Shown: one piece after another, positions 1-56,360 of the stretch
How the letters are laid out: every line of letters begins with the position of its first letter
Numbering within the stretch: position 1 is the first letter of the stretch
NCBI GenBank assembly: GCA_040905865.1
Contig: JBBDQU010000010.1
Span: 1-56,360 of the forward strand
DNA: 56,360 nt
DNA from: Alphaproteobacteria bacterium
GTDB lineage: Bacteria; Pseudomonadota; Alphaproteobacteria; UBA8366; GCA-2717185
Reading direction: 5' to 3'
Notes under the pieces: model-generated
Database searches by the model: none
What the model was told of the DNA's origin: nothing
What the model saw: only the letters and a program-made list of their open reading frames with translations
Made by a program: the position numbers and the translations under genes

Positions 1-13
1 CCCGCATTGAATC

Positions 14-44
14 ACAAACCCCTCACCAAAGGCGAGGGGTTTGT
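14..44 (+). terminator. Strong hairpin, probable terminator of an upstream gene outside the window
   Basis: An 11-bp perfect inverted repeat (left arm 14-24, right arm 34-44) closes a short loop, and the right arm ends in GGGGTTTGT. The form fits a factor-independent terminator or attenuator. The gene it would serve lies left of the window, so the direction is inferred from the T-rich right side. Confidence 0.6.
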
Positions 45-54
45 CAGCGGTCTG

Positions 55-82
55 GGCGGTCCCGCGGGGCCGCCGTTTTTTT
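55..82 (+). terminator. Rho-independent terminator, copy 1
   Basis: GGCGGTCC and GGGCCGCC arms fold around a short CGC-centred loop and are followed by G and seven T (76-82). The same element, including the trailing ATG, recurs at 3711-3742 after tctA, so the tct operon is bracketed by two nearly identical terminators. Confidence 0.75.
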
Positions 83-366
83 ATGACGGGAAAGTTGCTG
101 CTTCCGGAGCTGTTTCAATGCGGCGGCGCATGCCGGCGCTGCAAAAAAACAATACCAGGAAGAAAATTGGTTTCTGTTGACACGGGGCGCAAATAGGCTC
201 CAATGTTCCTACCCCAAGCAAACTTTCGTAAAAGGCAGATTAATTTTACAGGTCGGATATTCTCCCTGGGGGGAGACCGGCAGGCTCTCAATGTGCTGGA
301 CGGCCCAACCATCTGCTCCAGGCTGAGAGAAACGCTAAAAGAAACCGGAATAGGAGAAAACAAGAA
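83..366 (+). promoter_or_regulatory. tctC leader and promoter region
   Basis: This non-coding stretch carries a perfect -35-like TTGACA at 177-182. Only a weak -10 candidate (CAATGT, 201-206) lies at an 18-bp spacing. A small hairpin with TCTCCC/GGGAGA arms lies near 262-277 in the putative leader, and a purine-rich ribosome site (AGGAG) sits just before the tctC ATG. A short CTGAGA string near 325 is not enough to call a TPP riboswitch. Confidence 0.35.
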
Positions 367-1344
367 ATGAAACGGACTATGCGTACAACCGCCATCCTGG
401 CGGCTGGATTGGCGATGGGCCTTTCCGCCCAGGCCGCCACCGCCGTGGAAATACCCTGCAGCACCGCGCGCGTGATCGTGCCATGGGGTGCGGGCGGCGA
501 GTCTGATATCCTGAAGCGCGTCGTGCTGGAAGGCTACAACCGCCTCGGCGGCAAGCCCGAACTGCAGGTCGTGACCATCACCGGCCAGGGCGGCATGAAG
601 GGCTGGAAGGCGGCGATGGATGCGAAGCCGGATGGCTGCACCCTGTTTTCGATCCACGAGCATGTCCTGGCGACCAACCTTACGGGGCGGACCGAACACA
701 GCTGGGACTCGCTGGTGCCTGTAATTTCGCTGACCAAGACCCCGTCGCTGATGGGCGCGTCGCCGAAGACGCCGTTCAGCAACTACAAGGAAATGGTGGA
801 ATGGACAAAGGCCAACCCGGGCAAGCTTCTTGCTGCCGGGACGCTCGGTTCGACCAGCCATTTTTCGTTGCTGCTGGTCCAGGATGCGCTTGGTCTCCCC
901 GACATGAAGGTCGTGTCCTATGACGGTACTGCGGACCGGATGAAGGCGCTGCTTGCGGGCACGGTTCATTTCGCCCAGGTGTCGGAATCGACCGGCACGA
1001 AGCATGTGGAGTCAGGCGCGCTGAAGATCCTTGGGATCAATACACCCGAGCGGTCGCCACGGCTGCCGGATGTGCCGACCGCCACGGAACAGGGCTACCC
1101 GCTGGAAATCGCTTCAACCCGAGGCATCATGGTTCCGAAGGGCACGCCGCAAGAAGTCATCGATTACTACGGTGACATGTTCGAAAAGGCGACGCAGGAC
1201 AAGAAGGTCGTCGAGACGGTCGAAAGGATGGGGAGCTATATGTTCGTCAAGCGTCAGGACGAATACATCAAGTGGTGGAAAGACACCAACGAGGAATGGA
1301 CCCGCATCGCAAAGAAGGTGGGAGTGTACAGGCAGGGCAGCTAA
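367..1344 (+). CDS. Tripartite tricarboxylate transporter substrate-binding protein (TctC/Bug family)
   Basis: A 325-residue periplasmic solute receptor. A cleavable signal peptide (about residues 1-26, ending near AQAATA) precedes the family opening, in which a short strand (ARVIVPWGAGGESD) is followed by a glycine-rich turn. The late motif with RSPRLPDVPTATEQGY is typical of Bug receptors, which clamp carboxylates such as citrate, succinate or aromatic acids. The substrate cannot be read from sequence. Its gene opens a tctC-tctB-tctA set in the usual order. A terminator-like hairpin directly follows it, which could raise receptor expression over the membrane subunits. An AGGAG ribosome site supports the ATG chosen. 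Confidence 0.9.
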   Translation: MKRTMRTTAILAAGLAMGLSAQAATAVEIPCSTARVIVPWGAGGESDILKRVVLEGYNRLGGKPELQVVTITGQGGMKGWKAAMDAKPDGCTLFSIHEHVLATNLTGRTEHSWDSLVPVISLTKTPSLMGASPKTPFSNYKEMVEWTKANPGKLLAAGTLGSTSHFSLLLVQDALGLPDMKVVSYDGTADRMKALLAGTVHFAQVSESTGTKHVESGALKILGINTPERSPRLPDVPTATEQGYPLEIASTRGIMVPKGTPQEVIDYYGDMFEKATQDKKVVETVERMGSYMFVKRQDEYIKWWKDTNEEWTRIAKKVGVYRQGS

Positions 1345-1367
1345 ATCTATCTGACCTGAAGCGTAAT

Positions 1368-1404
1368 CGGCCCGTCCCGGAGATATCCGAGGCGGGCCGT
1401 TTTT
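1368..1404 (+). terminator. Intercistronic hairpin-T-run between tctC and tctB
   Basis: CGGCCCG at 1368-1374 pairs with CGGGCCG at 1393-1399, followed by five T. Placed between receptor and membrane genes, it probably acts as a partial terminator or as a 3' stabiliser of the tctC message. Confidence 0.65.
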
Positions 1405-1471
1405 GGTGGTTTCGTGCGACTATCGGCGTGAACCCGGAAGGGGAAGCCGAATTTGGGAGAGAATTTAGCAA

Positions 1472-1957
1472 ATGCGCTCGCTGAACAGGGATGTCGTCAT
1501 TGCGCTGGTGCTGCTTGCGGTCACCTGTGCCTATTTCTGGGAATCGTTCAACATCGTCGACCCCGGCTACGGCAGCATGGGGCCGAAGCTCTGGCCCCGG
1601 GTCATCCTGGTGCCGCTTTTCATCCTCTGCGTTGTCTATCTCATACAGTCGCTGCGGCGCGGCGCGGCGGAAAAGGGGGAACCGTTCAGCCTCGGCGCAT
1701 GGTTTGTCAAATACCGCAACCCGATCTACTGTTTCGCCATATTCTTCGTGTTCCTGCTGGTGCTCGATTACCTCGGCATGCTGATCGCCGGCGTCCTGGT
1801 GACATTCGCGCTGCTGACGGCGATCGGCGAGCGGACGCCGCGGGCGCTCGCGATGCACGTTGTTATCTCGGTGGTTTCCGTCGGCGTCGTCTGGGCATTG
1901 TTCACTTACGTTCTTCGGGTCTACCTGCCCGAGGGCGAACTGATTCGCGTCTACTGA
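1472..1957 (+). CDS. Tripartite tricarboxylate transporter small membrane subunit (TctB family)
   Basis: A 161-residue integral membrane protein with four predicted hydrophobic segments (about 10-27, 47-62, 86-105 and 118-150). The short first helix, the GYGSMGPKLWPR loop and the paired C-terminal helices match TctB proteins, which form the small, poorly conserved subunit of the TTT transporter with TctA. It lies between the receptor and the large permease genes. A GGGAGAG-type ribosome site precedes the ATG. Confidence 0.85.
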   Translation: MRSLNRDVVIALVLLAVTCAYFWESFNIVDPGYGSMGPKLWPRVILVPLFILCVVYLIQSLRRGAAEKGEPFSLGAWFVKYRNPIYCFAIFFVFLLVLDYLGMLIAGVLVTFALLTAIGERTPRALAMHVVISVVSVGVVWALFTYVLRVYLPEGELIRVY

Positions 1958-1988
1958 CCCTTCGCGGCCTCAAAGGAACGCAAAAGAA

Positions 1989-3683
1989 ATGTTAATAGAA
2001 AACATAGGCCTTGCCGCGGAGCAGGTCTTCCAGTTGCACAATCTGGGCCTGATGCTGATCGGCGTGTTCTTCGGAATCATCGCCGGCGCCATTCCCGGTT
2101 TCACGGTGACGATGGCGGTGGTGCTGTCGCTGCCCTTCACTTTCGGCATGCCGCCGGTCAACGGGCTGTCGACGATGCTGGGTATTTATGTCGGCGGTCT
2201 GTCGGGCGGCCTGATCTCGGGCATGCTGATGGGGATACCTGGTACGCCGGCCTCCATCGCAACCACCTTCGACGGCTTCCCGGCGGTGCGTCAGGGCAAG
2301 GCCGGGCTGGCGCTCGGGCTTGGCGTGTGGTCGTCGTTCTTCGGCGGTCTGATCGGCGCCGTGGTGCTGGCGACGCTGGCGCCCGGCATCGCGGTGATCG
2401 GGCTTGAGTTCGAGCCCTGGGCGCTGTTTTCGCTGATCATCTTCGCGCTGACCATCACGGCAAGCCTGGCCGGCGAAAACATGATCAAGGGGTTGATCGC
2501 GGGCTCGTTCGGGCTGCTGTTCGCGGCGCTGGGGGCGGAGGAAATCAACGCCATCGACCGGCTGCATTTCGGGTTTGAGGCATTGTCCGGCGGGTTCGCC
2601 TATCTGCCGGTGCTGATCGGCCTGTTCGCCTTCAGCCAGTTGCTCGGCGATATCGAGGATACGAAGGTGGCGCGGGCGCCGCTGATGGCCAAAGTGGACA
2701 GTGTCAGTATCAAGATCGAGCACTGGAACGCCATCAAGACCATCATGCGAAGCTGGCCCAACCTGTTGCGGTCGTCGGGGATCGGCGTGTTCGTCGGCGT
2801 GCTGCCGGCGGCGGGCAGTTCGATTTCCAACATCCTCGCCTACGATCAGGCGAAGAAGGCTTCCAAGCATCCGGAAACCTTCGGTACGGGCGACCTCGAC
2901 GGCATCATCGCGCCGGAGGCGGCGAACAACGCCACGGCCGGCGGTGCGCTGACGACGATGATGGCGCTGGGCATTCCGGGATCGGCGCTGTGCGCGATCA
3001 TGCTGGGGGCGCTGCTGATCCACAACGTTGTGCCGAGCCCGCTGTTCATCACCGAACAGCCGGTCCTGGCCTACGGCATCTTCACCGCGTTCTTCCTCGC
3101 GCATTTCATGATGATCGCGATGCAGACGGGGGCGCTGAAGGCGTTCCTGTATATCACGCGGGTGCCGATGTACACGATGGCGGCGGTGATCCTGGTGTAC
3201 TGCGCGGTGGGGACCTTCGCGCTGAACAACAGCAGCTTCGACATGTGGACGCTGTTCTGGTTCGGCCTGCTGGGCTTCCTGATGAAGAAGTTCAACTTCC
3301 CGCTGGCGCCGGTGGTGCTGGGGGTGGTGCTGGGTGACCTTGCGGAACTGAACCTGAACCGGGCCTGGACGATCAGCGAGGATGTGTCACTGTTCTTCAC
3401 CCAGCCCTGGTCGCTGTTCTTCGTCCTGCTGTCGGTGTTCTCGATCGCGTTCCCGTGGTACCAGAAGCATCGCGGCAAGCAGACCTGGACGCTGGGTTTC
3501 ATGCCGGCGATGGTGATGATCCAGTCGATTCCCCTGTTCATGATGGGCAGTCCCGTTCGGATGGGTATCGGCTCGTTAATGGTGGCGCTCGGCCTGTGGA
3601 TGCTGTGGCGGACGCATCAGAAAGGCTGGGCGCTCGACCCTGCCGACGGGATGCTCATCAAACCGAAGATCGAACCGGCCTGA
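1989..3683 (+). CDS. Tripartite tricarboxylate transporter large permease subunit (TctA family)
   Basis: A 564-residue permease with about 12 hydrophobic segments. Hallmarks are the N-terminal glycine/proline-rich region (GAIPGFTVTMA, then GMLMGIPGTPASIATTFDG) and its internal echo (GVLPAAGSSISNILAYDQAK, then GIPGSA near residue 330), as expected for a family with two related halves. It moves the carboxylate captured by TctC using an ion gradient. The gene starts 31 bases after tctB and ends at a strong terminator. The C-terminal tail is somewhat longer than usual, with three extra hydrophobic segments. Confidence 0.92.
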   Translation: MLIENIGLAAEQVFQLHNLGLMLIGVFFGIIAGAIPGFTVTMAVVLSLPFTFGMPPVNGLSTMLGIYVGGLSGGLISGMLMGIPGTPASIATTFDGFPAVRQGKAGLALGLGVWSSFFGGLIGAVVLATLAPGIAVIGLEFEPWALFSLIIFALTITASLAGENMIKGLIAGSFGLLFAALGAEEINAIDRLHFGFEALSGGFAYLPVLIGLFAFSQLLGDIEDTKVARAPLMAKVDSVSIKIEHWNAIKTIMRSWPNLLRSSGIGVFVGVLPAAGSSISNILAYDQAKKASKHPETFGTGDLDGIIAPEAANNATAGGALTTMMALGIPGSALCAIMLGALLIHNVVPSPLFITEQPVLAYGIFTAFFLAHFMMIAMQTGALKAFLYITRVPMYTMAAVILVYCAVGTFALNNSSFDMWTLFWFGLLGFLMKKFNFPLAPVVLGVVLGDLAELNLNRAWTISEDVSLFFTQPWSLFFVLLSVFSIAFPWYQKHRGKQTWTLGFMPAMVMIQSIPLFMMGSPVRMGIGSLMVALGLWMLWRTHQKGWALDPADGMLIKPKIEPA

Positions 3684-3710
3684 CCGGCGGATACCGGTAT
3701 AAAACGAAAC

Positions 3711-3740
3711 GGCGGTCCCGCGGGGCCGCCGTTTTTTTTA
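3711..3740 (+). terminator. Rho-independent terminator after tctA, copy 2
   Basis: The 20-base GGCGGTCCCGCGGGGCCGCC hairpin is followed by G and eight T. It is the same element as at 55-82, and similarity extends into the following ATG. It ends the tctCBA transcript before the convergent bolA-like gene. Confidence 0.85.
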
Positions 3741-3765
3741 TGTCAGTACGGTTGCGACGGAGATG

Positions 3766-4089
3766 TCAGCCTTTGCCGCGTTGTCCTCCGCCAAGGCACA
3801 GGGGCGACTCCAGGATTGCGCCGCCGCGCGCCGCCCATTCCTCGGGGGTCAGCGTCTGCATGGACAGCGCATGCACGCCGCCCTTCAGTTCCGCCTCCAG
3901 GATGCCATTGACCTGTTGGTGGCGGCGGACACGGGGCATGCCATCGAAGGTGCTGGCGACGACGACCAGCTTGAAATGGGATTCCGAACCTGGCGGCACG
4001 TTATGCATGTGGCTTTCGTTGATCACTTCCAGATGCGCGGGGGTCAGCGATGCGGCAATCTTCTGTGTGATGGTTTCCTGAATCGTCAT
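3766..4089 (-). CDS. bolA: BolA family protein
   Basis: A 107-residue protein with the BolA/IbaG fold: an N-terminal helix (MTIQETITQKIAASLTP), the LEVINESHMH strand with conserved histidines, then FKLVVVASTFDGMPRVRRHQ and the VNGILEAELKGGVHALSMQT helix-strand ending. BolA proteins partner monothiol glutaredoxins in Fe-S trafficking and influence cell shape and stress responses. The ATG at 4089 fits the family's usual start; a longer upstream reading is not family-like. It is convergent with tctA and follows the lipoprotein gene on the same strand. Confidence 0.9.
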   Translation of the reverse strand: MTIQETITQKIAASLTPAHLEVINESHMHNVPPGSESHFKLVVVASTFDGMPRVRRHQQVNGILEAELKGGVHALSMQTLTPEEWAARGGAILESPLCLGGGQRGKG

Positions 4090-4114
4090 GGCGGGTCTCT
4101 CCGGCGCGGGATGT

Positions 4115-4702
4115 CTACTTGATGAAGGCGGCCAGGTCCTTTCGAATCTGTGCCTCAAAGGTTCTGTCGAAGCGGTTCATTAATCGTTCGACGAGATCGA
4201 ACCAGATTTTTTCGCGGTCTGCCAAGCTGGCGTCCTCGCCGACCGTCCGGCTCTGTCTTGCGCCGGCATTGGCGCGCGCCGAACGCTGGCTGTCCGGATC
4301 CGAAACCTCGATGGCAATTTCGACCTGCGCATCGTAACGCCATTCCTGATCCGTCGTGAAGGCGCCGGTAACGCCTTTCTTCAGCGGCAGACGTGTTTCC
4401 GTGGCGGTGGCCTCCCGAATGGTCACAACAGCGGTGCCGCGGGTTCCGGCGGCAACCAGTCGGTCGGCGATCCACCGTTCCGCCGCGACGATGGGCGGCG
4501 TCGGGAATTCATGGCCGATATTCGGGCCGTTTACCGGGGCAAGGTAGCGGGGCGCGTATTCGATGCGGGCAACGTCCAGCCGGATCGGCGGCAGATGGTT
4601 AAATGTGAGTTCCGGAAACTGCTTTTGCGCACCCGGCGTGCTACAGCCCGTCAGGGCAATCAGCGCTACGGCAAGGACGGCGAAGGTTCCGCGAAAAAGC
4701 AT
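4115..4702 (-). CDS. Putative lipoprotein of unknown function
   Basis: A 195-residue protein with a clear lipoprotein signal: a hydrophobic segment followed by the lipobox LTGC at about residues 16-19 (ALIALTGCSTPG), so it is expected to be lipid-anchored. The mature part is a mixed alpha/beta stretch with charged C-terminal helices (EKIWFDLVERLMNRFDRTFE). I do not recognise a specific domain, though proteins like it recur next to hslO in alphaproteobacteria. The ATG at 4702 was chosen because it directly precedes the signal sequence. It sits 67 bases after hslO on the same strand. Confidence 0.7.
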   Translation of the reverse strand: MLFRGTFAVLAVALIALTGCSTPGAQKQFPELTFNHLPPIRLDVARIEYAPRYLAPVNGPNIGHEFPTPPIVAAERWIADRLVAAGTRGTAVVTIREATATETRLPLKKGVTGAFTTDQEWRYDAQVEIAIEVSDPDSQRSARANAGARQSRTVGEDASLADREKIWFDLVERLMNRFDRTFEAQIRKDLAAFIK

Positions 4703-4769
4703 CGTTTCATGATCCGTTCGGCTGCCAGGGAGGGGAATATACGGAATATGCGGGCTTATACGCGGGGGT

Positions 4770-5657
4770 TCAAGATGGCAGGCATAGTTCACGCGTCTCG
4801 GGATCGAACACCCGTTCAGCATTACAGAACTGGCAGGTCACGACGATCCTGCCGTTGACCGTCATCTCTTCGACCTCCTCTTCCGTCAGCATCGCCACGA
4901 CGGCCTTCATGCGTTCGGTGGAGCATTTGCATGCGAATTCCAGCGGCTTGTGCGGGAATACCCGGACCCCGTCTTCGTGAAACAGGCGGTACAGCAGCGC
5001 GTGCGCGTCGAGCGCCGCATTGCACAATTCGTCGTCTCGGCAACTGCCCATCAGCACCATCGCGGTGCGCCAGGCGTCCTCCATGCGTTCGCGTTCCGCC
5101 AGATCTTCGTCTTCCGGCAGGCGTTGCAGCAGCAGCGCGCCGCCGCGCCATGCGCCGGCAGCTGTGCGTTGACAGGCCAGCCGGACACCGGCGGCGAACT
5201 GGCTCGATTGCTGGAAATAATGATGCACGCAATCCGTCAGGGTGGCGCCCTGGATTTCGACGATGCCCTGATACTTCTCCATATCGAGCCCCTGGTCGAC
5301 CGTGAACGCCATAATGCCGGCGCCCAGCAACCGCGCGATGGAGGGCGCGCCGTCCGGGATATCGCCCTTTATATCGGCGTATCCACGGATCGCGCCGTCG
5401 GTCGTAACGTCGGCGACCAGCATGCTCACCGGTCCGTCGCCGCGCGCCTGGAGACTGAAGGTGCCATCGAATTTCAGCCCGCCGGACAGCCCGGCAACCA
5501 ACGCCATTGCTTCGCCCAGCAGGGCCGCCGCCGGGGCCGGATAGTCATGCGCCCGCAGCGCCGTATCCAGCGCCGGGCCAAGCCGGACCAGGCGCCCGTG
5601 CAGGCCGCTCGATTCAATGATGAACGGCTGGATGAGGTCGTCAGCCGGTACGTTCAC
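4770..5657 (-). CDS. hslO: Redox-regulated molecular chaperone Hsp33
   Basis: A 295-residue protein matching Hsp33 throughout: the N-terminal domain (DDLIQPFIIESSGLHGRLVR, then QARGDGPVSMLVADVTTDG and GYADI), the central linker, and the C-terminal zinc-binding redox switch with Cys pairs CKC (about 243-245) and CQFC (about 275-278). Under oxidative unfolding stress these cysteines form disulfides, release zinc and activate holdase function. The start is taken as GTG at 5657, giving a 2-base gap after argF; it fits the family's N terminus. It is the third gene of an argD-argF-hslO unit. Confidence 0.93.
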   Translation of the reverse strand: MNVPADDLIQPFIIESSGLHGRLVRLGPALDTALRAHDYPAPAAALLGEAMALVAGLSGGLKFDGTFSLQARGDGPVSMLVADVTTDGAIRGYADIKGDIPDGAPSIARLLGAGIMAFTVDQGLDMEKYQGIVEIQGATLTDCVHHYFQQSSQFAAGVRLACQRTAAGAWRGGALLLQRLPEDEDLAERERMEDAWRTAMVLMGSCRDDELCNAALDAHALLYRLFHEDGVRVFPHKPLEFACKCSTERMKAVVAMLTEEEVEEMTVNGRIVVTCQFCNAERVFDPETRELCLPS

Positions 5658-5659
5658 GT

Positions 5660-6565
5660 TTACGACAGACACCAGGCGAGGATGCCTTTCTGGGCATGGA
5701 GGCGATTTTCGGCTTCGTCCCATATGACGGATTGCGGCCCGTCGATAACGCCTTCGGTCACCTCCTCGCCGCGATGGGCCGGCAGGCAGTGCATGAAGAT
5801 CGCATCGTCGTTGGCGCGCGCCATCAGGCGCTCGTTCACCTGAAAGGCGCGCAGCATGTTGTGGCGCGATTCCGAGGCGGTATCGTTCATCGACACCCAG
5901 GTATCCGTGACGATGCAATTGGCTCCAGCCACCGCTTTTTCCGGATCGGCGGTGACCGTGACGCGGCCGCCCTCGGCCTTCGCCCAGGCCAGCGCTTCCG
6001 GGGCCGGCGAGAGTTCGGGCGGGCAGGCGAGGCGGAGTTCGAAATCGAACCGTACAGCCGCCTGGATCCAGCTGCGCGCGACATTGTTGCCGTCGCCGCT
6101 CCATGCGATGACCGCATCGCGGATCGCGCCGCGATGTTCCTCGAAGGTCATGACATCGGCCATCAACTGGCAGGGATGGGTCGTGTCGGTCAGCCCGTTG
6201 ATAACGGGAACGGTCGCGTATTCCGCCATTTCCGCCAGTTTGTCCGGGGAGGTCGTGCGCATCATGATGATGTCGACAAAGCGCGACAATACCCGTGCGG
6301 TGTCCGCCACGGTCTCGCCATTGCCGATCTGCGTGTCGGCCTGCGTCAGCTGGATGGTTTCCCCGCCGAGTTGCCGCATGCCGACATCGAAGCTGACACG
6401 GGTGCGGGTTGAGGGCTTCTCGAAGACCATGGCGAGAAACTTGCCCTCAAGGGGCCGCATGTTCGACGCCGACCCGTCCTTGAAGGCCTTGCCGAGGGCG
6501 AACATCTCCCGCAGCGTGGCCTCGTCGAACGGGGCGAGGTCGAGAAAGTGGCGAAGTTCAGGCAC
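5660..6565 (-). CDS. argF: Ornithine carbamoyltransferase (arginine biosynthesis)
   Basis: A 301-residue enzyme that forms citrulline from ornithine and carbamoyl phosphate. It shows the carbamoyl-phosphate loop STRTR (52-56), the HPCQ motif in [12 protein letters not shown], the ornithine-site segment DTWVSMND and the catalytic HCLPAHRG near the C terminus. The length is normal. The GTG at 6565 is preferred because it gives the usual N terminus (PELRHFLDL) and overlaps the end of argD by 8 bases, suggesting translational coupling. A longer ATG-initiated reading inside argD is unlikely. Confidence 0.95.
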
Positions 6566-7736
6566 CGCCGGAGCCCCAGTTCCTGCCGACGGAATCGACG
6601 ACTTCCAGCGCCTCCGCAAAGTGGCTCTCTTCGGCGATCAGCGGCGGCAGGAAGCGCACGACGTTGTCGCCGGCCGGCACGGGCAGCAGCCCGGCGGCGT
6701 GGAACTTGCCGATAACCTCGCCCGCCGGCGCCTTGCACTTGATGCCGATCATCAACCCGGCGCCGCGAATGCTTTCATACACATTCGGATAGCGGCCGGT
6801 GACCTGCTTGAGGTCGTTCCAGAACTTGCGCGCCTTCCTGTCGACGCCGTCCATGAAACCGTCTTCCAGCATCACGTCGAGCACCGCATTCGCTGCCGCC
6901 GAGGCAAGCGGGTTGCCGCCGAAGGTGCTGCCATGGGTGCCGGGCGTCAGGCCCTTGGCCGCTTCTTCCGTGGCGACGATGGCGCCAATCGGGAAACCGC
7001 CGCCAAGACCCTTGGCCAGCGCCATGACATCCGGCGTGATCCCCGCCCACTGATGCGCGAACAGCTTGCCGGTCCGGCCCATGCCGGACTGCACCTCGTC
7101 CAGCAGCAGCAGGATGCCGAATTCGTCGGCGATCGTGCGCAACTCGCGCAGATAGTCGAGCGGCGCCGGGAATATGCCTGCTTCGCCCTGCACCGGTTCG
7201 AAGGCGATGCATGCCGTTTCCTCGGTGATCGCCGCCCGCAATGCGTTCAGGTTGCCAAAGGGCACCTGATCGAATCCATCGACCGGCTTGCCGAAACCTT
7301 CCAGATGCTTCGGATTCTTGGCCGCCGCGATAGTCGCCAGCGACCGCCCGTGGAAGGCGCCTTCGACGGTCAGCGTGCGCCAGCGCTTGGCGTCGCCCTT
7401 CTGGAAATGATAGCGCCGGCACAGCTTGATCGCTGCTTCCATTGCTTCCAGCCCGGAATTGCAGAAGAACACGGCATCGCCGAAACTGTTCGCCGCCAGC
7501 CGTTCGGCCAGCTTGACCTGGCCCGGAATGGTATAAAGGTTCGAACAATGCCACAGCGTCGCCACCTGCGCCTGCAGCGCCTTCACCAGATGGGGATGGC
7601 AATGGCCCAGCGAGGTCACCGCGATGCCGGTGCCGAAATCGAGGAATCGGCGGCCGTCCGTCGCGTATAGATAGGGACCTTCGCCCCGTTCAAACGCGAG
7701 GTCGTAACGACCATAGGTCGACATCACCGCTGCCAT
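6558..7736 (-). CDS. argD: Acetylornithine aminotransferase
   Basis: A 392-residue class III PLP aminotransferase. Visible are the [14 protein letters not shown] opening, the [12 protein letters not shown] pyridoxal pocket, [15 protein letters not shown], and the Schiff-base lysine K242 in [14 protein letters not shown], followed by [11 protein letters not shown]. It transaminates N-acetylglutamate semialdehyde in arginine synthesis and may also serve the succinyl-diaminopimelate step of lysine synthesis. It begins the argD-argF-hslO unit. A second in-frame ATG four codons later (MSTYGRYDL) is an equally possible start. A 14-bp perfect palindrome lies just upstream. Confidence 0.95.
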
Positions 7737-7753
7737 CGCTAGTCTCCTTAATT

Positions 7754-7767
7754 GCCTGAATTCAGGC
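7754..7767. promoter_or_regulatory. Perfect 14-bp palindrome upstream of argD
   Basis: GCCTGAATTCAGGC is fully self-complementary and lies 18 bases before the argD start, in the 5' untranslated or promoter region. It could be an operator for arginine-responsive control or a small hairpin affecting argD translation. There is no direct evidence for either. Confidence 0.3.
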
Positions 7768-7938
7768 GGCCAATTTCCGAAAGGCGCGGAGTATCGGCAC
7801 TTGTCCCTATGCTGTCAACGGTCGGTTGTTTTAAATTTTCGAGCGTCAAGTGTTACGGCGCGCGGTCCTTTTCCCCGCCATGTGTCCGGTATAGGGTTCA
7901 CACCGTGACCTGGGCGATGGACAGACAGGGATAAAGCG

Positions 7939-8412
7939 ATGGCGGAAACGATTGTGCAGCGGCTGGCCAGGCTGGGCATTGAACTGCCGGAACCGGCCGT
8001 GACGAAGGCCGCCAATATCGAAACGGTGCTGATCCACCGCGGCAGCCTTCGGGTTTCCGGGCAGTTGCCGGTCTGGAACGGCGAGATACGCTACCGGGGC
8101 AGGGCAGGCGCGGAACGGACACTGGACGAAGCCACGGCGGCGGCGCGTCTGTCGGCGCTGAACGTGCTGGCGCAGGCGCGGCGGGCGCTGGACGGCGACC
8201 TGGGGCGGATCGAACGGGTCCTGAACCTGCGGGGGTTCGTTGCCGTGGCGGACGGCTTCACCGAAGTCGCGCAGGCGGTCAACGGCGCGTCGAACCTGAT
8301 GATCGAGGCGTTTGGCGATGCGGGGCGCCATACCCGCACCGCCGTCGGCGTTTCGGCGATGCCGCACAATGTCACGGTCGAGATCGAGGCGCTTTTCGCC
8401 CTGCGAGATTAA
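7939..8412 (+). CDS. RidA (YjgF/YER057c/UK114) family protein
   Basis: A 157-residue protein of the longer RidA subfamily: the start (RLARLGIELPEP), then VSGQLPVWNGEIRYRGRAG, a helix with AALSALNVLAQ-type spacing, and the closing GVSAMPHNVTVEIEALFAL strand. Classic RidA deaminates reactive enamine/imine intermediates made by PLP enzymes. This subtype often lacks tested activity, so the reaction is uncertain. It is divergent from argD, with about 200 bases between them. A purine-rich ribosome site (CAGGGATAAAG) precedes the ATG. Confidence 0.88.
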   Translation: MAETIVQRLARLGIELPEPAVTKAANIETVLIHRGSLRVSGQLPVWNGEIRYRGRAGAERTLDEATAAARLSALNVLAQARRALDGDLGRIERVLNLRGFVAVADGFTEVAQAVNGASNLMIEAFGDAGRHTRTAVGVSAMPHNVTVEIEALFALRD

Positions 8413-8505
8413 GGAGCCACACCGCCCGTCAATTATCTGTCCCGTTGCGGCGCGCGGCGCTATCGATAAGCGGGACTCCACAAGAATATCAGAGCGAGAA
8501 CAGCA

Positions 8506-8820
8506 ATGTTATACATTATATATCAGGAAGACCGGCCCGGCGCGGCGGAACTGCGCGCAACGCTGCGCCCGGCGCATTTCGAATACCTGGACGCGCACGA
8601 GGATATCCTGGTGCTGGGCGGCGCCATGCTGGCCGATGACGGCAAGACCCGCACCGGCAGCGTCCTGATCATCAATGTGGACAGCCGCGAGGCGGCGGAC
8701 CGTTTCTCGGAGAACGAACCCTTCCGCAAGGGCGGGTTGTTCAAGCGGGTCACCGTTTCCCATATGCGCCGCGGCCAGTGGAACCCGGAGGCCGCGCCGA
8801 AAACGGCGGAAGGGAACTAA
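8506..8820 (+). CDS. YciI family protein
   Basis: A 104-residue single-domain protein of the YciI/dimeric alpha-beta barrel type: MLYIIYQEDRPGAAELR, then a conserved HFEYLDAHEDILVLGGAMLADDG segment in which the His and Asp are the family's putative active-site residues, and a DSREAADRFSENEPFRKGGLF helix-turn typical of the family. The function is not defined. It follows the RidA gene by 93 bases on the same strand and is followed directly by a copy of a dispersed repeat. Confidence 0.88.
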   Translation: MLYIIYQEDRPGAAELRATLRPAHFEYLDAHEDILVLGGAMLADDGKTRTGSVLIINVDSREAADRFSENEPFRKGGLFKRVTVSHMRRGQWNPEAAPKTAEGN

Positions 8821-8821
8821 A

Positions 8822-8901
8822 TCAGATGGCGGATTAATTGGACCGCCCCTGACGATTCAACAGGTATATGAATCCTTTTTATCTTATTGAAGATACAATA
8901 T
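8822..8901. repeat. Dispersed intergenic repeat, copy A
   Basis: About 80 bases aligning with copies at 32867-32940 and 54618-54693. Shared blocks are an AGAT-start, a TTGGA segment, a GAT-CA segment, TGAATC, and the ending ATCTTATTGAAGAT. It lies right after the YciI gene and against the 3' end of the orphan minus-strand gene, and is more AT-rich than the other copies. Confidence 0.45.
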
Positions 8902-8921
8902 TTTTAATGGAATGTGCCACC

Positions 8922-9872
8922 TTAAGCAGGGGCCGCACCCAGGAATATCGGCATGCTCCATGCCTCCCTATAACCGGTGCCGCGGTTTCTGCGCACTTCA
9001 ATTGTTTCTGGGATCCGGGCCGCTAATTTTTCCGGTCTCGCCGATATGGTGCGGATCGGACCGGTTGGTTCAATTGTCGCAGGCGCCGTGGGGTCCGATT
9101 TGCCGGTTTCCGGCACGTTATCGGGTACCCCTGCTGGAAATATGTTTGCCCGGCATGCGAGGTGTTCAGTTGTTGACCAATCGATTTTCCACGGTGGAAT
9201 TATGGTCCCTTCCGCCATTTTACGGTACATCTCATATCCGCTGCCGCGTGAATAATGGATGCGGCTATTCCGGCAAAATTCGTTGGGCGGTATAGGAATA
9301 CCATTTAGTATGCCGTCGACGACAAGAAACGCTTTTTGGGCATTGGCCGAATCAGGTCGTTTCTCGACTTTTCTCAGAACCTGCACGCGATCGCTGGATT
9401 CCTTCAGGAAATACCGGTAAGTCAAGGATATGAGTTCGGATGACGTCGTTCCGATCTCGCGGAGATTTATCCCGAAAGTCTTTATGGAAACTTCAGTCAG
9501 TTTCCAGAGGGTATCCCAAAAACTGGTCCGGAAATAACTTCCCTGCTGAACGTAGGATCGAAGCTTCTGCATATAATTGCGCGCAACGCTGATCCTGCCG
9601 GCTTCATCGCATTCGCGTGCCCATCCCAGCGTCAGGTCCAGGCCCGGAAAAACCCCGGATAGTTCCCGGGAAAGTTCCGAAAGGAAAGCGCCAAAAGTAA
9701 TGCTGTGATGGGCAAAATAGAAGTTGTAATAATATCGCAACTCACTTTCGAGTGGCATTCCCCGGGTGGCAGGTTTTCCGTCAACCGTCATGCGAAACGA
9801 ATCGTTGATTTTTCGAGTTATTCCCGCGCACACTGCGGCGGGCATCCTGAAAGTTGTCTCGGGAAAAAGCAC
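8922..9872 (-). CDS. Hypothetical protein, orphan AT-rich gene
   Basis: A 316-residue protein with no domain I recognise. It is predicted soluble and largely helical in its first 200 residues (ESELRYYYNFYFAHH, then ELSGVFPGLDLTLGWARECD), with a proline/threonine-rich C-terminal 80 residues. No signal peptide is visible. A GTG start at 9872 is supported by a strong upstream AAGGGGGG ribosome site; an internal ATG at 9845 is the alternative. Its base composition is clearly lower in GC than its neighbours. A dispersed repeat lies at its 3' side and dyad elements lie upstream, which suggests recent acquisition. Confidence 0.6.
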   Translation of the reverse strand: MLFPETTFRMPAAVCAGITRKINDSFRMTVDGKPATRGMPLESELRYYYNFYFAHHSITFGAFLSELSRELSGVFPGLDLTLGWARECDEAGRISVARNYMQKLRSYVQQGSYFRTSFWDTLWKLTEVSIKTFGINLREIGTTSSELISLTYRYFLKESSDRVQVLRKVEKRPDSANAQKAFLVVDGILNGIPIPPNEFCRNSRIHYSRGSGYEMYRKMAEGTIIPPWKIDWSTTEHLACRANIFPAGVPDNVPETGKSDPTAPATIEPTGPIRTISARPEKLAARIPETIEVRRNRGTGYREAWSMPIFLGAAPA

Positions 9873-10217
9873 CTTGTTACCCCCCCTTACTAGCAGTTTT
9901 CCACCTGATAACGTTATACGTGGAATTGAATCCCGCCCTTGTAGACTATCTTGTTGATAGCCATCTGTTATCCATACGGCCTGTTATCCGTATGAGAGAC
10001 CCTTCAATCTTTCATAATCCTTCACAGATCAAAAGAAAGTGACAATAAAACGTCAAAAAAGTGTCAATAGGCCGGGGTCCCAAGCTCGCGTGACTGGCCT
10101 TCGATATTTTTAGCCGCGGCAACGCGACATTGTCTGGCGGGAGCGCCACGACTTGCACAAACCCGTGCGATCGCGAATGATTGGCCCGAGGTTAAACGCT
10201 TTGTCGGGAGGCTGGGT
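9873..10217. promoter_or_regulatory. AT-rich intergenic region with dyads between divergent genes
   Basis: A 345-base divergent spacer. It contains an inverted repeat CATACGG (9973-9979) / CCGTATG (9988-9994). This overlaps a tandem near-repeat of CTGTTATCC (two copies 16 bases apart). Further on are two related GTGACAATA/GTGTCAATA strings around 10038-10070. These are plausible operators for the divergent pair (orphan gene and dioxygenase). No coding sequence is supported here. Confidence 0.4.
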
Positions 10218-11108
10218 ATGCCATATGTGACGAATACAGGATTGACGGTGCGGCCGCTGTCGAACGCGCTGGGCGCGGAGATTAGCGGAATCGACATTAC
10301 CGGGGCGGTTTCCGACGCGCAGATCGATGCGATCCGGTCGATCTGGAACCAGTACCACATCATCCTGTTTCGCGGCGTCGACTGGACGCCGGCGCAGCAG
10401 GTTGCGTTTTCCAGCCGTTTCGGCAGCCTGGATCCGCATGACGCGACGCCGTTTTCGCGGCACAGCGAACAGCATGAAGTCATGGTCATTACCAACAGGG
10501 AACGGGACGGCAAGCCATCCGATACCCGCAATACCGGCCGGAACTGGCATTCGGACTATGCCTATACGGGGCGGCCGGCCGCGGCGTCGATGCTGTATTG
10601 CCTGGAAATGCCCGAAGTAGGCGGCAACACCATGTTCTGCAATATGGCGCGCGCCTATGACGAGTTGTCGGACAAGATGAAGCAGGTCGTCGAGGGGTTG
10701 CACTCGGTCTATGATTTCAGTCTGGTCGCGGGGCTTGCCGAACGCACGCCGGAATATGTCAAGGAACAGTTGCGCCTCAACCCGCCGATCGCGCATCCGG
10801 CGGTTCGGGTTCATCCGGACAGCGGCGTGAAGGCGCTGTATGTCAGCGAGCGGGTATCGCATTTCGATGGCATGACGCGGGCGGAAAGCCTGCCGCTGAT
10901 TAAATATTTCTGCGATCATGCGACCCGGCCGGAAAACGTCTACCGTCATTCCTGGCTGCCGGGCGATTTCATCGGCTGGGACAACCGGACCACGATGCAT
11001 GTCGCGCTGGCGGATTTCGATCCGAAGCAACCGCGCCACATGACGCGGACGACCGTCCAGGGCGAAACATCCGGCTATCTGGTACCGGGAATCCTCGGCG
11101 CCGCCTAG
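10218..11108 (+). CDS. TauD/TfdA family Fe(II)/2-oxoglutarate dioxygenase
   Basis: A 296-residue non-heme iron dioxygenase. The metal triad is visible: H111-x-D113 in NWHSDYAY and distal H261 in RTTMHVALADFD. R277 in RHMTRT is placed to hold 2-oxoglutarate. Family members hydroxylate taurine, alkylsulfates, chlorophenoxyacetates and other substrates; the substrate here is unknown. The start follows a GGGAGG ribosome site. The gene stands alone, followed by a partial dispersed repeat and the aldo/keto reductase gene. Confidence 0.92.
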   Translation: MPYVTNTGLTVRPLSNALGAEISGIDITGAVSDAQIDAIRSIWNQYHIILFRGVDWTPAQQVAFSSRFGSLDPHDATPFSRHSEQHEVMVITNRERDGKPSDTRNTGRNWHSDYAYTGRPAAASMLYCLEMPEVGGNTMFCNMARAYDELSDKMKQVVEGLHSVYDFSLVAGLAERTPEYVKEQLRLNPPIAHPAVRVHPDSGVKALYVSERVSHFDGMTRAESLPLIKYFCDHATRPENVYRHSWLPGDFIGWDNRTTMHVALADFDPKQPRHMTRTTVQGETSGYLVPGILGAA

Positions 11109-11142
11109 ACCGGATCATGGCTTGCTGAAATCGCCTGTGGCG
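11109..11142. repeat. Dispersed intergenic repeat, partial copy B
   Basis: GACCGGATCATGG, then TTGCTGAAATCGCC, a TGT loop and GGCG. It matches the first half of copies C and E. The TTGAAGATGC half is absent. Confidence 0.45.
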
Positions 11143-11214
11143 CCTGCCGCCAAGTCAAGCCCGTGAACGGCTAAGAAAGAACGCCGGAAATCACCCGGCA
11201 GGGAAGGAAAGAAT

Positions 11215-12165
11215 ATGGAATATCGCAAACTGGGGAATTCGTCGCTAACCGTGTCGCCGATCTGTTTCGGCGGCAATGTATTCGGCTGGACGGCGGATGA
11301 GGCGACCTCGTTCAAACTGCTGGACGCCTGCGTCGATGCCGGTCTGAACTTCATCGACACGGCGGATGTGTATTCGCGCTGGGTCGACGGCAACAGCGGC
11401 GGTGAATCCGAAACCATTATCGGCAAATGGCTGGCAAGCCGTGGCGGGCGCGACAGGATCGTCCTCGCCACCAAGCTCGGCATGGATATGGGCGACGGCA
11501 AGGTCGGCCTGTCGGCCAAATACATTGCGCAGGCGGTGGACGCCTCCCTGCGCCGGCTGAAAACCGATTACATCGACCTCTACCAGTCACACAAGGACGA
11601 CCCGGACACGCCGGTCGAGGAGACGCTGGGCGCCTATGCGAAACTGGTCGAGCAGGGCAAGGTGCGCGAAATCGGCGCGTCCAATTTCAGCCCGGCCCGG
11701 CTCAAGGCGTCGCTGGATGCCAGCACGCGCGACGGGCTGCCGCGCTATCAGAGCCTGCAGCCGCTCTACAGCCTGGTCGAACGCGACACGTTCGAAGGGG
11801 AACTTGAAGCGCTGTGCCTGAAGGAAAATGTCGGCGTCATCGGCTTCTATTCGCTGGCCAGCGGGTTCCTCACCGGCAAGTACCGCTCGACCGAGGATAT
11901 GAAGGGCCGGGTCCGGGCGCCCCGGGTTGAAAAATACATCAACGAGAAGGGTTTCCGCGTCCTTGAGGCGCTGGATGCGGTGGCCGCCAAACACAAGGCC
12001 AAACCGGGACAGGTTGCGCTGGCCTGGCTGATCGCGCGGCCGAGCGTTACCGCGCCAATCGCCAGCGCCACCAATATGGACCAGTTTGCGGAGTTGGTGG
12101 GCGCCGCGACCGTGACGCTGGACAAGGCCGACATCGACCAGATCGACGCGGCAAGCAAGCCGTAA
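11215..12165 (+). CDS. Aldo/keto reductase
   Basis: A 316-residue (beta/alpha)8 NADPH-dependent oxidoreductase. The catalytic tetrad is intact: D48 and Y53 (FIDTADVYSRW), K87 (VLATKLGM) and H126 (LYQSHKDDP). The C-terminal cofactor motif includes PSVTAPIASATN. The sequence is of the YajO/general-stress type acting on small aldehydes or sugars; the substrate is unknown. A GGAAGGAAAG ribosome site precedes the ATG. It is convergent with the cysteine-desulfhydrase-like gene, with only 8 bases between stop codons. Confidence 0.93.
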   Translation: MEYRKLGNSSLTVSPICFGGNVFGWTADEATSFKLLDACVDAGLNFIDTADVYSRWVDGNSGGESETIIGKWLASRGGRDRIVLATKLGMDMGDGKVGLSAKYIAQAVDASLRRLKTDYIDLYQSHKDDPDTPVEETLGAYAKLVEQGKVREIGASNFSPARLKASLDASTRDGLPRYQSLQPLYSLVERDTFEGELEALCLKENVGVIGFYSLASGFLTGKYRSTEDMKGRVRAPRVEKYINEKGFRVLEALDAVAAKHKAKPGQVALAWLIARPSVTAPIASATNMDQFAELVGAATVTLDKADIDQIDAASKP

Positions 12166-12173
12166 GACCGTCC

Positions 12174-13277
12174 TTATACGCTCCGGGCAAGGGCGATACT
12201 GTCGAGCCGTTCCCTGAACGGCTCGGGATCCAGCCCCTGCGCCGCCACCCAGTCCGGGTTGAAATAGCTGTCGAGGTAGCGTTCGCCTGAATCGCAGATC
12301 AGCGTGACGACGCTGCCCTGTCGGCCGCGCTCCTGCATCTCGTTCAATACCGCAAGCGCGCCGAAAACATTGGTGCCGGTCGATCCGCCGCATTTCCGGC
12401 CGAGTATCCGTTCCAGCCAGTACAGGGTTGCAATGCTCGCCGCGTCCGGCACCCGCATCATCCGGTCGATCACGGCGGGCTGAAAGGACGGTTCGACCCG
12501 GGGGCGGCCGATGCCTTCAATGCGCGAACCGCTGCCGCTGCGCAACCCGGCATCGCGCGTCCTGTAGAAATCGTAGAAGACGGAGTTTTCCGGATCGACG
12601 ACGCAGAGCTTGGTTTTCTTCACCAGCGCCGGGTTATAACGGATATAGCGGCCGATGGTGGCCGACGTGCCGCCCGTGCCGGCGCTCATGACGACCCAGT
12701 CCGGCACCGGATGGGATTCCTGCGCCATCTGCGCGAACAGGCTTTCCGCGATATTGTTGTTGCCGCGCCAGTCGGTGGCGCGCTCCGCATGGGTGAACTG
12801 GTCCATGTAATGGCCGTTGATCCGCGCCGCCAGCGCCTCCGCTTCGTCGTAGATCGCCCGCGGTTCGACCCTGCGGCATTCGCCGCCATAGAATTCGATC
12901 TGGTCGATCTTCCGCCGGGCCGTGCTTTTGGGCAGCACGGCGATGAAGGGCAGGCCGAGAAGCTGCGCAAAATAGGCTTCGGAAATCGCCGTGCTGCCGG
13001 AGGAACATTCGACGACAGGCGTATCGGGACCGATATGGCCGTTGCACAGCCCGTACAGGAACAGGGAGCGGGCCAGCCGGTGTTTCAGGCTGCCGGTGGG
13101 GTGGGTGGATTCATCCTTGAGATACAGGGTCAAATCCGGCAGGCCCGGCAGGTCAAGCCGGATCAGGTGCGTATCGGCGGACCGGTTGAAATCGGCGGCG
13201 ATCCGGCTGACGGCCTCGGCGGCCCAGTCGCGGTTCCGCGCGGTCAGGTTAGCGCCGACAATATCGTCGGCGATCAT
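12174..13277 (-). CDS. PLP-dependent cysteine synthase/cysteine desulfhydrase family protein
   Basis: A 367-residue fold-type II PLP enzyme. K65 in [11 protein letters not shown] is the Schiff-base lysine, [13 protein letters not shown] is the substrate-side loop, and [17 protein letters not shown] is the phosphate-binding glycine loop. The longer C-terminal part ([28 protein letters not shown]) resembles Cds1-type L-cysteine desulfhydrases more than CysK. Its start overlaps the end of the COG0523 gene (ATGA overlap), and with Zur upstream it is probably a zinc-responsive gene. Whether it makes or breaks cysteine is not decided by sequence. Confidence 0.85.
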
Positions 13278-14350
13278 CCGGCGGCCTTGTCTGCGACGAA
13301 GGCGCGGAACATCTGTTCGACCGGCTCGCGGTTCAGGTCGCGGGTAATCATCACCACCCGGCTGCGGCGGTCGTCGTCCGGCCAGGCGTCCAGGGTCGCC
13401 GGCGGGTGGAAGATATGCTGTACCCCGTGCACGACGACTGGCTTGTCGGATTCGATCACATTCAGGATACCCTTCACGCGCAGCAGCGACTCGCCATGGG
13501 TCGAAATCAGGGCGTCCATCCAGCCGGTGAAGGAATCCCAGGAGATCGGTTCATCCGCCGTCAGGCAATAGGCGCGGATGTGATCGTCATGCCGGTTGAC
13601 GTCGTGATGATGGTGGTGATCGTGGTCGTGTCCGTCATGCTGCCCGGCCAGGGCAAAGGCCTCCTCGTTCAGCCACCGCGCCACATTCGGGCTTTTGGTT
13701 GCCGGGTCGTACAGCCCGGCGCCGAACAGCATGGCGGGGTCGACCGCGCCATGGGCGATCTCGTGGACCGCCGCCGCGGGATTGATGGACGCCAGCCGCG
13801 CTTTCAGCGCCGCGATTCCTTCCGGCGCCGCCATGTCGGTTTTGGTGATCAGCAGCCGGTCCGCGACGGCGGCCTGTTTCACCGTTTCGAACTGCTTGTC
13901 GAACTGGTCCAGCCCGTGCATGCCATCGACCGTGGTGATGACGCCGTCCAGTCGGTAGCGCGCGGCCAGCAGCGGATCGGTCATCAGCGTGTGCAGGATC
14001 GGCGCCGGATCGGCCAGGCCGGTGGTTTCGATGACCAGCCGCCTGAACGCCGGCACCTCGCCCTTGACCCGGCGGCGAAACAGGTTGCGCAGGGTATCGA
14101 TCAGGTCACCCCGGATCGTGCAGCACAGGCAGCCGCTGGACAGCACCGTGATATCGTCGCTGGACGATTCGACCAGCATGTGATCGAGCCCGACCTCGCC
14201 GAATTCATTGATGACGACTGCCGTGTCGGCCATGCCCGGGTCGCGCAGCAGATGGGCCAGGACAGTCGTCTTGCCGCTGCCGAGAAACCCGGTCAATACG
14301 GATACCGGCAGGCGTTCGCCCGCCGTTTCGTGAATCTGTGTGTCGTTCAT
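13274..14350 (-). CDS. COG0523/CobW-family GTPase, probable zinc metallochaperone
   Basis: A 358-residue G3E GTPase. The P-loop GFLGSGKTT is at 21-29, the family metal site GCLCC has cysteines at 74, 76 and 77, the NKxD-like motif is TKTD near 170-173, and a histidine/aspartate-rich stretch (about 238-258) can bind several metal ions. A C-terminal CobW domain follows. The position directly after a Zur-type regulator points to zinc allocation (ZigA/ZnuJ-like) rather than cobalamin synthesis. It ends 4 bases into the next gene, so the two are co-translated. Confidence 0.92.
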
Positions 14351-14354
14351 GGAT

Positions 14355-14846
14355 TCACCCTTTGGCGGCGCCGCGGCAGTCGGGGCACAGCCCGGTGACT
14401 TCGATCATCTGGCGCTGCGCCTGAAAGCCCATCTGTTCCGCACCCCGGCGCACCGCATCGTTGATTCCACTGTCGTTCATCTCGACGGCGGCGCTGCATC
14501 GCGCGCAGATCAGGAACTGTCCGCTATGGCTTTCGGTCGGATGGATGCAGCCGACAAAGGCGTTCATGGATTCAATGCGGTGGATCAGGCCGATTTCGAT
14601 CAGGAATTCGAGCGCCCGGTATACGGTCGGCGGGGCGGCGCGGGGATATTCGGGTTTCAGGGCATCGAGGATCGCGTAGGCGCCGATCGGTTCATGGGTT
14701 TCCCAGATCAGCGACAATACGCGCTGGCGGATTTTCGTAAACCGGATGCCCCGTTCGGCGCATAGCTTCGCCGCCGTATCGATGGCGGTATCGATACAGT
14801 GCTGATGGTCGTGCGGACCCGCTTTGAAGGCGCGCGGCAAGGGCAT
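14355..14846 (-). CDS. zur: Fur-family transcriptional regulator, probable Zur
   Basis: About 163 residues with the Fur winged helix (GIRFTKIRQRVLSLIWE, then the recognition region PRAAPPTVYRALEFLIEIGLIHRIES) and the dimerisation/metal domain. Two CxxC pairs (CARC and CPDC near the C terminus) form the structural zinc site, and HPTESHSGQF supplies sensor histidines. Co-transcription with a COG0523 chaperone favours Zur over Fur. The start is uncertain: ATG at 14846 is chosen, with alternatives at 14861 and 14882. Confidence 0.88.
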   Translation of the reverse strand: MPLPRAFKAGPHDHQHCIDTAIDTAAKLCAERGIRFTKIRQRVLSLIWETHEPIGAYAILDALKPEYPRAAPPTVYRALEFLIEIGLIHRIESMNAFVGCIHPTESHSGQFLICARCSAAVEMNDSGINDAVRRGAEQMGFQAQRQMIEVTGLCPDCRGAAKG

Positions 14847-14953
14847 GCCGCAGTATAGCATCAGCCTGCATCCGCGCCACAAGCATGCCCTGTTTGCCAG
14901 CCGGGCGGAATCGCTTTAAATCCCTGCCAGGCATGGCAGATGAGGATCAGGGG

Positions 14954-15412
14954 ATGGATGGCGGCGGAATCAGCGAATCGCTGGAAGGATACCATATCGA
15001 GGAACTGTCGGTCGGCATGACCGCGGTTTTCGCCAAGACGATCACCGAGGCCGATATCGTCCTGTTCGCGGGCACGTCCGGCGACATGAACCCGATCCAC
15101 GTCAATGACGAATATGCGCAGGAAACCCGCTTCAGGGGGCGGATTGCGCACGGTTTCCTGACCGGCAGCCTGATTTCGACATGCCTTGGCATGAAGCTGC
15201 CGGGGCCGGGCTGCATTTACGTCAAGCAGGACATGAATTTCCGGGCTCCGGTGCGGCCGGGCGATACGGTCCAGGCACGGGCAACCGTGGTGGACATCAA
15301 TCGCGAAAGCCGCCGGATTACACTGGAAACGGTGGCGACGGTCGGCGCGACGGTCGTGATCGACGGCCATGCGGTCATGATCGTGCCCGGCCGCCGCGCT
15401 GCGTCCGCGTGA
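14954..15412 (+). CDS. MaoC family dehydratase ((R)-specific enoyl-CoA hydratase-like)
   Basis: A 152-residue hotdog-fold protein. The hydratase motif is clear: FAGTSGDMNPIHVNDEYA (catalytic Asp/His) followed by RGRIAHGFLTGSL. Such PhaJ-type enzymes hydrate trans-2-enoyl-CoA to (R)-3-hydroxyacyl-CoA. The ATG at 14954 is preferred because GAGGA lies 7 bases upstream; an in-frame ATG at 14933 is possible. It is divergent from zur, with ribF following by 53 bases. Confidence 0.88.
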   Translation: MDGGGISESLEGYHIEELSVGMTAVFAKTITEADIVLFAGTSGDMNPIHVNDEYAQETRFRGRIAHGFLTGSLISTCLGMKLPGPGCIYVKQDMNFRAPVRPGDTVQARATVVDINRESRRITLETVATVGATVVIDGHAVMIVPGRRAASA

Positions 15413-15465
15413 CCCTTTTGTTCCAGGGGCAATTCGGCTACACAGCGCAGCGCGAGGGAGGGGCC

Positions 15466-16422
15466 ATGCAAATTCTGCGGCATTTCAAGGACGTCCCGGC
15501 GGCGGTACAGCATTGCGTCGTCGTCCTGGGCAATTTTGACGGCGTCCACCGCGGCCATCAGGCGGTGATCGGCCAGGGCGCCGAAATCGCCGGCAGGCTG
15601 GGCGCACCGCTGGTTGTGCTGACCTTCGAACCGCATCCGCGCAGTTTTTTCCGGCCGCACGATCCGCCCTTCCGCCTGACGCCGGCGCGCAGCAAGGCGC
15701 GGCAGATCGCGGCGCTGGGCGTGGACGCCCTTGTCGTGCTGGATTTCGACGTGGCGTTTTCGCAGATTGCGGCTGAAGATTTTGTGCAGCAGGTGCTGAT
15801 CGATGGCCTGCATGCAAGGCATATCGTGGTCGGCCACGATTTCCGCTTCGGCCGCCAGCGCGGCGGCGATGCGGCGCTGCTGCGTGTCATGGGGGAACCG
15901 AACGGATTCGGCGTGACGTCCATTTCCCCGGTCGCTTCCGCCGACGGCGAAACCTATTCCTCCAGCCATATCCGCGAAAATATCGTTGCGGGCAAACCGG
16001 CCCATGCCGCGGCGATGCTGGGCCGACCTTTCGAGGTTGAGGGCACGGTGCAGCATGGCGAAAAGCGCGGCCGCACGCTGGGATTTCCGACGGCGAATAT
16101 CGATATCGGCGGCTATGTGCATCCGGCGCTGGGCGTTTACGCGGTGCGCGCGGCGATCGATCCCAATGGCGCGCCCGAATGGATCGACGGCGTCGCGTAT
16201 TTCGGCGACCGGCCTACCGTGGACGGCAAGGGGTTGCTGCTGGAGGTAAATCTGTTTGACTTCGACGGCGACCTTTACGGCCGGAACATGCGGGTTGCGC
16301 TGATCGAATACCTGCGGCCGGACCACAGGTTCGACAGTCTTGAGGCCCTGCAGAAGCAGATCGCCGAAGACAGCGCCACGGCGCGGCGGATACTTAAAGT
16401 GCGGGCCGCCGGCGCGCCTTGA
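15466..16422 (+). CDS. ribF: Bifunctional riboflavin kinase/FAD synthetase
   Basis: A 318-residue enzyme with an N-terminal FMN adenylyltransferase domain (VVLGNFDGVHRGHQ, a HxGH-like nucleotidyl-transferase motif; FEPHPRSFF; YSSSHIRENI) and a C-terminal flavokinase domain (GRTLGFPTANIDI, then GVYAV, with LLEVNLFDFDGDLYG). It converts riboflavin to FMN and FAD. The ATG at 15466 directly follows GGGAGGGG and matches the usual N terminus. The ribF-ileS-lspA order is widely conserved in proteobacteria. Confidence 0.96.
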   Translation: MQILRHFKDVPAAVQHCVVVLGNFDGVHRGHQAVIGQGAEIAGRLGAPLVVLTFEPHPRSFFRPHDPPFRLTPARSKARQIAALGVDALVVLDFDVAFSQIAAEDFVQQVLIDGLHARHIVVGHDFRFGRQRGGDAALLRVMGEPNGFGVTSISPVASADGETYSSSHIRENIVAGKPAHAAAMLGRPFEVEGTVQHGEKRGRTLGFPTANIDIGGYVHPALGVYAVRAAIDPNGAPEWIDGVAYFGDRPTVDGKGLLLEVNLFDFDGDLYGRNMRVALIEYLRPDHRFDSLEALQKQIAEDSATARRILKVRAAGAP

Positions 16423-16504
16423 CCTCGGACGGTGTCATGCATAGGATCGCGCGCCCGTCAACTGGCGGAAACCATTTGATATTTACAGGAACGGAGCCCG
16501 TGCA

Positions 16505-19348
<2,844 letters not shown>

Positions 19349-19359
19349 GCGGTTCCCGA

Positions 19360-19830
19360 ATGATCCGTCTCGGGCTCGGCCTGGCGGCGCTGGTCGCCAT
19401 TCTCGACCAGTCGTCGAAATGGCTGATCCTGACACAGGTGATGTCGCCGCCGCGCGTCGTGGAAATTACAGGGTTCTTTAATCTTGTGCTGGTCGGCAAT
19501 CGGGGCATCAGTTTCGGGTTGTTGAGCAATGATTCTCCCTGGGCGCAGCCGGTACTGGCGGTGCTGGCATTCGGTATTTCGATCGTGCTGCTCATCTGGC
19601 TGCGGCGTGCGGAAACGCGCTTCCTTGGCGCCGCCATCGGTCTGGTGCTGGGCGGCGCCATCGGCAATGCGGTCGACCGGCTGGTGCATGGCGCTGTGGT
19701 CGATTTTCTGGATTTCCACGCGATGGGTTATCACTGGCCAGCCTTCAACGTTGCCGATTCAGCGATTTGCGTGGGGGTATTTCTTATTCTTCTGGACGGG
19801 TTGTTTGCGGGTAAAAGTAAAACCAGGTAA
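19360..19830 (+). CDS. lspA: Lipoprotein signal peptidase (signal peptidase II)
   Basis: A 156-residue membrane aspartic peptidase with four hydrophobic helices. Catalytic aspartates are D106 in GNAVDRL and D133 in FNVADSAI. It cleaves prolipoprotein signal peptides after lipid attachment. It follows ileS by 11 bases. The loop NLVLVGNRGISFGLL is a slightly atypical version of the conserved N-x-G-x-(A/S)-F region. The next gene encodes a lipoprotein that would be one of its clients. Confidence 0.95.
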   Translation: MIRLGLGLAALVAILDQSSKWLILTQVMSPPRVVEITGFFNLVLVGNRGISFGLLSNDSPWAQPVLAVLAFGISIVLLIWLRRAETRFLGAAIGLVLGGAIGNAVDRLVHGAVVDFLDFHAMGYHWPAFNVADSAICVGVFLILLDGLFAGKSKTR

Positions 19831-19870
19831 TATGCCCACGGCATTTTACGGTAGAACAGGGTTCGGACCG

Positions 19871-20482
19871 ATGCGAAAAACAGTCCCCATATCCATGATG
19901 ACGATTTTGACCGCGGGGGTCCTGCTGTCCGGTTGCGGCGGCGCCCAGGGTGGCAACATCCTCGGATTCGAAAAGAACGCCCCGGATGAATTCGCGGTCG
20001 TAAAACGGGCGCCGCTTGCCCTGCCGCCGGATTACGGTCTTCGTCCGCCGCGGCCCGGCGCGCCGCGTCCGCAGGAGGAAGACGCAAGGCAAACAGCACA
20101 GAACAGCCTGATCGGCGGCACCTCGGCGCCCGAACGCCAGACCCGCCGGGACATTCGTATCGCCCGGGCGGAGCGCACCGCCGGTCGTTCGGCCGGCGAA
20201 ATCGCCTTGCTGAACCGGACAGGGGCGCTGGAAGTCGATCCCTCGATCCGGCAGGTTATCAACAGCGAAACGGCCGGCGCCGTAAACGATGTCGAGGAAA
20301 GTTTTGTCGACAAGCTGCTTTTCTGGCGTGACAGGAAAGAAGTTAAGGGAACGTCGGAATACGCCGTGATCGACCCGGCCCGCGAAAAGCAGCGGCTGCG
20401 CGAGAACGAAAGCCTCGGCAAGCCCGTCACGGCGGGGAAGACCCCGACGATCAAACGCAAGGAAGGCGGTCTGCTTTTCTAG
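19871..20482 (+). CDS. DUF3035 lipoprotein, BamF-like
   Basis: A 203-residue lipoprotein with lipobox LLSGC at C22. The mature part has the motif APDEFAVVKRAPLALPPDYGLRPP, typical of DUF3035 proteins, followed by an Arg/Glu-rich helical region. In alphaproteobacteria this family includes BamF, an accessory lipoprotein of the outer-membrane beta-barrel assembly complex. The lspA-DUF3035-M16-M16 order is a common alphaproteobacterial arrangement. The ATG at 19871 is chosen because it opens the signal peptide. Confidence 0.85.
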   Translation: MRKTVPISMMTILTAGVLLSGCGGAQGGNILGFEKNAPDEFAVVKRAPLALPPDYGLRPPRPGAPRPQEEDARQTAQNSLIGGTSAPERQTRRDIRIARAERTAGRSAGEIALLNRTGALEVDPSIRQVINSETAGAVNDVEESFVDKLLFWRDRKEVKGTSEYAVIDPAREKQRLRENESLGKPVTAGKTPTIKRKEGGLLF

Positions 20483-20519
20483 ATCGGATCGGGTTTGCTG
20501 GAATCGTCCATGGCGATCC
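20481..20519. repeat. Dispersed intergenic repeat, partial copy C
   Basis: AGATCGGATCGGGTTTGCTG followed by GAATCGTCCATGGCGATCC. This is the palindromic half of copy E, right after the BamF-like stop codon, where it may double as a transcription end. Confidence 0.45.
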
Positions 20520-20673
20520 CACGGTCAGGTGCCCACGGTCCGGGGGAAGGTACTCCAGCCCCGGCTGGCCTGCCGCCGATCAAAGCGCTGTGATCTTTCT
20601 CCATCGACCTTGAGAGAGGGACGGCGAGGACCCATCTGTCACGGTATCCAACTGGTATCGTATTGGAGGTTCC

Positions 20674-22014
20674 ATGGCGCGCCTTGCCGCAATAATCACA
20701 TTATCAGCCATTCTGTCCCTGGCGGCTTCGCTGCCGGGACGCGCGGTCGTATTCAGTCCGGAATCCTTTACGCTCGACAATGGCATGCAGGTTGTCGTGG
20801 TAAGCAATCACCGCGTTCCCGTGGTGACCCACATGATCTGGTACAAGGTCGGGGCCATGGACGAACCGCCGGGAAAGTCGGGGTTGGCGCATTACCTTGA
20901 ACACCTGATGTTCAAGGGAACGGAATCCCTGGAGCCCGGTGAGTTTTCCGCCATCGTGGCCCGCAATGGCGGGCAGGAAAATGCGTTCACCTCACAGGAC
21001 TATACCGGATACTACCAGTCTGTCGCCGTCGACCGGCTGGAACTGATGATGAAGATAGAGGCGGACCGGATGACGAACCTGGTCCTGACCGATGAAATCA
21101 TCGAGCCCGAGCGACAGGTCGTGATCGAGGAGCGCCGCAGCCGCACCGACAACGAACCGTCGGCCTTGTTGCGGGAACAGGTGAATACGGCATTTTTTCA
21201 GAATCATCCCTATCGGCTTCCGATTATCGGCTGGCAGCACGAAATCGAGGGTCTCACGCGGGATGACCTGATATCCTTTTACCGGGCCTGGTATGCGCCC
21301 AATAACGCGGTTCTCGTCATTTCCGGCGACGTGACGGTCGAAATGGTGCGGCCCCTGGCGGAAAAGTATTATGGTGTTATTCCCGCTCGCCCATTGCCCG
21401 AACGCGTGGCATGGCGCGAGCCGCCGCTGAATGCCGACCGGGGGGTGGAAATGAAGCATCCCCGGGTCCGGCAACCGGTCTGGTCGCGGCGTTTCATGGC
21501 GCCAGGCGTGATTTATGGCGCGACCGAACATGCGGATGCGCTGCAGGTGCTCAGTGAAATCCTCGCCGGCGGTGCGACGAGCCGCCTGTACCGCACGCTG
21601 GTTGTCGAGGAGAAGGTCGCGGTGTCGGCCGGAGCCTGGTATGAAGGCGACGGGCGCGGACCGGGCGTCTTCGGCTTCTATATCTCGCCGCCGCAGAATG
21701 GCGATGTCCGGGCTGCGGCGGTGGCGATGGACGCTGAAATCAAGAAGCTGATCGACAAGGGCGTCACCGAAGACGAAGTCGAGCGCGCTGTCAGGGAATT
21801 GCAGGATTCCGCCATATATGCGCTGGATTCCTTCCAGACTCCGGCGCGCGTGATCGGCGGAGCGCTTTCCATCGGTCAGACAATTGAGGATGTGGAATCC
21901 TGGCCGGATCGGATCGGCGCGATAACGGTCGATGCGGTTAACCGGGCAATCGCAGCGGTTCTGAAAGACCAGCACTCGGTAACGGCGCTGTTGTTGCCGG
22001 AACCGACGAGTTGA
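20674..22014 (+). CDS. M16 family zinc peptidase, catalytic subunit
   Basis: A 446-residue insulinase-like protein with a signal peptide (about 1-24). The inverted zinc motif HYLEH is at 73-77 (GLAHYLEHLMFKGTE), and a third ligand, probably E153, lies in VVIEERRSR, giving the HxxEH-x75-E pattern. A C-terminal M16 domain includes FYISPPQNGD. It probably works in the periplasm as a heterodimer with the next gene product, in the manner of mitochondrial-processing-peptidase-like bacterial pairs. GGAGG precedes the ATG. Confidence 0.94.
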   Translation: MARLAAIITLSAILSLAASLPGRAVVFSPESFTLDNGMQVVVVSNHRVPVVTHMIWYKVGAMDEPPGKSGLAHYLEHLMFKGTESLEPGEFSAIVARNGGQENAFTSQDYTGYYQSVAVDRLELMMKIEADRMTNLVLTDEIIEPERQVVIEERRSRTDNEPSALLREQVNTAFFQNHPYRLPIIGWQHEIEGLTRDDLISFYRAWYAPNNAVLVISGDVTVEMVRPLAEKYYGVIPARPLPERVAWREPPLNADRGVEMKHPRVRQPVWSRRFMAPGVIYGATEHADALQVLSEILAGGATSRLYRTLVVEEKVAVSAGAWYEGDGRGPGVFGFYISPPQNGDVRAAAVAMDAEIKKLIDKGVTEDEVERAVRELQDSAIYALDSFQTPARVIGGALSIGQTIEDVESWPDRIGAITVDAVNRAIAAVLKDQHSVTALLLPEPTS

Positions 22015-22021
22015 GGAAATC

Positions 22022-23371
22022 ATGATGTCGAAGCGCTTGATCTGTGGGCTCGTACTGGGTCTTTTCTGGCTTGCCGTAAACCCCGCGCGGGCGGTGGAGG
22101 TGGAGCGTGTGGTCAGCCCTGGCGGTATCGAGGCCTGGCTCGTCCGCGACCATAGCGTTCCCATAACCGCGATTGAATTCAGCTTCAGCGGCACTGGCGG
22201 GGCGCACGACCCGGACGGCAAGGCGGGGCTGGCGGAAATGGTCTCGAGCCTGATCGACGAGGGCGCCGGCGACCTGGACAGCCAGGCCTTTCAGCGCAAG
22301 ATGGAAGACATGTCGATCCGGATCAGCTTCTCGGCCGGGCTGGAAACGTTCCGGGGCAGCCTGAAGACCCTGAACCGGCACCGGGACGATGCCGCGGACC
22401 TGTTGCGCCTGTCGCTGACCGCGCCGCGTTTCGATCCCGATGCCGTCGCGCGGATCCGGCAACAGATTCTCGTGGGCCTGCAGCAGCAGTCAACCGACCC
22501 GGATTCGATTGCCCGCAAGGTCTGGCGGCGCGCCGTATTTGCGGATCATCCCTACGGGCGGCCCGTCGGCGGGACGGTTGAATCGGTTGCGGGCATCACC
22601 ATCGATGACATGAAGGATTTCGTTGCCAATCGCTTTGCGCGCGACAACCTGATTATTGGCGTCGTCGGCGATATCACGGTGGATGCGCTGGGACCGATGC
22701 TGGACAGTATTTTTGGCGCATTGCCCGCGACGTCCCGTCCGACGCCGTTGGCGGACGCGGCGATCGTTTCCGGCGGCGAAACCTATGTCGTCGAAATGGA
22801 CAATCCGCAAAGCGTCGTCGTGTTCGGCCAGGCCGGCCTGCGGCGCGACGATCCGGACTATTACGCCGCCTATGTGATGAATTACGTGCTTGGCGGCGGC
22901 GGGTTCGCCTCCCGGCTGTATCACGAGGTGCGTGAAAAGCGCGGCCTTGCCTACAGCGTTTACAGCTATCTGAACCCGACGCGGCACGGCGCGCTGATTT
23001 CCGGCGGTGTCGCGACGCGAAACGACCGGGTGGCGACATCGCTGTCCGTCATTCGGGACGAATGGCTGCGGATGTATGAGGAAGGCCCGAGCGAATCGGA
23101 ACTGGCCAATGCCAAGACGTTTCTGAACGGGTCATTCCCGCTGCGGCTGAGCAGCACCAGCAGCATCGCCCGGCTGCTGGTTTCCATGCAGTACCACAAA
23201 CTGGGCCAGGACTATATCGAGCGGCGCGCGGAAATCATCGATGCGGTCACGCTGGACGATGTGCGGCGGGTGGCGAAGCGGCTGCTGGCGCCGGAGAAAC
23301 TGACGGTGGTCGTCGTCGGCAAGCCGCAGGGCATAACGCCAACATCGGCGGCGCCGGAGATCAGGAGCTGA
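22022..23371 (+). CDS. M16 family peptidase-like protein, non-catalytic partner
   Basis: A 449-residue homologue of the preceding gene with its own signal peptide (about 1-24). The zinc motif position reads GKAGLAEMVSSLIDEG, so the histidines of HxxEH are missing. Conserved binding features remain, including LGGGGFASRLYHEVREKRGLAYSVYS in the C-terminal half. Such paralogues supply the substrate-binding half of the peptidase clamp. It starts 7 bases after the catalytic subunit and is convergent with the hydratase genes. An alternative ATG lies one codon later. Confidence 0.93.
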   Translation: MMSKRLICGLVLGLFWLAVNPARAVEVERVVSPGGIEAWLVRDHSVPITAIEFSFSGTGGAHDPDGKAGLAEMVSSLIDEGAGDLDSQAFQRKMEDMSIRISFSAGLETFRGSLKTLNRHRDDAADLLRLSLTAPRFDPDAVARIRQQILVGLQQQSTDPDSIARKVWRRAVFADHPYGRPVGGTVESVAGITIDDMKDFVANRFARDNLIIGVVGDITVDALGPMLDSIFGALPATSRPTPLADAAIVSGGETYVVEMDNPQSVVVFGQAGLRRDDPDYYAAYVMNYVLGGGGFASRLYHEVREKRGLAYSVYSYLNPTRHGALISGGVATRNDRVATSLSVIRDEWLRMYEEGPSESELANAKTFLNGSFPLRLSSTSSIARLLVSMQYHKLGQDYIERRAEIIDAVTLDDVRRVAKRLLAPEKLTVVVVGKPQGITPTSAAPEIRS

Positions 23372-23384
23372 GAGGCCGCAGGGG

Positions 23385-23807
23385 TCAGGGGTCCACGCGC
23401 GCGGTCGCCGACCCGGTGATAACCGTCTTGCCGTCCTGGTTGACCGTTTCGAGGGCGAGTTCGGCATAATGCGCGCCTCCTTCCTCGCGGACTTCCAGCA
23501 CCGTCGCCTTCGATGTCAGCGTATCGCCGGGCCATACCTGATTGGTGAAGCGGACGCCGAATTTCGTCAGCCGTCCGTCGCCGACATAATTGGTCAGCAT
23601 CTTGCCGGTCAGGCCCATCGACAGCATGCCATGAGCGAACACACCGGGATATCCGGCGACTTCACGGCTGTACAGGTCGTCGCTGTGCAGGGGGTTGTAG
23701 TCGCCGGAAGCGCCGGCATACATGACGATCTGCGTCCGCGTCAGGTCATCGACGACGACCTCTTCATAGGTGTCGCCAACGCTGAGCCTGCTTGCACTTA
23801 ACGGCAT
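23385..23807 (-). CDS. MaoC family hydratase (hotdog), C-terminal-type subunit
   Basis: A 140-residue hotdog protein with the hydratase-2 motif YAGASGDYNPLHSDDLYS, where Asp/His are the catalytic pair, followed by GVFAHGMLSMGLTGKML. An AAGGGGA ribosome site lies 7 bases before the ATG. It follows the FAS1-like hydratase gene by 11 bases. The pair resembles split eukaryote-type MFE-2/HadAB hydratases, in which one hotdog supplies catalysis and the other the fold. The acyl-CoA substrate is unknown. Confidence 0.9.
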   Translation of the reverse strand: MPLSASRLSVGDTYEEVVVDDLTRTQIVMYAGASGDYNPLHSDDLYSREVAGYPGVFAHGMLSMGLTGKMLTNYVGDGRLTKFGVRFTNQVWPGDTLTSKATVLEVREEGGAHYAELALETVNQDGKTVITGSATARVDP

Positions 23808-23818
23808 CCGGGATCCCC

Positions 23819-24304
23819 TTAATTCTGTTCGACGGGGCGTTCGGTCTTTACGCCGACGCTACGCGCGGTAACAACAAGCTCGCCATTCCGGTCGCGGTAT
23901 TCATGGATGGTTTCCGTGAACAGCAGCTTTCCGGCCCGCCGGCTTTCCTTTTCCCAGGTCTTGCCCGGCTTTCTGGTGACGGTGAGGACATCGCCGGGCT
24001 TCATCTGCTGGTGATACTCGAAATGCATTTCGGCATGCAGGCCGCCGGTGCTGGGGGCGGGGCCGTCCAGCCCGGTCGGGTTCTTGCCGGAACCGAACCA
24101 GGGCACGTTCGGGCGGTACCTCAGGTGATAATCTGGGTCGAACTGGTAGACGGCGCGCGCAAAGGTCGGCGGCGCCAGGATATGCCCCGCCTCGCTGTCT
24201 TTCGCGTATTCCGCATCGCTGTAAATCGGGTTTTCGTCGCCTATCGAGCGCGCAAACATCATGATATGACCCGCCTCGACCGGCATCCTGATTTCGTCCG
24301 CCAC
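23819..24304 (-). CDS. FAS1-like dehydratase/MaoC N-terminal-type hydratase subunit
   Basis: A 161-residue hotdog protein with FARSIGDENPIYSDAEYA and the PPTFARAVYQFDPDYHLR segment found in the N-terminal half of two-domain MaoC hydratases, plus HAEMHFEYHQQMKPGDVLTV. A GGGAGG ribosome site sits 6 bases before GTG 24304 but abuts ATG 24310 with no spacing, so GTG is preferred. It forms a two-gene operon with the next hydratase and probably a heteromeric enzyme. Confidence 0.87.
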   Translation of the reverse strand: MADEIRMPVEAGHIMMFARSIGDENPIYSDAEYAKDSEAGHILAPPTFARAVYQFDPDYHLRYRPNVPWFGSGKNPTGLDGPAPSTGGLHAEMHFEYHQQMKPGDVLTVTRKPGKTWEKESRRAGKLLFTETIHEYRDRNGELVVTARSVGVKTERPVEQN

Positions 24305-25018
24305 GGACATCCTCCCACAGAATTTTCGCAATAAGCCCACCGCGGTGACCCGCCATCGGCGGATGATTAAACCGTGCGTATTGTAACGACAGCGATGGAA
24401 GCCACGCAAGACGCGGGCGACGGTGCGGCCCATCGTCACGGATTGCCGTTTGATTTGAGATACGATGGCCGGAAATGGTGCGCCTAGAGGGTGCAACCTC
24501 GAACACCTTACCGGAAACACTGGAAGACTGGAACGAACAACTTCAACATTTGGATATAGATAAGCTCGACAACGATTTCGGAGGGCCGCAGCCATGATGG
24601 ACCTGCCCCTTCAGTCGAGCCGGAAGCCGTTCAACGATTCCGCCGCGCCCGCCAGCAGGCGGAAGCCGAAAGCCCCGCCGCCGTAGCAGTTCCAGAGGCT
24701 GCGCGGGGCATTGACGGAACGGCACACAGGCCGCGTCCATGAACTGGACGACGATATTCGGCATTATGGCGCGATGGAGAAATCCGCGCTGGAGGCTCAC
24801 AGGGACGCATTCTTCAAGGCAGCCAAACAACGTCAGGAGCAGCCGGAAACGGATCGGCCCATTCGTCGGGGTCGAAGGGCGAGCACGGCACGGAATGTCG
24901 ATCAGACTGACAGAGCGGATTCCGCGAAACCGGCGCGGTCGCGCCGCGACCGGAGCCCCGAACGATAGCAGACGGTGTCCGCTCAACCGATCTCCGGGCG
25001 TCAGAACAGCGTGAATTG
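24305..25018. other. Degenerate region of about 700 bases without an intact gene
   Basis: No reading frame longer than about 85 codons with credible coding character remains. On the plus strand three consecutive frames look like pieces of one broken gene (see 24475-24968). The region separates the hydratase pair from a helicase remnant and a Fic gene, which fits a decayed accessory island. Confidence 0.5.
24475..24968 (+). pseudogene. Possible frameshifted remnant of an unknown gene
   Basis: From ATG 24475 about 40 codons read as an acidic helix (TLPETLEDWNEQLQHLDIDK) ending at TGA near 24597. In a second frame the next stretch reads VEPEAVQRFRRARQQAEAES. In a third frame 24711-24968 reads ALTERHTGRVHELDDDIRHY, then EAHRDAFFKAAKQRQEQPE. 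All three have protein-like helical composition, so one gene broken by two frameshifts is plausible. No family was recognised. Confidence 0.3.
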
Positions 25019-25270
25019 TTACCGGGCCAGCCACGCTTCAATGCGTTTAAGACACGACGGGAGGTCATCTCTCACCTCATAAACCCAGAATCGGAGTACA
25101 TCGTATCCGAGCTCAAAAAGTCTCTGGTTTCGAATTGGGTCCCGACGACAAAGCTCACCCGTCCAATATAACAGGGGCAATGCGGAAGCGATATCACACT
25201 GACTAGCTTCATCGAAGACGACGATATCAAAGACACCGGGATCAAAGGGCTGAAGTATGAAGTGGCCCAT
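25019..25270 (-). pseudogene. Remnant of a superfamily-1 helicase/nuclease with a large internal deletion
   Basis: An 83-codon frame. It holds a helicase motif II (FDIVVFDEASQCDIASALPL), typical of UPF1-like SF1 helicases, directly joined to a segment resembling the C terminus of DUF559/very-short-patch-repair-like endonucleases (RNQRLFELGYDVLRFWVYEV, then KRIEAWLAR). In intact proteins hundreds of residues separate these parts. The ATG overlaps the fic stop codon (TGATG), so the residual frame may still be translated. Confidence 0.65.
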
Positions 25271-26379
25271 CACTGTACCGCCTTCAGCGAATAGCTGGTG
25301 CTCCGCCCGCCGCCGGGGTCGCGCGCGAGAATGTCTTTGCCGATGAGGTCGTTGATATCGCGCAGCGCGGTGTCGGGCGAGGACTTGGTGAGTTTCGCCC
25401 ATTTCGAGGAAGTCATCTTACCCTCGAACCCGTCAAGTAGCCGGTTGAGGATGTTGCGCTGGCGCTCGTTGAGCGGCTGCTCCCTGTGCGTTTCCCAGAA
25501 CCGGGCCTTGTGCAGAACACCTGCAAGGGTTTCTTCCGCGCCGCCAATAGCCCGGTCGAGACAACCCAGGAACCAATTCAGCCACAAGGTGATGTCGAGG
25601 TTACCCCGCTGCGTGGCCTCCAGGACGCTGTAATAGGCATTCCGATCCAGGCGGATTTGCGCGGACATGCTGTAAAAGCGCTGCGGGCTTTGGTCGGAAC
25701 GTGCCAGCGCCATATCGGCAATGGCGCGTGCGATGCGGCCGTTGCCGTCGTCAAAGGGGTGGATGGTGACGAACCATAGATGCGCGAGCGCCGCCTTGAG
25801 GACCGGGTCGAGCGGCAGGCCGGCATTGAACCATTTCAGGAAAGCCGACATTTCCGCATTGAGACGCGGCGCGGCGGGCGCTTCGAAGTGAACGCGCTCA
25901 CGCCCCAGCGGCCCGGAGACCACCTGCATCGGACCGGTTTTATCGTCACGCCATGCGCCGACGATAATTCTGGTCATGCCACTGCGCCCTGTGGGGAACA
26001 AAGCGGCATGCCAGCCGAACAGGCGTTCATCGGTCAGCGGTTCATCGTATTTCTGGGTGGCGTCGAGCATCATCTCGACCATGCCTTCGACGTGCCGCTC
26101 GGCCGGAGTCAACGCGCCGATATCCATGCCTAGCCGCCGGGCAATCGAGGAGCGGACTTGTTCCCTGTCGAGGATTTCGCCCTCGATCTCACTGGATTTG
26201 AGTACATCTTCGGTGAGGGTGGCCAACACCGCTTCGGCGCGCAGATCGAAGCCCAGGGATTCCATGCGCCCGATCAACCGCCCCTGCCGATGGCGTAGCG
26301 GCGCGAGCCGATGGGACACCGAAACCTCGTCCCACCGAAAGCCGGGCCACTCTTTTATCTCATGGATATATGGCGGCAT
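25270..26379 (-). CDS. Fic family protein with N-terminal inhibitory motif and C-terminal winged helix
   Basis: A 369-residue Fic enzyme that probably transfers AMP or another nucleotide phosphate group to protein hydroxyls. The catalytic motif HPFDDGNGRIAR is complete (H207-R218). An intramolecular inhibitory helix motif of the S/T-xxx-E-G/N type occurs as SSEIEG (62-67, with E66), so it is a class II self-inhibited Fic. The N terminus (PPYIHEIKEWPGFRWD) matches the DUF4172 type. The C terminus (about 300-369, RQRNILNRLLDGFEG then TSSKWAKLTKSSPDTALRDI) looks like a winged-helix DNA-binding domain. ATG 26379 is chosen because AAGGAG lies 8 bases upstream. Three palindromes upstream suggest self-regulation. 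Confidence 0.93.
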   Translation of the reverse strand: MPPYIHEIKEWPGFRWDEVSVSHRLAPLRHRQGRLIGRMESLGFDLRAEAVLATLTEDVLKSSEIEGEILDREQVRSSIARRLGMDIGALTPAERHVEGMVEMMLDATQKYDEPLTDERLFGWHAALFPTGRSGMTRIIVGAWRDDKTGPMQVVSGPLGRERVHFEAPAAPRLNAEMSAFLKWFNAGLPLDPVLKAALAHLWFVTIHPFDDGNGRIARAIADMALARSDQSPQRFYSMSAQIRLDRNAYYSVLEATQRGNLDITLWLNWFLGCLDRAIGGAEETLAGVLHKARFWETHREQPLNERQRNILNRLLDGFEGKMTSSKWAKLTKSSPDTALRDINDLIGKDILARDPGGGRSTSYSLKAVQ

Positions 26380-26490
26380 TCTCCGCACTCCTTACGGAGA
26401 TTATATCCGATTTTCACCGCAAAACGCCAGAAATTTCTCCGCAAAATATGCGGGGATTATGTCTAGCATTCTCCGCAATTGGGTATGCGG
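26380..26490. promoter_or_regulatory. Three-copy palindromic operator array upstream of fic
   Basis: Three imperfect dyads share TCTCCG(CA)...(TG)CGG(A/G)GA. The first, 26380-26400, has TCTCCG/CGGAGA arms. The second, 26436-26456, has TCTCCGCA/TGCGGGGA arms. The third, 26470-26490, has TCTCCGCA/TGCGG arms. The first overlaps the fic ribosome site, so binding there would block translation or transcription start. The Fic protein's own winged helix is the obvious candidate ligand. Confidence 0.65.
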
Positions 26491-26907
26491 GTCCAGGGGC
26501 GCAGGCTTCTGGTCGATGGTCCGGGAGAGCGAAATCTCCCGGTCGTCTCCAGGGGCGAAACCATGGTGCGGGTTCCATGGGCGGCAGACGCCCTGGTCGC
26601 AGGTCCATCGGCGACAACGATGGCCATGGGGGTTTCGGGGGAGCGCGGAGGCTCCCCTGAATGGAGGTGCACCGGCCAGACGGATGCGAGTGATGAACCG
26701 GCGATACGGTTTGATGGCGCAATTAGGCTCGATGCCTATATTGCGCCAAGACCGGGGGGATGCAACGGGGACGCGCCAGCGGGTCCCCTTGCCAAGATGG
26801 TTTTAATGTTCACCAAACGGGTCCCTTTAGCATCAGTAAAACATGCAGAAATCCGGCAATAAAGCGGGACTATTACTTGGTCCCATTGCCGGGAGGGAGC
26901 CGGAAAA
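26491..26907. other. Non-coding stretch between fic operator and small secreted-protein gene
   Basis: No convincing gene. A hairpin with CGGGAGA/TCTCCCG arms around GCGAAA lies near 26522-26541. Just before the next gene is a GC-rich GGGAGGGAG ribosome site (about 26890). Overlapping frames here lack domain features or ribosome sites and are treated as chance. Confidence 0.4.
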
Positions 26908-27189
26908 ATGGCACTGAGCAAATTAAGTACTGCGTTCTTCGGCAGCGTTCTGGCCGCAAGCGCGGCCCTTGCGCCGCAATCGCCAGCGGTCGCCCAGGAC
27001 GCGACCACACAGACCACGCGCGTCGCCGCGACAGAGGCAACGGGCGAAACGGCGATGGTCAAGGGAAAGCCGGTGACGTTGCGTATCGGACCGGGTTTCA
27101 ATCCAATTTCGGCAGATGGTGTCGCTTCTGTTCTGCGTAGCGAGGGGTGTCCGGTCACCGTGACCGGTGAAGGCGGATTAACGGCATAG
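26908..27189 (+). CDS. Small secreted hypothetical protein
   Basis: A 93-residue protein with a clear signal peptide (about 1-30: FFGSVLAASAALAPQSPAVA) and a short mature part that ends in SADGVASVLRSEGCPVTVTG with a single cysteine. No family recognised. A strong GGGAGGGAG ribosome site supports it as a real gene. It overlaps the end of the small minus-strand gene by 12 bases. Confidence 0.55.
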   Translation: MALSKLSTAFFGSVLAASAALAPQSPAVAQDATTQTTRVAATEATGETAMVKGKPVTLRIGPGFNPISADGVASVLRSEGCPVTVTGEGGLTA

Positions 27190-27375
27190 AACGACACGCC
27201 GGGGGCGTTTGTTCCGGCGCGAGACGCGCAAGTCGCGCACGGCCTGCCTCAGCAGATGGGCGGCGACTTCACCCATTTTTCGCGCGCTGATGCTGTCCAG
27301 CTGGCGGGCGCGGTGCGTCAGGCCGATAGCCTGTTCGCACCGCCGGTTCAGTTCCTGAAAATCTATCGGTATCAT
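27178..27375 (-). CDS. Small hypothetical basic protein
   Basis: A 65-residue helical protein starting MIPIDFQELNRRCEQAIGL, with a helix of QLDSISARKMGEVAAHLLRQ type and a very basic tail (VSRRNKRPRRVV). A GAGGTG ribosome-like site lies 5 bases upstream of the ATG. No family recognised. It could be a chance frame, but its composition is protein-like. Confidence 0.4.
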   Translation of the reverse strand: MIPIDFQELNRRCEQAIGLTHRARQLDSISARKMGEVAAHLLRQAVRDLRVSRRNKRPRRVVLCR

Positions 27376-27824
27376 GGCAACACCTCGCAATCAGGATGTC
27401 TCATGATTGAGGATGCGCCGGAAATGGCGTTGCCGCAGTGACCGGCATCACGTCTGTCGGGATTTCTTACGATTGCGGTTTGCCGGTCCCGATACCATGC
27501 AGTGCGTTGGGAATGTTGCCGTTTTGTGACGGGAACGGGCGCCGGGGCCGGAATTTGAACCGGGAAAGTGTCGGAATACTTTACAAAAAGCGAACCGGAA
27601 AATGTGGAAATAATAGATTAATCGTTATAAATCAATACTGTATCTATATGGCCCGAAAATTGCTGCTCCCATGCAACGATGTTCCTGAGGGGACGGGGGT
27701 GGGCGGCTGAGACAGTCCGTTCGTATTTGAAGCATCATGTCGAAAGCTGGCTCCGGCGGTCCGAATATTCGGGCCGCCGTTTTCGATTCCGCGCCGGTAG
27801 CGGGCGGCGAGCGTCCCTATACCG
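27376..27824. other. Intergenic region with AT-rich patch and orphan terminator
   Basis: About 450 bases without a supported gene. An AT-rich patch at about 27590-27660 (with ATTAATCGTTATAAATC and TATCTATATGG) could hold a promoter. About 110 bases later comes a plus-strand terminator. A short untranslated RNA running from about 27655 to 27783 would explain both; no known RNA family was recognised. Confidence 0.35.
27754..27783 (+). terminator. Orphan plus-strand terminator
   Basis: A long dyad, GGCGGTCCGAAT (27755-27766) against ATTCGGGCCGCC (27767-27778), is followed by G and TTTT. It is the same style as the tct terminators, but the only nearby downstream gene, the thiolase, runs on the other strand, and no clear plus-strand gene precedes it. 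Confidence 0.65.
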
Positions 27825-29009
27825 TCAGGCCACCTCGAACAGCCCCGCCGCGCCCATGCCGCCGCCGATGCACATGGTGCAGACAACCCGTTTCGCACCG
27901 CGGCGCCTGCCCTCGATCAGCGCGTGGCCGACCATCCGTGCGCCGCTCATGCCGAAAGGATGGCCGATGGATATCGCGCCGCCATTCACGTTCAGCAGTT
28001 CGTTGGGAATGCCGAGATAGTCGCGGCAGTACAGGACCTGCACCGCGAAGGCCTCGTTCAGTTCCCACAGGTCGATATCGTCCATTTTCAGCCCGTGCCG
28101 TTCCAGCAGCCGGGGCACCGCATGGATCGGGCCGATGCCCATCTCGTCCGGTTCGCAGCCGGCGACGGCGAGGCCCCGGAACCAGCCCAGCGGTTCGAGG
28201 CCGCGCTGCTCGGCCAGCTTCGCATCCATGACGACCGTGGCCGAGGCGCCGTCGGACAACTGGCTGGCATTGCCGGCGGTGATGAAGGCGTCGTCGCCCA
28301 TGACCGGTTTCAGCCCGGCCAGCCCGTCCAGCGAAGTCGTCGGCCGGTTGCCCTCGTCCTGCGACAGGGTGACGGTTTCCGGCCGGGTCTCGCCGGTCTC
28401 CCGGTCCGTGACGACCTTGCGCGTCGTCATCGCCACGATCTCGTCGTCGAACCGCCCGGCCTGCTGCGCCGCCGCCGTGCGCAGCTGGCTCTGCAGCGCA
28501 TATTCGTCCTGGGCCTCGCGGCTGACGCCATAGCGCCGGGCCACGGTTTCCGCCGTCTGGATCATGCTGTCGTACAGCGCCGGCTTGTGCGCGCGAATCC
28601 AGTCGCTTTCCTCATGGTAACTGTTGCGGTGTTCGTTGACGGTCAGGCTGACCGATTCCAGCCCGCCCGCGACCATGACGGGGACATGGTCGACGATGAC
28701 CCGCTGCGCCGCCATGGCGATGGTCTGCATGCCGGACGAACAGAACCGGTTGATCGTGGCGCCCGAGGTGGTTTCCGGCAGCCCGGCGCGGATCGCGATC
28801 TGCCGCGCGATATTGCCCCCGGTCGCGCCCTCCGGCATGGCGCAGCCCATCAGCACGTCCTCGACCTCGTCGGGCTCGATTCCGGCGCGCTCGACTGCAT
28901 GCCGCACCGCATGCGCCCCAAGCTCCGCCCCGTGGGTATCGTTGAAGGCGCCGCGATAGGCCCTGCCGATCGGCGTGCGCGCGGTGGAAACGATAACGGC
29001 TTCCTTCAT
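27825..29009 (-). CDS. Acetyl-CoA C-acyltransferase (thiolase)
   Basis: A 394-residue thiolase with the acylated nucleophile C90 in NRFCSSGMQ, the [10 protein letters not shown] histidine motif and the C-terminal active cysteine in [16 protein letters not shown]. The CIGGGMGAA ending and overall length fit degradative 3-ketoacyl-CoA/acetyl-CoA acyltransferases of fatty or aromatic acid catabolism. AAAGGA lies 9 bases before the ATG. It is divergent from the selenoprotein gene. Confidence 0.94.
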
Positions 29010-29156
29010 GGGAGTGCGTCCTTTGTTAACATGCCGGGAGCGACAGCGTAGCGCTCCCGGACGATCCGGCGCAACGGCGGTGGGCGGCTATGACGGGACA
29101 GCCGCTTGCGCCATAATTCGCCGCAACCCCACTGAACGGAACGAAGGATACCGCAC

Positions 29157-30362
29157 ATGGCCCGGATGGAAGACCTCGTCGAGTCCGAACAGGAACACCT
29201 GCGGCGCCTGCCGCTGCCGCAATTCGACACCACGCCCTGGGTTACGGGGCCGCCGCTGGCGGAACGGCGGGTGGCGATCGTCACCTCCGCCGGGTTGAGC
29301 CTGCGCGGCGAGAAGCTGTTTACGCGCGGCGCGGCGGATTACCGGGTGATCGCGGGCGACGCGGATACCGCCGACGTGCTGATGAACCATGTCTCGGTGA
29401 ATTTCGACCGCACCGGCTTCCAGGACGACGTGAACGTCGTCTACCCCATCGACCGGCTGAAGGAGATGGCGGCGGCGGGGGAAATCGGGTCGGTCGCGGA
29501 TTTCCACTATTCCTTCATGGGCGCGACGGATACGGCGCCGATGGAGGCGAGCGCCCGGGAACTGGCCGGCATGATGAAGGCGGACCGGGTCGACGCGGTC
29601 ATCCTGACCCCCGTCTGACCCAACTGCACGCGCGCCGTGAGCGCGCTTGCCCATTACTTCGAGGAAGAGGGGCTGGCGACGACCGCCATCGCGCTGGTGC
29701 GGCCCCATGCGGAAAAGATCCGCCCGCCGCGGGCGCTGTGGGTGCCGTTCGAACTTGGCCGGCCGCTCGGCGCGCCGGACGAACCGGCATTCCAGAAACG
29801 CGTGCTGCGCGCCGCGCTGGCGCTGCTCGAATCGCCGGACGGGCCGGTGGTGCTGGCGGATTTCGACGAGGATGCGCCGGGGCCGAAATCCTTGGACATG
29901 ACCGGCTGGGTCTGCCCGGTCAGTTTCGGCGCCCCGCCCGCCGCGGATGAGGGACCGGTCACCGCCATGCTGCGGGAAATCGGCGAACTGTCGCCCTGGT
30001 ACCAGCTGTCGCTGGACCGCCGCAAACGGACCATGGTCGGCGTCAGCGGGCTGGAGATCGAGGCGGCGGCGCGTTATGTGGCGTCGTTCCTGGAGGGGAC
30101 TCCCGCCGACAATCCGCTGCCGGACCGGGCCCCGGCCTTCGCCTTCAAGGACGCGTTCACCGATATCCTGGCGTATTATTCCGAAGCGGGAACCGCGCAG
30201 CCGGGCAGGCGGTCCAGCCAGGAGGTGCAGGGCTGGTTCTGGGACCGGACCGCGGCGGGCGCGCTGATGCGGCGGGTGCGCGACGCGGCGCGCGCCAGCG
30301 CGGATGGCGATCTGCGGGTTTTTGCGGAGCGGACGATGCTGCCCAAGACACAGGGCGGCTGA
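29157..30362 (+). CDS. Probable selenoprotein, GrdB-related (glycine/sarcosine/betaine reductase selenoprotein B family)
   Basis: One 401-residue frame interrupted by an in-frame TGA at 29616-29618 (codon 154). The reading continues without shift: VDAVILTPV-U-PNCTRAVSALAHYFEEEGL. The U-x-x-C arrangement (U154, C157) is a redox-active selenocysteine motif expected in this family, and both halves match one protein: the N-terminal RVAIVTSAGLSLRG and NVVYPIDRLKEM, and the C-terminal ALWVPFELGRPLGAP. Directly after the TGA a stem of GCGCGC (29630-29635) and GCGCGC (29641-29646), with a further GCA/TGC pairing, closes a CGTGA loop 18-22 bases downstream, the place and shape of a bacterial SECIS element. 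The start has a GAAGGA ribosome site. Its substrate is not known. Ordinary gene callers would split it into 29157-29618 and 29637-30362. Confidence 0.85.
29619..29650 (+). promoter_or_regulatory. Candidate bacterial SECIS element
   Basis: A hairpin immediately 3' of the in-frame TGA: GCGCGC arms at 29630-29635 and 29641-29646, extended by GCA (29626-29628) with TGC (29648-29650) across one mismatch. The apical loop CGTGA has a G in its second position, as in many bacterial SECIS elements, and begins 18 bases after the TGA. Confidence 0.65.
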
Positions 30363-30393
30363 GTGGTAACGGGCGGCTTGTCGCGGCGGTATT

Positions 30394-30777
30394 CTACGCG
30401 GTCCGGCGGTTCGTTTCCGGCGTCCAGGAAACCAGCGGCGCGCGATTCGCCATCCAGATATCCTGGGCGGCGGCCAGCCGCTCGCGACCGCCCAGCGGCG
30501 AAAAATGCAGCAGCACCCGGCTCGCGCCCCGGCGCCGCGCTTCGGACGCGGCCGCGACCGGCGCGATGCCGGCCGCGAAGTTGCCGGTTTCGCCGACAAG
30601 GATGATCCGCCAGCGATCGGGTCCCAGGGTGTCGGTCACCAGCAGGTATATACCGGCCGCGTTCGGCAGCGGGTCGTCGATTCCAAACTCGGTAAACCCG
30701 AAGTAGACGCCGGACTGGCTGCGATGGGTGACCGTTCTGCGCGGCTTTCTGCCGTGTCCATCGGGTAAATCGGGCAT
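30394..30777 (-). CDS. GIY-YIG-like domain protein
   Basis: A 127-residue protein with AAGIYLLVTDT followed by IILVGETGNFAAGIAP, which has the spacing of the GIY and YIG strands of the GIY-YIG nuclease fold (YIG read here as LVG). A later segment (SRVLLHFSPLGGRERLAAAQ) could hold the conserved helix. The catalytic Tyr of YIG is missing, so nuclease activity is doubtful. ATG 30777 is chosen with GGAAAG 8 bases upstream. It converges on the selenoprotein gene. Confidence 0.55.
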   Translation of the reverse strand: MPDLPDGHGRKPRRTVTHRSQSGVYFGFTEFGIDDPLPNAAGIYLLVTDTLGPDRWRIILVGETGNFAAGIAPVAAASEARRRGASRVLLHFSPLGGRERLAAAQDIWMANRAPLVSWTPETNRRTA

Positions 30778-30868
30778 TGTCACCGCTTTCCGGTCCTGTC
30801 CTGGAAGAGCGGCCCCGCATGGTTTACGGGGCCAACGTATCGCAGCGACATTTTTACTAGGTAATGCG

Positions 30869-30904
30869 TTAACGATGGGTTAACGGACAACATCTTGTGG
30901 ATAA
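30869..30904. promoter_or_regulatory. CtrA-type box next to a DnaA-box-like nonamer
   Basis: TTAA (30869-30872), seven bases, TTAA (30880-30883) is the full CtrA consensus. Twelve bases later TGTGGATAA (30896-30904) is a perfect DnaA box (TTATCCACA) on the minus strand. The surrounding 100 bases are AT-rich. It lies between the 3' end of the dehydrogenase gene (minus strand) and the 5' side of the GIY-YIG-like gene (minus strand). Confidence 0.5.
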
Positions 30905-30959
30905 CTTGTGTATTATTTTATCTAACCGTTTCGTTGGACAGGGTTTTTCGTCAACGGCC

Positions 30960-32021
30960 TCACCCCGCGATCCTGGCAGCGACTGCCGCGCCGAATGCAT
31001 CCGTACCCAGTTTCCCGCCAAGATCAACGGTCCGACCGGCCGGGTCGACCAGTTGCGCATCGACTGCTTCGTCGAGCCGCCGGGCGGCCTCGCTCAGGTC
31101 TTCGCGGCCGCGCCGTTCGCCGAGCCATGCCAGCAGCATGCCGGCCGACAGCATCAGCGCGGTCGGGTTGGCGCTGTTCTTGCCGGCAATGTCCGGGGCG
31201 GAACCGTGGGCGGCCTGGGCGATGGCGCGGTCCTTGCCGGCATTGATCGACGGGCCGAGACCCAGCCCGCCGGACAGTTCCGCGGCCAGATCCGACAGGA
31301 TGTCGCCGAACATGTTGGTGGTGACGACCACGTCGAACGCGGCGGGCTTGCGCACCAGCAGCGCGGCCATGGCATCGACGATGACATCGTCCACTTCCAG
31401 TTCCGGGTAATCCGCCGCGACACCGCGCACCACGTCGTAGAACAGCCCGTCGGACAGTTTCAGGACGTTGCGCTTGTGCACGATGGTCAGCTTCCTGCGC
31501 CGGGTCATCGCCAGCCGGCAGGCGGATTCGGCGATGCGCTCCGATGCCGCGCGGGTGATCTTGCGCACGACCAGCGCCATGTCCTCGGTCGGCATGAATT
31601 CGCCCGATCCCTGGAACATCGACCGGTCGGCATAAAAGCCTTCGGTGTTCTCCCGCGCGATGACGAGATCGATGTCCGACGCCAGGCAGGGCACCCCCGG
31701 CCGCGCCCGCGACGGGCGGATGTTGGCGTACAGGTCCAGGTTCTTGCGGAACCAGGGCGACAGGGTGATGCCGCCCTGCGACTCCGGCGGGTAGACCAGC
31801 GAATCGGTCGGCCCGAGGATGACGCCGTCGCTCGCCATCACCTGCGCCTGAACCGCTTCGGTCAGGGTGGTACCGTTCTTTTCATAGCTTTCCAGCCCCG
31901 CTTCGGCATGGGTGAGTTCCAGCCCCAGGTTGAACCGGTGATTCAGGGCCTCGACGGCCTTGACCGTCGCGCCGGTGATTTCGGGGCCGATGCCGTCGGC
32001 GGCGAGAACGAGAAGTTTCAC
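30960..32021 (-). CDS. Isocitrate/isopropylmalate/tartrate dehydrogenase family protein
   Basis: A 353-residue beta-decarboxylating dehydrogenase. N-terminal LVLAADGIGPEITG, the substrate-binding arginines in YANIRPSRARPG, the segment IARENTEGFYADRS, then the metal-binding FDVVVTTNMFGDILSDLAAE and the nucleotide loop AHGSAPDIAGKNSANPTA. The NTEGFY substrate loop points to isocitrate-, homoisocitrate- or tartrate-type rather than strict LeuB activity, but the substrate is open. The GTG at 32021 is preferred, with GGAG 8 bases upstream. It follows the methyltransferase gene by 20 bases. Confidence 0.88.
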   Translation of the reverse strand: MKLLVLAADGIGPEITGATVKAVEALNHRFNLGLELTHAEAGLESYEKNGTTLTEAVQAQVMASDGVILGPTDSLVYPPESQGGITLSPWFRKNLDLYANIRPSRARPGVPCLASDIDLVIARENTEGFYADRSMFQGSGEFMPTEDMALVVRKITRAASERIAESACRLAMTRRRKLTIVHKRNVLKLSDGLFYDVVRGVAADYPELEVDDVIVDAMAALLVRKPAAFDVVVTTNMFGDILSDLAAELSGGLGLGPSINAGKDRAIAQAAHGSAPDIAGKNSANPTALMLSAGMLLAWLGERRGREDLSEAARRLDEAVDAQLVDPAGRTVDLGGKLGTDAFGAAVAARIAG

Positions 32022-32041
32022 GTCTTGTACTCCAGTTGAAT

Positions 32042-32806
32042 TCAGGCGGATGCCACGATGAACAGGCGGCGGAACGCAAACAGCGTCCTGCCGTCGGATT
32101 CCGGTGGATAGGCTTTGGCGACCAGGGCCCGGTACCGCGATTCGAATTCGCTGCGCCAGGGTTCGTCCATCTTTCCCAGGTATCGGGTCAACTGGCTGCC
32201 CCTGGTATATTCGGCGACCGGATTGTCGCCGTCCAGGACCTGCAGGTATTCGGTTTCCCAGATATCGAGGTCTTTCGCCTGCCCGGCAAGCAGGTTGCGG
32301 TACCATGCCGGCTTCTGCGTCGGGTTGGCGTCGCGGATCGGCGCCAGCAGGTCGCGCCACGGGCCGTCTTCGATGACGTCGTCGATCAGCCTGTGCGACG
32401 GGGCGTCGTCGTTGCGCGGTATCTGGATGGCCAGCGTTCCGCCGGGCGCGACATACCCCAGCAGCCGCGGGAACAGCGTGTCGTGATCCGGGACCCATTG
32501 CAGGGCCGCGTTGGAAAAAACGACGTCGTACCGCGTGGCCGGAGTCCATTCCGTGATATCGGCGAATTCAAAGGTCTCATCCGGCATCGCCGTGCGGGCG
32601 CGCGCCAGCATCGTGTCCGAATTGTCGAGTCCCAGTATGCTTGCGTCGGGCCAGCGCCGGCGCAGCAGCGGCGTGATATTGCCGGGGCCGCAGCCCAGAT
32701 CGATGACCGTGCCGGGCGTTTCCTGCGGGATGCGGGCCAGCAGGTCGATGGCCGGCTGCATGCGCGGTCCGGCGAAGGCGAGGTACTGGCCTGGGTTCCA
32801 TGCCAT
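32042..32806 (-). CDS. tam: Trans-aconitate 2-methyltransferase
   Basis: A 254-residue class I SAM methyltransferase with the Tam opening WNPGQYLAFAGPRMQPA, motif I VIDLGCGPGNIT, the acidic SAM residue in GLDNSDTML, and VFSNAALQWVPDH with GTLAIQIPRN. Tam methylates trans-aconitate, a spontaneous product and inhibitor of the TCA-cycle enzyme aconitase. Placement upstream of an isocitrate-dehydrogenase-family gene on the same strand suggests a common role in keeping C6 acid chemistry clean. Confidence 0.9.
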   Translation of the reverse strand: MAWNPGQYLAFAGPRMQPAIDLLARIPQETPGTVIDLGCGPGNITPLLRRRWPDASILGLDNSDTMLARARTAMPDETFEFADITEWTPATRYDVVFSNAALQWVPDHDTLFPRLLGYVAPGGTLAIQIPRNDDAPSHRLIDDVIEDGPWRDLLAPIRDANPTQKPAWYRNLLAGQAKDLDIWETEYLQVLDGDNPVAEYTRGSQLTRYLGKMDEPWRSEFESRYRALVAKAYPPESDGRTLFAFRRLFIVASA

Positions 32807-32866
32807 GCGGCGTTTCTTTCGGCAGTCGGGCGATTTCCGGGTTGCCCGGATGGACCATACGCTTTT

Positions 32867-32940
32867 AGATCAGATTGTGTTTGATTGGAATCCGGCGATC
32901 CAGCCGAATACGTGAATCTGATCAATCATATTGAAGGTGC
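32867..32940. repeat. Dispersed intergenic repeat, copy D
   Basis: AGATCAG, TTGGAATC, GGCGATCCAGC, TGAATCTGATCAATC and ATTGAAGGTGC occur in the same order as in copy E. It lies in the divergent spacer between tam and the DUF3572 gene. Confidence 0.5.
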
Positions 32941-32955
32941 TATAACGTAGGCGGC

Positions 32956-33249
32956 ATGAAGCATCCAGTTGAAACAGGACGCAGCGATGCGGCGCAACTG
33001 CTCGCCATTCGCTGCCTGGCTTTTATCGCCGAGGATTCCGACCGCCTCGGCCGGTTCCTCGCGCTAAGCGGCATCGGGCCGGCGGATATCCGCGCCCGCG
33101 CCGCGGACCCGGCCTTTCTCGGCGGCGTGCTCGACTACCTGCTGAGCGACGACGCCATGGTCGTCGAATTCGCCGAATGGGCGTCGGTCGGTCCCGAATC
33201 GGTGCTGACCGCGCGCCAGTTGATGCCTGGGGCGACGGTAGAAGAATAG
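32956..33249 (+). CDS. DUF3572 domain protein
   Basis: A 97-residue all-alpha protein: DAAQLLAIRCLAFIAEDSDR, then RFLALSGIGPADIRARAADP, FLGGVLDYLLSDDAMVVEFA. This is the DUF3572 pattern, which is restricted mainly to alphaproteobacteria and has no known function. The ATG has only a weak ribosome site (GTAGGCGGC). It is convergent with the RNA methyltransferase gene, which begins directly after its stop. Confidence 0.85.
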   Translation: MKHPVETGRSDAAQLLAIRCLAFIAEDSDRLGRFLALSGIGPADIRARAADPAFLGGVLDYLLSDDAMVVEFAEWASVGPESVLTARQLMPGATVEE

Positions 33250-34524
33250 TCAGCGGCGCAGCACCGCGACCGCTTCGACATGCGCCGACCAGGGAAACTG
33301 GTCGATGGGTTGCACCGACTCGATCCGGTAGCCGCCATCCGCCAGCAGCCGCAGGTCCCGTCCCAGCGTGGCCGGATTACAGGACACGGCGATCACCGTA
33401 GCGGCCTCGGATTCGGCAATCGCCGCGGCCTGTGTCTTCGCCCCGGCGCGGGGCGGGTCGAAGACGATGGTGTCGAAGTTTTTCAGTTCCGTTTGGCGCA
33501 GGGGCTGCCGGGCGAGGTCGCGGATCTCGGCGGTGACGGCGCGTTCGCTGTCCGCCCGCCGGATCGCCTGGACCATCTGTGAATCGCCTTCATAGGCATG
33601 CACAGGGGCGATGGTCGATAACGGGAAGCTGAGCGCGCCGCAGCCCGCATAGAGGTCGGCAATGTTTTTCGCCCCCGCCGCCGCGGCGCCAACCGCATCC
33701 ATAATGGCGCGTTCGCCGCCCCGGCTGGGCTGCAAAAAGGCGTTCGGCGGCAGGGCGACGCGGGCCGGGCCGAAGGCGACTTCCGGCGCCCGTCTGGCCG
33801 CAAGCGGTTCGTATCCCTGCGGCGCCTCCCAGCCGATCCGCGCCAGATCGTACCGTTCGGCGAAGGCCGCCAGGGCCATGCGTTCGTCCAGGTCCGGATC
33901 CGCCCGCCTGTCGGGCCGCAGTAGCAGGTCGATGCCGCTGTCGGTTTCCGTGACCAGGAATTCCGCCCGCCGGCCCAGCGACGCGATGTCCGCCGCGAGC
34001 GCCTTCAGCGGCGCAATGAGCGCCGTAATCGCCGGTCGGGTGACCGGACATTCCGATATGTCGACGATCTGGTTGCTACGCGCCGCGCTGAACCCGAAGG
34101 CGTTCTTCTGCGCCCGGAAGAAGGCGAACCGGACACGGCGCCGCTGACCGGGCGGCACGGAAATCGCGGGCCTTATGGCCAGGTCGCGGAATCCGTGCCG
34201 CGACAGCGCCACGGCGATGAGTTCCCGCTTGATCGCCGCGACGGTGGCGGTTTCGATGTGTTGCAGCGTGCAGCCGCCGCAGGTTTCAAAATGGCGGCAG
34301 GCGGGTGCGGTGCGGCCGGGCCCGCCGCGAATGATGGTTTCGATCGTGGCGGCATGACCGTCTTCGCGCCTGGCGCCAATGCGCAGGTCAAGTATGTCGC
34401 CCGGCGCCGAATAGGGAATGAAGTATCGCCCGCCTTCGGCATTTGCGATTCCATCGCCATGCACGCCTAGACTGTCGACTGTTACCTTCGACAGGCGGTT
34501 ATTATTTGGAAACGATTTGTTCAT
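33250..34524 (-). CDS. TrmA/RlmD-type 23S rRNA or tRNA (uracil-5-)-methyltransferase
   Basis: A 424-residue SAM-dependent RNA methyltransferase. A TRAM-like N-terminal domain (VTVDSLGVHGDGIA) is followed by iron-sulfur cysteines C76, C82, C85 (CRHFETCGGCTLQH) and a fourth near 157 (DISECP). The catalytic domain shows NIADLYAGCGALSFPL, the DPPRAG motif and the nucleophile in AVSCNPATLGRD. It adds a methyl to a uridine of rRNA (RlmD/RlmC class) or tRNA; the exact target cannot be told. No clear ribosome site precedes the ATG. It is divergent from motA. Confidence 0.92.
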   Translation of the reverse strand: MNKSFPNNNRLSKVTVDSLGVHGDGIANAEGGRYFIPYSAPGDILDLRIGARREDGHAATIETIIRGGPGRTAPACRHFETCGGCTLQHIETATVAAIKRELIAVALSRHGFRDLAIRPAISVPPGQRRRVRFAFFRAQKNAFGFSAARSNQIVDISECPVTRPAITALIAPLKALAADIASLGRRAEFLVTETDSGIDLLLRPDRRADPDLDERMALAAFAERYDLARIGWEAPQGYEPLAARRAPEVAFGPARVALPPNAFLQPSRGGERAIMDAVGAAAAGAKNIADLYAGCGALSFPLSTIAPVHAYEGDSQMVQAIRRADSERAVTAEIRDLARQPLRQTELKNFDTIVFDPPRAGAKTQAAAIAESEAATVIAVSCNPATLGRDLRLLADGGYRIESVQPIDQFPWSAHVEAVAVLRR

Positions 34525-34645
34525 ACTTGATATATGTATATTAATGAAGGTTCACGACCGTTAGCGTTAACGATATCGTTGCCATACTGGGGAAGAGTTT
34601 GGGTGGGGGCCAGCCATATTATCGGCCGGCGGGTGATGAGGCTTC
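34525..34645. promoter_or_regulatory. Divergent motA / RNA-methyltransferase promoter region
   Basis: AT-rich near 34530-34575 with overlapping TATATGTATATTAAT and GTTAGCGTTAACGATATCG strings. The latter contains one TTAA that could be a CtrA half-site of the flagellar kind, but the second half is imperfect. Confidence 0.3.
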
Positions 34646-35443
34646 ATGTCCTTTGCGACATTCTTCGGATTTCTTGCTGCCATCGGCCTGTTTATCGGCT
34701 CGATTCTGCTTGCGACAAACAATTTTGGACTGTTTCTGGACTTGCCGAGCTTTATTCTGGTGGTTGGCGGGACCCTGGCCGCGACCTTTGTCGGTCAGGA
34801 GGCGCGTTACGTCATCCTGGCGCTCAAGGGGATCGGCAGCACCTTTCTGCCGCAGCGCGTCAACCGAAATGTCCTGAACATGGAGGTCGGGCGGATTATC
34901 CGCTGGGGTTACCTGGTCAAGGAAAAGGGATTTCTGCCGCTTGAAGATGAAATAAAGAAAGTCGCGTCGGACCAGTTTCTGGTCTTCGGCGTGGAACTGC
35001 TGATCACCGGTTACGATGGCAAGGATGTCCGCGAGACTCTCCAGGCCGTGGCGGATCACACCTTCGAGCGCAACATGGTGCCCGCCAATATCCTGCGGAC
35101 CATGGGCGGGACAGCGCCGGCCTTCGGCATGATCGGAACGCTGATCGGGCTGATCGTGATGCTGGACGCCATGGGCAGCAATCCTGAAATGCTGGGCCCC
35201 GGTCTGGCGGTCGCGCTGAATACGACGCTGTACGGCGTGATGCTCTCCCGCATGGTGTTCGTGCCGGCGGCGAACAAGCTTCAGCAGCGCCAGGAAATTC
35301 TCCGCTTTCGTCATGAACTGATGGTGGAGGGCTTTGCCCTGCTGTCGGAAAAGCGCAGCCCCCGTTTCATCCAGGACCGGATGAACAGCTTCCTCGACCC
35401 GTCGATCCGTTTCAACATCGACCAGCAGATGAAGGACAGGTGA
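34646..35443 (+). CDS. motA: Flagellar motor stator protein MotA
   Basis: A 265-residue inner-membrane protein with four hydrophobic helices (about 5-22, 33-50, 150-170 and 185-204). MotA-type landmarks are the loop LPSFILVVGGTLAATFVG, the cytoplasmic charged region with NMEVGRIIRWGYLVKEKG, and the third/fourth helix pair GTAPAFGMIGTLIGLIVML with LGPGLAVALNTTLYGVMLS. It forms the proton channel of the motor with MotB, encoded immediately downstream with overlapping stop/start. Confidence 0.92.
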   Translation: MSFATFFGFLAAIGLFIGSILLATNNFGLFLDLPSFILVVGGTLAATFVGQEARYVILALKGIGSTFLPQRVNRNVLNMEVGRIIRWGYLVKEKGFLPLEDEIKKVASDQFLVFGVELLITGYDGKDVRETLQAVADHTFERNMVPANILRTMGGTAPAFGMIGTLIGLIVMLDAMGSNPEMLGPGLAVALNTTLYGVMLSRMVFVPAANKLQQRQEILRFRHELMVEGFALLSEKRSPRFIQDRMNSFLDPSIRFNIDQQMKDR

Positions 35444-36102
35444 TGGCGAAGCGCGCCAAGTCCCCGCCTGAAGAAGACGAAAGCTGGCTGACGACCTACG
35501 CGGATGCGATCACGCTGCTGATGGCGTTCTTCGTCATGCTGGTGTCGTTCTCGAAAATCGATCTGCCGAAATTCGAGGAAGCCATGGCCGGCATCAAGGA
35601 CAAGCTGGGCGCGGAGGAAGCGCCCGAGCGGCCGATGTTCAAGCTGTCGCAGAACCTGAATTCCATCCTTGACAGGGTGCAGATCGACCAGCAGGAAGTG
35701 CATACGGGATTCGACGAGGCTGGCGTGGTGATCGAATTCGCCAGCCGGTCCTTTTTCCGGTCCGGTTCCGCGGAACTGCTGCCCGAGGCCGAACAGATCC
35801 TGATCGAGATTTCCTACCAGCTGGAGCAGCCGCCTTACGACCTGTACTACGTCGATGTGGAAGGGCATACGGACGATTCGCCCATCAATACGCCGGAATT
35901 CCCCTCGAACTGGGAATTGTCCACGGCGCGCGCGACCGGCGTTGTCCGCTATCTGATCGGGGCCGGTACTCAGCCGGACCGGATGAAGGCTTCCGGCTAT
36001 GCGGATGTGAAACCGAAATATCCGAACCGGGACCTGTTCGGGGAAGTCATCCCCGGAAACAGGGAGAAGAACCGGCGCATAACCATTCGGCTGCATCCAT
36101 GA
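35443..36102 (+). CDS. motB: Flagellar motor stator protein MotB (OmpA-like peptidoglycan-binding)
   Basis: A 219-residue protein with a single N-terminal helix carrying the proton-accepting aspartate D21 (WLTTYADAITLLMAFFVML) and a C-terminal OmpA/MotB domain (VDVEGHTDDSPINTPEFPSN, then ELSTARATGVVRYLI) that anchors to peptidoglycan. The start overlaps the motA stop (TGATG); an upstream GTG is in frame. No other flagellar genes lie in the window, so motAB are separate here. Confidence 0.92.
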   Translation: MAKRAKSPPEEDESWLTTYADAITLLMAFFVMLVSFSKIDLPKFEEAMAGIKDKLGAEEAPERPMFKLSQNLNSILDRVQIDQQEVHTGFDEAGVVIEFASRSFFRSGSAELLPEAEQILIEISYQLEQPPYDLYYVDVEGHTDDSPINTPEFPSNWELSTARATGVVRYLIGAGTQPDRMKASGYADVKPKYPNRDLFGEVIPGNREKNRRITIRLHP

Positions 36103-36221
36103 TAATGTCAGGTGCCGACGGGAAACGTATTGTTCGCTTTTACCTGACGGGTTCGTGCGGCATACTCTGCGGCGTGGGGCGAATTTCTTGATTTATCGGC
36201 CAGAGAAAAGAGGGGACTTTA

Positions 36222-37886
36222 ATGAAGGCTTCTGATTTATTTGTGCGCTGTCTCGAAAACGAGGGCGTCGAGCACATTTTCGGCATTCCGGGTGAGGAGA
36301 ATGCCGATACGATGCTGTCCCTGAACGATAGTCCGATCGATTTTGTGTTGTGTCGGCACGAGCAGGCGGCGGCCTTCGCGGCGGACGTATATGGACGCCT
36401 GACCGGCAAGTCCGGTATCTGCCTCGCGACGCTCGGGCCGGGGGCGACCAACCTGGTGACAGGGGTGGCCGACGCCAATATGGACCGCGCGCCCGTCGTG
36501 ACCATTATCGGGCAGGCCTCGACGACGCGGCTGCACAAGGAAAGCCATCAGAACATGGATGCGATTGCCATGTTCCGGCCGATTTCCAAATGGGCGCAGT
36601 CGATTTACGACGCACGGAACATTCCCGAAGTCGTGCGCAAGGCCTTCAAGATCGCGGAAGCGGAAAAGCCCGGCGCGACGGTTATCGAATTCCCGGAAGA
36701 CATCGCCGAGGAAGACGTCAACCTAGCGCCGATGAAGACTGGCAGGACCCGCCGCCCCGCCGCCGATCACAAGGCGATCCGGCAGGCGGTCGATGTTATT
36801 GCGTCGGCGAAGAAGCCGCTGATCATCGCCGGGAACGGCGCCGTTCGCAAACGGGCCGCACAGCAGCTCAAGCGCCTCGCGCACAAATCCGGCATTGGCG
36901 TGGTCAACACCTTCATGGGCAAGGGCGCGGTCCCGCGGACCGATCCGCACTGCCTGTTCACGATGGGGCTGCAGGGCCGCGACCACATCATCGCCGCAAC
37001 GGAAGCGGCCGATGTGATAATTTCGGTCGGCTATGACCTGGTCGAATTCTCCCCGGCCTTCTGGAACAAGTCGGGCGGCAAGAAGATCGTCCATATCGAT
37101 TTCTGGCCGGCCGAGGTCGATTCCGATTATCCGGTGGAAGTCGATATCGTGTCCGATGTGGCCGATGCGCTGTGGCAGATCAACGAGGAACTAAATCTCC
37201 GTTACGACAACGAGGGCAAGCTGCCGCTGTTCGACATCAACGACCATAAGAAGATGCGCGACGCGATCCTCGCCGATTTTGCGATGGAAAAGGACGATGC
37301 ATCCTTCCCGATGAAGCCGCAGAAGGTTCTCTGGGATGTCCGCGAGGCCCTGGGGCCGGACGATATCCTGCTCAGCGACGTCGGCGCCCACAAGATGTGG
37401 ATTTCGCGCTACTACCAGTGCGATACGCCGAATACCTGCCTGATTTCCAACGGCTTCTGTTCCATGGGATTCGCCCTGCCCGGCGCGATGGGGGCGAAAA
37501 TCGCGATGCCGGACCGCAAGATCCTCGCGATCTGCGGCGATGCCGGATTCCTGATGAATGTGCAGGACCTGGAAACGATGGTCCGGCGCAAGCTGAATGC
37601 CGTGATCATGGTCTGGATCGACGGCGAATACGGCCTCATCAAGTGGAAACAGCAGAACCACTTCAACGGCAAGCATTCCGAACTGTCATTCGGCAATCCG
37701 GACTTCGAATTGCTGGCGCAGGCGTTCGGCATGTGGGGCAAGACCCTCACCGCCGCCGATCAGCTGCCCGCGGCGCTGTCCGAAGCGTTTGCACAGGACG
37801 GACCGGCGCTGCTCGCCGTGCCGATCGACTATGCGGAAAACATGAAACTTACCAAGCGTCTGGGCGATCTTCAATTTACGATCTGA
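36222..37886 (+). CDS. Acetolactate synthase large-subunit-like ThDP enzyme
   Basis: A 554-residue thiamine-diphosphate enzyme. The catalytic glutamate is E47 in LCRHEQAAAFAADVYGRLTG, followed by GICLATLGPGATNLVTGVADA, and the C-terminal cofactor motif ICGDAGFLMNVQDLETMVRR. Length and layout fit the large subunit of acetolactate synthase or a closely related decarboxylase. The Asn-rich half of the usual GDG...NN motif is replaced (VWIDGEYG), and no regulatory small subunit is nearby. A GAGGGGAC ribosome site precedes the ATG. Confidence 0.85.
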   Translation: MKASDLFVRCLENEGVEHIFGIPGEENADTMLSLNDSPIDFVLCRHEQAAAFAADVYGRLTGKSGICLATLGPGATNLVTGVADANMDRAPVVTIIGQASTTRLHKESHQNMDAIAMFRPISKWAQSIYDARNIPEVVRKAFKIAEAEKPGATVIEFPEDIAEEDVNLAPMKTGRTRRPAADHKAIRQAVDVIASAKKPLIIAGNGAVRKRAAQQLKRLAHKSGIGVVNTFMGKGAVPRTDPHCLFTMGLQGRDHIIAATEAADVIISVGYDLVEFSPAFWNKSGGKKIVHIDFWPAEVDSDYPVEVDIVSDVADALWQINEELNLRYDNEGKLPLFDINDHKKMRDAILADFAMEKDDASFPMKPQKVLWDVREALGPDDILLSDVGAHKMWISRYYQCDTPNTCLISNGFCSMGFALPGAMGAKIAMPDRKILAICGDAGFLMNVQDLETMVRRKLNAVIMVWIDGEYGLIKWKQQNHFNGKHSELSFGNPDFELLAQAFGMWGKTLTAADQLPAALSEAFAQDGPALLAVPIDYAENMKLTKRLGDLQFTI

Positions 37887-37893
37887 CCATTGC

Positions 37894-37919
37894 GCCGGGG
37901 CGGCGGAAGTCTCCCCGGC
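37894..37919 (+). terminator. Possible terminator hairpin after acetolactate-synthase-like gene
   Basis: GCCGGGG (37894-37900) pairs with CCCCGGC (37913-37919) around a 12-base loop, just after the stop codon. There is no T-run, so termination is uncertain. Confidence 0.35.
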
Positions 37920-37973
37920 CGATGTTGTCGCGGCGTTTCGGGCGGTGCTGATATCGTTGGAATTTAATTAAAT

Positions 37974-37997
37974 GTCACAGGGAGTGACCGGCGTCAC
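37974..37997. promoter_or_regulatory. Alternating GTCAC/GTGAC dyad element
   Basis: GTCAC (37974-37978), GTGAC (37984-37988) and GTCAC (37993-37997) form two overlapping inverted repeats about 180 bases upstream of the metallo-beta-lactamase-fold gene. This is a possible operator, in a 294-base spacer that otherwise holds nothing I can identify. Confidence 0.25.
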
Positions 37998-38180
37998 AGC
38001 AACGCTTCGAAAATAAGCCGTTGATTGAAGGAATTTGAGTGGGGATTGACGTGCCTCTTGATCTTGCCGGTTCGCGTTAGCGGCGATTTCCAGGTGGCGT
38101 GCAGGACAAGCGGGCTGTACTAGACGTATCCGTTCTAGTGTTTGGGGTGTGGCGGACAAGGTAACGGAAGGTCGTGGGCG

Positions 38181-39005
38181 ATGAGTTTCAAGGTCAAGTT
38201 CTGGGGCGTTCGTGGCAGCATCGCCACGCCATCCCCGAAACACGTCGCCTTCGGCGGCAATACCAGTTGCGTCGAAGTCTCTTGCGGCGGCCGACGCCTG
38301 ATATTCGATGCCGGGACGGGTATCCGGAATCTCGGCCACTGGCTGATGCGCAAGAATGTATACGATGCGCATCTGTTGCTGTCGCATACCCATTGGGACC
38401 ATATAAACGGCTTTCCGTTTTTTTCACCCGCGTTTCATGAAGGCAGTTCCTTTACGATCATGGCGGGGCATGTCAGCGAGGACGGCGGCATCAAGCGTAT
38501 CCTCGCAGGGCAGATGACCACGCCGACATTTCCCGTGCCGCTGGAGGCAATGCGGAGTTCCCTGGAATTCGAGGATTTCAAGGCCGGCGAAAACTTCAAG
38601 CTGTATAACAATATCCAGATACGGACCATGCCCCTTAACCATCCCTTTGGCGCGACAGGATACCGGGTCGAGTACAAGGGCAAGGCAATGTGTTATGTCA
38701 CGGATACGGAGCATGTGCCGGGCAAGCCGGACGAAAACGTGCTGGCGCTGATCGAAGGCGCCGATCTGGTGATCTACGATTCGACATATACCGATGATGA
38801 ATTTCCCGGCAAGGTCGGCTGGGGGCACTCCACATGGCAGGAGGGCGTGCGTCTGGCGCGCGCCGCGGACGCCAAGATGCTGGCGATCTTCCATCATGAC
38901 CCGGATCATGAAGACGGATTCATGGAGCAGCTTGAAGCGGAATCGCGCTCCGTCTGGCCGGGGGCGATCGTGGCTCGCGAAAACATGCGAATCAATCTGC
39001 TTTAA
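38181..39005 (+). CDS. Metallo-beta-lactamase-fold hydrolase
   Basis: A 274-residue protein: KFWGVRGSIATPS, then FDAGTGIRNLG and the dinuclear metal motif LSHTHWDHING with H69, H71, D73 and H74, further ligands in PLNHPF and DTEHVPG, and the terminal FHHDPDH. It resembles phosphodiesterase/PhnP- or RNase Z-like MBL proteins often found as stand-alone enzymes; the substrate is unknown. The ATG at 38181 gives the normal family start. Confidence 0.9.
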   Translation: MSFKVKFWGVRGSIATPSPKHVAFGGNTSCVEVSCGGRRLIFDAGTGIRNLGHWLMRKNVYDAHLLLSHTHWDHINGFPFFSPAFHEGSSFTIMAGHVSEDGGIKRILAGQMTTPTFPVPLEAMRSSLEFEDFKAGENFKLYNNIQIRTMPLNHPFGATGYRVEYKGKAMCYVTDTEHVPGKPDENVLALIEGADLVIYDSTYTDDEFPGKVGWGHSTWQEGVRLARAADAKMLAIFHHDPDHEDGFMEQLEAESRSVWPGAIVARENMRINLL

Positions 39006-39115
39006 GAGCCGCCTGACGTTGTATCGGCGTCAACACCGGCAGGCCAGTGCGGTGCGGATTCTCTTTTGCTTAACATTTCATCCGTAATATTTGCCGGTCC
39101 TTCGAGAATATGGAC

Positions 39116-39144
39116 TTGAGATTGCTCCGTTCGGGCGGTAGTTT
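39116..39144 (+). promoter_or_regulatory. Candidate sigma-70-type promoter before tetraheme gene
   Basis: TTGAGA (39116-39121), a 17-base spacer and TAGTTT (39139-39144). The -35 is close to consensus, the -10 only weakly so. It is a plausible start for the heme/ferredoxin cluster. Confidence 0.3.
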
Positions 39145-39219
39145 GCATCCGGCAATGCGTGATACGGATGGCTTCCGTTGAACGGTCCGTGAAACCGATA
39201 TACCGCAGGGGGAATAGTT

Positions 39220-40167
39220 TTGAACAAATTCTTGGTGACAATATTCTCGGTTCTGTCGTTTGTGGTGGTCAGCGGTTTCATCGGATTCGCGGCGGAAACG
39301 CAGGCGGCGCCGTTCAACGTCGGTCCAAAGAAATGCCAGGAGTGCCATACGGCCGAGGCAACGGTCTGGGAAGGCACGGCGCATTTCAAGTCCTTCAAGG
39401 ATATTCACCGGCACGATAAAGCCGACGACATCGTGGAGGCCGTCGGCGACAAACGCATGAAGCGGTCCGAAACCTGCACGATCTGCCATTACAGTGACGA
39501 GCAGAAGGATGAAAGCGCGAGGCCGAAGCAGGTTGCGGGTCCATCCTGCGAAAGCTGCCACGGTGCGGCGTCCGACTGGATCGCCGTCCACAACGATTAC
39601 GGCGCGGGCGTGAAGCGGGAAGACGAAACCGCCGAACACAAGGCCGAACGGATCGCGAAGGCCGAAGCGGCCGGGATGATCCGTCCGGACAAGCTGTTTG
39701 ACGTGGCGTCGAACTGCATGGGCTGTCACGGGCTGGCGCGGGATGAACTGGAGGCCAAGGATGCGGCCGCGATGCTGGACGCCGGGCACCCGATCAAGCC
39801 GGAATTCGAACTGGTCAGCTATAGCCAGGGCACGGTGCGCCACCGCTTCTATCCTCCGGACGTGACCGTTAACAAGGAGATGACGCCGGCCGAACTGTCC
39901 CAGATGTACGTTGTCGGCCAGGCTGCCGCGCTGGTGAGTGCGACGAAGGCGATGTCGAAATCCGACCACGCCAAGTACAAGGAGGCTCAGGAAAAGCGGA
40001 TCGCCACCGCGACGACGGCGCTGAACGCGGTCAAGGCGCAGGTGCCGGAAGCCGGCGCGCTGCTTGCCGATCCCAGTGTTGCAAACGGCCGCGCGCTGGC
40101 GGCGGCGGTCAAGGGGAAGGATCTGACAGGAGCCGTTGGCGACATGCTTCCGAAGGACCGTAAATAG
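39220..40167 (+). CDS. Periplasmic tetraheme cytochrome c (cytochrome c554-like)
   Basis: A 315-residue exported protein with a signal sequence (about 1-30) and four heme-attachment motifs: CQECH (39-43), CTICH (86-90), CESCH (110-114) and CMGCH (166-170). The N-terminal two-thirds resembles cytochrome c554-type proteins. The C-terminal 120 residues lack hemes and form predicted helices (MSKSDHAKYKEAQEKRIATA). It opens a run of redox genes on the same strand and should shuttle electrons in the periplasm. Confidence 0.88.
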   Translation: MNKFLVTIFSVLSFVVVSGFIGFAAETQAAPFNVGPKKCQECHTAEATVWEGTAHFKSFKDIHRHDKADDIVEAVGDKRMKRSETCTICHYSDEQKDESARPKQVAGPSCESCHGAASDWIAVHNDYGAGVKREDETAEHKAERIAKAEAAGMIRPDKLFDVASNCMGCHGLARDELEAKDAAAMLDAGHPIKPEFELVSYSQGTVRHRFYPPDVTVNKEMTPAELSQMYVVGQAAALVSATKAMSKSDHAKYKEAQEKRIATATTALNAVKAQVPEAGALLADPSVANGRALAAAVKGKDLTGAVGDMLPKDRK

Positions 40168-40225
40168 GGCGATCCTCCCGCCTGGGGCGGGAAGGTGTAT
40201 AACGGCCAGCAGCGTTTCGGGGGCA

Positions 40226-41905
40226 ATGGGCTTGGTGGATCTCGCGGGTAGAGCAACTATGGAGCGGCCGCAACGGTGGTCGACGCCATTCGGTGCGGAA
40301 ATGACCGAAAGCGATGTCGAGTCGCTGTTGCGCCGTCCGGACATCGCGGCTATCGAAGCGGATAATTTCCCCAAACACACCCCCCTGAAGGGGGTGCTTC
40401 TGAACGATACGCGGATCGTCCGGTTCCGGGCCGGCGATATCGTCGTCCGGGAAGGCGACTACGGAAACTCGGCGTTTCTGGTTCTGGAAGGTAGCCTCCG
40501 GGTCGTGCTGGCGCCGGAATTGCCGCAATCGCTGCTGGGGCGCCAGCAGACCGGGAAAAAAGGGTTCTTCGAGGCGCTTTCGCAACTTTGGACAAATTCG
40601 ACAGTGCCCGAGGTGCGCGACATTTCGCGCTATCAGGGGCAGGGGCTGCGCGGCGGGTCCGACAGTGCGAATGCCCGGGTATTCCTGCAGGACGTGCCGG
40701 CTGTGCTGGACAGGCACCGCACCGCAAAGCTGGAAGACGGCGCCCTGTTCGGGGAACTGGCGGCGCTGGGGCGTGTGCCGCGGACAGCGACGATTTTCGC
40801 CGAACAGGAAGCGACCCTGCTGGAAATCCGCTGGCAGGGGCTGCGTGAACTGCGCAAGTATGACGAAGGCTGGCGCCGGATGATCGACCAGCGCTACCGC
40901 GAAAATGCGCTGAAGACGCATCTGCAGGAAAGCATCATGTTTTCGCGCCTGGACGAAAATGCCCTGCAGTCCGTTGTCGACAAGGTTCTGTTCGAGACGT
41001 ATGGCGCATTTGACTGGAATGTCGCATTCCAGAAGCAGCGCCAGAGCGGCAACGCCAAGGAACCGGTGATTGCAAGGCAGGGCGAGTATCCCGACGGCGT
41101 GCTGATGATCCGCGCCGGTTTTGCCCGGGTCAGCGTGAAGCACGGCAATGGGGAGCGGACGCTGACCTATCTTGGCGCCGGCGACCATTTCGGGCTGGGC
41201 GAACTGTACGCGGCCTGGAAAAATCCCGACATTCCGGACATTGCGCTGTACACGACGCTGACGGCGCTGGGCTATGTCGACGTTATCCGGGTGCCGGCCC
41301 CGATCCTGGAAGAACATGTTTTTCCGTTCATGGAGCAGCCGACATCGACGACGATGGATATCGCGTCGAAGCCGGTCGCCGATGACGCCATGATGGAGTG
41401 GGCGGTCGAGGAGCGCTTCATCAACGCGACGCGATCGATGGTGATCGACCTGGAGCGTTGCGTGCGTTGCGACGATTGCGTCCGCGCCTGCGCGTCGACC
41501 CATGGCGGCAATCCGCGCTTTCGCCGGCATGGGCGGACATTCGATAACATCATGGTGGCCAATGCCTGCATGCATTGCGCGGATCCGGTCTGCATGATCG
41601 GCTGCCCGACCGGGGCGATCCATCGAACCGTTGAAACCGGCATCGTCGTCATCAACGACCTGACCTGTATCGGTTGCGCGACCTGCGCGAATTCATGCCC
41701 GTACAACAACATCGCGATGGTCGCGATCCGGACGAAGGACGGCCATACGATCGCCGACCCGAATACCGGCAAGCCGATCTTCAAGGCGACCAAATGCGAT
41801 TTCTGCGACAGTAATCCCGGTGGCCCCGCCTGTGTCCGGGCGTGCCCGTATGGCGCGCTGCGTCGGGTCCATTTCCGGGAATTCAACCCGGCGGGAGCGG
41901 GTTGA
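40226..41905 (+). CDS. Two cyclic-nucleotide-binding domains fused to a four-cluster ferredoxin
   Basis: About 559 residues. A first cNMP-binding domain spans about 65-215, with RFRAGDIVVREGDYG and a canonical phosphate-binding cassette (ALFGELAALGRVPRTATI) split by a roughly 60-residue insertion. A second, weaker domain lies at about 280-370 (RQGEYPDGVLMIRAG, then LGAGDHFGLGELY). From about 405 on comes a DmsB/NrfC-like ferredoxin with four Cys groups: CVRCDDCVRAC, CMHCADPVCMIGC, CIGCATCANSC and CDFCDSNPGGPACVRAC (16 Cys, four [4Fe-4S]). No signal peptide, so cytoplasmic. The stop overlaps the ATG of the next gene. The start is uncertain; 40259 and 40301 are alternatives. Confidence 0.85.
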   Translation: MGLVDLAGRATMERPQRWSTPFGAEMTESDVESLLRRPDIAAIEADNFPKHTPLKGVLLNDTRIVRFRAGDIVVREGDYGNSAFLVLEGSLRVVLAPELPQSLLGRQQTGKKGFFEALSQLWTNSTVPEVRDISRYQGQGLRGGSDSANARVFLQDVPAVLDRHRTAKLEDGALFGELAALGRVPRTATIFAEQEATLLEIRWQGLRELRKYDEGWRRMIDQRYRENALKTHLQESIMFSRLDENALQSVVDKVLFETYGAFDWNVAFQKQRQSGNAKEPVIARQGEYPDGVLMIRAGFARVSVKHGNGERTLTYLGAGDHFGLGELYAAWKNPDIPDIALYTTLTALGYVDVIRVPAPILEEHVFPFMEQPTSTTMDIASKPVADDAMMEWAVEERFINATRSMVIDLERCVRCDDCVRACASTHGGNPRFRRHGRTFDNIMVANACMHCADPVCMIGCPTGAIHRTVETGIVVINDLTCIGCATCANSCPYNNIAMVAIRTKDGHTIADPNTGKPIFKATKCDFCDSNPGGPACVRACPYGALRRVHFREFNPAGAG

Positions 41906-42726
41906 TGTCCCAACGCTATTCCGCCGTGCCCGTAACGACATTCTGCGTCCTGAGCGCGGCTGTGTTTGGGCTGACGGCCTGGGCGGCGCGCGATACGTGG
42001 GAAAATCTCGGCAATCCCGCTATTCTGACCGGCTACACGCTGTTTGTCCTGATGTTGCTTCTGGGCTTCCTCAATGCCCGCAAGCGGCTCTCGATGCTGC
42101 CGGTCGGCCGGGCGAGCGTCTGGCTCGCCTTCCACGTGGTGGCCGGAATCCTGGCGCTGGCAATGTTCTGGCTGCACACGGGAACGATCTGGCCGGTCGG
42201 ACTCTACGAGCAGGTACTGACGGGGCTTTTTTATCTGGTCAGCCTCAGCGGCATAGTCGGCTACGGTCTGTCCCGCATGCTGCCTCGCCGTCTGGCGCAG
42301 ACCGAAATCGAGATCATCTTTGAACGCATACCCGCCGAACTCGCGGAAATCCGCGAAAAAATCGAGGCGCTCGTGCTGGAATGCACGGAAAAAACGGGCA
42401 GCGATACGGTCGCCCAGCATTATATCGGGACGTTGAGCTGGTTTTTCGCCCGCCCGCGATTCCGGATCAGCCATATTGTCGGCGGCGATGCCGCGGGGCA
42501 CTGGCTGCGGGGGCCCGGTTCCGCCGCCAGTCGCTACCTTAACGATCCCGAAAGGGCATATTTCGATCAGATTATCGAGCTCGGCGAGCTCAAATGCCTG
42601 ATAGACCGGCATTATGCGTGTCAGGAACTGTTGAAAAAGTGGCTGTTGGTGCATGTGCCGCTGGCAATGGCTGTAATACTCGTGGCCGTCTGGCACCTCA
42701 TTTTGGTGAATGTGTACGCGCTATGA
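41905..42726 (+). CDS. Membrane di-heme cytochrome b-like subunit
   Basis: A 273-residue protein with five hydrophobic segments (about 8-28, 40-57, 72-92, 103-122 and 245-268). Histidines H77/H91 (AFHVVAGILALAMFWLHTG) and H250/H264 (VHVPLAMAVILVAVWH) each lie 14 apart in the same membrane helix, the spacing of two bis-histidine b hemes. It overlaps the ferredoxin gene (TGATG) and the decaheme gene (ATGA). It probably links the quinone pool, through its hemes, to the ferredoxin on the inside or the cytochromes outside. It takes the place of the NrfD/DmsC-type anchor usually paired with such ferredoxins. Confidence 0.8.
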   Translation: MSQRYSAVPVTTFCVLSAAVFGLTAWAARDTWENLGNPAILTGYTLFVLMLLLGFLNARKRLSMLPVGRASVWLAFHVVAGILALAMFWLHTGTIWPVGLYEQVLTGLFYLVSLSGIVGYGLSRMLPRRLAQTEIEIIFERIPAELAEIREKIEALVLECTEKTGSDTVAQHYIGTLSWFFARPRFRISHIVGGDAAGHWLRGPGSAASRYLNDPERAYFDQIIELGELKCLIDRHYACQELLKKWLLVHVPLAMAVILVAVWHLILVNVYAL

Positions 42727-44723
42727 TTACAGATCCGGACCGGTTCAGGCAGGACAAGAGCCCCTATGAGCGACCGAACTTCCCGTATCGCTGCGGCAGG
42801 TTAAGCTTCTGGGGCAAGCCTTGCGGCCGGGGACCGTCCAGCGAAGGGGCATGTGGCGGCGTCAGCGAATGTACGCCCTATTTCAGCAACGGCCGCTGGG
42901 AGTGCCGGCGTTCCGTCCGCAATGGCGGGCCGTGCGAATCCGGACCGCTGCCCGACGGACGATGTTGTAATCAGCACGCGGCGTGTCGGCCGATCCCGTC
43001 CCTGCGCCGGTTCCGCGGCCGCCTGTCGCTGCTGGCGGCCGCGCTTGTCCTGGCGCTGGTGTCGGCCTTCGGATTCATGGGCGACGATGCGCGCGCGATT
43101 AGCTCGGTGAACCCCGGTGAAATATCCGGTGCGCATTCGAAGTTTTCCAGTAGCGAAGGCTGTGCGACTTGCCACCAGCCGCATGGTCAGGATGCGGCGA
43201 ACTGGCTGCAGGCCGCCTGGTCGCCGGGCGAACTGTCCCAGTCCTGCGAAACCTGCCATACCTTCAACGGCCCGGCATCGGCGCCGCATAACGAAACCTT
43301 CCAGAATGCCAGTGCCGGCGCGGAACGCCAGACACAGTGCACGATGTGTCACACCGAACACAAAGGGGAGAACGGGACGACCGTCAAGCTGGCCGACGCG
43401 CAATGCAACGCGTGCCATGAACAGAAATTCGCCAGTTTCTCAAACGGACATCCGCCGTTTTCCGAAACCTACCCGTCGCGCCGGCGAACGGCCATCGCGT
43501 TCAACCACACGAGTCACTTCACCAGGCATTTCGAGGATCAGCGTTTCGCGGATCGGGCGCCGAAGGACCGTTGCGTCGCCTGCCACGATACGGATCGCGC
43601 GGGCCGCAATGTTCCGGTCAAGGCGTTCGAGCAGACTTGCGCGGGATGCCACGAGAGCCAGATTGCCGACCGTGAAATCGTGGTATTTACTTTGCCCGAA
43701 TTCGAAAAAAATCCATTTGACCTTTCCGCCGTCCGCGAAGCGTGCGGGCCGTCGGTCGCCGACCTGGACAGTGCGTCGGACATCTTCGACAACGTCGCCG
43801 ATGCCCTGGTGGCCGAGGATACCGTGGGTATAGAAAAAAGCATGAAGGCGCTGCAAAGCCGCTTGGGACTTGCCGCCGGCGACGGGGCGGAAGAAGAAGA
43901 ATTCCTGTCGGTTTCGATCGAATTCCTGCCCGCCGCTGCGGTCATGCTGCTGGGGATCGAGGATGGCGGGGACATGGAAGAGTATACCGAACCTGTCCGC
44001 GATCTTGTTCTGGCGATGATCGATGAAGGCGGCGAGGCGTTTGAGGGCGCCGTCGAAGGACGCGGCGTTCCCGCAGATACGCTGTTCGCCGGACTGTCCT
44101 CGGATCTCGTACACCGTGTCGGTTGCGCATGGGCGTCCAATGTCGAATACGAAGCGCCGGCGGATCCGATCGCCGGGGGCTGGTATGCCGATGCCCTTTC
44201 GCTGCGGTACAAGCCGGTGCGACATGCGGATCCGGTTGCCAGGGCCTGGGTTGAACTGGCCGCGGCCGGCGGCGAGGGCATCGACGAGGATTTTCGCGAT
44301 ACGATGATTGGCGGCTCGGATGGGGTCGGCGCCTGCACGAAGTGTCATTCGGTGAACGCGGATGCGGAAAATGCCGATACTCTCACTATAGGCTGGAAAC
44401 TCGGCGCCGAATCCAAGCAGCGCCATGTCCGCTATTCGCATGTGCCGCATCTGAATTTGCTTGGAATGGAACAGGCGTGTGAAACCTGTCACAAAATGGA
44501 TCAGGAAGCGGATTTCGACGCCGCGTTCAAGCAGTTCGATCCAAACAAGTTCGCAAGCAACTTTAAATCGATTGAAAATAATACCTGTATCGGTTGCCAT
44601 GCGGAGGGCGAGGTGCGGCAGGACTGCACGCTGTGCCATGAATATCACAACGGACATGGTTTCAGGCACCGCATGTCAGCAACGGACAATGACCAGAATA
44701 CAGGCGGTCCAATGGCGAATTGA
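42723..44723 (+). CDS. Membrane-anchored decaheme cytochrome c with cytoplasmic Cys-rich domain
   Basis: A 666-residue protein starting in the ATGA overlap with the b-type gene. Residues 1-95 form a Cys-rich segment with nine Cys (24, 34, 44, 50, 61, 71, 81, 82, 88) in a GxPCGRGP-type repeat, without a signal peptide. One membrane helix (about 101-118) then exports the rest. Ten CxxCH sites follow: 147, 175, 206, 228, 284 and 306 in a first cluster, then, after an acidic linker of about 230 residues, 538, 586, 622 and 635. The two heme clusters with a flexible linker suggest a long-range electron wire from the membrane. Confidence 0.88.
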   Translation: MITDPDRFRQDKSPYERPNFPYRCGRLSFWGKPCGRGPSSEGACGGVSECTPYFSNGRWECRRSVRNGGPCESGPLPDGRCCNQHAACRPIPSLRRFRGRLSLLAAALVLALVSAFGFMGDDARAISSVNPGEISGAHSKFSSSEGCATCHQPHGQDAANWLQAAWSPGELSQSCETCHTFNGPASAPHNETFQNASAGAERQTQCTMCHTEHKGENGTTVKLADAQCNACHEQKFASFSNGHPPFSETYPSRRRTAIAFNHTSHFTRHFEDQRFADRAPKDRCVACHDTDRAGRNVPVKAFEQTCAGCHESQIADREIVVFTLPEFEKNPFDLSAVREACGPSVADLDSASDIFDNVADALVAEDTVGIEKSMKALQSRLGLAAGDGAEEEEFLSVSIEFLPAAAVMLLGIEDGGDMEEYTEPVRDLVLAMIDEGGEAFEGAVEGRGVPADTLFAGLSSDLVHRVGCAWASNVEYEAPADPIAGGWYADALSLRYKPVRHADPVARAWVELAAAGGEGIDEDFRDTMIGGSDGVGACTKCHSVNADAENADTLTIGWKLGAESKQRHVRYSHVPHLNLLGMEQACETCHKMDQEADFDAAFKQFDPNKFASNFKSIENNTCIGCHAEGEVRQDCTLCHEYHNGHGFRHRMSATDNDQNTGGPMAN

Positions 44724-44790
44724 GAGAGGGCTGGGTGTTGCGTTGGCGCAACGTGTCGCATCCGCGAAGTGTGATATGCGTCATATTGAA

Positions 44791-44818
44791 TTGTCGGGTC
44801 CCGGGGGCATGCTATAGT
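44791..44818 (+). promoter_or_regulatory. Candidate promoter before pentaheme gene
   Basis: TTGTCG (44791-44796), 16 bases, TATAGT (44813-44818). A small GTTGCG/CGCAAC hairpin lies upstream at about 44735-44751. It could give a separate transcript for the pentaheme-porin part. Confidence 0.35.
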
Positions 44819-44857
44819 GCTTTTTATCGGGATGGGGTGATCGAGAGGGATTTGGTT

Positions 44858-46864
44858 ATGTTGAATTCGATCTTTTCCAGAAACATCGTGCGGTGGTTCG
44901 CCGTCCTGGGGTGTGGCGTCGCCCTGCTGTTTGCATTGCCCGCATCGGCGGATGATCAGGGCGCCGCAATCCAGCAGGCCGTGACGACGCCGGGAGCGGC
45001 AGGCGACCCGCATGCGGAAATGTTCGCAGAAGATAATTATCCCAGCGCATCCCAGTGCGCCGTGTGCCACCAGCAGATATACAAGGAATGGGCGTCGTCG
45101 AATCACGCCTACGCGTCGATCTCGCCGATGTTTCACAAGTTCGAGCAGGCCATCAGCGACCTGACCCAGGGAACGATCGGCACATTCTGCGTGCGCTGCC
45201 ATCAGCAGGTCGGCACGCAGCGCGGCGAACCGCGCGAACTTCCCCTTTGGGAACGCAGCCGTGTATCCAGCGAAGGCATCACCTGCATCACCTGTCATCG
45301 CGTCACGGAAGAATACGGCCGGGGCCAGAACGGCGAACGTCGCATTAATTACGGCAATATCCACAACCCGGTTTACGGGTCGCTGGAGAACAGTAAATTC
45401 GATGAGGTGATCGCCAAGAAGGACGAATACAAGATCGCGACGTCCGAAGAGGATCGCGGCGCCAAGACGCATGCGAATGTCGTGAAGTTCAGCCAGATTT
45501 CACAATCCGAATTCTGCGCTTCCTGCCATCAGGTCGCGGTCAATCTCGGCATCAAGCTGGAAGTCGTCTGGGAACAGTACCGCGACTCGCCGGCCGCCAA
45601 GAACGGCGTTACCTGCCAGGACTGCCACATGGGCAAGGTTCCGGGACGCGCCGAAGGGTACACCACCGCACCGGTTGCCGTCGTCAACGGCGTTCCGATC
45701 AATCCGGGCCGGAAGCACAGCAACCACGCCTTCTATGGTCCGGGTTATCCGATCGCCCATCCCGGCGTCTTCCCGCATAATCCGGAAGCCGAACGCTGGA
45801 CCATGCAGGAATGGTTGAAATTCGACTATCGCGCCGGTTGGGGTACCGAGGAGTTCGAATCCTCCATTGAGGATATCGCGGAAATCTTCGAGGACCTGGA
45901 CGATGCGGTGGAGGATATCGCCAGCGACGACGAGGCCAGGAAAACCTTCGCGGAACAGACGGATGCCCTGGCGGAACTTCTGGCGGACCGCAAGGAACCG
46001 CGGGTCAGGGAGGCGCTTGCCGCCCTTATTGCCGCGAAAACCGCGGATCCGGACGTCGTGAAGAAATCCGTTGAAAAAATGGCGTCGGTTCTGGGCGTCC
46101 GTTTCCCGGAAATCTGGGAATACCCCGGCGACCGTGAGGAAGCCAACGAGATCATCCAGGAAAATATCGTCGCCCTGGAAGAAAAGCGGGAATTGCGCCG
46201 CCAGGTTATGGAAAACGGCAGCCGCATTGACGGCCCGTTCTTCTCCGGCGATCCGGAAGCGGGCGAATCGCTCAGCTTCAAGTACACCATCGTGAATACC
46301 GATGACGGTCATAACCTGCCGTCCGGTTCGCTTGGCGCGCAGCCGGAGATCTGGTTCAACGTCGCGCTTATCGATCCCGATGGCGAGCGTGTCTGGGAAT
46401 CGGGATATGTCGACAGCAATGGCGATTTCGCCGATATCCATTCGCTGGACGTGGCGGCAGGCAAGATCGAATTTGACGACCAGCTGGTCAATTTCCAGAC
46501 CAAGTTCCTGACGACGAATGTCAAGGGAACGGATCGGGAAATGTACCTGCCGGTCAGTTTTGATATCGATCAGCGCCCGTTCCTGCGCCCGATCAACGTG
46601 CCGACAACGGTGCTGAACCATCCGCCGTTTGTCCGGATGGAAGGGCGGTCGATCCCGCCGCTGGGCAAAAGGGATGCCGAATACACCATCCCGGCGAGTG
46701 TCATGAAGAAGCCTGGCAAATACCGTCTTGCGGCGCGTTTGCGCAGCCGGGCGGAGCCGATCTACTTCATGCGGTTCGTCGGGGCGACGAGCGAGATGGA
46801 GCAGTCCATGAACGAATGGATGCTGGATATCCATCCGTACACCGTCGAATTCGAGGTCAAGTAG
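44858..46864 (+). CDS. Periplasmic pentaheme cytochrome c with C-terminal beta domain
   Basis: A 668-residue exported protein with a signal peptide (about 1-31, ending LPASA) and five CxxCH motifs at 67-71, 111-115, 143-147, 220-224 and 253-257, in the cytochrome c554 style. An acidic helical spacer (about 300-440) then leads to a C-terminal domain with TDDGHNLPSGSLGAQPEIWF, of the kind at the end of several multiheme oxidoreductases. GAGAGGGA supports the ATG. A hairpin-like dyad follows the stop. The sequence does not show whether it is a reductase or a carrier. Confidence 0.88.
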   Translation: MLNSIFSRNIVRWFAVLGCGVALLFALPASADDQGAAIQQAVTTPGAAGDPHAEMFAEDNYPSASQCAVCHQQIYKEWASSNHAYASISPMFHKFEQAISDLTQGTIGTFCVRCHQQVGTQRGEPRELPLWERSRVSSEGITCITCHRVTEEYGRGQNGERRINYGNIHNPVYGSLENSKFDEVIAKKDEYKIATSEEDRGAKTHANVVKFSQISQSEFCASCHQVAVNLGIKLEVVWEQYRDSPAAKNGVTCQDCHMGKVPGRAEGYTTAPVAVVNGVPINPGRKHSNHAFYGPGYPIAHPGVFPHNPEAERWTMQEWLKFDYRAGWGTEEFESSIEDIAEIFEDLDDAVEDIASDDEARKTFAEQTDALAELLADRKEPRVREALAALIAAKTADPDVVKKSVEKMASVLGVRFPEIWEYPGDREEANEIIQENIVALEEKRELRRQVMENGSRIDGPFFSGDPEAGESLSFKYTIVNTDDGHNLPSGSLGAQPEIWFNVALIDPDGERVWESGYVDSNGDFADIHSLDVAAGKIEFDDQLVNFQTKFLTTNVKGTDREMYLPVSFDIDQRPFLRPINVPTTVLNHPPFVRMEGRSIPPLGKRDAEYTIPASVMKKPGKYRLAARLRSRAEPIYFMRFVGATSEMEQSMNEWMLDIHPYTVEFEVK

Positions 46865-46872
46865 GGCGTCAC

Positions 46873-46898
46873 CCGGGACGCATGTCAATGCATCCCGG
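46873..46898 (+). terminator. Hairpin after pentaheme gene
   Basis: CCGGGA/TCCCGG and inner GCAT/ATGC arms close around GTCA (46873-46898), just after the pentaheme stop. Lacking a T-run, it may be a stability or partial-termination element before the porin gene. Confidence 0.4.
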
Positions 46899-47001
46899 CT
46901 TCGAGACGGTTAGGGGTTTGTTAACCATAGGGGTAGTTAAAAGGACCGGAGACGGTCGTATCGGGTGAATCGGTCGTTATCTGTCCCAGGGAGTAGGGTT
47001 C

Positions 47002-48534
47002 GTGGCTAACAGAAATTATGAAAATCGGATCACTGTCCGTTGTTCCATATGGTCGGCGACAATCGCGGCAGCCTTGACACTGTCCGGCGCGGCCTTCGCG
47101 GCCAGTGAAGGCCATGATGCACCGCGCACGATGTCTCCGGATGCAAAACCGGTGGAGCACGATACGAATGTGTTCGGATCGGATCCGTCTTATGAGGACA
47201 AGCCCTATGACGCCGGCGAGCAGATCAATATCTATGGCGGCAAGACCGCGATAGACGCGCCCAGGCCCCTGATAGAACTGGGCCGGCCTATCTATACCGA
47301 AGGTGTCTATGGCGAGGGAATCAACCTCATCGGCGAGAAGAACCTGCTGTTCCCGGCCTTCAACATTTCCGGCGACTGGCGGACGGCTGTAGCCTTCAAC
47401 GACAACGGCGATAAAGAGGTCGGGCAGATCGCAACACGGCTTAATCTCGAGCTCGACCTGAAGCTGACCGGTACCGAAAGAATTCATGCCTTCATACGCC
47501 CGATCGACCAGGGCGGGCAGTTTTCACGCGTTGAGTTCTTCGGCGACGATCGCGATGAGAACAAGGCGATCTTCGACCTGAACCTGGAGACGCTGTTTTT
47601 CGAAGGCGATCTGGGCGCCATCTATGCGGGCCTTTCGGATGAATACACGTCGCTCGACCTGCCAATCGCCTTTGGCCTGATGCCCGTGATTTTCCAGAAC
47701 GGCGTGTGGGCGGAAGATGCATTTATCGGCGGCGCCTTCGCGATTCCGGCGCTGAACAGCCCCAAGCTCGATATCAGCAATATGGATTTTACCTTTTTCG
47801 GCGGGATTGACAAGGTAACGACCCCGGCGATCAAGGATGCGCAGGGCAACCTGGCCGACCACGGTGTGAACGTTTACGGATTTGCGACATTCATCGAAAC
47901 GCGTGAATCCTATATCGAAGCGGGTATCGGCCGGGTCGATGGCGAAGGCAATTTCTCCGATCTCAGCTATACCAACGCGACGGTCGCGCATTCGAAACGT
48001 TACGGACGGTTGATGTCCAACAGCATGCGCGCGGTCTGGACCTTTGGACAGGACGCCGATGGAAAGCAGCAGACAGCTGATGGTGTCGCCCTGCTTTTCG
48101 AAAGCTCGTTCTTCACGTCGAAGCCGTCGACCCTGATCCCCTATTTCAACGCCTGGGTCGGTCTGGACCGGCCGCAGCCGCTGGTGGATGATACGGGGCT
48201 GTTGAAGAACACCGGCATCAATTTCGAAACAGACGCACTGACCGGATTTCCCAAGCTTGACGATACGGGCCACGACACCTATGGCGGCGCCCTCGGCCTT
48301 CAGTATCTGTTCAATCTGGACCAGCAGATTGTTGTGGAGGCCGCGACGGTTCAGCCGATTGGCGGGGACTTCGATGTCGGCCGCGCGGCGGAGGGTTCGC
48401 AATATGCACTGGGGATCCGTTATCAGTTGCCAATTTCCCCGGCTTGGATCGTGCGGGCCGACGCCATGTATGGCTGGCTTGAAAATGTAGACGACATTGG
48501 CGGCGCGCGCCTGGAATTGCGACGTAAGTTCTAG
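47002..48534 (+). CDS. Outer-membrane beta-barrel protein (porin-like) of the heme cluster
   Basis: A 510-residue exported protein with a signal peptide (about 1-34, ending AAFAA) and a barrel-like sequence with alternating hydrophobic strands (FEGDLGAIYAGLSDEYTSLD, YGFATFIETRESYIEAGIG). It ends in aromatic F after ARLELRRKF, a BAM recognition signal. It does not show obvious MtrB motifs (no N-terminal CxxC), so its role as an electron-conduit sleeve is only suggested by position between cytochromes and the reductase gene. It could instead be a nutrient porin. Confidence 0.7.
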   Translation: MANRNYENRITVRCSIWSATIAAALTLSGAAFAASEGHDAPRTMSPDAKPVEHDTNVFGSDPSYEDKPYDAGEQINIYGGKTAIDAPRPLIELGRPIYTEGVYGEGINLIGEKNLLFPAFNISGDWRTAVAFNDNGDKEVGQIATRLNLELDLKLTGTERIHAFIRPIDQGGQFSRVEFFGDDRDENKAIFDLNLETLFFEGDLGAIYAGLSDEYTSLDLPIAFGLMPVIFQNGVWAEDAFIGGAFAIPALNSPKLDISNMDFTFFGGIDKVTTPAIKDAQGNLADHGVNVYGFATFIETRESYIEAGIGRVDGEGNFSDLSYTNATVAHSKRYGRLMSNSMRAVWTFGQDADGKQQTADGVALLFESSFFTSKPSTLIPYFNAWVGLDRPQPLVDDTGLLKNTGINFETDALTGFPKLDDTGHDTYGGALGLQYLFNLDQQIVVEAATVQPIGGDFDVGRAAEGSQYALGIRYQLPISPAWIVRADAMYGWLENVDDIGGARLELRRKF

Positions 48535-48555
48535 CGGACGGCCGAGGGGGGGGAT

Positions 48556-49833
48556 ATGGGGACTGTTATCCAGTTTGCGGCTTTGGCCGTTCTTCTGATG
48601 CTGACGCTTTATGTTGCGCAGTTGCTGTATGGCGGGTTTCGCGCGGCCAGGCTGGCAACGGGCATTGCGGAATCCGAACGCAAGCTGATGCAGACCCGGG
48701 TCGCCGAGATCATGGGGAAATGGGATTTCGAGCGCGAAAAGAACGAGTTCTCATGGAACGGTTTCCGGAAATTCGAAGTGGCGCGGAAGGTTCCCGAAGG
48801 CGGCGGCATCTGTTCGTTCTATCTGCGGCCGCATGACGGCAAGCCATTGCCGGCGTTCAGTCCGGGGCAGTATCTGACCTTCCGGCTTGACGTTCCAGGG
48901 CAGTCGAAGCCGGTCATGCGGTGTTACTCCCTGTCCGACAGCCCCAATCCTGATTACTACCGGGTATCGATCAAGGCCGTACCGCCACCGCGCGACAAGC
49001 CGGATGTGCCGCCGGGGCTGTCATCCAACTTCTTCCATAACAGCATAAACGAAGGCGACATTCTCGATGTGAAGGCGCCGAGCGGTCATTTCTACCTGGA
49101 TACGACGAAGCATACGCCTGTCGTGCTGATCGGCGGCGGGATCGGACTGACGCCGGTCATGAGCATGCTGAACCAGATCACGGCATCGGGTTCCACGCGC
49201 GAGACGCATTTCTTCTATGGAGTCCGCAATCGCGCCGAGCACATCATGAAGGAACATCTCGAGCAAAAGGCGCTGGAACACGAAAACGTCACATTGCATG
49301 TCTGTTATTCCGACGCGACCGACGCGGACGTTCAGGGTAAGGACTACCATCATCGTGAACGTGTCGGGGTGGATCTCTTCAAGCGCGTCCTGCCGTCGAG
49401 CAATTACGAATACTATTTCTGCGGTCCGCCGCCAATGATGAACTCGCTCTTCGAGGGACTCCGCGAATGGGGCGTACCCGAAGAGCATATCAATTACGAA
49501 GCGTTCGGACCCGCGACGGTCCAGAAAAAGAAAGAGGCCGATACATCCGGTACAGGAGCGCCCGCCGCCGCGACATCCGAATTCGAGGTCACCTTCGGTA
49601 AGTCCGGAAAATCGGTGAAGTGGGATCCCGGTATCGGCTCCCTGCTCGATTTTGCTGAAGAAAACGGCATCGAAATAGACTTCGGGTGCCGGGCAGGCAA
49701 TTGCGGGACGTGCATTACGGCCATCAAATCCGGTGATGTCGACTATATTTCAGAGCCTGGTGAAAAGCCGGAATCGGGCTCGTGTCTTGCGTGTATTTCT
49801 ATTCCAAAGGGACCGCTGGTTCTGAACGCCTAG
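48556..49833 (+). CDS. Membrane-tethered FAD/NAD(P)H oxidoreductase with C-terminal 2Fe-2S ferredoxin
   Basis: A 425-residue protein. One N-terminal membrane helix (about 4-24), a FAD domain with the RCYSLSDSP flavin motif, the NAD(P)H-binding GGGIGLTPVMSML and the CGPPPMM motif, then a plant-type ferredoxin with C378, C383, C386 and a fourth Cys near 413 (C-x4-C-x2-C). It should exchange electrons between NAD(P)H and a one-electron partner. In this cluster it is the likely link from cytoplasmic reductant to the b-type protein, the ferredoxin, or both. Confidence 0.92.
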   Translation: MGTVIQFAALAVLLMLTLYVAQLLYGGFRAARLATGIAESERKLMQTRVAEIMGKWDFEREKNEFSWNGFRKFEVARKVPEGGGICSFYLRPHDGKPLPAFSPGQYLTFRLDVPGQSKPVMRCYSLSDSPNPDYYRVSIKAVPPPRDKPDVPPGLSSNFFHNSINEGDILDVKAPSGHFYLDTTKHTPVVLIGGGIGLTPVMSMLNQITASGSTRETHFFYGVRNRAEHIMKEHLEQKALEHENVTLHVCYSDATDADVQGKDYHHRERVGVDLFKRVLPSSNYEYYFCGPPPMMNSLFEGLREWGVPEEHINYEAFGPATVQKKKEADTSGTGAPAAATSEFEVTFGKSGKSVKWDPGIGSLLDFAEENGIEIDFGCRAGNCGTCITAIKSGDVDYISEPGEKPESGSCLACISIPKGPLVLNA

Positions 49834-49907
49834 TTCCTGGACGGTGGTGAGGGGGTATTCGTTCCCGGTTTTCGGGTGACGAAGCTGTGTGTTCAAGGAG
49901 AGAATGA

Positions 49908-51254
49908 ATGACTGTTAGATCTGATAGCCTCGATCGTTTCATGGATGGCCTGATAAAGCGCAATCCGGGCGAAACGGAATTTCACCAGGCGGTTCTGGAA
50001 GTGGCCTCGTCGGTAATTCCGTTCCTGCATGATAATCCGAGATACCAGGAAATGCAGATTCTGGAACGTATGGCGGAACCCGATCGGGCCGTCATCTTCC
50101 GCGTCTGCTGGGAGGACGACAAGGGCAATATCCGCGTGAACCGCGGATACCGTGTCCAGTTCAACAATGCCATCGGCCCCTACAAGGGCGGCATTCGCTT
50201 TCACCCGACTGTCACGCTCAGCGTGCTGAAGTTCCTGGGGTTCGAACAGACCTTCAAGAACAGCCTGACGGGCCTGCCCATGGGCGGCGGCAAGGGCGGT
50301 GCGGATTTCAATCCGAAGGGCAAGTCAAATAACGAAGTCATGCGTTTCTGCCAGTCCTTCATGACCGAACTGCATCGGCACATCGGCGAGAATACGGATG
50401 TTCCCGCCGGCGATATCGGCGTCGGCGCCCGGGAAATCGGCTATATGTTCGGCCAGTACAAGCGCCTCGAAAATGAGTTTGTCGGCGTGCTTACCGGCAA
50501 GGGCCTCGAATTCGGCGGCAGTTTGATCCGTACCGAAGCGACCGGTTACGGCACGATCTATATGCTGGATAACATGCTGAAACATGCCAATAACGGGATG
50601 GAAGGCAAGAGCATCTGCATTTCCGGTTCCGGCAACGTGGCGACCTATGCGGCGGAAAAGGCGCGGCAGCTCGGTGCGAAGGTCCTGACCATGTCGGATT
50701 CGTCCGGGTTCATTCACGACCCTAACGGTATCGACGAAGAGAGACTGGCCTATATGGTCGATCTGAAGCAGGTCCGCCGCGGTCGTATTTCCGAATATGC
50801 CGAGAAATTCGGAGTCCAATTCCATGAGGGCCGGCCCTGGTCCGTTCCCTGCGATATCGCGGTGCCCTGCGCCACGCAGAACGAGATCACGAAGGCGGAA
50901 GCCGAAATGCTGCTCGCGAACGGCTGCATGGCGGTGTCCGAGGGCGCGAACATGCCGACGGAGATAGGGGGCATCCACGCGTTCCAGAGCGCGGGCATCC
51001 TCTATGCGCCCAGCAAGGCCGCCAATGCGGGTGGCGTCGCGGTTTCCGGCCTGGAAATGAGCCAGAACAGCGCGCGGATTTCCTGGAAGGAACAGGAACT
51101 GCAGGATCTTCTCTATGGCATCATGAAGGATATTCATGACAATTGCGCTGAATATGGCGGTGTCCCCGGCGGTAGCGTTGATTATCTCAAGGGCGCCAAT
51201 GTTGCCGGCTTCGTGAAGGTCGCCGACGCCATGATGGCGTATGGTGTCGTCTGA
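49908..51254 (+). CDS. gdhA: NADP-type glutamate dehydrogenase
   Basis: A 448-residue hexameric-type enzyme: NAIGPYKGGIRFHP, then GLPMGGGKGGADFNPKG with the catalytic lysine, DVPAGDIGVGAREIGYM and the Rossmann loop ISGSGNVATYAAEKARQLGA. It makes glutamate from 2-oxoglutarate and ammonium. It follows the reductase by 74 bases with no terminator seen between, so it may belong to the cluster. A strong terminator follows it. Confidence 0.95.
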   Translation: MTVRSDSLDRFMDGLIKRNPGETEFHQAVLEVASSVIPFLHDNPRYQEMQILERMAEPDRAVIFRVCWEDDKGNIRVNRGYRVQFNNAIGPYKGGIRFHPTVTLSVLKFLGFEQTFKNSLTGLPMGGGKGGADFNPKGKSNNEVMRFCQSFMTELHRHIGENTDVPAGDIGVGAREIGYMFGQYKRLENEFVGVLTGKGLEFGGSLIRTEATGYGTIYMLDNMLKHANNGMEGKSICISGSGNVATYAAEKARQLGAKVLTMSDSSGFIHDPNGIDEERLAYMVDLKQVRRGRISEYAEKFGVQFHEGRPWSVPCDIAVPCATQNEITKAEAEMLLANGCMAVSEGANMPTEIGGIHAFQSAGILYAPSKAANAGGVAVSGLEMSQNSARISWKEQELQDLLYGIMKDIHDNCAEYGGVPGGSVDYLKGANVAGFVKVADAMMAYGVV

Positions 51255-51305
51255 AGCAGACAGCCGGACTCATTTCGGGTGATTCCGGTTGTCCACGTTA
51301 TCCTT

Positions 51306-51330
51306 TCGGCCGGGCCACTGTCCCGGCCGA
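51306..51330 (+). terminator. Terminator after gdhA
   Basis: TCGGCCGGG pairs perfectly with CCCGGCCGA around CCACTGT, followed by TCCGTTT. It marks the likely end of the heme/ferredoxin/gdhA unit. Confidence 0.65.
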
Positions 51331-51726
51331 TCCGTTTCCGGCGGCTGCAATCATGGCGCATCCATGGACCGGATTTCGTCCCGAGGCTGTTTGCGGCGTC
51401 AATTCGGGTGTCGGCCCCGCTGTTGCAGAACCGCAACATTACCCGTGAAAAGCGCTGCTGTGGATTGAGCGAAAAATCACACAAGAAACATATAACTTTT
51501 TGAAAAAAAACGCTAAAGCGATTTAAATCCGACTTTTCCCCGCGTCGCCCATGGTCGCCGGTGAATTGACTTCAGATGTCCTGCAAATGCATAGTCGCTG
51601 GCGGTGGGATCGCGCCTGAGAACGCTTGTAATACGACAATTGCATCGGTGCGGTGCGTGGTTGGTGCGTGACGCGTTCCGGCATGATCGTTGCGTAGTCC
51701 CCGGTTGCGGGGGGAGGATGCCGTTG
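51331..51726. promoter_or_regulatory. Non-coding region upstream of TPR/barrel gene
   Basis: About 400 bases without a gene. It contains an AT-rich segment (51480-51530, with ATATAACTTTTTG and a run of eight A) that probably carries a promoter; TATAAC at 51491 is a good -10 shape, but the matching -35 is poorly spaced. No RNA gene or repeat was recognised. Confidence 0.3.
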
Positions 51727-53193
51727 ATGGTAAAAGTATCCGGGATCGGGCTTCGGTTCGTTGCAGTCATCCTGTCCGGAACGGTCCTGCCGTTGGCCGC
51801 AGGCATGGCGCAGACGCAACCGGGTTTCGATGAGACAGAGGCCGCGCGCCAGAAGCGACTGCTGGAAGAGCAGGAGCGTGCCGGCAGCGCATCCCAGGAG
51901 GTCCTGCCGGCCGCCGAAGATATCTCCTATGCCGACGTCCTGAAGGACCCGGACAATGTCGATCTGAATTTCCGCTATGCCAAGGCGCAGGTCGCGCGGG
52001 GCAATGTCCGCGGCGCGGCGTCCACGCTGGAGCGTATCCTGCTGGTCACGCCCGATCTGCCGCAGATTCGGTTGATGTACGCCATCGTTCTGTTCCGGCT
52101 GGACAATATTGACGAGGCCGAGCGCGAATTCAACGCGCTGAAGGAACTGAATATGGCGGCAAGCCTGGAAGCGGAAATCGACCGCTTTCTGGGCGCGATC
52201 AAGAAGCGGCGTCAGACAACAACGGCGCGTGTGCAGGTCGCTGTCGGCGTGAAGCGCGACTCGAACGTCAATGCCGGCCCCCGTAGCGGACAGGCGCTCG
52301 GTGCCGGCCTTTTATTCGCGCCGACCGGACGGGCGCGGAAACAGGATGATTTCGCCGCGCTTGGCGTCATTACCGCCGATGTGACACAGGATCTCGGCCA
52401 TCAGGCGCCGGACAAATTTCTGTTTTCGGCAACGTATTTTCATAACGAGCAGATGTCGATCGACCAGCAGGATCTGCAGTCCGGTAGCGCCAGCGTCGCG
52501 CTGAGGCTGAATTATGAAAACTTCATGATGACGCCGAAGCTTTCCTATACGACCCTGCGCCTGTCGCGTGAAAAATTCTATACCAGCTGGGGCGCCGATG
52601 TGCAGTTTGACCGGCGCAATGTCCTGCCGAATTTTGGCGGTATCGACGGGCATTTCCGGCTGGGCGTGAAGGATGAGAGGTTCCGTGTTATTTCCGAAAA
52701 TGCGCTGGGGCCGGAACGGGACGGTCAGCGGGTGGAAGCGGAATTCGGTCTGAAAAAACAGATAAACCCGACACACAGCCTGTCCGGCGCCGCCCTGTAT
52801 ACGCGCAAGCTGCCTTACGACAAATCGTTCAACGGGTTTCGCGGCCACAAGGTTTCCCTGCAGCATACCTGGCTGCTGGGCGAGGGACAGTTCCTGCTGA
52901 CGGGGCTGGAATATGCGACGAACCTGTACAAGGAACCCGACCCGTCCGTTACCGCGTTTCAGACCCGCCACGACACCCAGGTGCGCTTTCGCGTCACCTA
53001 TGGCGCGCCGCTGGGCAATTTCCTGAGCGAAGCCCATTTCGGCACCGAGGCCTCTAAAAAATATTATGATTTCCTGAAGGACTGGACCTGGACCGTCACC
53101 GGCGAAGTTCTCGACCAGGGATCGAATCTTCCGAATTTCAGTTACCAGAACCGGCGGGCGCAGACCATGCTCACCCGGTCCTGGGACTTCTAG
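51727..53193 (+). CDS. TPR/outer-membrane beta-barrel protein (Slam-like layout)
   Basis: A 488-residue exported protein. After a signal peptide (about 1-28, ending AAGMA) come TPR-like helices (about 55-155: FRYAKAQVARGNVRGAASTL and DEAEREFNALKELNM), then a beta-barrel of about 330 residues ending in WDF. The layout (helical repeats then a C-terminal barrel) matches DUF560/surface lipoprotein assembly modifier proteins. ATG 51727 is chosen because GGGAGG lies 9 bases upstream; ATG 51718 abuts that site. It starts a three-gene set with FecR and CHASE2 proteins. Confidence 0.75.
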   Translation: MVKVSGIGLRFVAVILSGTVLPLAAGMAQTQPGFDETEAARQKRLLEEQERAGSASQEVLPAAEDISYADVLKDPDNVDLNFRYAKAQVARGNVRGAASTLERILLVTPDLPQIRLMYAIVLFRLDNIDEAEREFNALKELNMAASLEAEIDRFLGAIKKRRQTTTARVQVAVGVKRDSNVNAGPRSGQALGAGLLFAPTGRARKQDDFAALGVITADVTQDLGHQAPDKFLFSATYFHNEQMSIDQQDLQSGSASVALRLNYENFMMTPKLSYTTLRLSREKFYTSWGADVQFDRRNVLPNFGGIDGHFRLGVKDERFRVISENALGPERDGQRVEAEFGLKKQINPTHSLSGAALYTRKLPYDKSFNGFRGHKVSLQHTWLLGEGQFLLTGLEYATNLYKEPDPSVTAFQTRHDTQVRFRVTYGAPLGNFLSEAHFGTEASKKYYDFLKDWTWTVTGEVLDQGSNLPNFSYQNRRAQTMLTRSWDF

Positions 53194-53216
53194 GCGCAAA
53201 CGGGAAGGAACGAACC

Positions 53217-54614
53217 ATGTTTCGCTTGATCTCCGCCGTCGCCGCTCTCGCCCTGTCGACCGCCATATCGGGTCCGGCCACGGCGCAATCGCAACAGGCC
53301 GGGGTTTCCGCCGCCGTTCGGGGGCAGGTCGCCCTGGCGCGGACGTCTCAAAACATCGTTGGCCGCCAGGTGGAAAGCGGCGACGCCATTTTCCTGGGCG
53401 ATGCGATTACATCGGGCAGGGACAGCGGCATGCAGGTCATGCTGCTGGACGAAACGGTGTTTACGATCGGGCCGAACAGCGAAATCTCGATTGACGAATT
53501 CGTCTACGACCCCGAAACAAGCGCCGGCAAGGTCACCGCCTCCGTGGCCAAGGGGGTCTTCCGGTTCATTACGGGCAAGATCGCCCAGCAGCGGCCGGAA
53601 GACATGACCGTCCGCCTGCCGACCGCGACCATCGGTATCCGTGGCACCATCGTGGCCGGGGCCGTCCGGCCCGCGGTCGGAGTGGATGCGCAGGTCGATG
53701 CGGTTTTCGACGGTATCCGGGAGCAGGTGCCAAACGCGGATTCGGCACGGGATTTTGTCGTCCTGCTGGGCCCCGGCAGCGAGAACAATACCAATGACAA
53801 GGGCGGCGCCTTCACCTATGCACCGCGCGGTGCCGCGCGGGCGGAAACCGGCCGGAGCGCCGGATCGGGCTTCTCGCAGCTGGCGCAGGTTTTTCAGGAT
53901 GGCGATGGCGGCCCCGGAACGACCGTATCGCGCAGCGGCTATGCGGTCGCCTCCGACCCGGGCGGCAATATATTCGGTCCGTTTCCCGCGCCGCCGGTCG
54001 TCACCCAGGGATTCACCAACAGCCTCGGCGCGCAGCCGCCGGCCGGGCCAAAGGGAAGCGCGTCTGATCCGAATGCACAGGAAGCCAGCGCCGCCAGTGA
54101 CGTCGGAACGCTGAGCGGCAACGATATCGCGCAAGCGTCCGGCGACGCTTTTAATGTGAGCCGTCAGGGCGATATCGCCGAACCGCCGCCGCCAATACCC
54201 GAAATTTGCTGTTCGTTCGATGACCTCCGCAACATACCGACCGGGTCGGCTTCGATCAGCGGCAATAACCTGAATCTGGGCAGCGTCTTTAATGTCGGCA
54301 ACTTCTTGTTTTCGTTCAATTTTTCCAGTAACCAGTTCCAGTTCCATCTGCAGAATATCAGCGGCGGGGGCCTGAATGGCCAGGAGATCGGCTGTTTCAG
54401 TTCCTGCGAGGTCGATTACACGAACCGGACCGGACAGGCGCTGTTTACCGAAGCCGACGCGGATACCGCCCTGTCCAATCACTGCGCGGGATGCGAACTT
54501 GATATCGCCGTTACAGATGTATCCTCGAGTACGGCTGATCTGAACGTAACGCTCGCACATCAGGGAAATACGGGTTCGGCGCCGGTTACCGTGGAAGGCA
54601 GCGTCCCCGACTAA
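53217..54614 (+). CDS. Secreted FecR-domain protein
   Basis: A 465-residue exported protein with a signal peptide (about 1-23). A FecR domain follows at about 27-150 (GRQVESGDAIFLGDAITSGR, VFTIGPNSEISIDEFVYDP, PTATIGIRGTIV). The C-terminal half is low-complexity, rich in Gly, Ser and Asn, with several Cys (CCSFDD, CFSSCEVDY, CAGCELD). Such non-regulatory FecR proteins often sit beside barrel proteins and CHASE2 cyclases as here. It may be the passenger handled by the upstream barrel. Confidence 0.8.
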   Translation: MFRLISAVAALALSTAISGPATAQSQQAGVSAAVRGQVALARTSQNIVGRQVESGDAIFLGDAITSGRDSGMQVMLLDETVFTIGPNSEISIDEFVYDPETSAGKVTASVAKGVFRFITGKIAQQRPEDMTVRLPTATIGIRGTIVAGAVRPAVGVDAQVDAVFDGIREQVPNADSARDFVVLLGPGSENNTNDKGGAFTYAPRGAARAETGRSAGSGFSQLAQVFQDGDGGPGTTVSRSGYAVASDPGGNIFGPFPAPPVVTQGFTNSLGAQPPAGPKGSASDPNAQEASAASDVGTLSGNDIAQASGDAFNVSRQGDIAEPPPPIPEICCSFDDLRNIPTGSASISGNNLNLGSVFNVGNFLFSFNFSSNQFQFHLQNISGGGLNGQEIGCFSSCEVDYTNRTGQALFTEADADTALSNHCAGCELDIAVTDVSSSTADLNVTLAHQGNTGSAPVTVEGSVPD

Positions 54615-54617
54615 ACC

Positions 54618-54693
54618 AGATCATGGTCTGCTGGAATCGCCCGTGGCGATCCAGCAACCATTTGAATTCGCTCTATCTTGTTGAAGATGCAGC
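54618..54693. repeat. Dispersed intergenic repeat, copy E (most complete)
   Basis: AGATCATGGTCTGCTGGAAT leads a near-perfect dyad in which TGCTGG-AATCGCC and GGCGAT-CCAGCA (54628-54654) close around CGT. It is followed by the spacer TTTGAATTCGCTC and the ATCTTGTTGAAGATGC block. Confidence 0.55.
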
Positions 54694-54952
54694 ACCTTCA
54701 CAGGTTTAATTGGAATCTGCTGCGCCGGTCGGCGATGGATTCGGCGCCGAAATAATTGTCGACCGCATATTGATTTCCAGCGGCGTTGCCGGCCGCAAAG
54801 GGAACCCCTGAAATCCTTCGGATGCGGCTGCGTGCCGGGGTTCTGGCGGTAACCGTGCCGTTAGGCGGGTATCGAAATATTAACTGTATTCTGTCATTAC
54901 TGGCATTGCTCCTGAAGACCTGTACGGGCCGACGGCCGGAAGGAAACCCACG
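54694..54952. other. Non-coding stretch before CHASE2 gene
   Basis: About 260 bases after the repeat with no supported gene. A GGAAGGA ribosome site at 54938-54944 belongs to the next gene. No clear promoter was recognised. Confidence 0.3.
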
Positions 54953-56360
54953 TTGCGCCGATTTCTGATCCGTTCGATGCATATCCTGCTGCCGCTGACC
55001 CTGCTGGCCACGGCGGCGACGCTGCGGATCTATGAGCCGCGCTGGCTGGCTGAGTTCCAGGTTATCTGGTTCGATATCCTTAATGTGGAGAACCCGCGGC
55101 CCTACAATCCCGAATCCGGCGTCCGGATCGTCGATATCGACGATGAATCGCTGGAGCGGCTGGGACAGTGGCCCTGGCCGCGCACCAGGCTGGCCGAACT
55201 GATCTATCGACTGCGCGAGGCCGGGGCGGCGGTTGTTGTTTTCGATATCGTGTTTTCGGAGCCGGACCGGACATCGCCGCGCAACATCGTCGAAAACTGG
55301 ACGCATGCGCCGGAATATGCGTCGCTGCGCGATCAGGCGATTGGCCTGCCGGACCATGACGAAATGTTTGCCGCCTATATCAGCGAACTGAAGGGCATTG
55401 TCACCGGGTTCGCGCTGACCGCGGGCAAGGCCCCGCGCATCCCGGTGCAACGGGGAAATTTCGCGTTCAGTGGCGACGACCCGACCCAGTTCCTGCCGGC
55501 GCTGCCGGGCGCGGTCGCCAATCTTGCCGCCTTTGAAAAAGCGGCGGCGGGCAACGGCAATTTCAATGTCCTGCCCGAAACCGACGGGCTGATCCGCCGG
55601 GTGCCGCTCGTTGCGGGATTCCAGCTCGATGAAAAAGCCGGGGGCGGAATCCGGCTGTACCCGATGATTTCGGTGGAAGCCCTGCGCGTGGCGCAGGGTG
55701 CGAAGACGATGATCATCAAGTCGTCCGGCGGCAGCGGTGAAACGGGATTTGGCGAAAAGACCGGCGTCGTCAGCCTCAAGATCGGCCGGATCGAGGTCCC
55801 GACAGACAATCAGGGCCGCGTCTGGGTGCATTACGCCGGCAGCCAGGCGGCGCGTTACGTCCCGATCTGGAAAATCCTGGACGATTCCTTCGACCGTTCG
55901 CTGATCGAGAACCATATTGTTCTTGTCGGCGCCAGCGCGGCCGGGCTGCTCGACCTGCGGTCCACGCCGCTGGATCAGGTGCTGCCGGGGGTGGAGGTGC
56001 ATGCGGAACTGATCGAGCAGATACTCGAAGGGGACTTCCTGAATCGGCCGGACTGGGCGATGGGCGCCGAACTGGCCTATCTCACGGGGTTGGGGCTCAT
56101 CCTGATCCTGCTGCTGCCCCGCCTCGGCGCTGTGTGGTGCGCAATCATCGGCGGCGTTGCGGTTGTCGCGGTCTTTGGCGGGTCCTGGTACGGCTATACC
56201 GAAAAACAGATATTGCTGGACCCGGTCTATCCGTCGGTGGCTGTCCTCGGCATCTACCTTTCCGCCTCGCTGATCAGCTATATCCGGACGGAAGGGGAGC
56301 GCAAGCAGGTGCGCGGCGCCTTCGCGCAATACCTCTCCCCGGCCCTGGTCGAACAGCTTG
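54953..56360 (+). CDS. CHASE2-domain protein, probable adenylate/guanylate cyclase (cut by window end)
   Basis: At least 469 codons, open to the window edge. A membrane helix near the start (HILLPLTLLATAATLRIY) is followed by a CHASE2 extracellular sensor domain (VRIVDIDDESLERLGQWPWP, AAVVVFDIVFSEPDR, VLVGASAAGLLDLRSTPLD) and two or three C-terminal membrane helices (about 360-440). It then enters GAFAQYLSPALVEQL, the linker that precedes class III cyclase catalytic domains. The catalytic domain itself lies outside the window. TTG 54953 is preferred, with GGAAGGA 8 bases upstream; ATG 54977 is the alternative. Confidence 0.8.
   Translation, partial: MRRFLIRSMHILLPLTLLATAATLRIYEPRWLAEFQVIWFDILNVENPRPYNPESGVRIVDIDDESLERLGQWPWPRTRLAELIYRLREAGAAVVVFDIVFSEPDRTSPRNIVENWTHAPEYASLRDQAIGLPDHDEMFAAYISELKGIVTGFALTAGKAPRIPVQRGNFAFSGDDPTQFLPALPGAVANLAAFEKAAAGNGNFNVLPETDGLIRRVPLVAGFQLDEKAGGGIRLYPMISVEALRVAQGAKTMIIKSSGGSGETGFGEKTGVVSLKIGRIEVPTDNQGRVWVHYAGSQAARYVPIWKILDDSFDRSLIENHIVLVGASAAGLLDLRSTPLDQVLPGVEVHAELIEQILEGDFLNRPDWAMGAELAYLTGLGLILILLLPRLGAVWCAIIGGVAVVAVFGGSWYGYTEKQILLDPVYPSVAVLGIYLSASLISYIRTEGERKQVRGAFAQYLSPALVEQL

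Follow-up and report, generated by a model that had tools for sequence, protein, structure and literature searches.

Open reading frame listing of the window, the whole 56,360-nucleotide stretch of DNA analyzed here, places eight genes on the plus strand between positions 39220 and 51254, as a first-pass annotation had claimed. In order, they encode a secreted cytochrome c554-like tetraheme protein (39220–40167), a cytoplasmic iron-sulfur subunit with cyclic-nucleotide-binding (cNMP) domains and four [4Fe-4S] motifs (40232–41905), an inner-membrane diheme b protein (41905–42726), a decaheme cytochrome with a cysteine-rich N-terminus and one transmembrane helix (42723–44723), a pentaheme cytochrome (44861–46864), an outer-membrane barrel (47002–48534), a membrane-anchored FAD, NAD(P)H and [2Fe-2S] reductase (48556–49833), and an NADP-type glutamate dehydrogenase (GDH, 49908–51254). 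For the decaheme gene, 42723 is the most likely start; the pentaheme gene begins, less certainly, near 44861. Both starts lie later than those of the longest reading frames. The 19 CXXCH sites (4 + 10 + 5) counted earlier lie in the frames of the three cytochrome genes; a search of the 4.37 Mb genome for the corresponding DNA pattern gives 248 occurrences, against 173 for the reversed-pattern control, and hence an expectation of only about 0.7 per 12 kb. Upstream of the tetraheme gene, the first of the cluster, lies a candidate promoter (TTGAGA-17-TAGTTT, 39116–39144, plus strand), whose boxes CTTGAG and GGTA(G/A).TT are kept in an upstream alignment of the window with three close relatives (L046-L048); it is absent from the matches of a sigma-70 scan, the number of which did not exceed that in shuffled sequences.

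Domain and motif searches bear out most of the redox inventory of the first-pass annotation and extend it. The iron-sulfur subunit (Pfam Fer4_11/PF13247, E 1.6e-10) holds exactly 16 cysteines in four motifs, as expected for the four [4Fe-4S] clusters claimed, and additionally matches cNMP_binding (E 5e-23) over three stretches, which we interpret as a pair of domains, an insertion interrupting the first. Merged hydropathy windows give the inner-membrane protein five hydrophobic helices, and it carries WX3HX13H motifs at residues 74 and 247 and SGIVG at residue 116 (numbered from 41902); the two motifs agree with the two b hemes proposed, which are assigned by analogy. The decaheme cytochrome, with a hydrophobic helix at residues 101–119, seems to be anchored in the inner membrane, and its cysteine-rich N-terminus, present in window-type relatives and missing from Hyphomicrobium types, would by inference be cytoplasmic. 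In the reductase, the predicted NAD, [2Fe-2S] and FAD domains are all present (NAD_binding_1, E 4.7e-19; Fer2, E 5.4e-13; FAD_binding_6, E 5e-06; Pfam), together with RxYS, GGGIGLTP, CGPPPM and CX4CX2C motifs and an N-terminal hydrophobic helix.

The tetraheme protein matches Cytochrome_C554 (E 1.2e-11) and the sequence of Nitrosomonas c554 (1bvb, E 2.7e-07). The pentaheme protein is predicted to fold like T. tepidum cytochrome c552 and the PHC family of cable bacteria, its AlphaFold model (pLDDT 82) aligning with 5ze8 over residues 29–636 (Z 18.8, rmsd 3.9, 348 aligned); it differs in sequence (19% identity over the aligned part) and in its context with a porin and an inner-membrane module. 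Six invariant histidines outside the CXXCH sites accompany the five hemes, and all five could therefore be bis-His electron-transfer hemes. In the published accounts, as far as they were available, c552 has no clear role, with one in sulfur metabolism suggested, and the c552/PHC family has been related to ExtKL and the archaeal nanowire protein AvECN. The top NCBIfam match of the pentaheme is likewise ExtKL (NF040886), tied with the decaheme DmsE model, but at 33.7 bits against a cut-off of 250 an assignment as ExtKL was rejected. The barrel claimed earlier is present in its AlphaFold model (pLDDT 86) with 18 long strands by our count, and the model aligns with OccK7 (Z 26.9, rmsd 2.9, 321 aligned), predicting an 18-strand OprD/AlgE/MOMP-like porin rather than a 26-strand MtrB sheath. 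Membership in the OprD/Occ, AlgE or MOMP sequence families was rejected, the predicted fold being shared and the sequence criteria not: no Pfam porin family scores above its cut-off (YfaZ, the sole Pfam match at E 0.1, stays below its own), NCBIfam gives no match, and no PDB sequence is matched by a barrel profile at E 0.1.

Comparison of homologous loci revealed that pentaheme and barrel adjoin in 73 of 80; five of the seven exceptions fall at the ends of fetched stretches, and in two the mechanically assigned barrel start overlaps the pentaheme. Pentaheme and barrel thus form a constant pair, recognized here for the first time, and the inner-membrane half may be encoded at a different place in the genome. 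Decaheme and inner-membrane protein occur in 36 of the 43 well-flanked loci, and a profile with a threshold of 25 bits finds an NAD(P)H flavoprotein in 35 of these 36 (Hyphomicrobium types with a printed score reach only 27–36 bits, and the flavoprotein of one, L061, was confirmed by Pfam). This flavoprotein takes three forms: a separate FAD-NAD-Fer2 protein, a Fer2-FAD-NAD protein, and a fusion of the cNMP/iron-sulfur protein with a pyridine-nucleotide oxidoreductase. Of six searchable genomes whose locus lacks the inner-membrane half, five carry it elsewhere; five of the 43 loci lack any other part in the fetched stretch, and the genome of one of them (L075) yielded no iron-sulfur subunit. 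Heme numbers of 4, 5 and 10 are kept in 63/66, 79/80 and 57/60 relatives, respectively; the seven deviating reading frames are probably cut, since each is the first feature of its stretch, and outside the counted set the L136 decaheme has nine sites. All 51 window-type inner-membrane proteins retain two HX13H motifs and 37 the full signature, SGXXG or one tryptophan being missing from the other 14, close relatives included; the full signature is also found in nine of ten FHA-type proteins.

The first-pass annotation did not recognize this combination as a named pathway; it has been described as PCC4 (He et al. 2017, PMC5566968), to which the cluster almost certainly belongs by its described marks: a predicted barrel with porin-fold matches up to Z 26.9, cytochromes with 4, 5 and 10 hemes, a five-helix inner-membrane protein (IMP) with two WX3HX13H motifs and SGXXG, and a PF13247 iron-sulfur gene upstream of it. 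The system is subgroup II-like, sharing with that subgroup all of these features and a further redox gene, but the reductase lies downstream of the barrel instead of upstream of the tetraheme, and an NADP-GDH is appended. In the published distinction of subgroups I and II, as far as the account was available, Hyphomicrobium clusters have no iron-sulfur gene and their genes run in mixed directions; ten of our loci titled Hyphomicrobium, Hyphomicrobiaceae or Filomicrobium (L060-L065, L067, L071-L073) show both traits, which ties the family of the window to the published PCC4. The words "cyclic nucleotide" and "ferredoxin" do not occur in the main text of that paper (PMC5566968), and PCC4, although in print since 2017, has a function that is proposed rather than defined; literature searches found the name used together with cytochromes in two papers.

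With MtrCAB, MtoAB and PioAB the cluster shares the common idea that a porin and multiheme cytochromes together carry electrons across the outer membrane. Membership among MtrAB, MtoAB and PioAB was rejected (TIGR03508, 29.2 bits against 192.2; 18 rather than 26 predicted strands), and the decaheme, unlike MtrA/DmsE, falls below the model cut-off and is apparently anchored to the inner membrane. The porin-cytochrome conduit, one of two readings offered by the first-pass annotation, gains from the PCC4 proposal and the conserved neighborhood, but its route through the barrel is weakened, since 18 strands make an Mtr-like threaded wire doubtful.

The iron-sulfur subunit carries a phosphate-binding cassette, FGELAALGRVPRTA, at residue 173. 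The consensus of such cassettes includes FGE and an arginine, both of which are present, making ligand binding putative; cNMP-like domains may lose binding even with a good cassette. Among subunits of at least 450 residues and 200 bits, the strict pattern is found in 31 of 34 window-type proteins, and the remaining three and all seven fusions retain FGE and the arginine. A gene at the contig end (54953–56360, plus strand; CHASE2, E 8.8e-57), probably a class III cyclase cut short, is by its linkage a possible source of the signal; a relative (L047:19939-21944) combines CHASE2 with Guanylate_cyc. Cyclase-type genes occur in seven of the 43 loci (seven catalytic domains in six loci, one of them, in L086, not CHASE2, and a shortened CHASE2 gene in L107), against an expectation of 1.9 domains from the density in this one genome for loci picked by similarity, with L107 and L108 near relatives; the linkage to the module is weak. 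Past 51254, a TPR protein and a FecR-like protein also lie near the CHASE2 gene, and all three are possibly related to the cluster.

Given the observed gene content, synteny, heme and cluster motifs and PCC4 marks, we infer an order of carriers, a donor, a direction and a gate. Electrons from NAD(P)H would enter the membrane-anchored reductase and pass to the four [4Fe-4S] clusters of the cytoplasmic subunit, whose cyclic-nucleotide-binding domains would be the probable gate. They would then cross the inner membrane by the two b hemes to the decaheme, and continue by the c554-like tetraheme shuttle to the pentaheme and its 18-strand porin, where an acceptor would be reduced either outside the cell or after admission through the porin. 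That the path crosses the inner membrane is very probable, and outward flow is probable; inward flow to NAD(P)+ would oppose both redox and membrane potential, with which outward flow agrees. Cyclic-nucleotide gating is somewhat favored, and we lean, without strong commitment, toward the reading as a whole. A point against it is a possible exchange of electrons between the IMP and quinone.

Such an exchange is central to the model of He et al. (2017, PMC5566968), in which an outside donor of the Fe(II) or Mn(II) type is oxidized at the outer membrane and its electrons reach quinone in the inner membrane by way of the diheme IMP, with a secondary place for the flavoprotein and the iron-sulfur parts. 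As a published hypothesis, it has PCC4 members among Fe(II)-oxidizing Zetaproteobacteria and water-filter bacteria, and the authors' comparison of the IMP with quinone-active cytochromes b, on its side. However, the published account, as far as available, leaves the NAD(P)H flavoprotein and the cNMP and FHA domains without a role, and we consider the model rather unlikely for the window. RuBisCO scores above cut-off in only 3 of the 37 carrier genomes given and not in that of the window, although heterotrophic metal oxidation remains conceivable; it is about equally rare in non-carriers (4 of 32) and so separates nothing by itself.

About equally unlikely, in our estimate, is a reductase in which the porin admits a small acceptor such as an oxyanion or a metal chelate and the pentaheme reduces it in the periplasm with NAD(P)H electrons, none of which exit the cell. 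The OprD/AlgE-type fold predicted and the ExtKL match suit this model, as does the Geobacter ExtHIJKLMNOPQS cluster for selenite and tellurite reduction, which likewise combines a porin (ExtI), a pentaheme protein (ExtKL), 4- and 10-heme proteins, a b cytochrome and an Fe-S protein. That cluster has a 12-heme protein besides, and its description, in the parts available, mentions no NAD(P)H or cNMP subunit; the window differs by its pentaheme score, far below the ExtKL cut-off, and its barrel without an NCBIfam match. Against the model stand the five pentaheme hemes, possibly all bis-His and thus untypical for catalysis, and a barrel interior without basic excess (11 R/K to 14 D/E, crude assignment).

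The other reading of the first-pass annotation, a nitrogen-oxide or hydroxylamine pathway supplying ammonium to GDH, draws on the c554-like tetraheme and the NADP-GDH next door, but is now very improbable. The cluster has no 8-heme protein and hence no octaheme HAO; the genome gives a single PF02335 (NrfA) match, which covers just 31 positions and falls in the pentaheme gene, and the NrfA model TIGR03152 reaches 14.5 bits on the cluster against a cut-off of 692.5. An ammonia-forming nitrite reductase was rejected accordingly, as was an HAO pathway encoded within the cluster. The GDH, correctly named at first pass as its NADP-specific match confirms (NF006929, 732 bits against 536), is the only ELFV dehydrogenase found in the genome and lies near the module in only 7 of the 43 well-flanked loci. 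The neighborhood search proposed with that annotation thus finds the pentaheme/barrel pair constant and the inner-membrane module conserved, whereas GDH is a lineage-limited neighbor outside the machine.

New to PCC4 are the constant pair, the predicted 18-strand porin, the c552-like pentaheme, the nearly invariable flavoprotein and the cNMP cassette. If the outward, gated reading is true, bacteria without evident lithoautotrophy would possess a regulated route for spending NAD(P)H on an acceptor outside the cell or in the periplasm, which might affect the aquatic chemistry of metals, oxygen radicals or oxyanions. Tentatively, and as one compound proposal, PCC4 systems in general might export NAD(P)H electrons under cyclic-nucleotide gating, as a bacterial two-membrane counterpart of NADPH oxidases rather than as an iron-oxidation device. 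They would join exchangeable modules for cytoplasmic input and signaling (a flavoprotein on its own or fused, cNMP, FHA, Cys-rich) to a constant outer module of a c552/nanowire-family pentaheme and an ordinary 18-strand porin, and would be spread in Proteobacteria, Planctomycetes and Verrucomicrobia, with the sampled Alphaproteobacteria mostly lacking RuBisCO. Among 289 genomes of the same class at least 90% complete, that of the window included, 34 match the pentaheme model, 27 of them above 150 bits. Cultured carriers among the homologous loci include Hwanghaeella grinnelliae, Solimonas terrae and Hyphomicrobium sp. LHD-15.

The eight genes of the cluster (39220-51254) all lie on the + strand in the ORF listing, as the first-pass annotation had described, and its 19 c-type heme sites were recovered as 4, 10 and 5 CXXCH patterns in the tetraheme, decaheme and pentaheme proteins; at the pattern's frequency across the genome, 12 kb would be expected to hold ~0.7. 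Pfam matches identified a c554-type tetraheme cytochrome, a protein in which ferredoxin motifs come after cNMP-binding domains (the cNMP/iron-sulfur protein), two multiheme proteins (decaheme and pentaheme), an FAD/NAD/[2Fe-2S] reductase and a glutamate dehydrogenase (GDH); the barrel matched no Pfam family above its cut-off, and a PDB sequence search with the decaheme protein returned no match. There are overlaps of a few bases among genes two to four, and elsewhere in the set neighboring genes lie 21 to 137 bases apart, a spacing that fits, but does not prove, one transcript. Scanning for promoters and terminators yielded as few matches as shuffles would give or fewer, and no FNR-, CRP- or FixK-like pattern was found in the 230 bases upstream of the first gene in the window and 14 homologous loci. 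A different contig of this genome has five CXXCH patterns in a 0.5 kb span (G000:C16:42433-42888, minus strand), which suggests one further multiheme protein.

The combination had not been recognized as a named pathway, but a name exists, PCC4. Its published description (He et al. 2017, PMC5566968) gives a porin, multiheme cytochromes with 4, 5 and 10 hemes, a conserved inner-membrane protein (IMP) and other redox proteins; in subgroup II the IMP is preceded by a PF13247 gene, and subgroup I (Hyphomicrobium) has no PF13247 gene and different gene directions. The window's cluster bears these marks, including the motifs of its five-helix, predicted diheme-b IMP, and the subgroup I pattern is present in ten Hyphomicrobium-type loci homologous to it. 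In searches of an open-access library, PCC4 appeared in the 2017 proposal and in a single mention in one 2026 paper, and no experimental study was seen; the words 'cyclic nucleotide' and 'ferredoxin' are absent from the main text of PMC5566968. By record title, module relatives belong to Alpha- and Gammaproteobacteria, Planctomycetes and Verrucomicrobia; two loci (L119 and L125) sit in records titled Bordetella parapertussis and Klebsiella pneumoniae MAGs, names that look like mislabelled environmental assemblies.

A neighborhood search covering 59 relatives and then a collection of species genomes yielded 80 listed loci among at least 567 relatives, in which profile annotation defined a stable module of tetraheme, cNMP/iron-sulfur protein, IMP, decaheme, pentaheme, barrel and reductase. 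Pentaheme and barrel genes are adjacent (on one strand and no more than 600 bases apart) in 73 of the 80; five of the seven misses are ends of fetched stretches (L050, L081, L092, L112, L122), and in the other two (L077, L119) the barrel ORF overlaps the pentaheme gene because its mechanical start lies too far upstream. This outer pair is the constant core of the system, a finding new in this analysis. Neighbor clustering gave 13 families in at least three loci; the cyclases, one other cluster and, by eye, a few downstream ORFs were inspected. Co-occurrence was tabulated for the 43 loci whose fetched flanks reached at least 9 kb upstream and 4.5 kb downstream. IMP and decaheme are present in 36 of these 43, and the outer pair stands without both in seven (L075, L078, L084, L095, L096, L085, L086), accompanied by the tetraheme gene in L085 and L086. 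Six of these genomes (L075, L084, L085, L086, L095, L096) were searched, and five carry a cNMP/iron-sulfur gene at another locus, followed in all five by the IMP and in four by the decaheme (the fifth contig ends there); none was found in the L075 genome. The parts thus mostly travel together, but not always in one place.

At about 3.7-11 kb on the Planctomycetota contig of L093, a pentaheme-barrel pair lies near a 15-heme ORF, a weak match to the cNMP/iron-sulfur protein and an IMP carrying two WX3HX13H motifs, which may represent a further variant of the inner half. In L136 (Parvularculaceae), the inner-membrane module is followed by what reads by eye as a CcmF-like cytochrome c biogenesis gene (13354-15372), and the opposite end of the stretch has a 6-heme ORF. 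An acetolactate-synthase-like ThDP enzyme (36222-37886) and a metallo-beta-lactamase-fold protein (38184-39005), both named by eye, precede the module in the window and close relatives. In L057 and L079 a ThDP enzyme matching that profile lies upstream of the module, and in L102 and L103 one lies downstream of GDH.

Structure prediction for the pentaheme protein (53 sequences, pLDDT 82.0, pTM 0.82) gave a single strong match, the pentaheme c552 of T. tepidum (5ze8, Z 18.8, rmsd 3.9, 348 aligned), which the sequence profile also matched (E 1e-09); the listed matches at Z about 8 are confined to the C-terminal domain and count for nothing, and PHROGs returned no match. Cable-bacteria pentahemes have been grouped with ExtKL and related to T. 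tepidum c552 and the archaeal nanowire AvECN, and c552 itself is described as having no clear role, with sulfur metabolism suggested (PMC11976967). Six His outside CXXCH are invariant across the 53 sequences, which would suffice for bis-His ligation of all five hemes, in pairings that they do not fix. The barrel model (52 sequences, pLDDT 86.3, pTM 0.79) has 18 long strands by our count, and in fold it matches OprD-type Occ channels, MOMP and AlgE (OccK7, Z 26.9, rmsd 2.9, 321 aligned), with other Occ and MOMP structures tying with OccK7; the barrel sequence profile had no PDB match. MtrB, by comparison, has 26 strands, and ideal geometry gives backbone diameters near 33 A for the predicted barrel and 48 A for 26 strands, which argues against an Mtr-like sheath, although a thinner insertion might still be accommodated. 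MtrB-type chains are absent from the 50 matches listed for the model, which by itself excludes nothing. A crude assignment of pore-lining residues counted 11 R/K and 14 D/E. An Mtr/Mto/Pio identity was dropped, since the decaheme falls under the family-model cut-off and the barrel model differs from MtrB in strand number.

An NAD(P)H flavoprotein was found by profile in 35 of the 36 loci with IMP and decaheme; in the exception, L074, the fetched stretch opens with the tetraheme gene, so any gene ahead of that one would go unseen. Hyphomicrobium types account for ten of the 35, with reported scores of just 27 to 36 bits; one of these ten (L061) has Fer2, FAD and NAD domains by Pfam in a different order, and in the fused protein of L089 a pyridine-nucleotide oxidoreductase lies ahead of the cNMP domains. 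Signal domains also change places between loci, which is likewise new here: the decaheme has a Cys-rich head in the window type and an FHA domain in the two fused-type loci tested (L089, L058), and FHA is on the reductase in Hwanghaeella L104.

With the parts of the module and their linkage established, electrons would pass from NAD(P)H through FAD, [2Fe-2S] and four [4Fe-4S] clusters to two b hemes, and from these over ten, four and five c hemes to an acceptor. We favor this outward direction because NAD(P)H modules are near-constant and on grounds of general bioenergetics, as inward transfer to NAD(P)+ would be unfavorable in redox terms and would oppose the membrane potential. The redox potentials behind this argument are general background, as is the comparison with NADPH oxidase where it goes beyond He et al.'s own remarks. 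The published PCC4 model hypothesizes instead that electron flow stops at quinone (He et al. 2017), and in our judgment the present evidence tilts away from its direction of flow. RuBisCO was sought in 37 of 40 carriers (without G006, G007 and G049) and 32 non-carriers, after dropping seven genomes matching the pentaheme model below 45 bits, and exceeded the cut-off in three carriers (one weak, 65 bits) versus four non-carriers. These carriers are thus generally not Calvin-cycle autotrophs, with absence weak where they are just 62-84% complete; these counts do not set carriers apart, and heterotrophic metal oxidation or other carbon-fixation routes may still apply. As to the acceptor, a rival explanation is that the porin admits a soluble one to be reduced, for which the best precedent is the Geobacter ext cluster, where porin loss is described as lowering selenite and tellurite reduction.

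A nitrogen-oxide/hydroxylamine pathway feeding ammonium to GDH, one of two readings proposed earlier, was set aside, since GDH is limited to few loci and is the sole ELFV dehydrogenase found in the window's genome, and an NrfA search gave no support. GDH lies 3' of the reductase on the same strand, within 127 bases, in six well-flanked loci (L046, L047, L048, L097, L098, L102) and the shorter L103, the called frames overlapping by 74 in L046; in L105 it is upstream on the opposite strand, and one Parvularculaceae genome has a GDH about 5 kb from its unlinked inner-membrane module. A single-copy gene is expected 0.2 times across the 43 stretches, so this neighborhood looks non-random, though the loci come mostly from related lineages. 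We treat GDH as an accessory NADP(H) enzyme.

Lastly, of 34 window-type proteins, 31 carry a strict cNMP cassette pattern, written from the general consensus, while the other three and 7/7 fused proteins retain FGE and the Arg; PKA and PKG domains match the same stretch in profile searches. cNMP-like domains can lose binding. Cyclase-type genes occur within the fetched stretch in 7/43 loci (L047, L077, L078, L086, L107, L108, L113), with CHASE2 in six and GAF in L086. Six loci contribute seven catalytic domains, the L107 CHASE2 gene being cut before its own, compared with 1.9 expected across 43 stretches from the density in the window's genome (9 in 4.37 Mb). The Poisson P is 0.012 for six or more and 0.003 for seven or more. 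Since similarity was the basis for choosing the loci and two of them (L107, L108) are closely related, this linkage is no more than suggestive. The end of the window falls within a CHASE2 gene, which forms a set with a TPR protein and a FecR-like protein (51604-56360). TPR and FecR genes also follow GDH in L047, where a CHASE2 cyclase comes next, and in L048, whose contig ends before that point. At about 15.1-18.2 kb, L108 has, between reductase and CHASE2 cyclase, a membrane protein whose C-terminus, judged by eye, is cNMP-binding-like, and L107 has a CHASE2 gene at the equivalent position.
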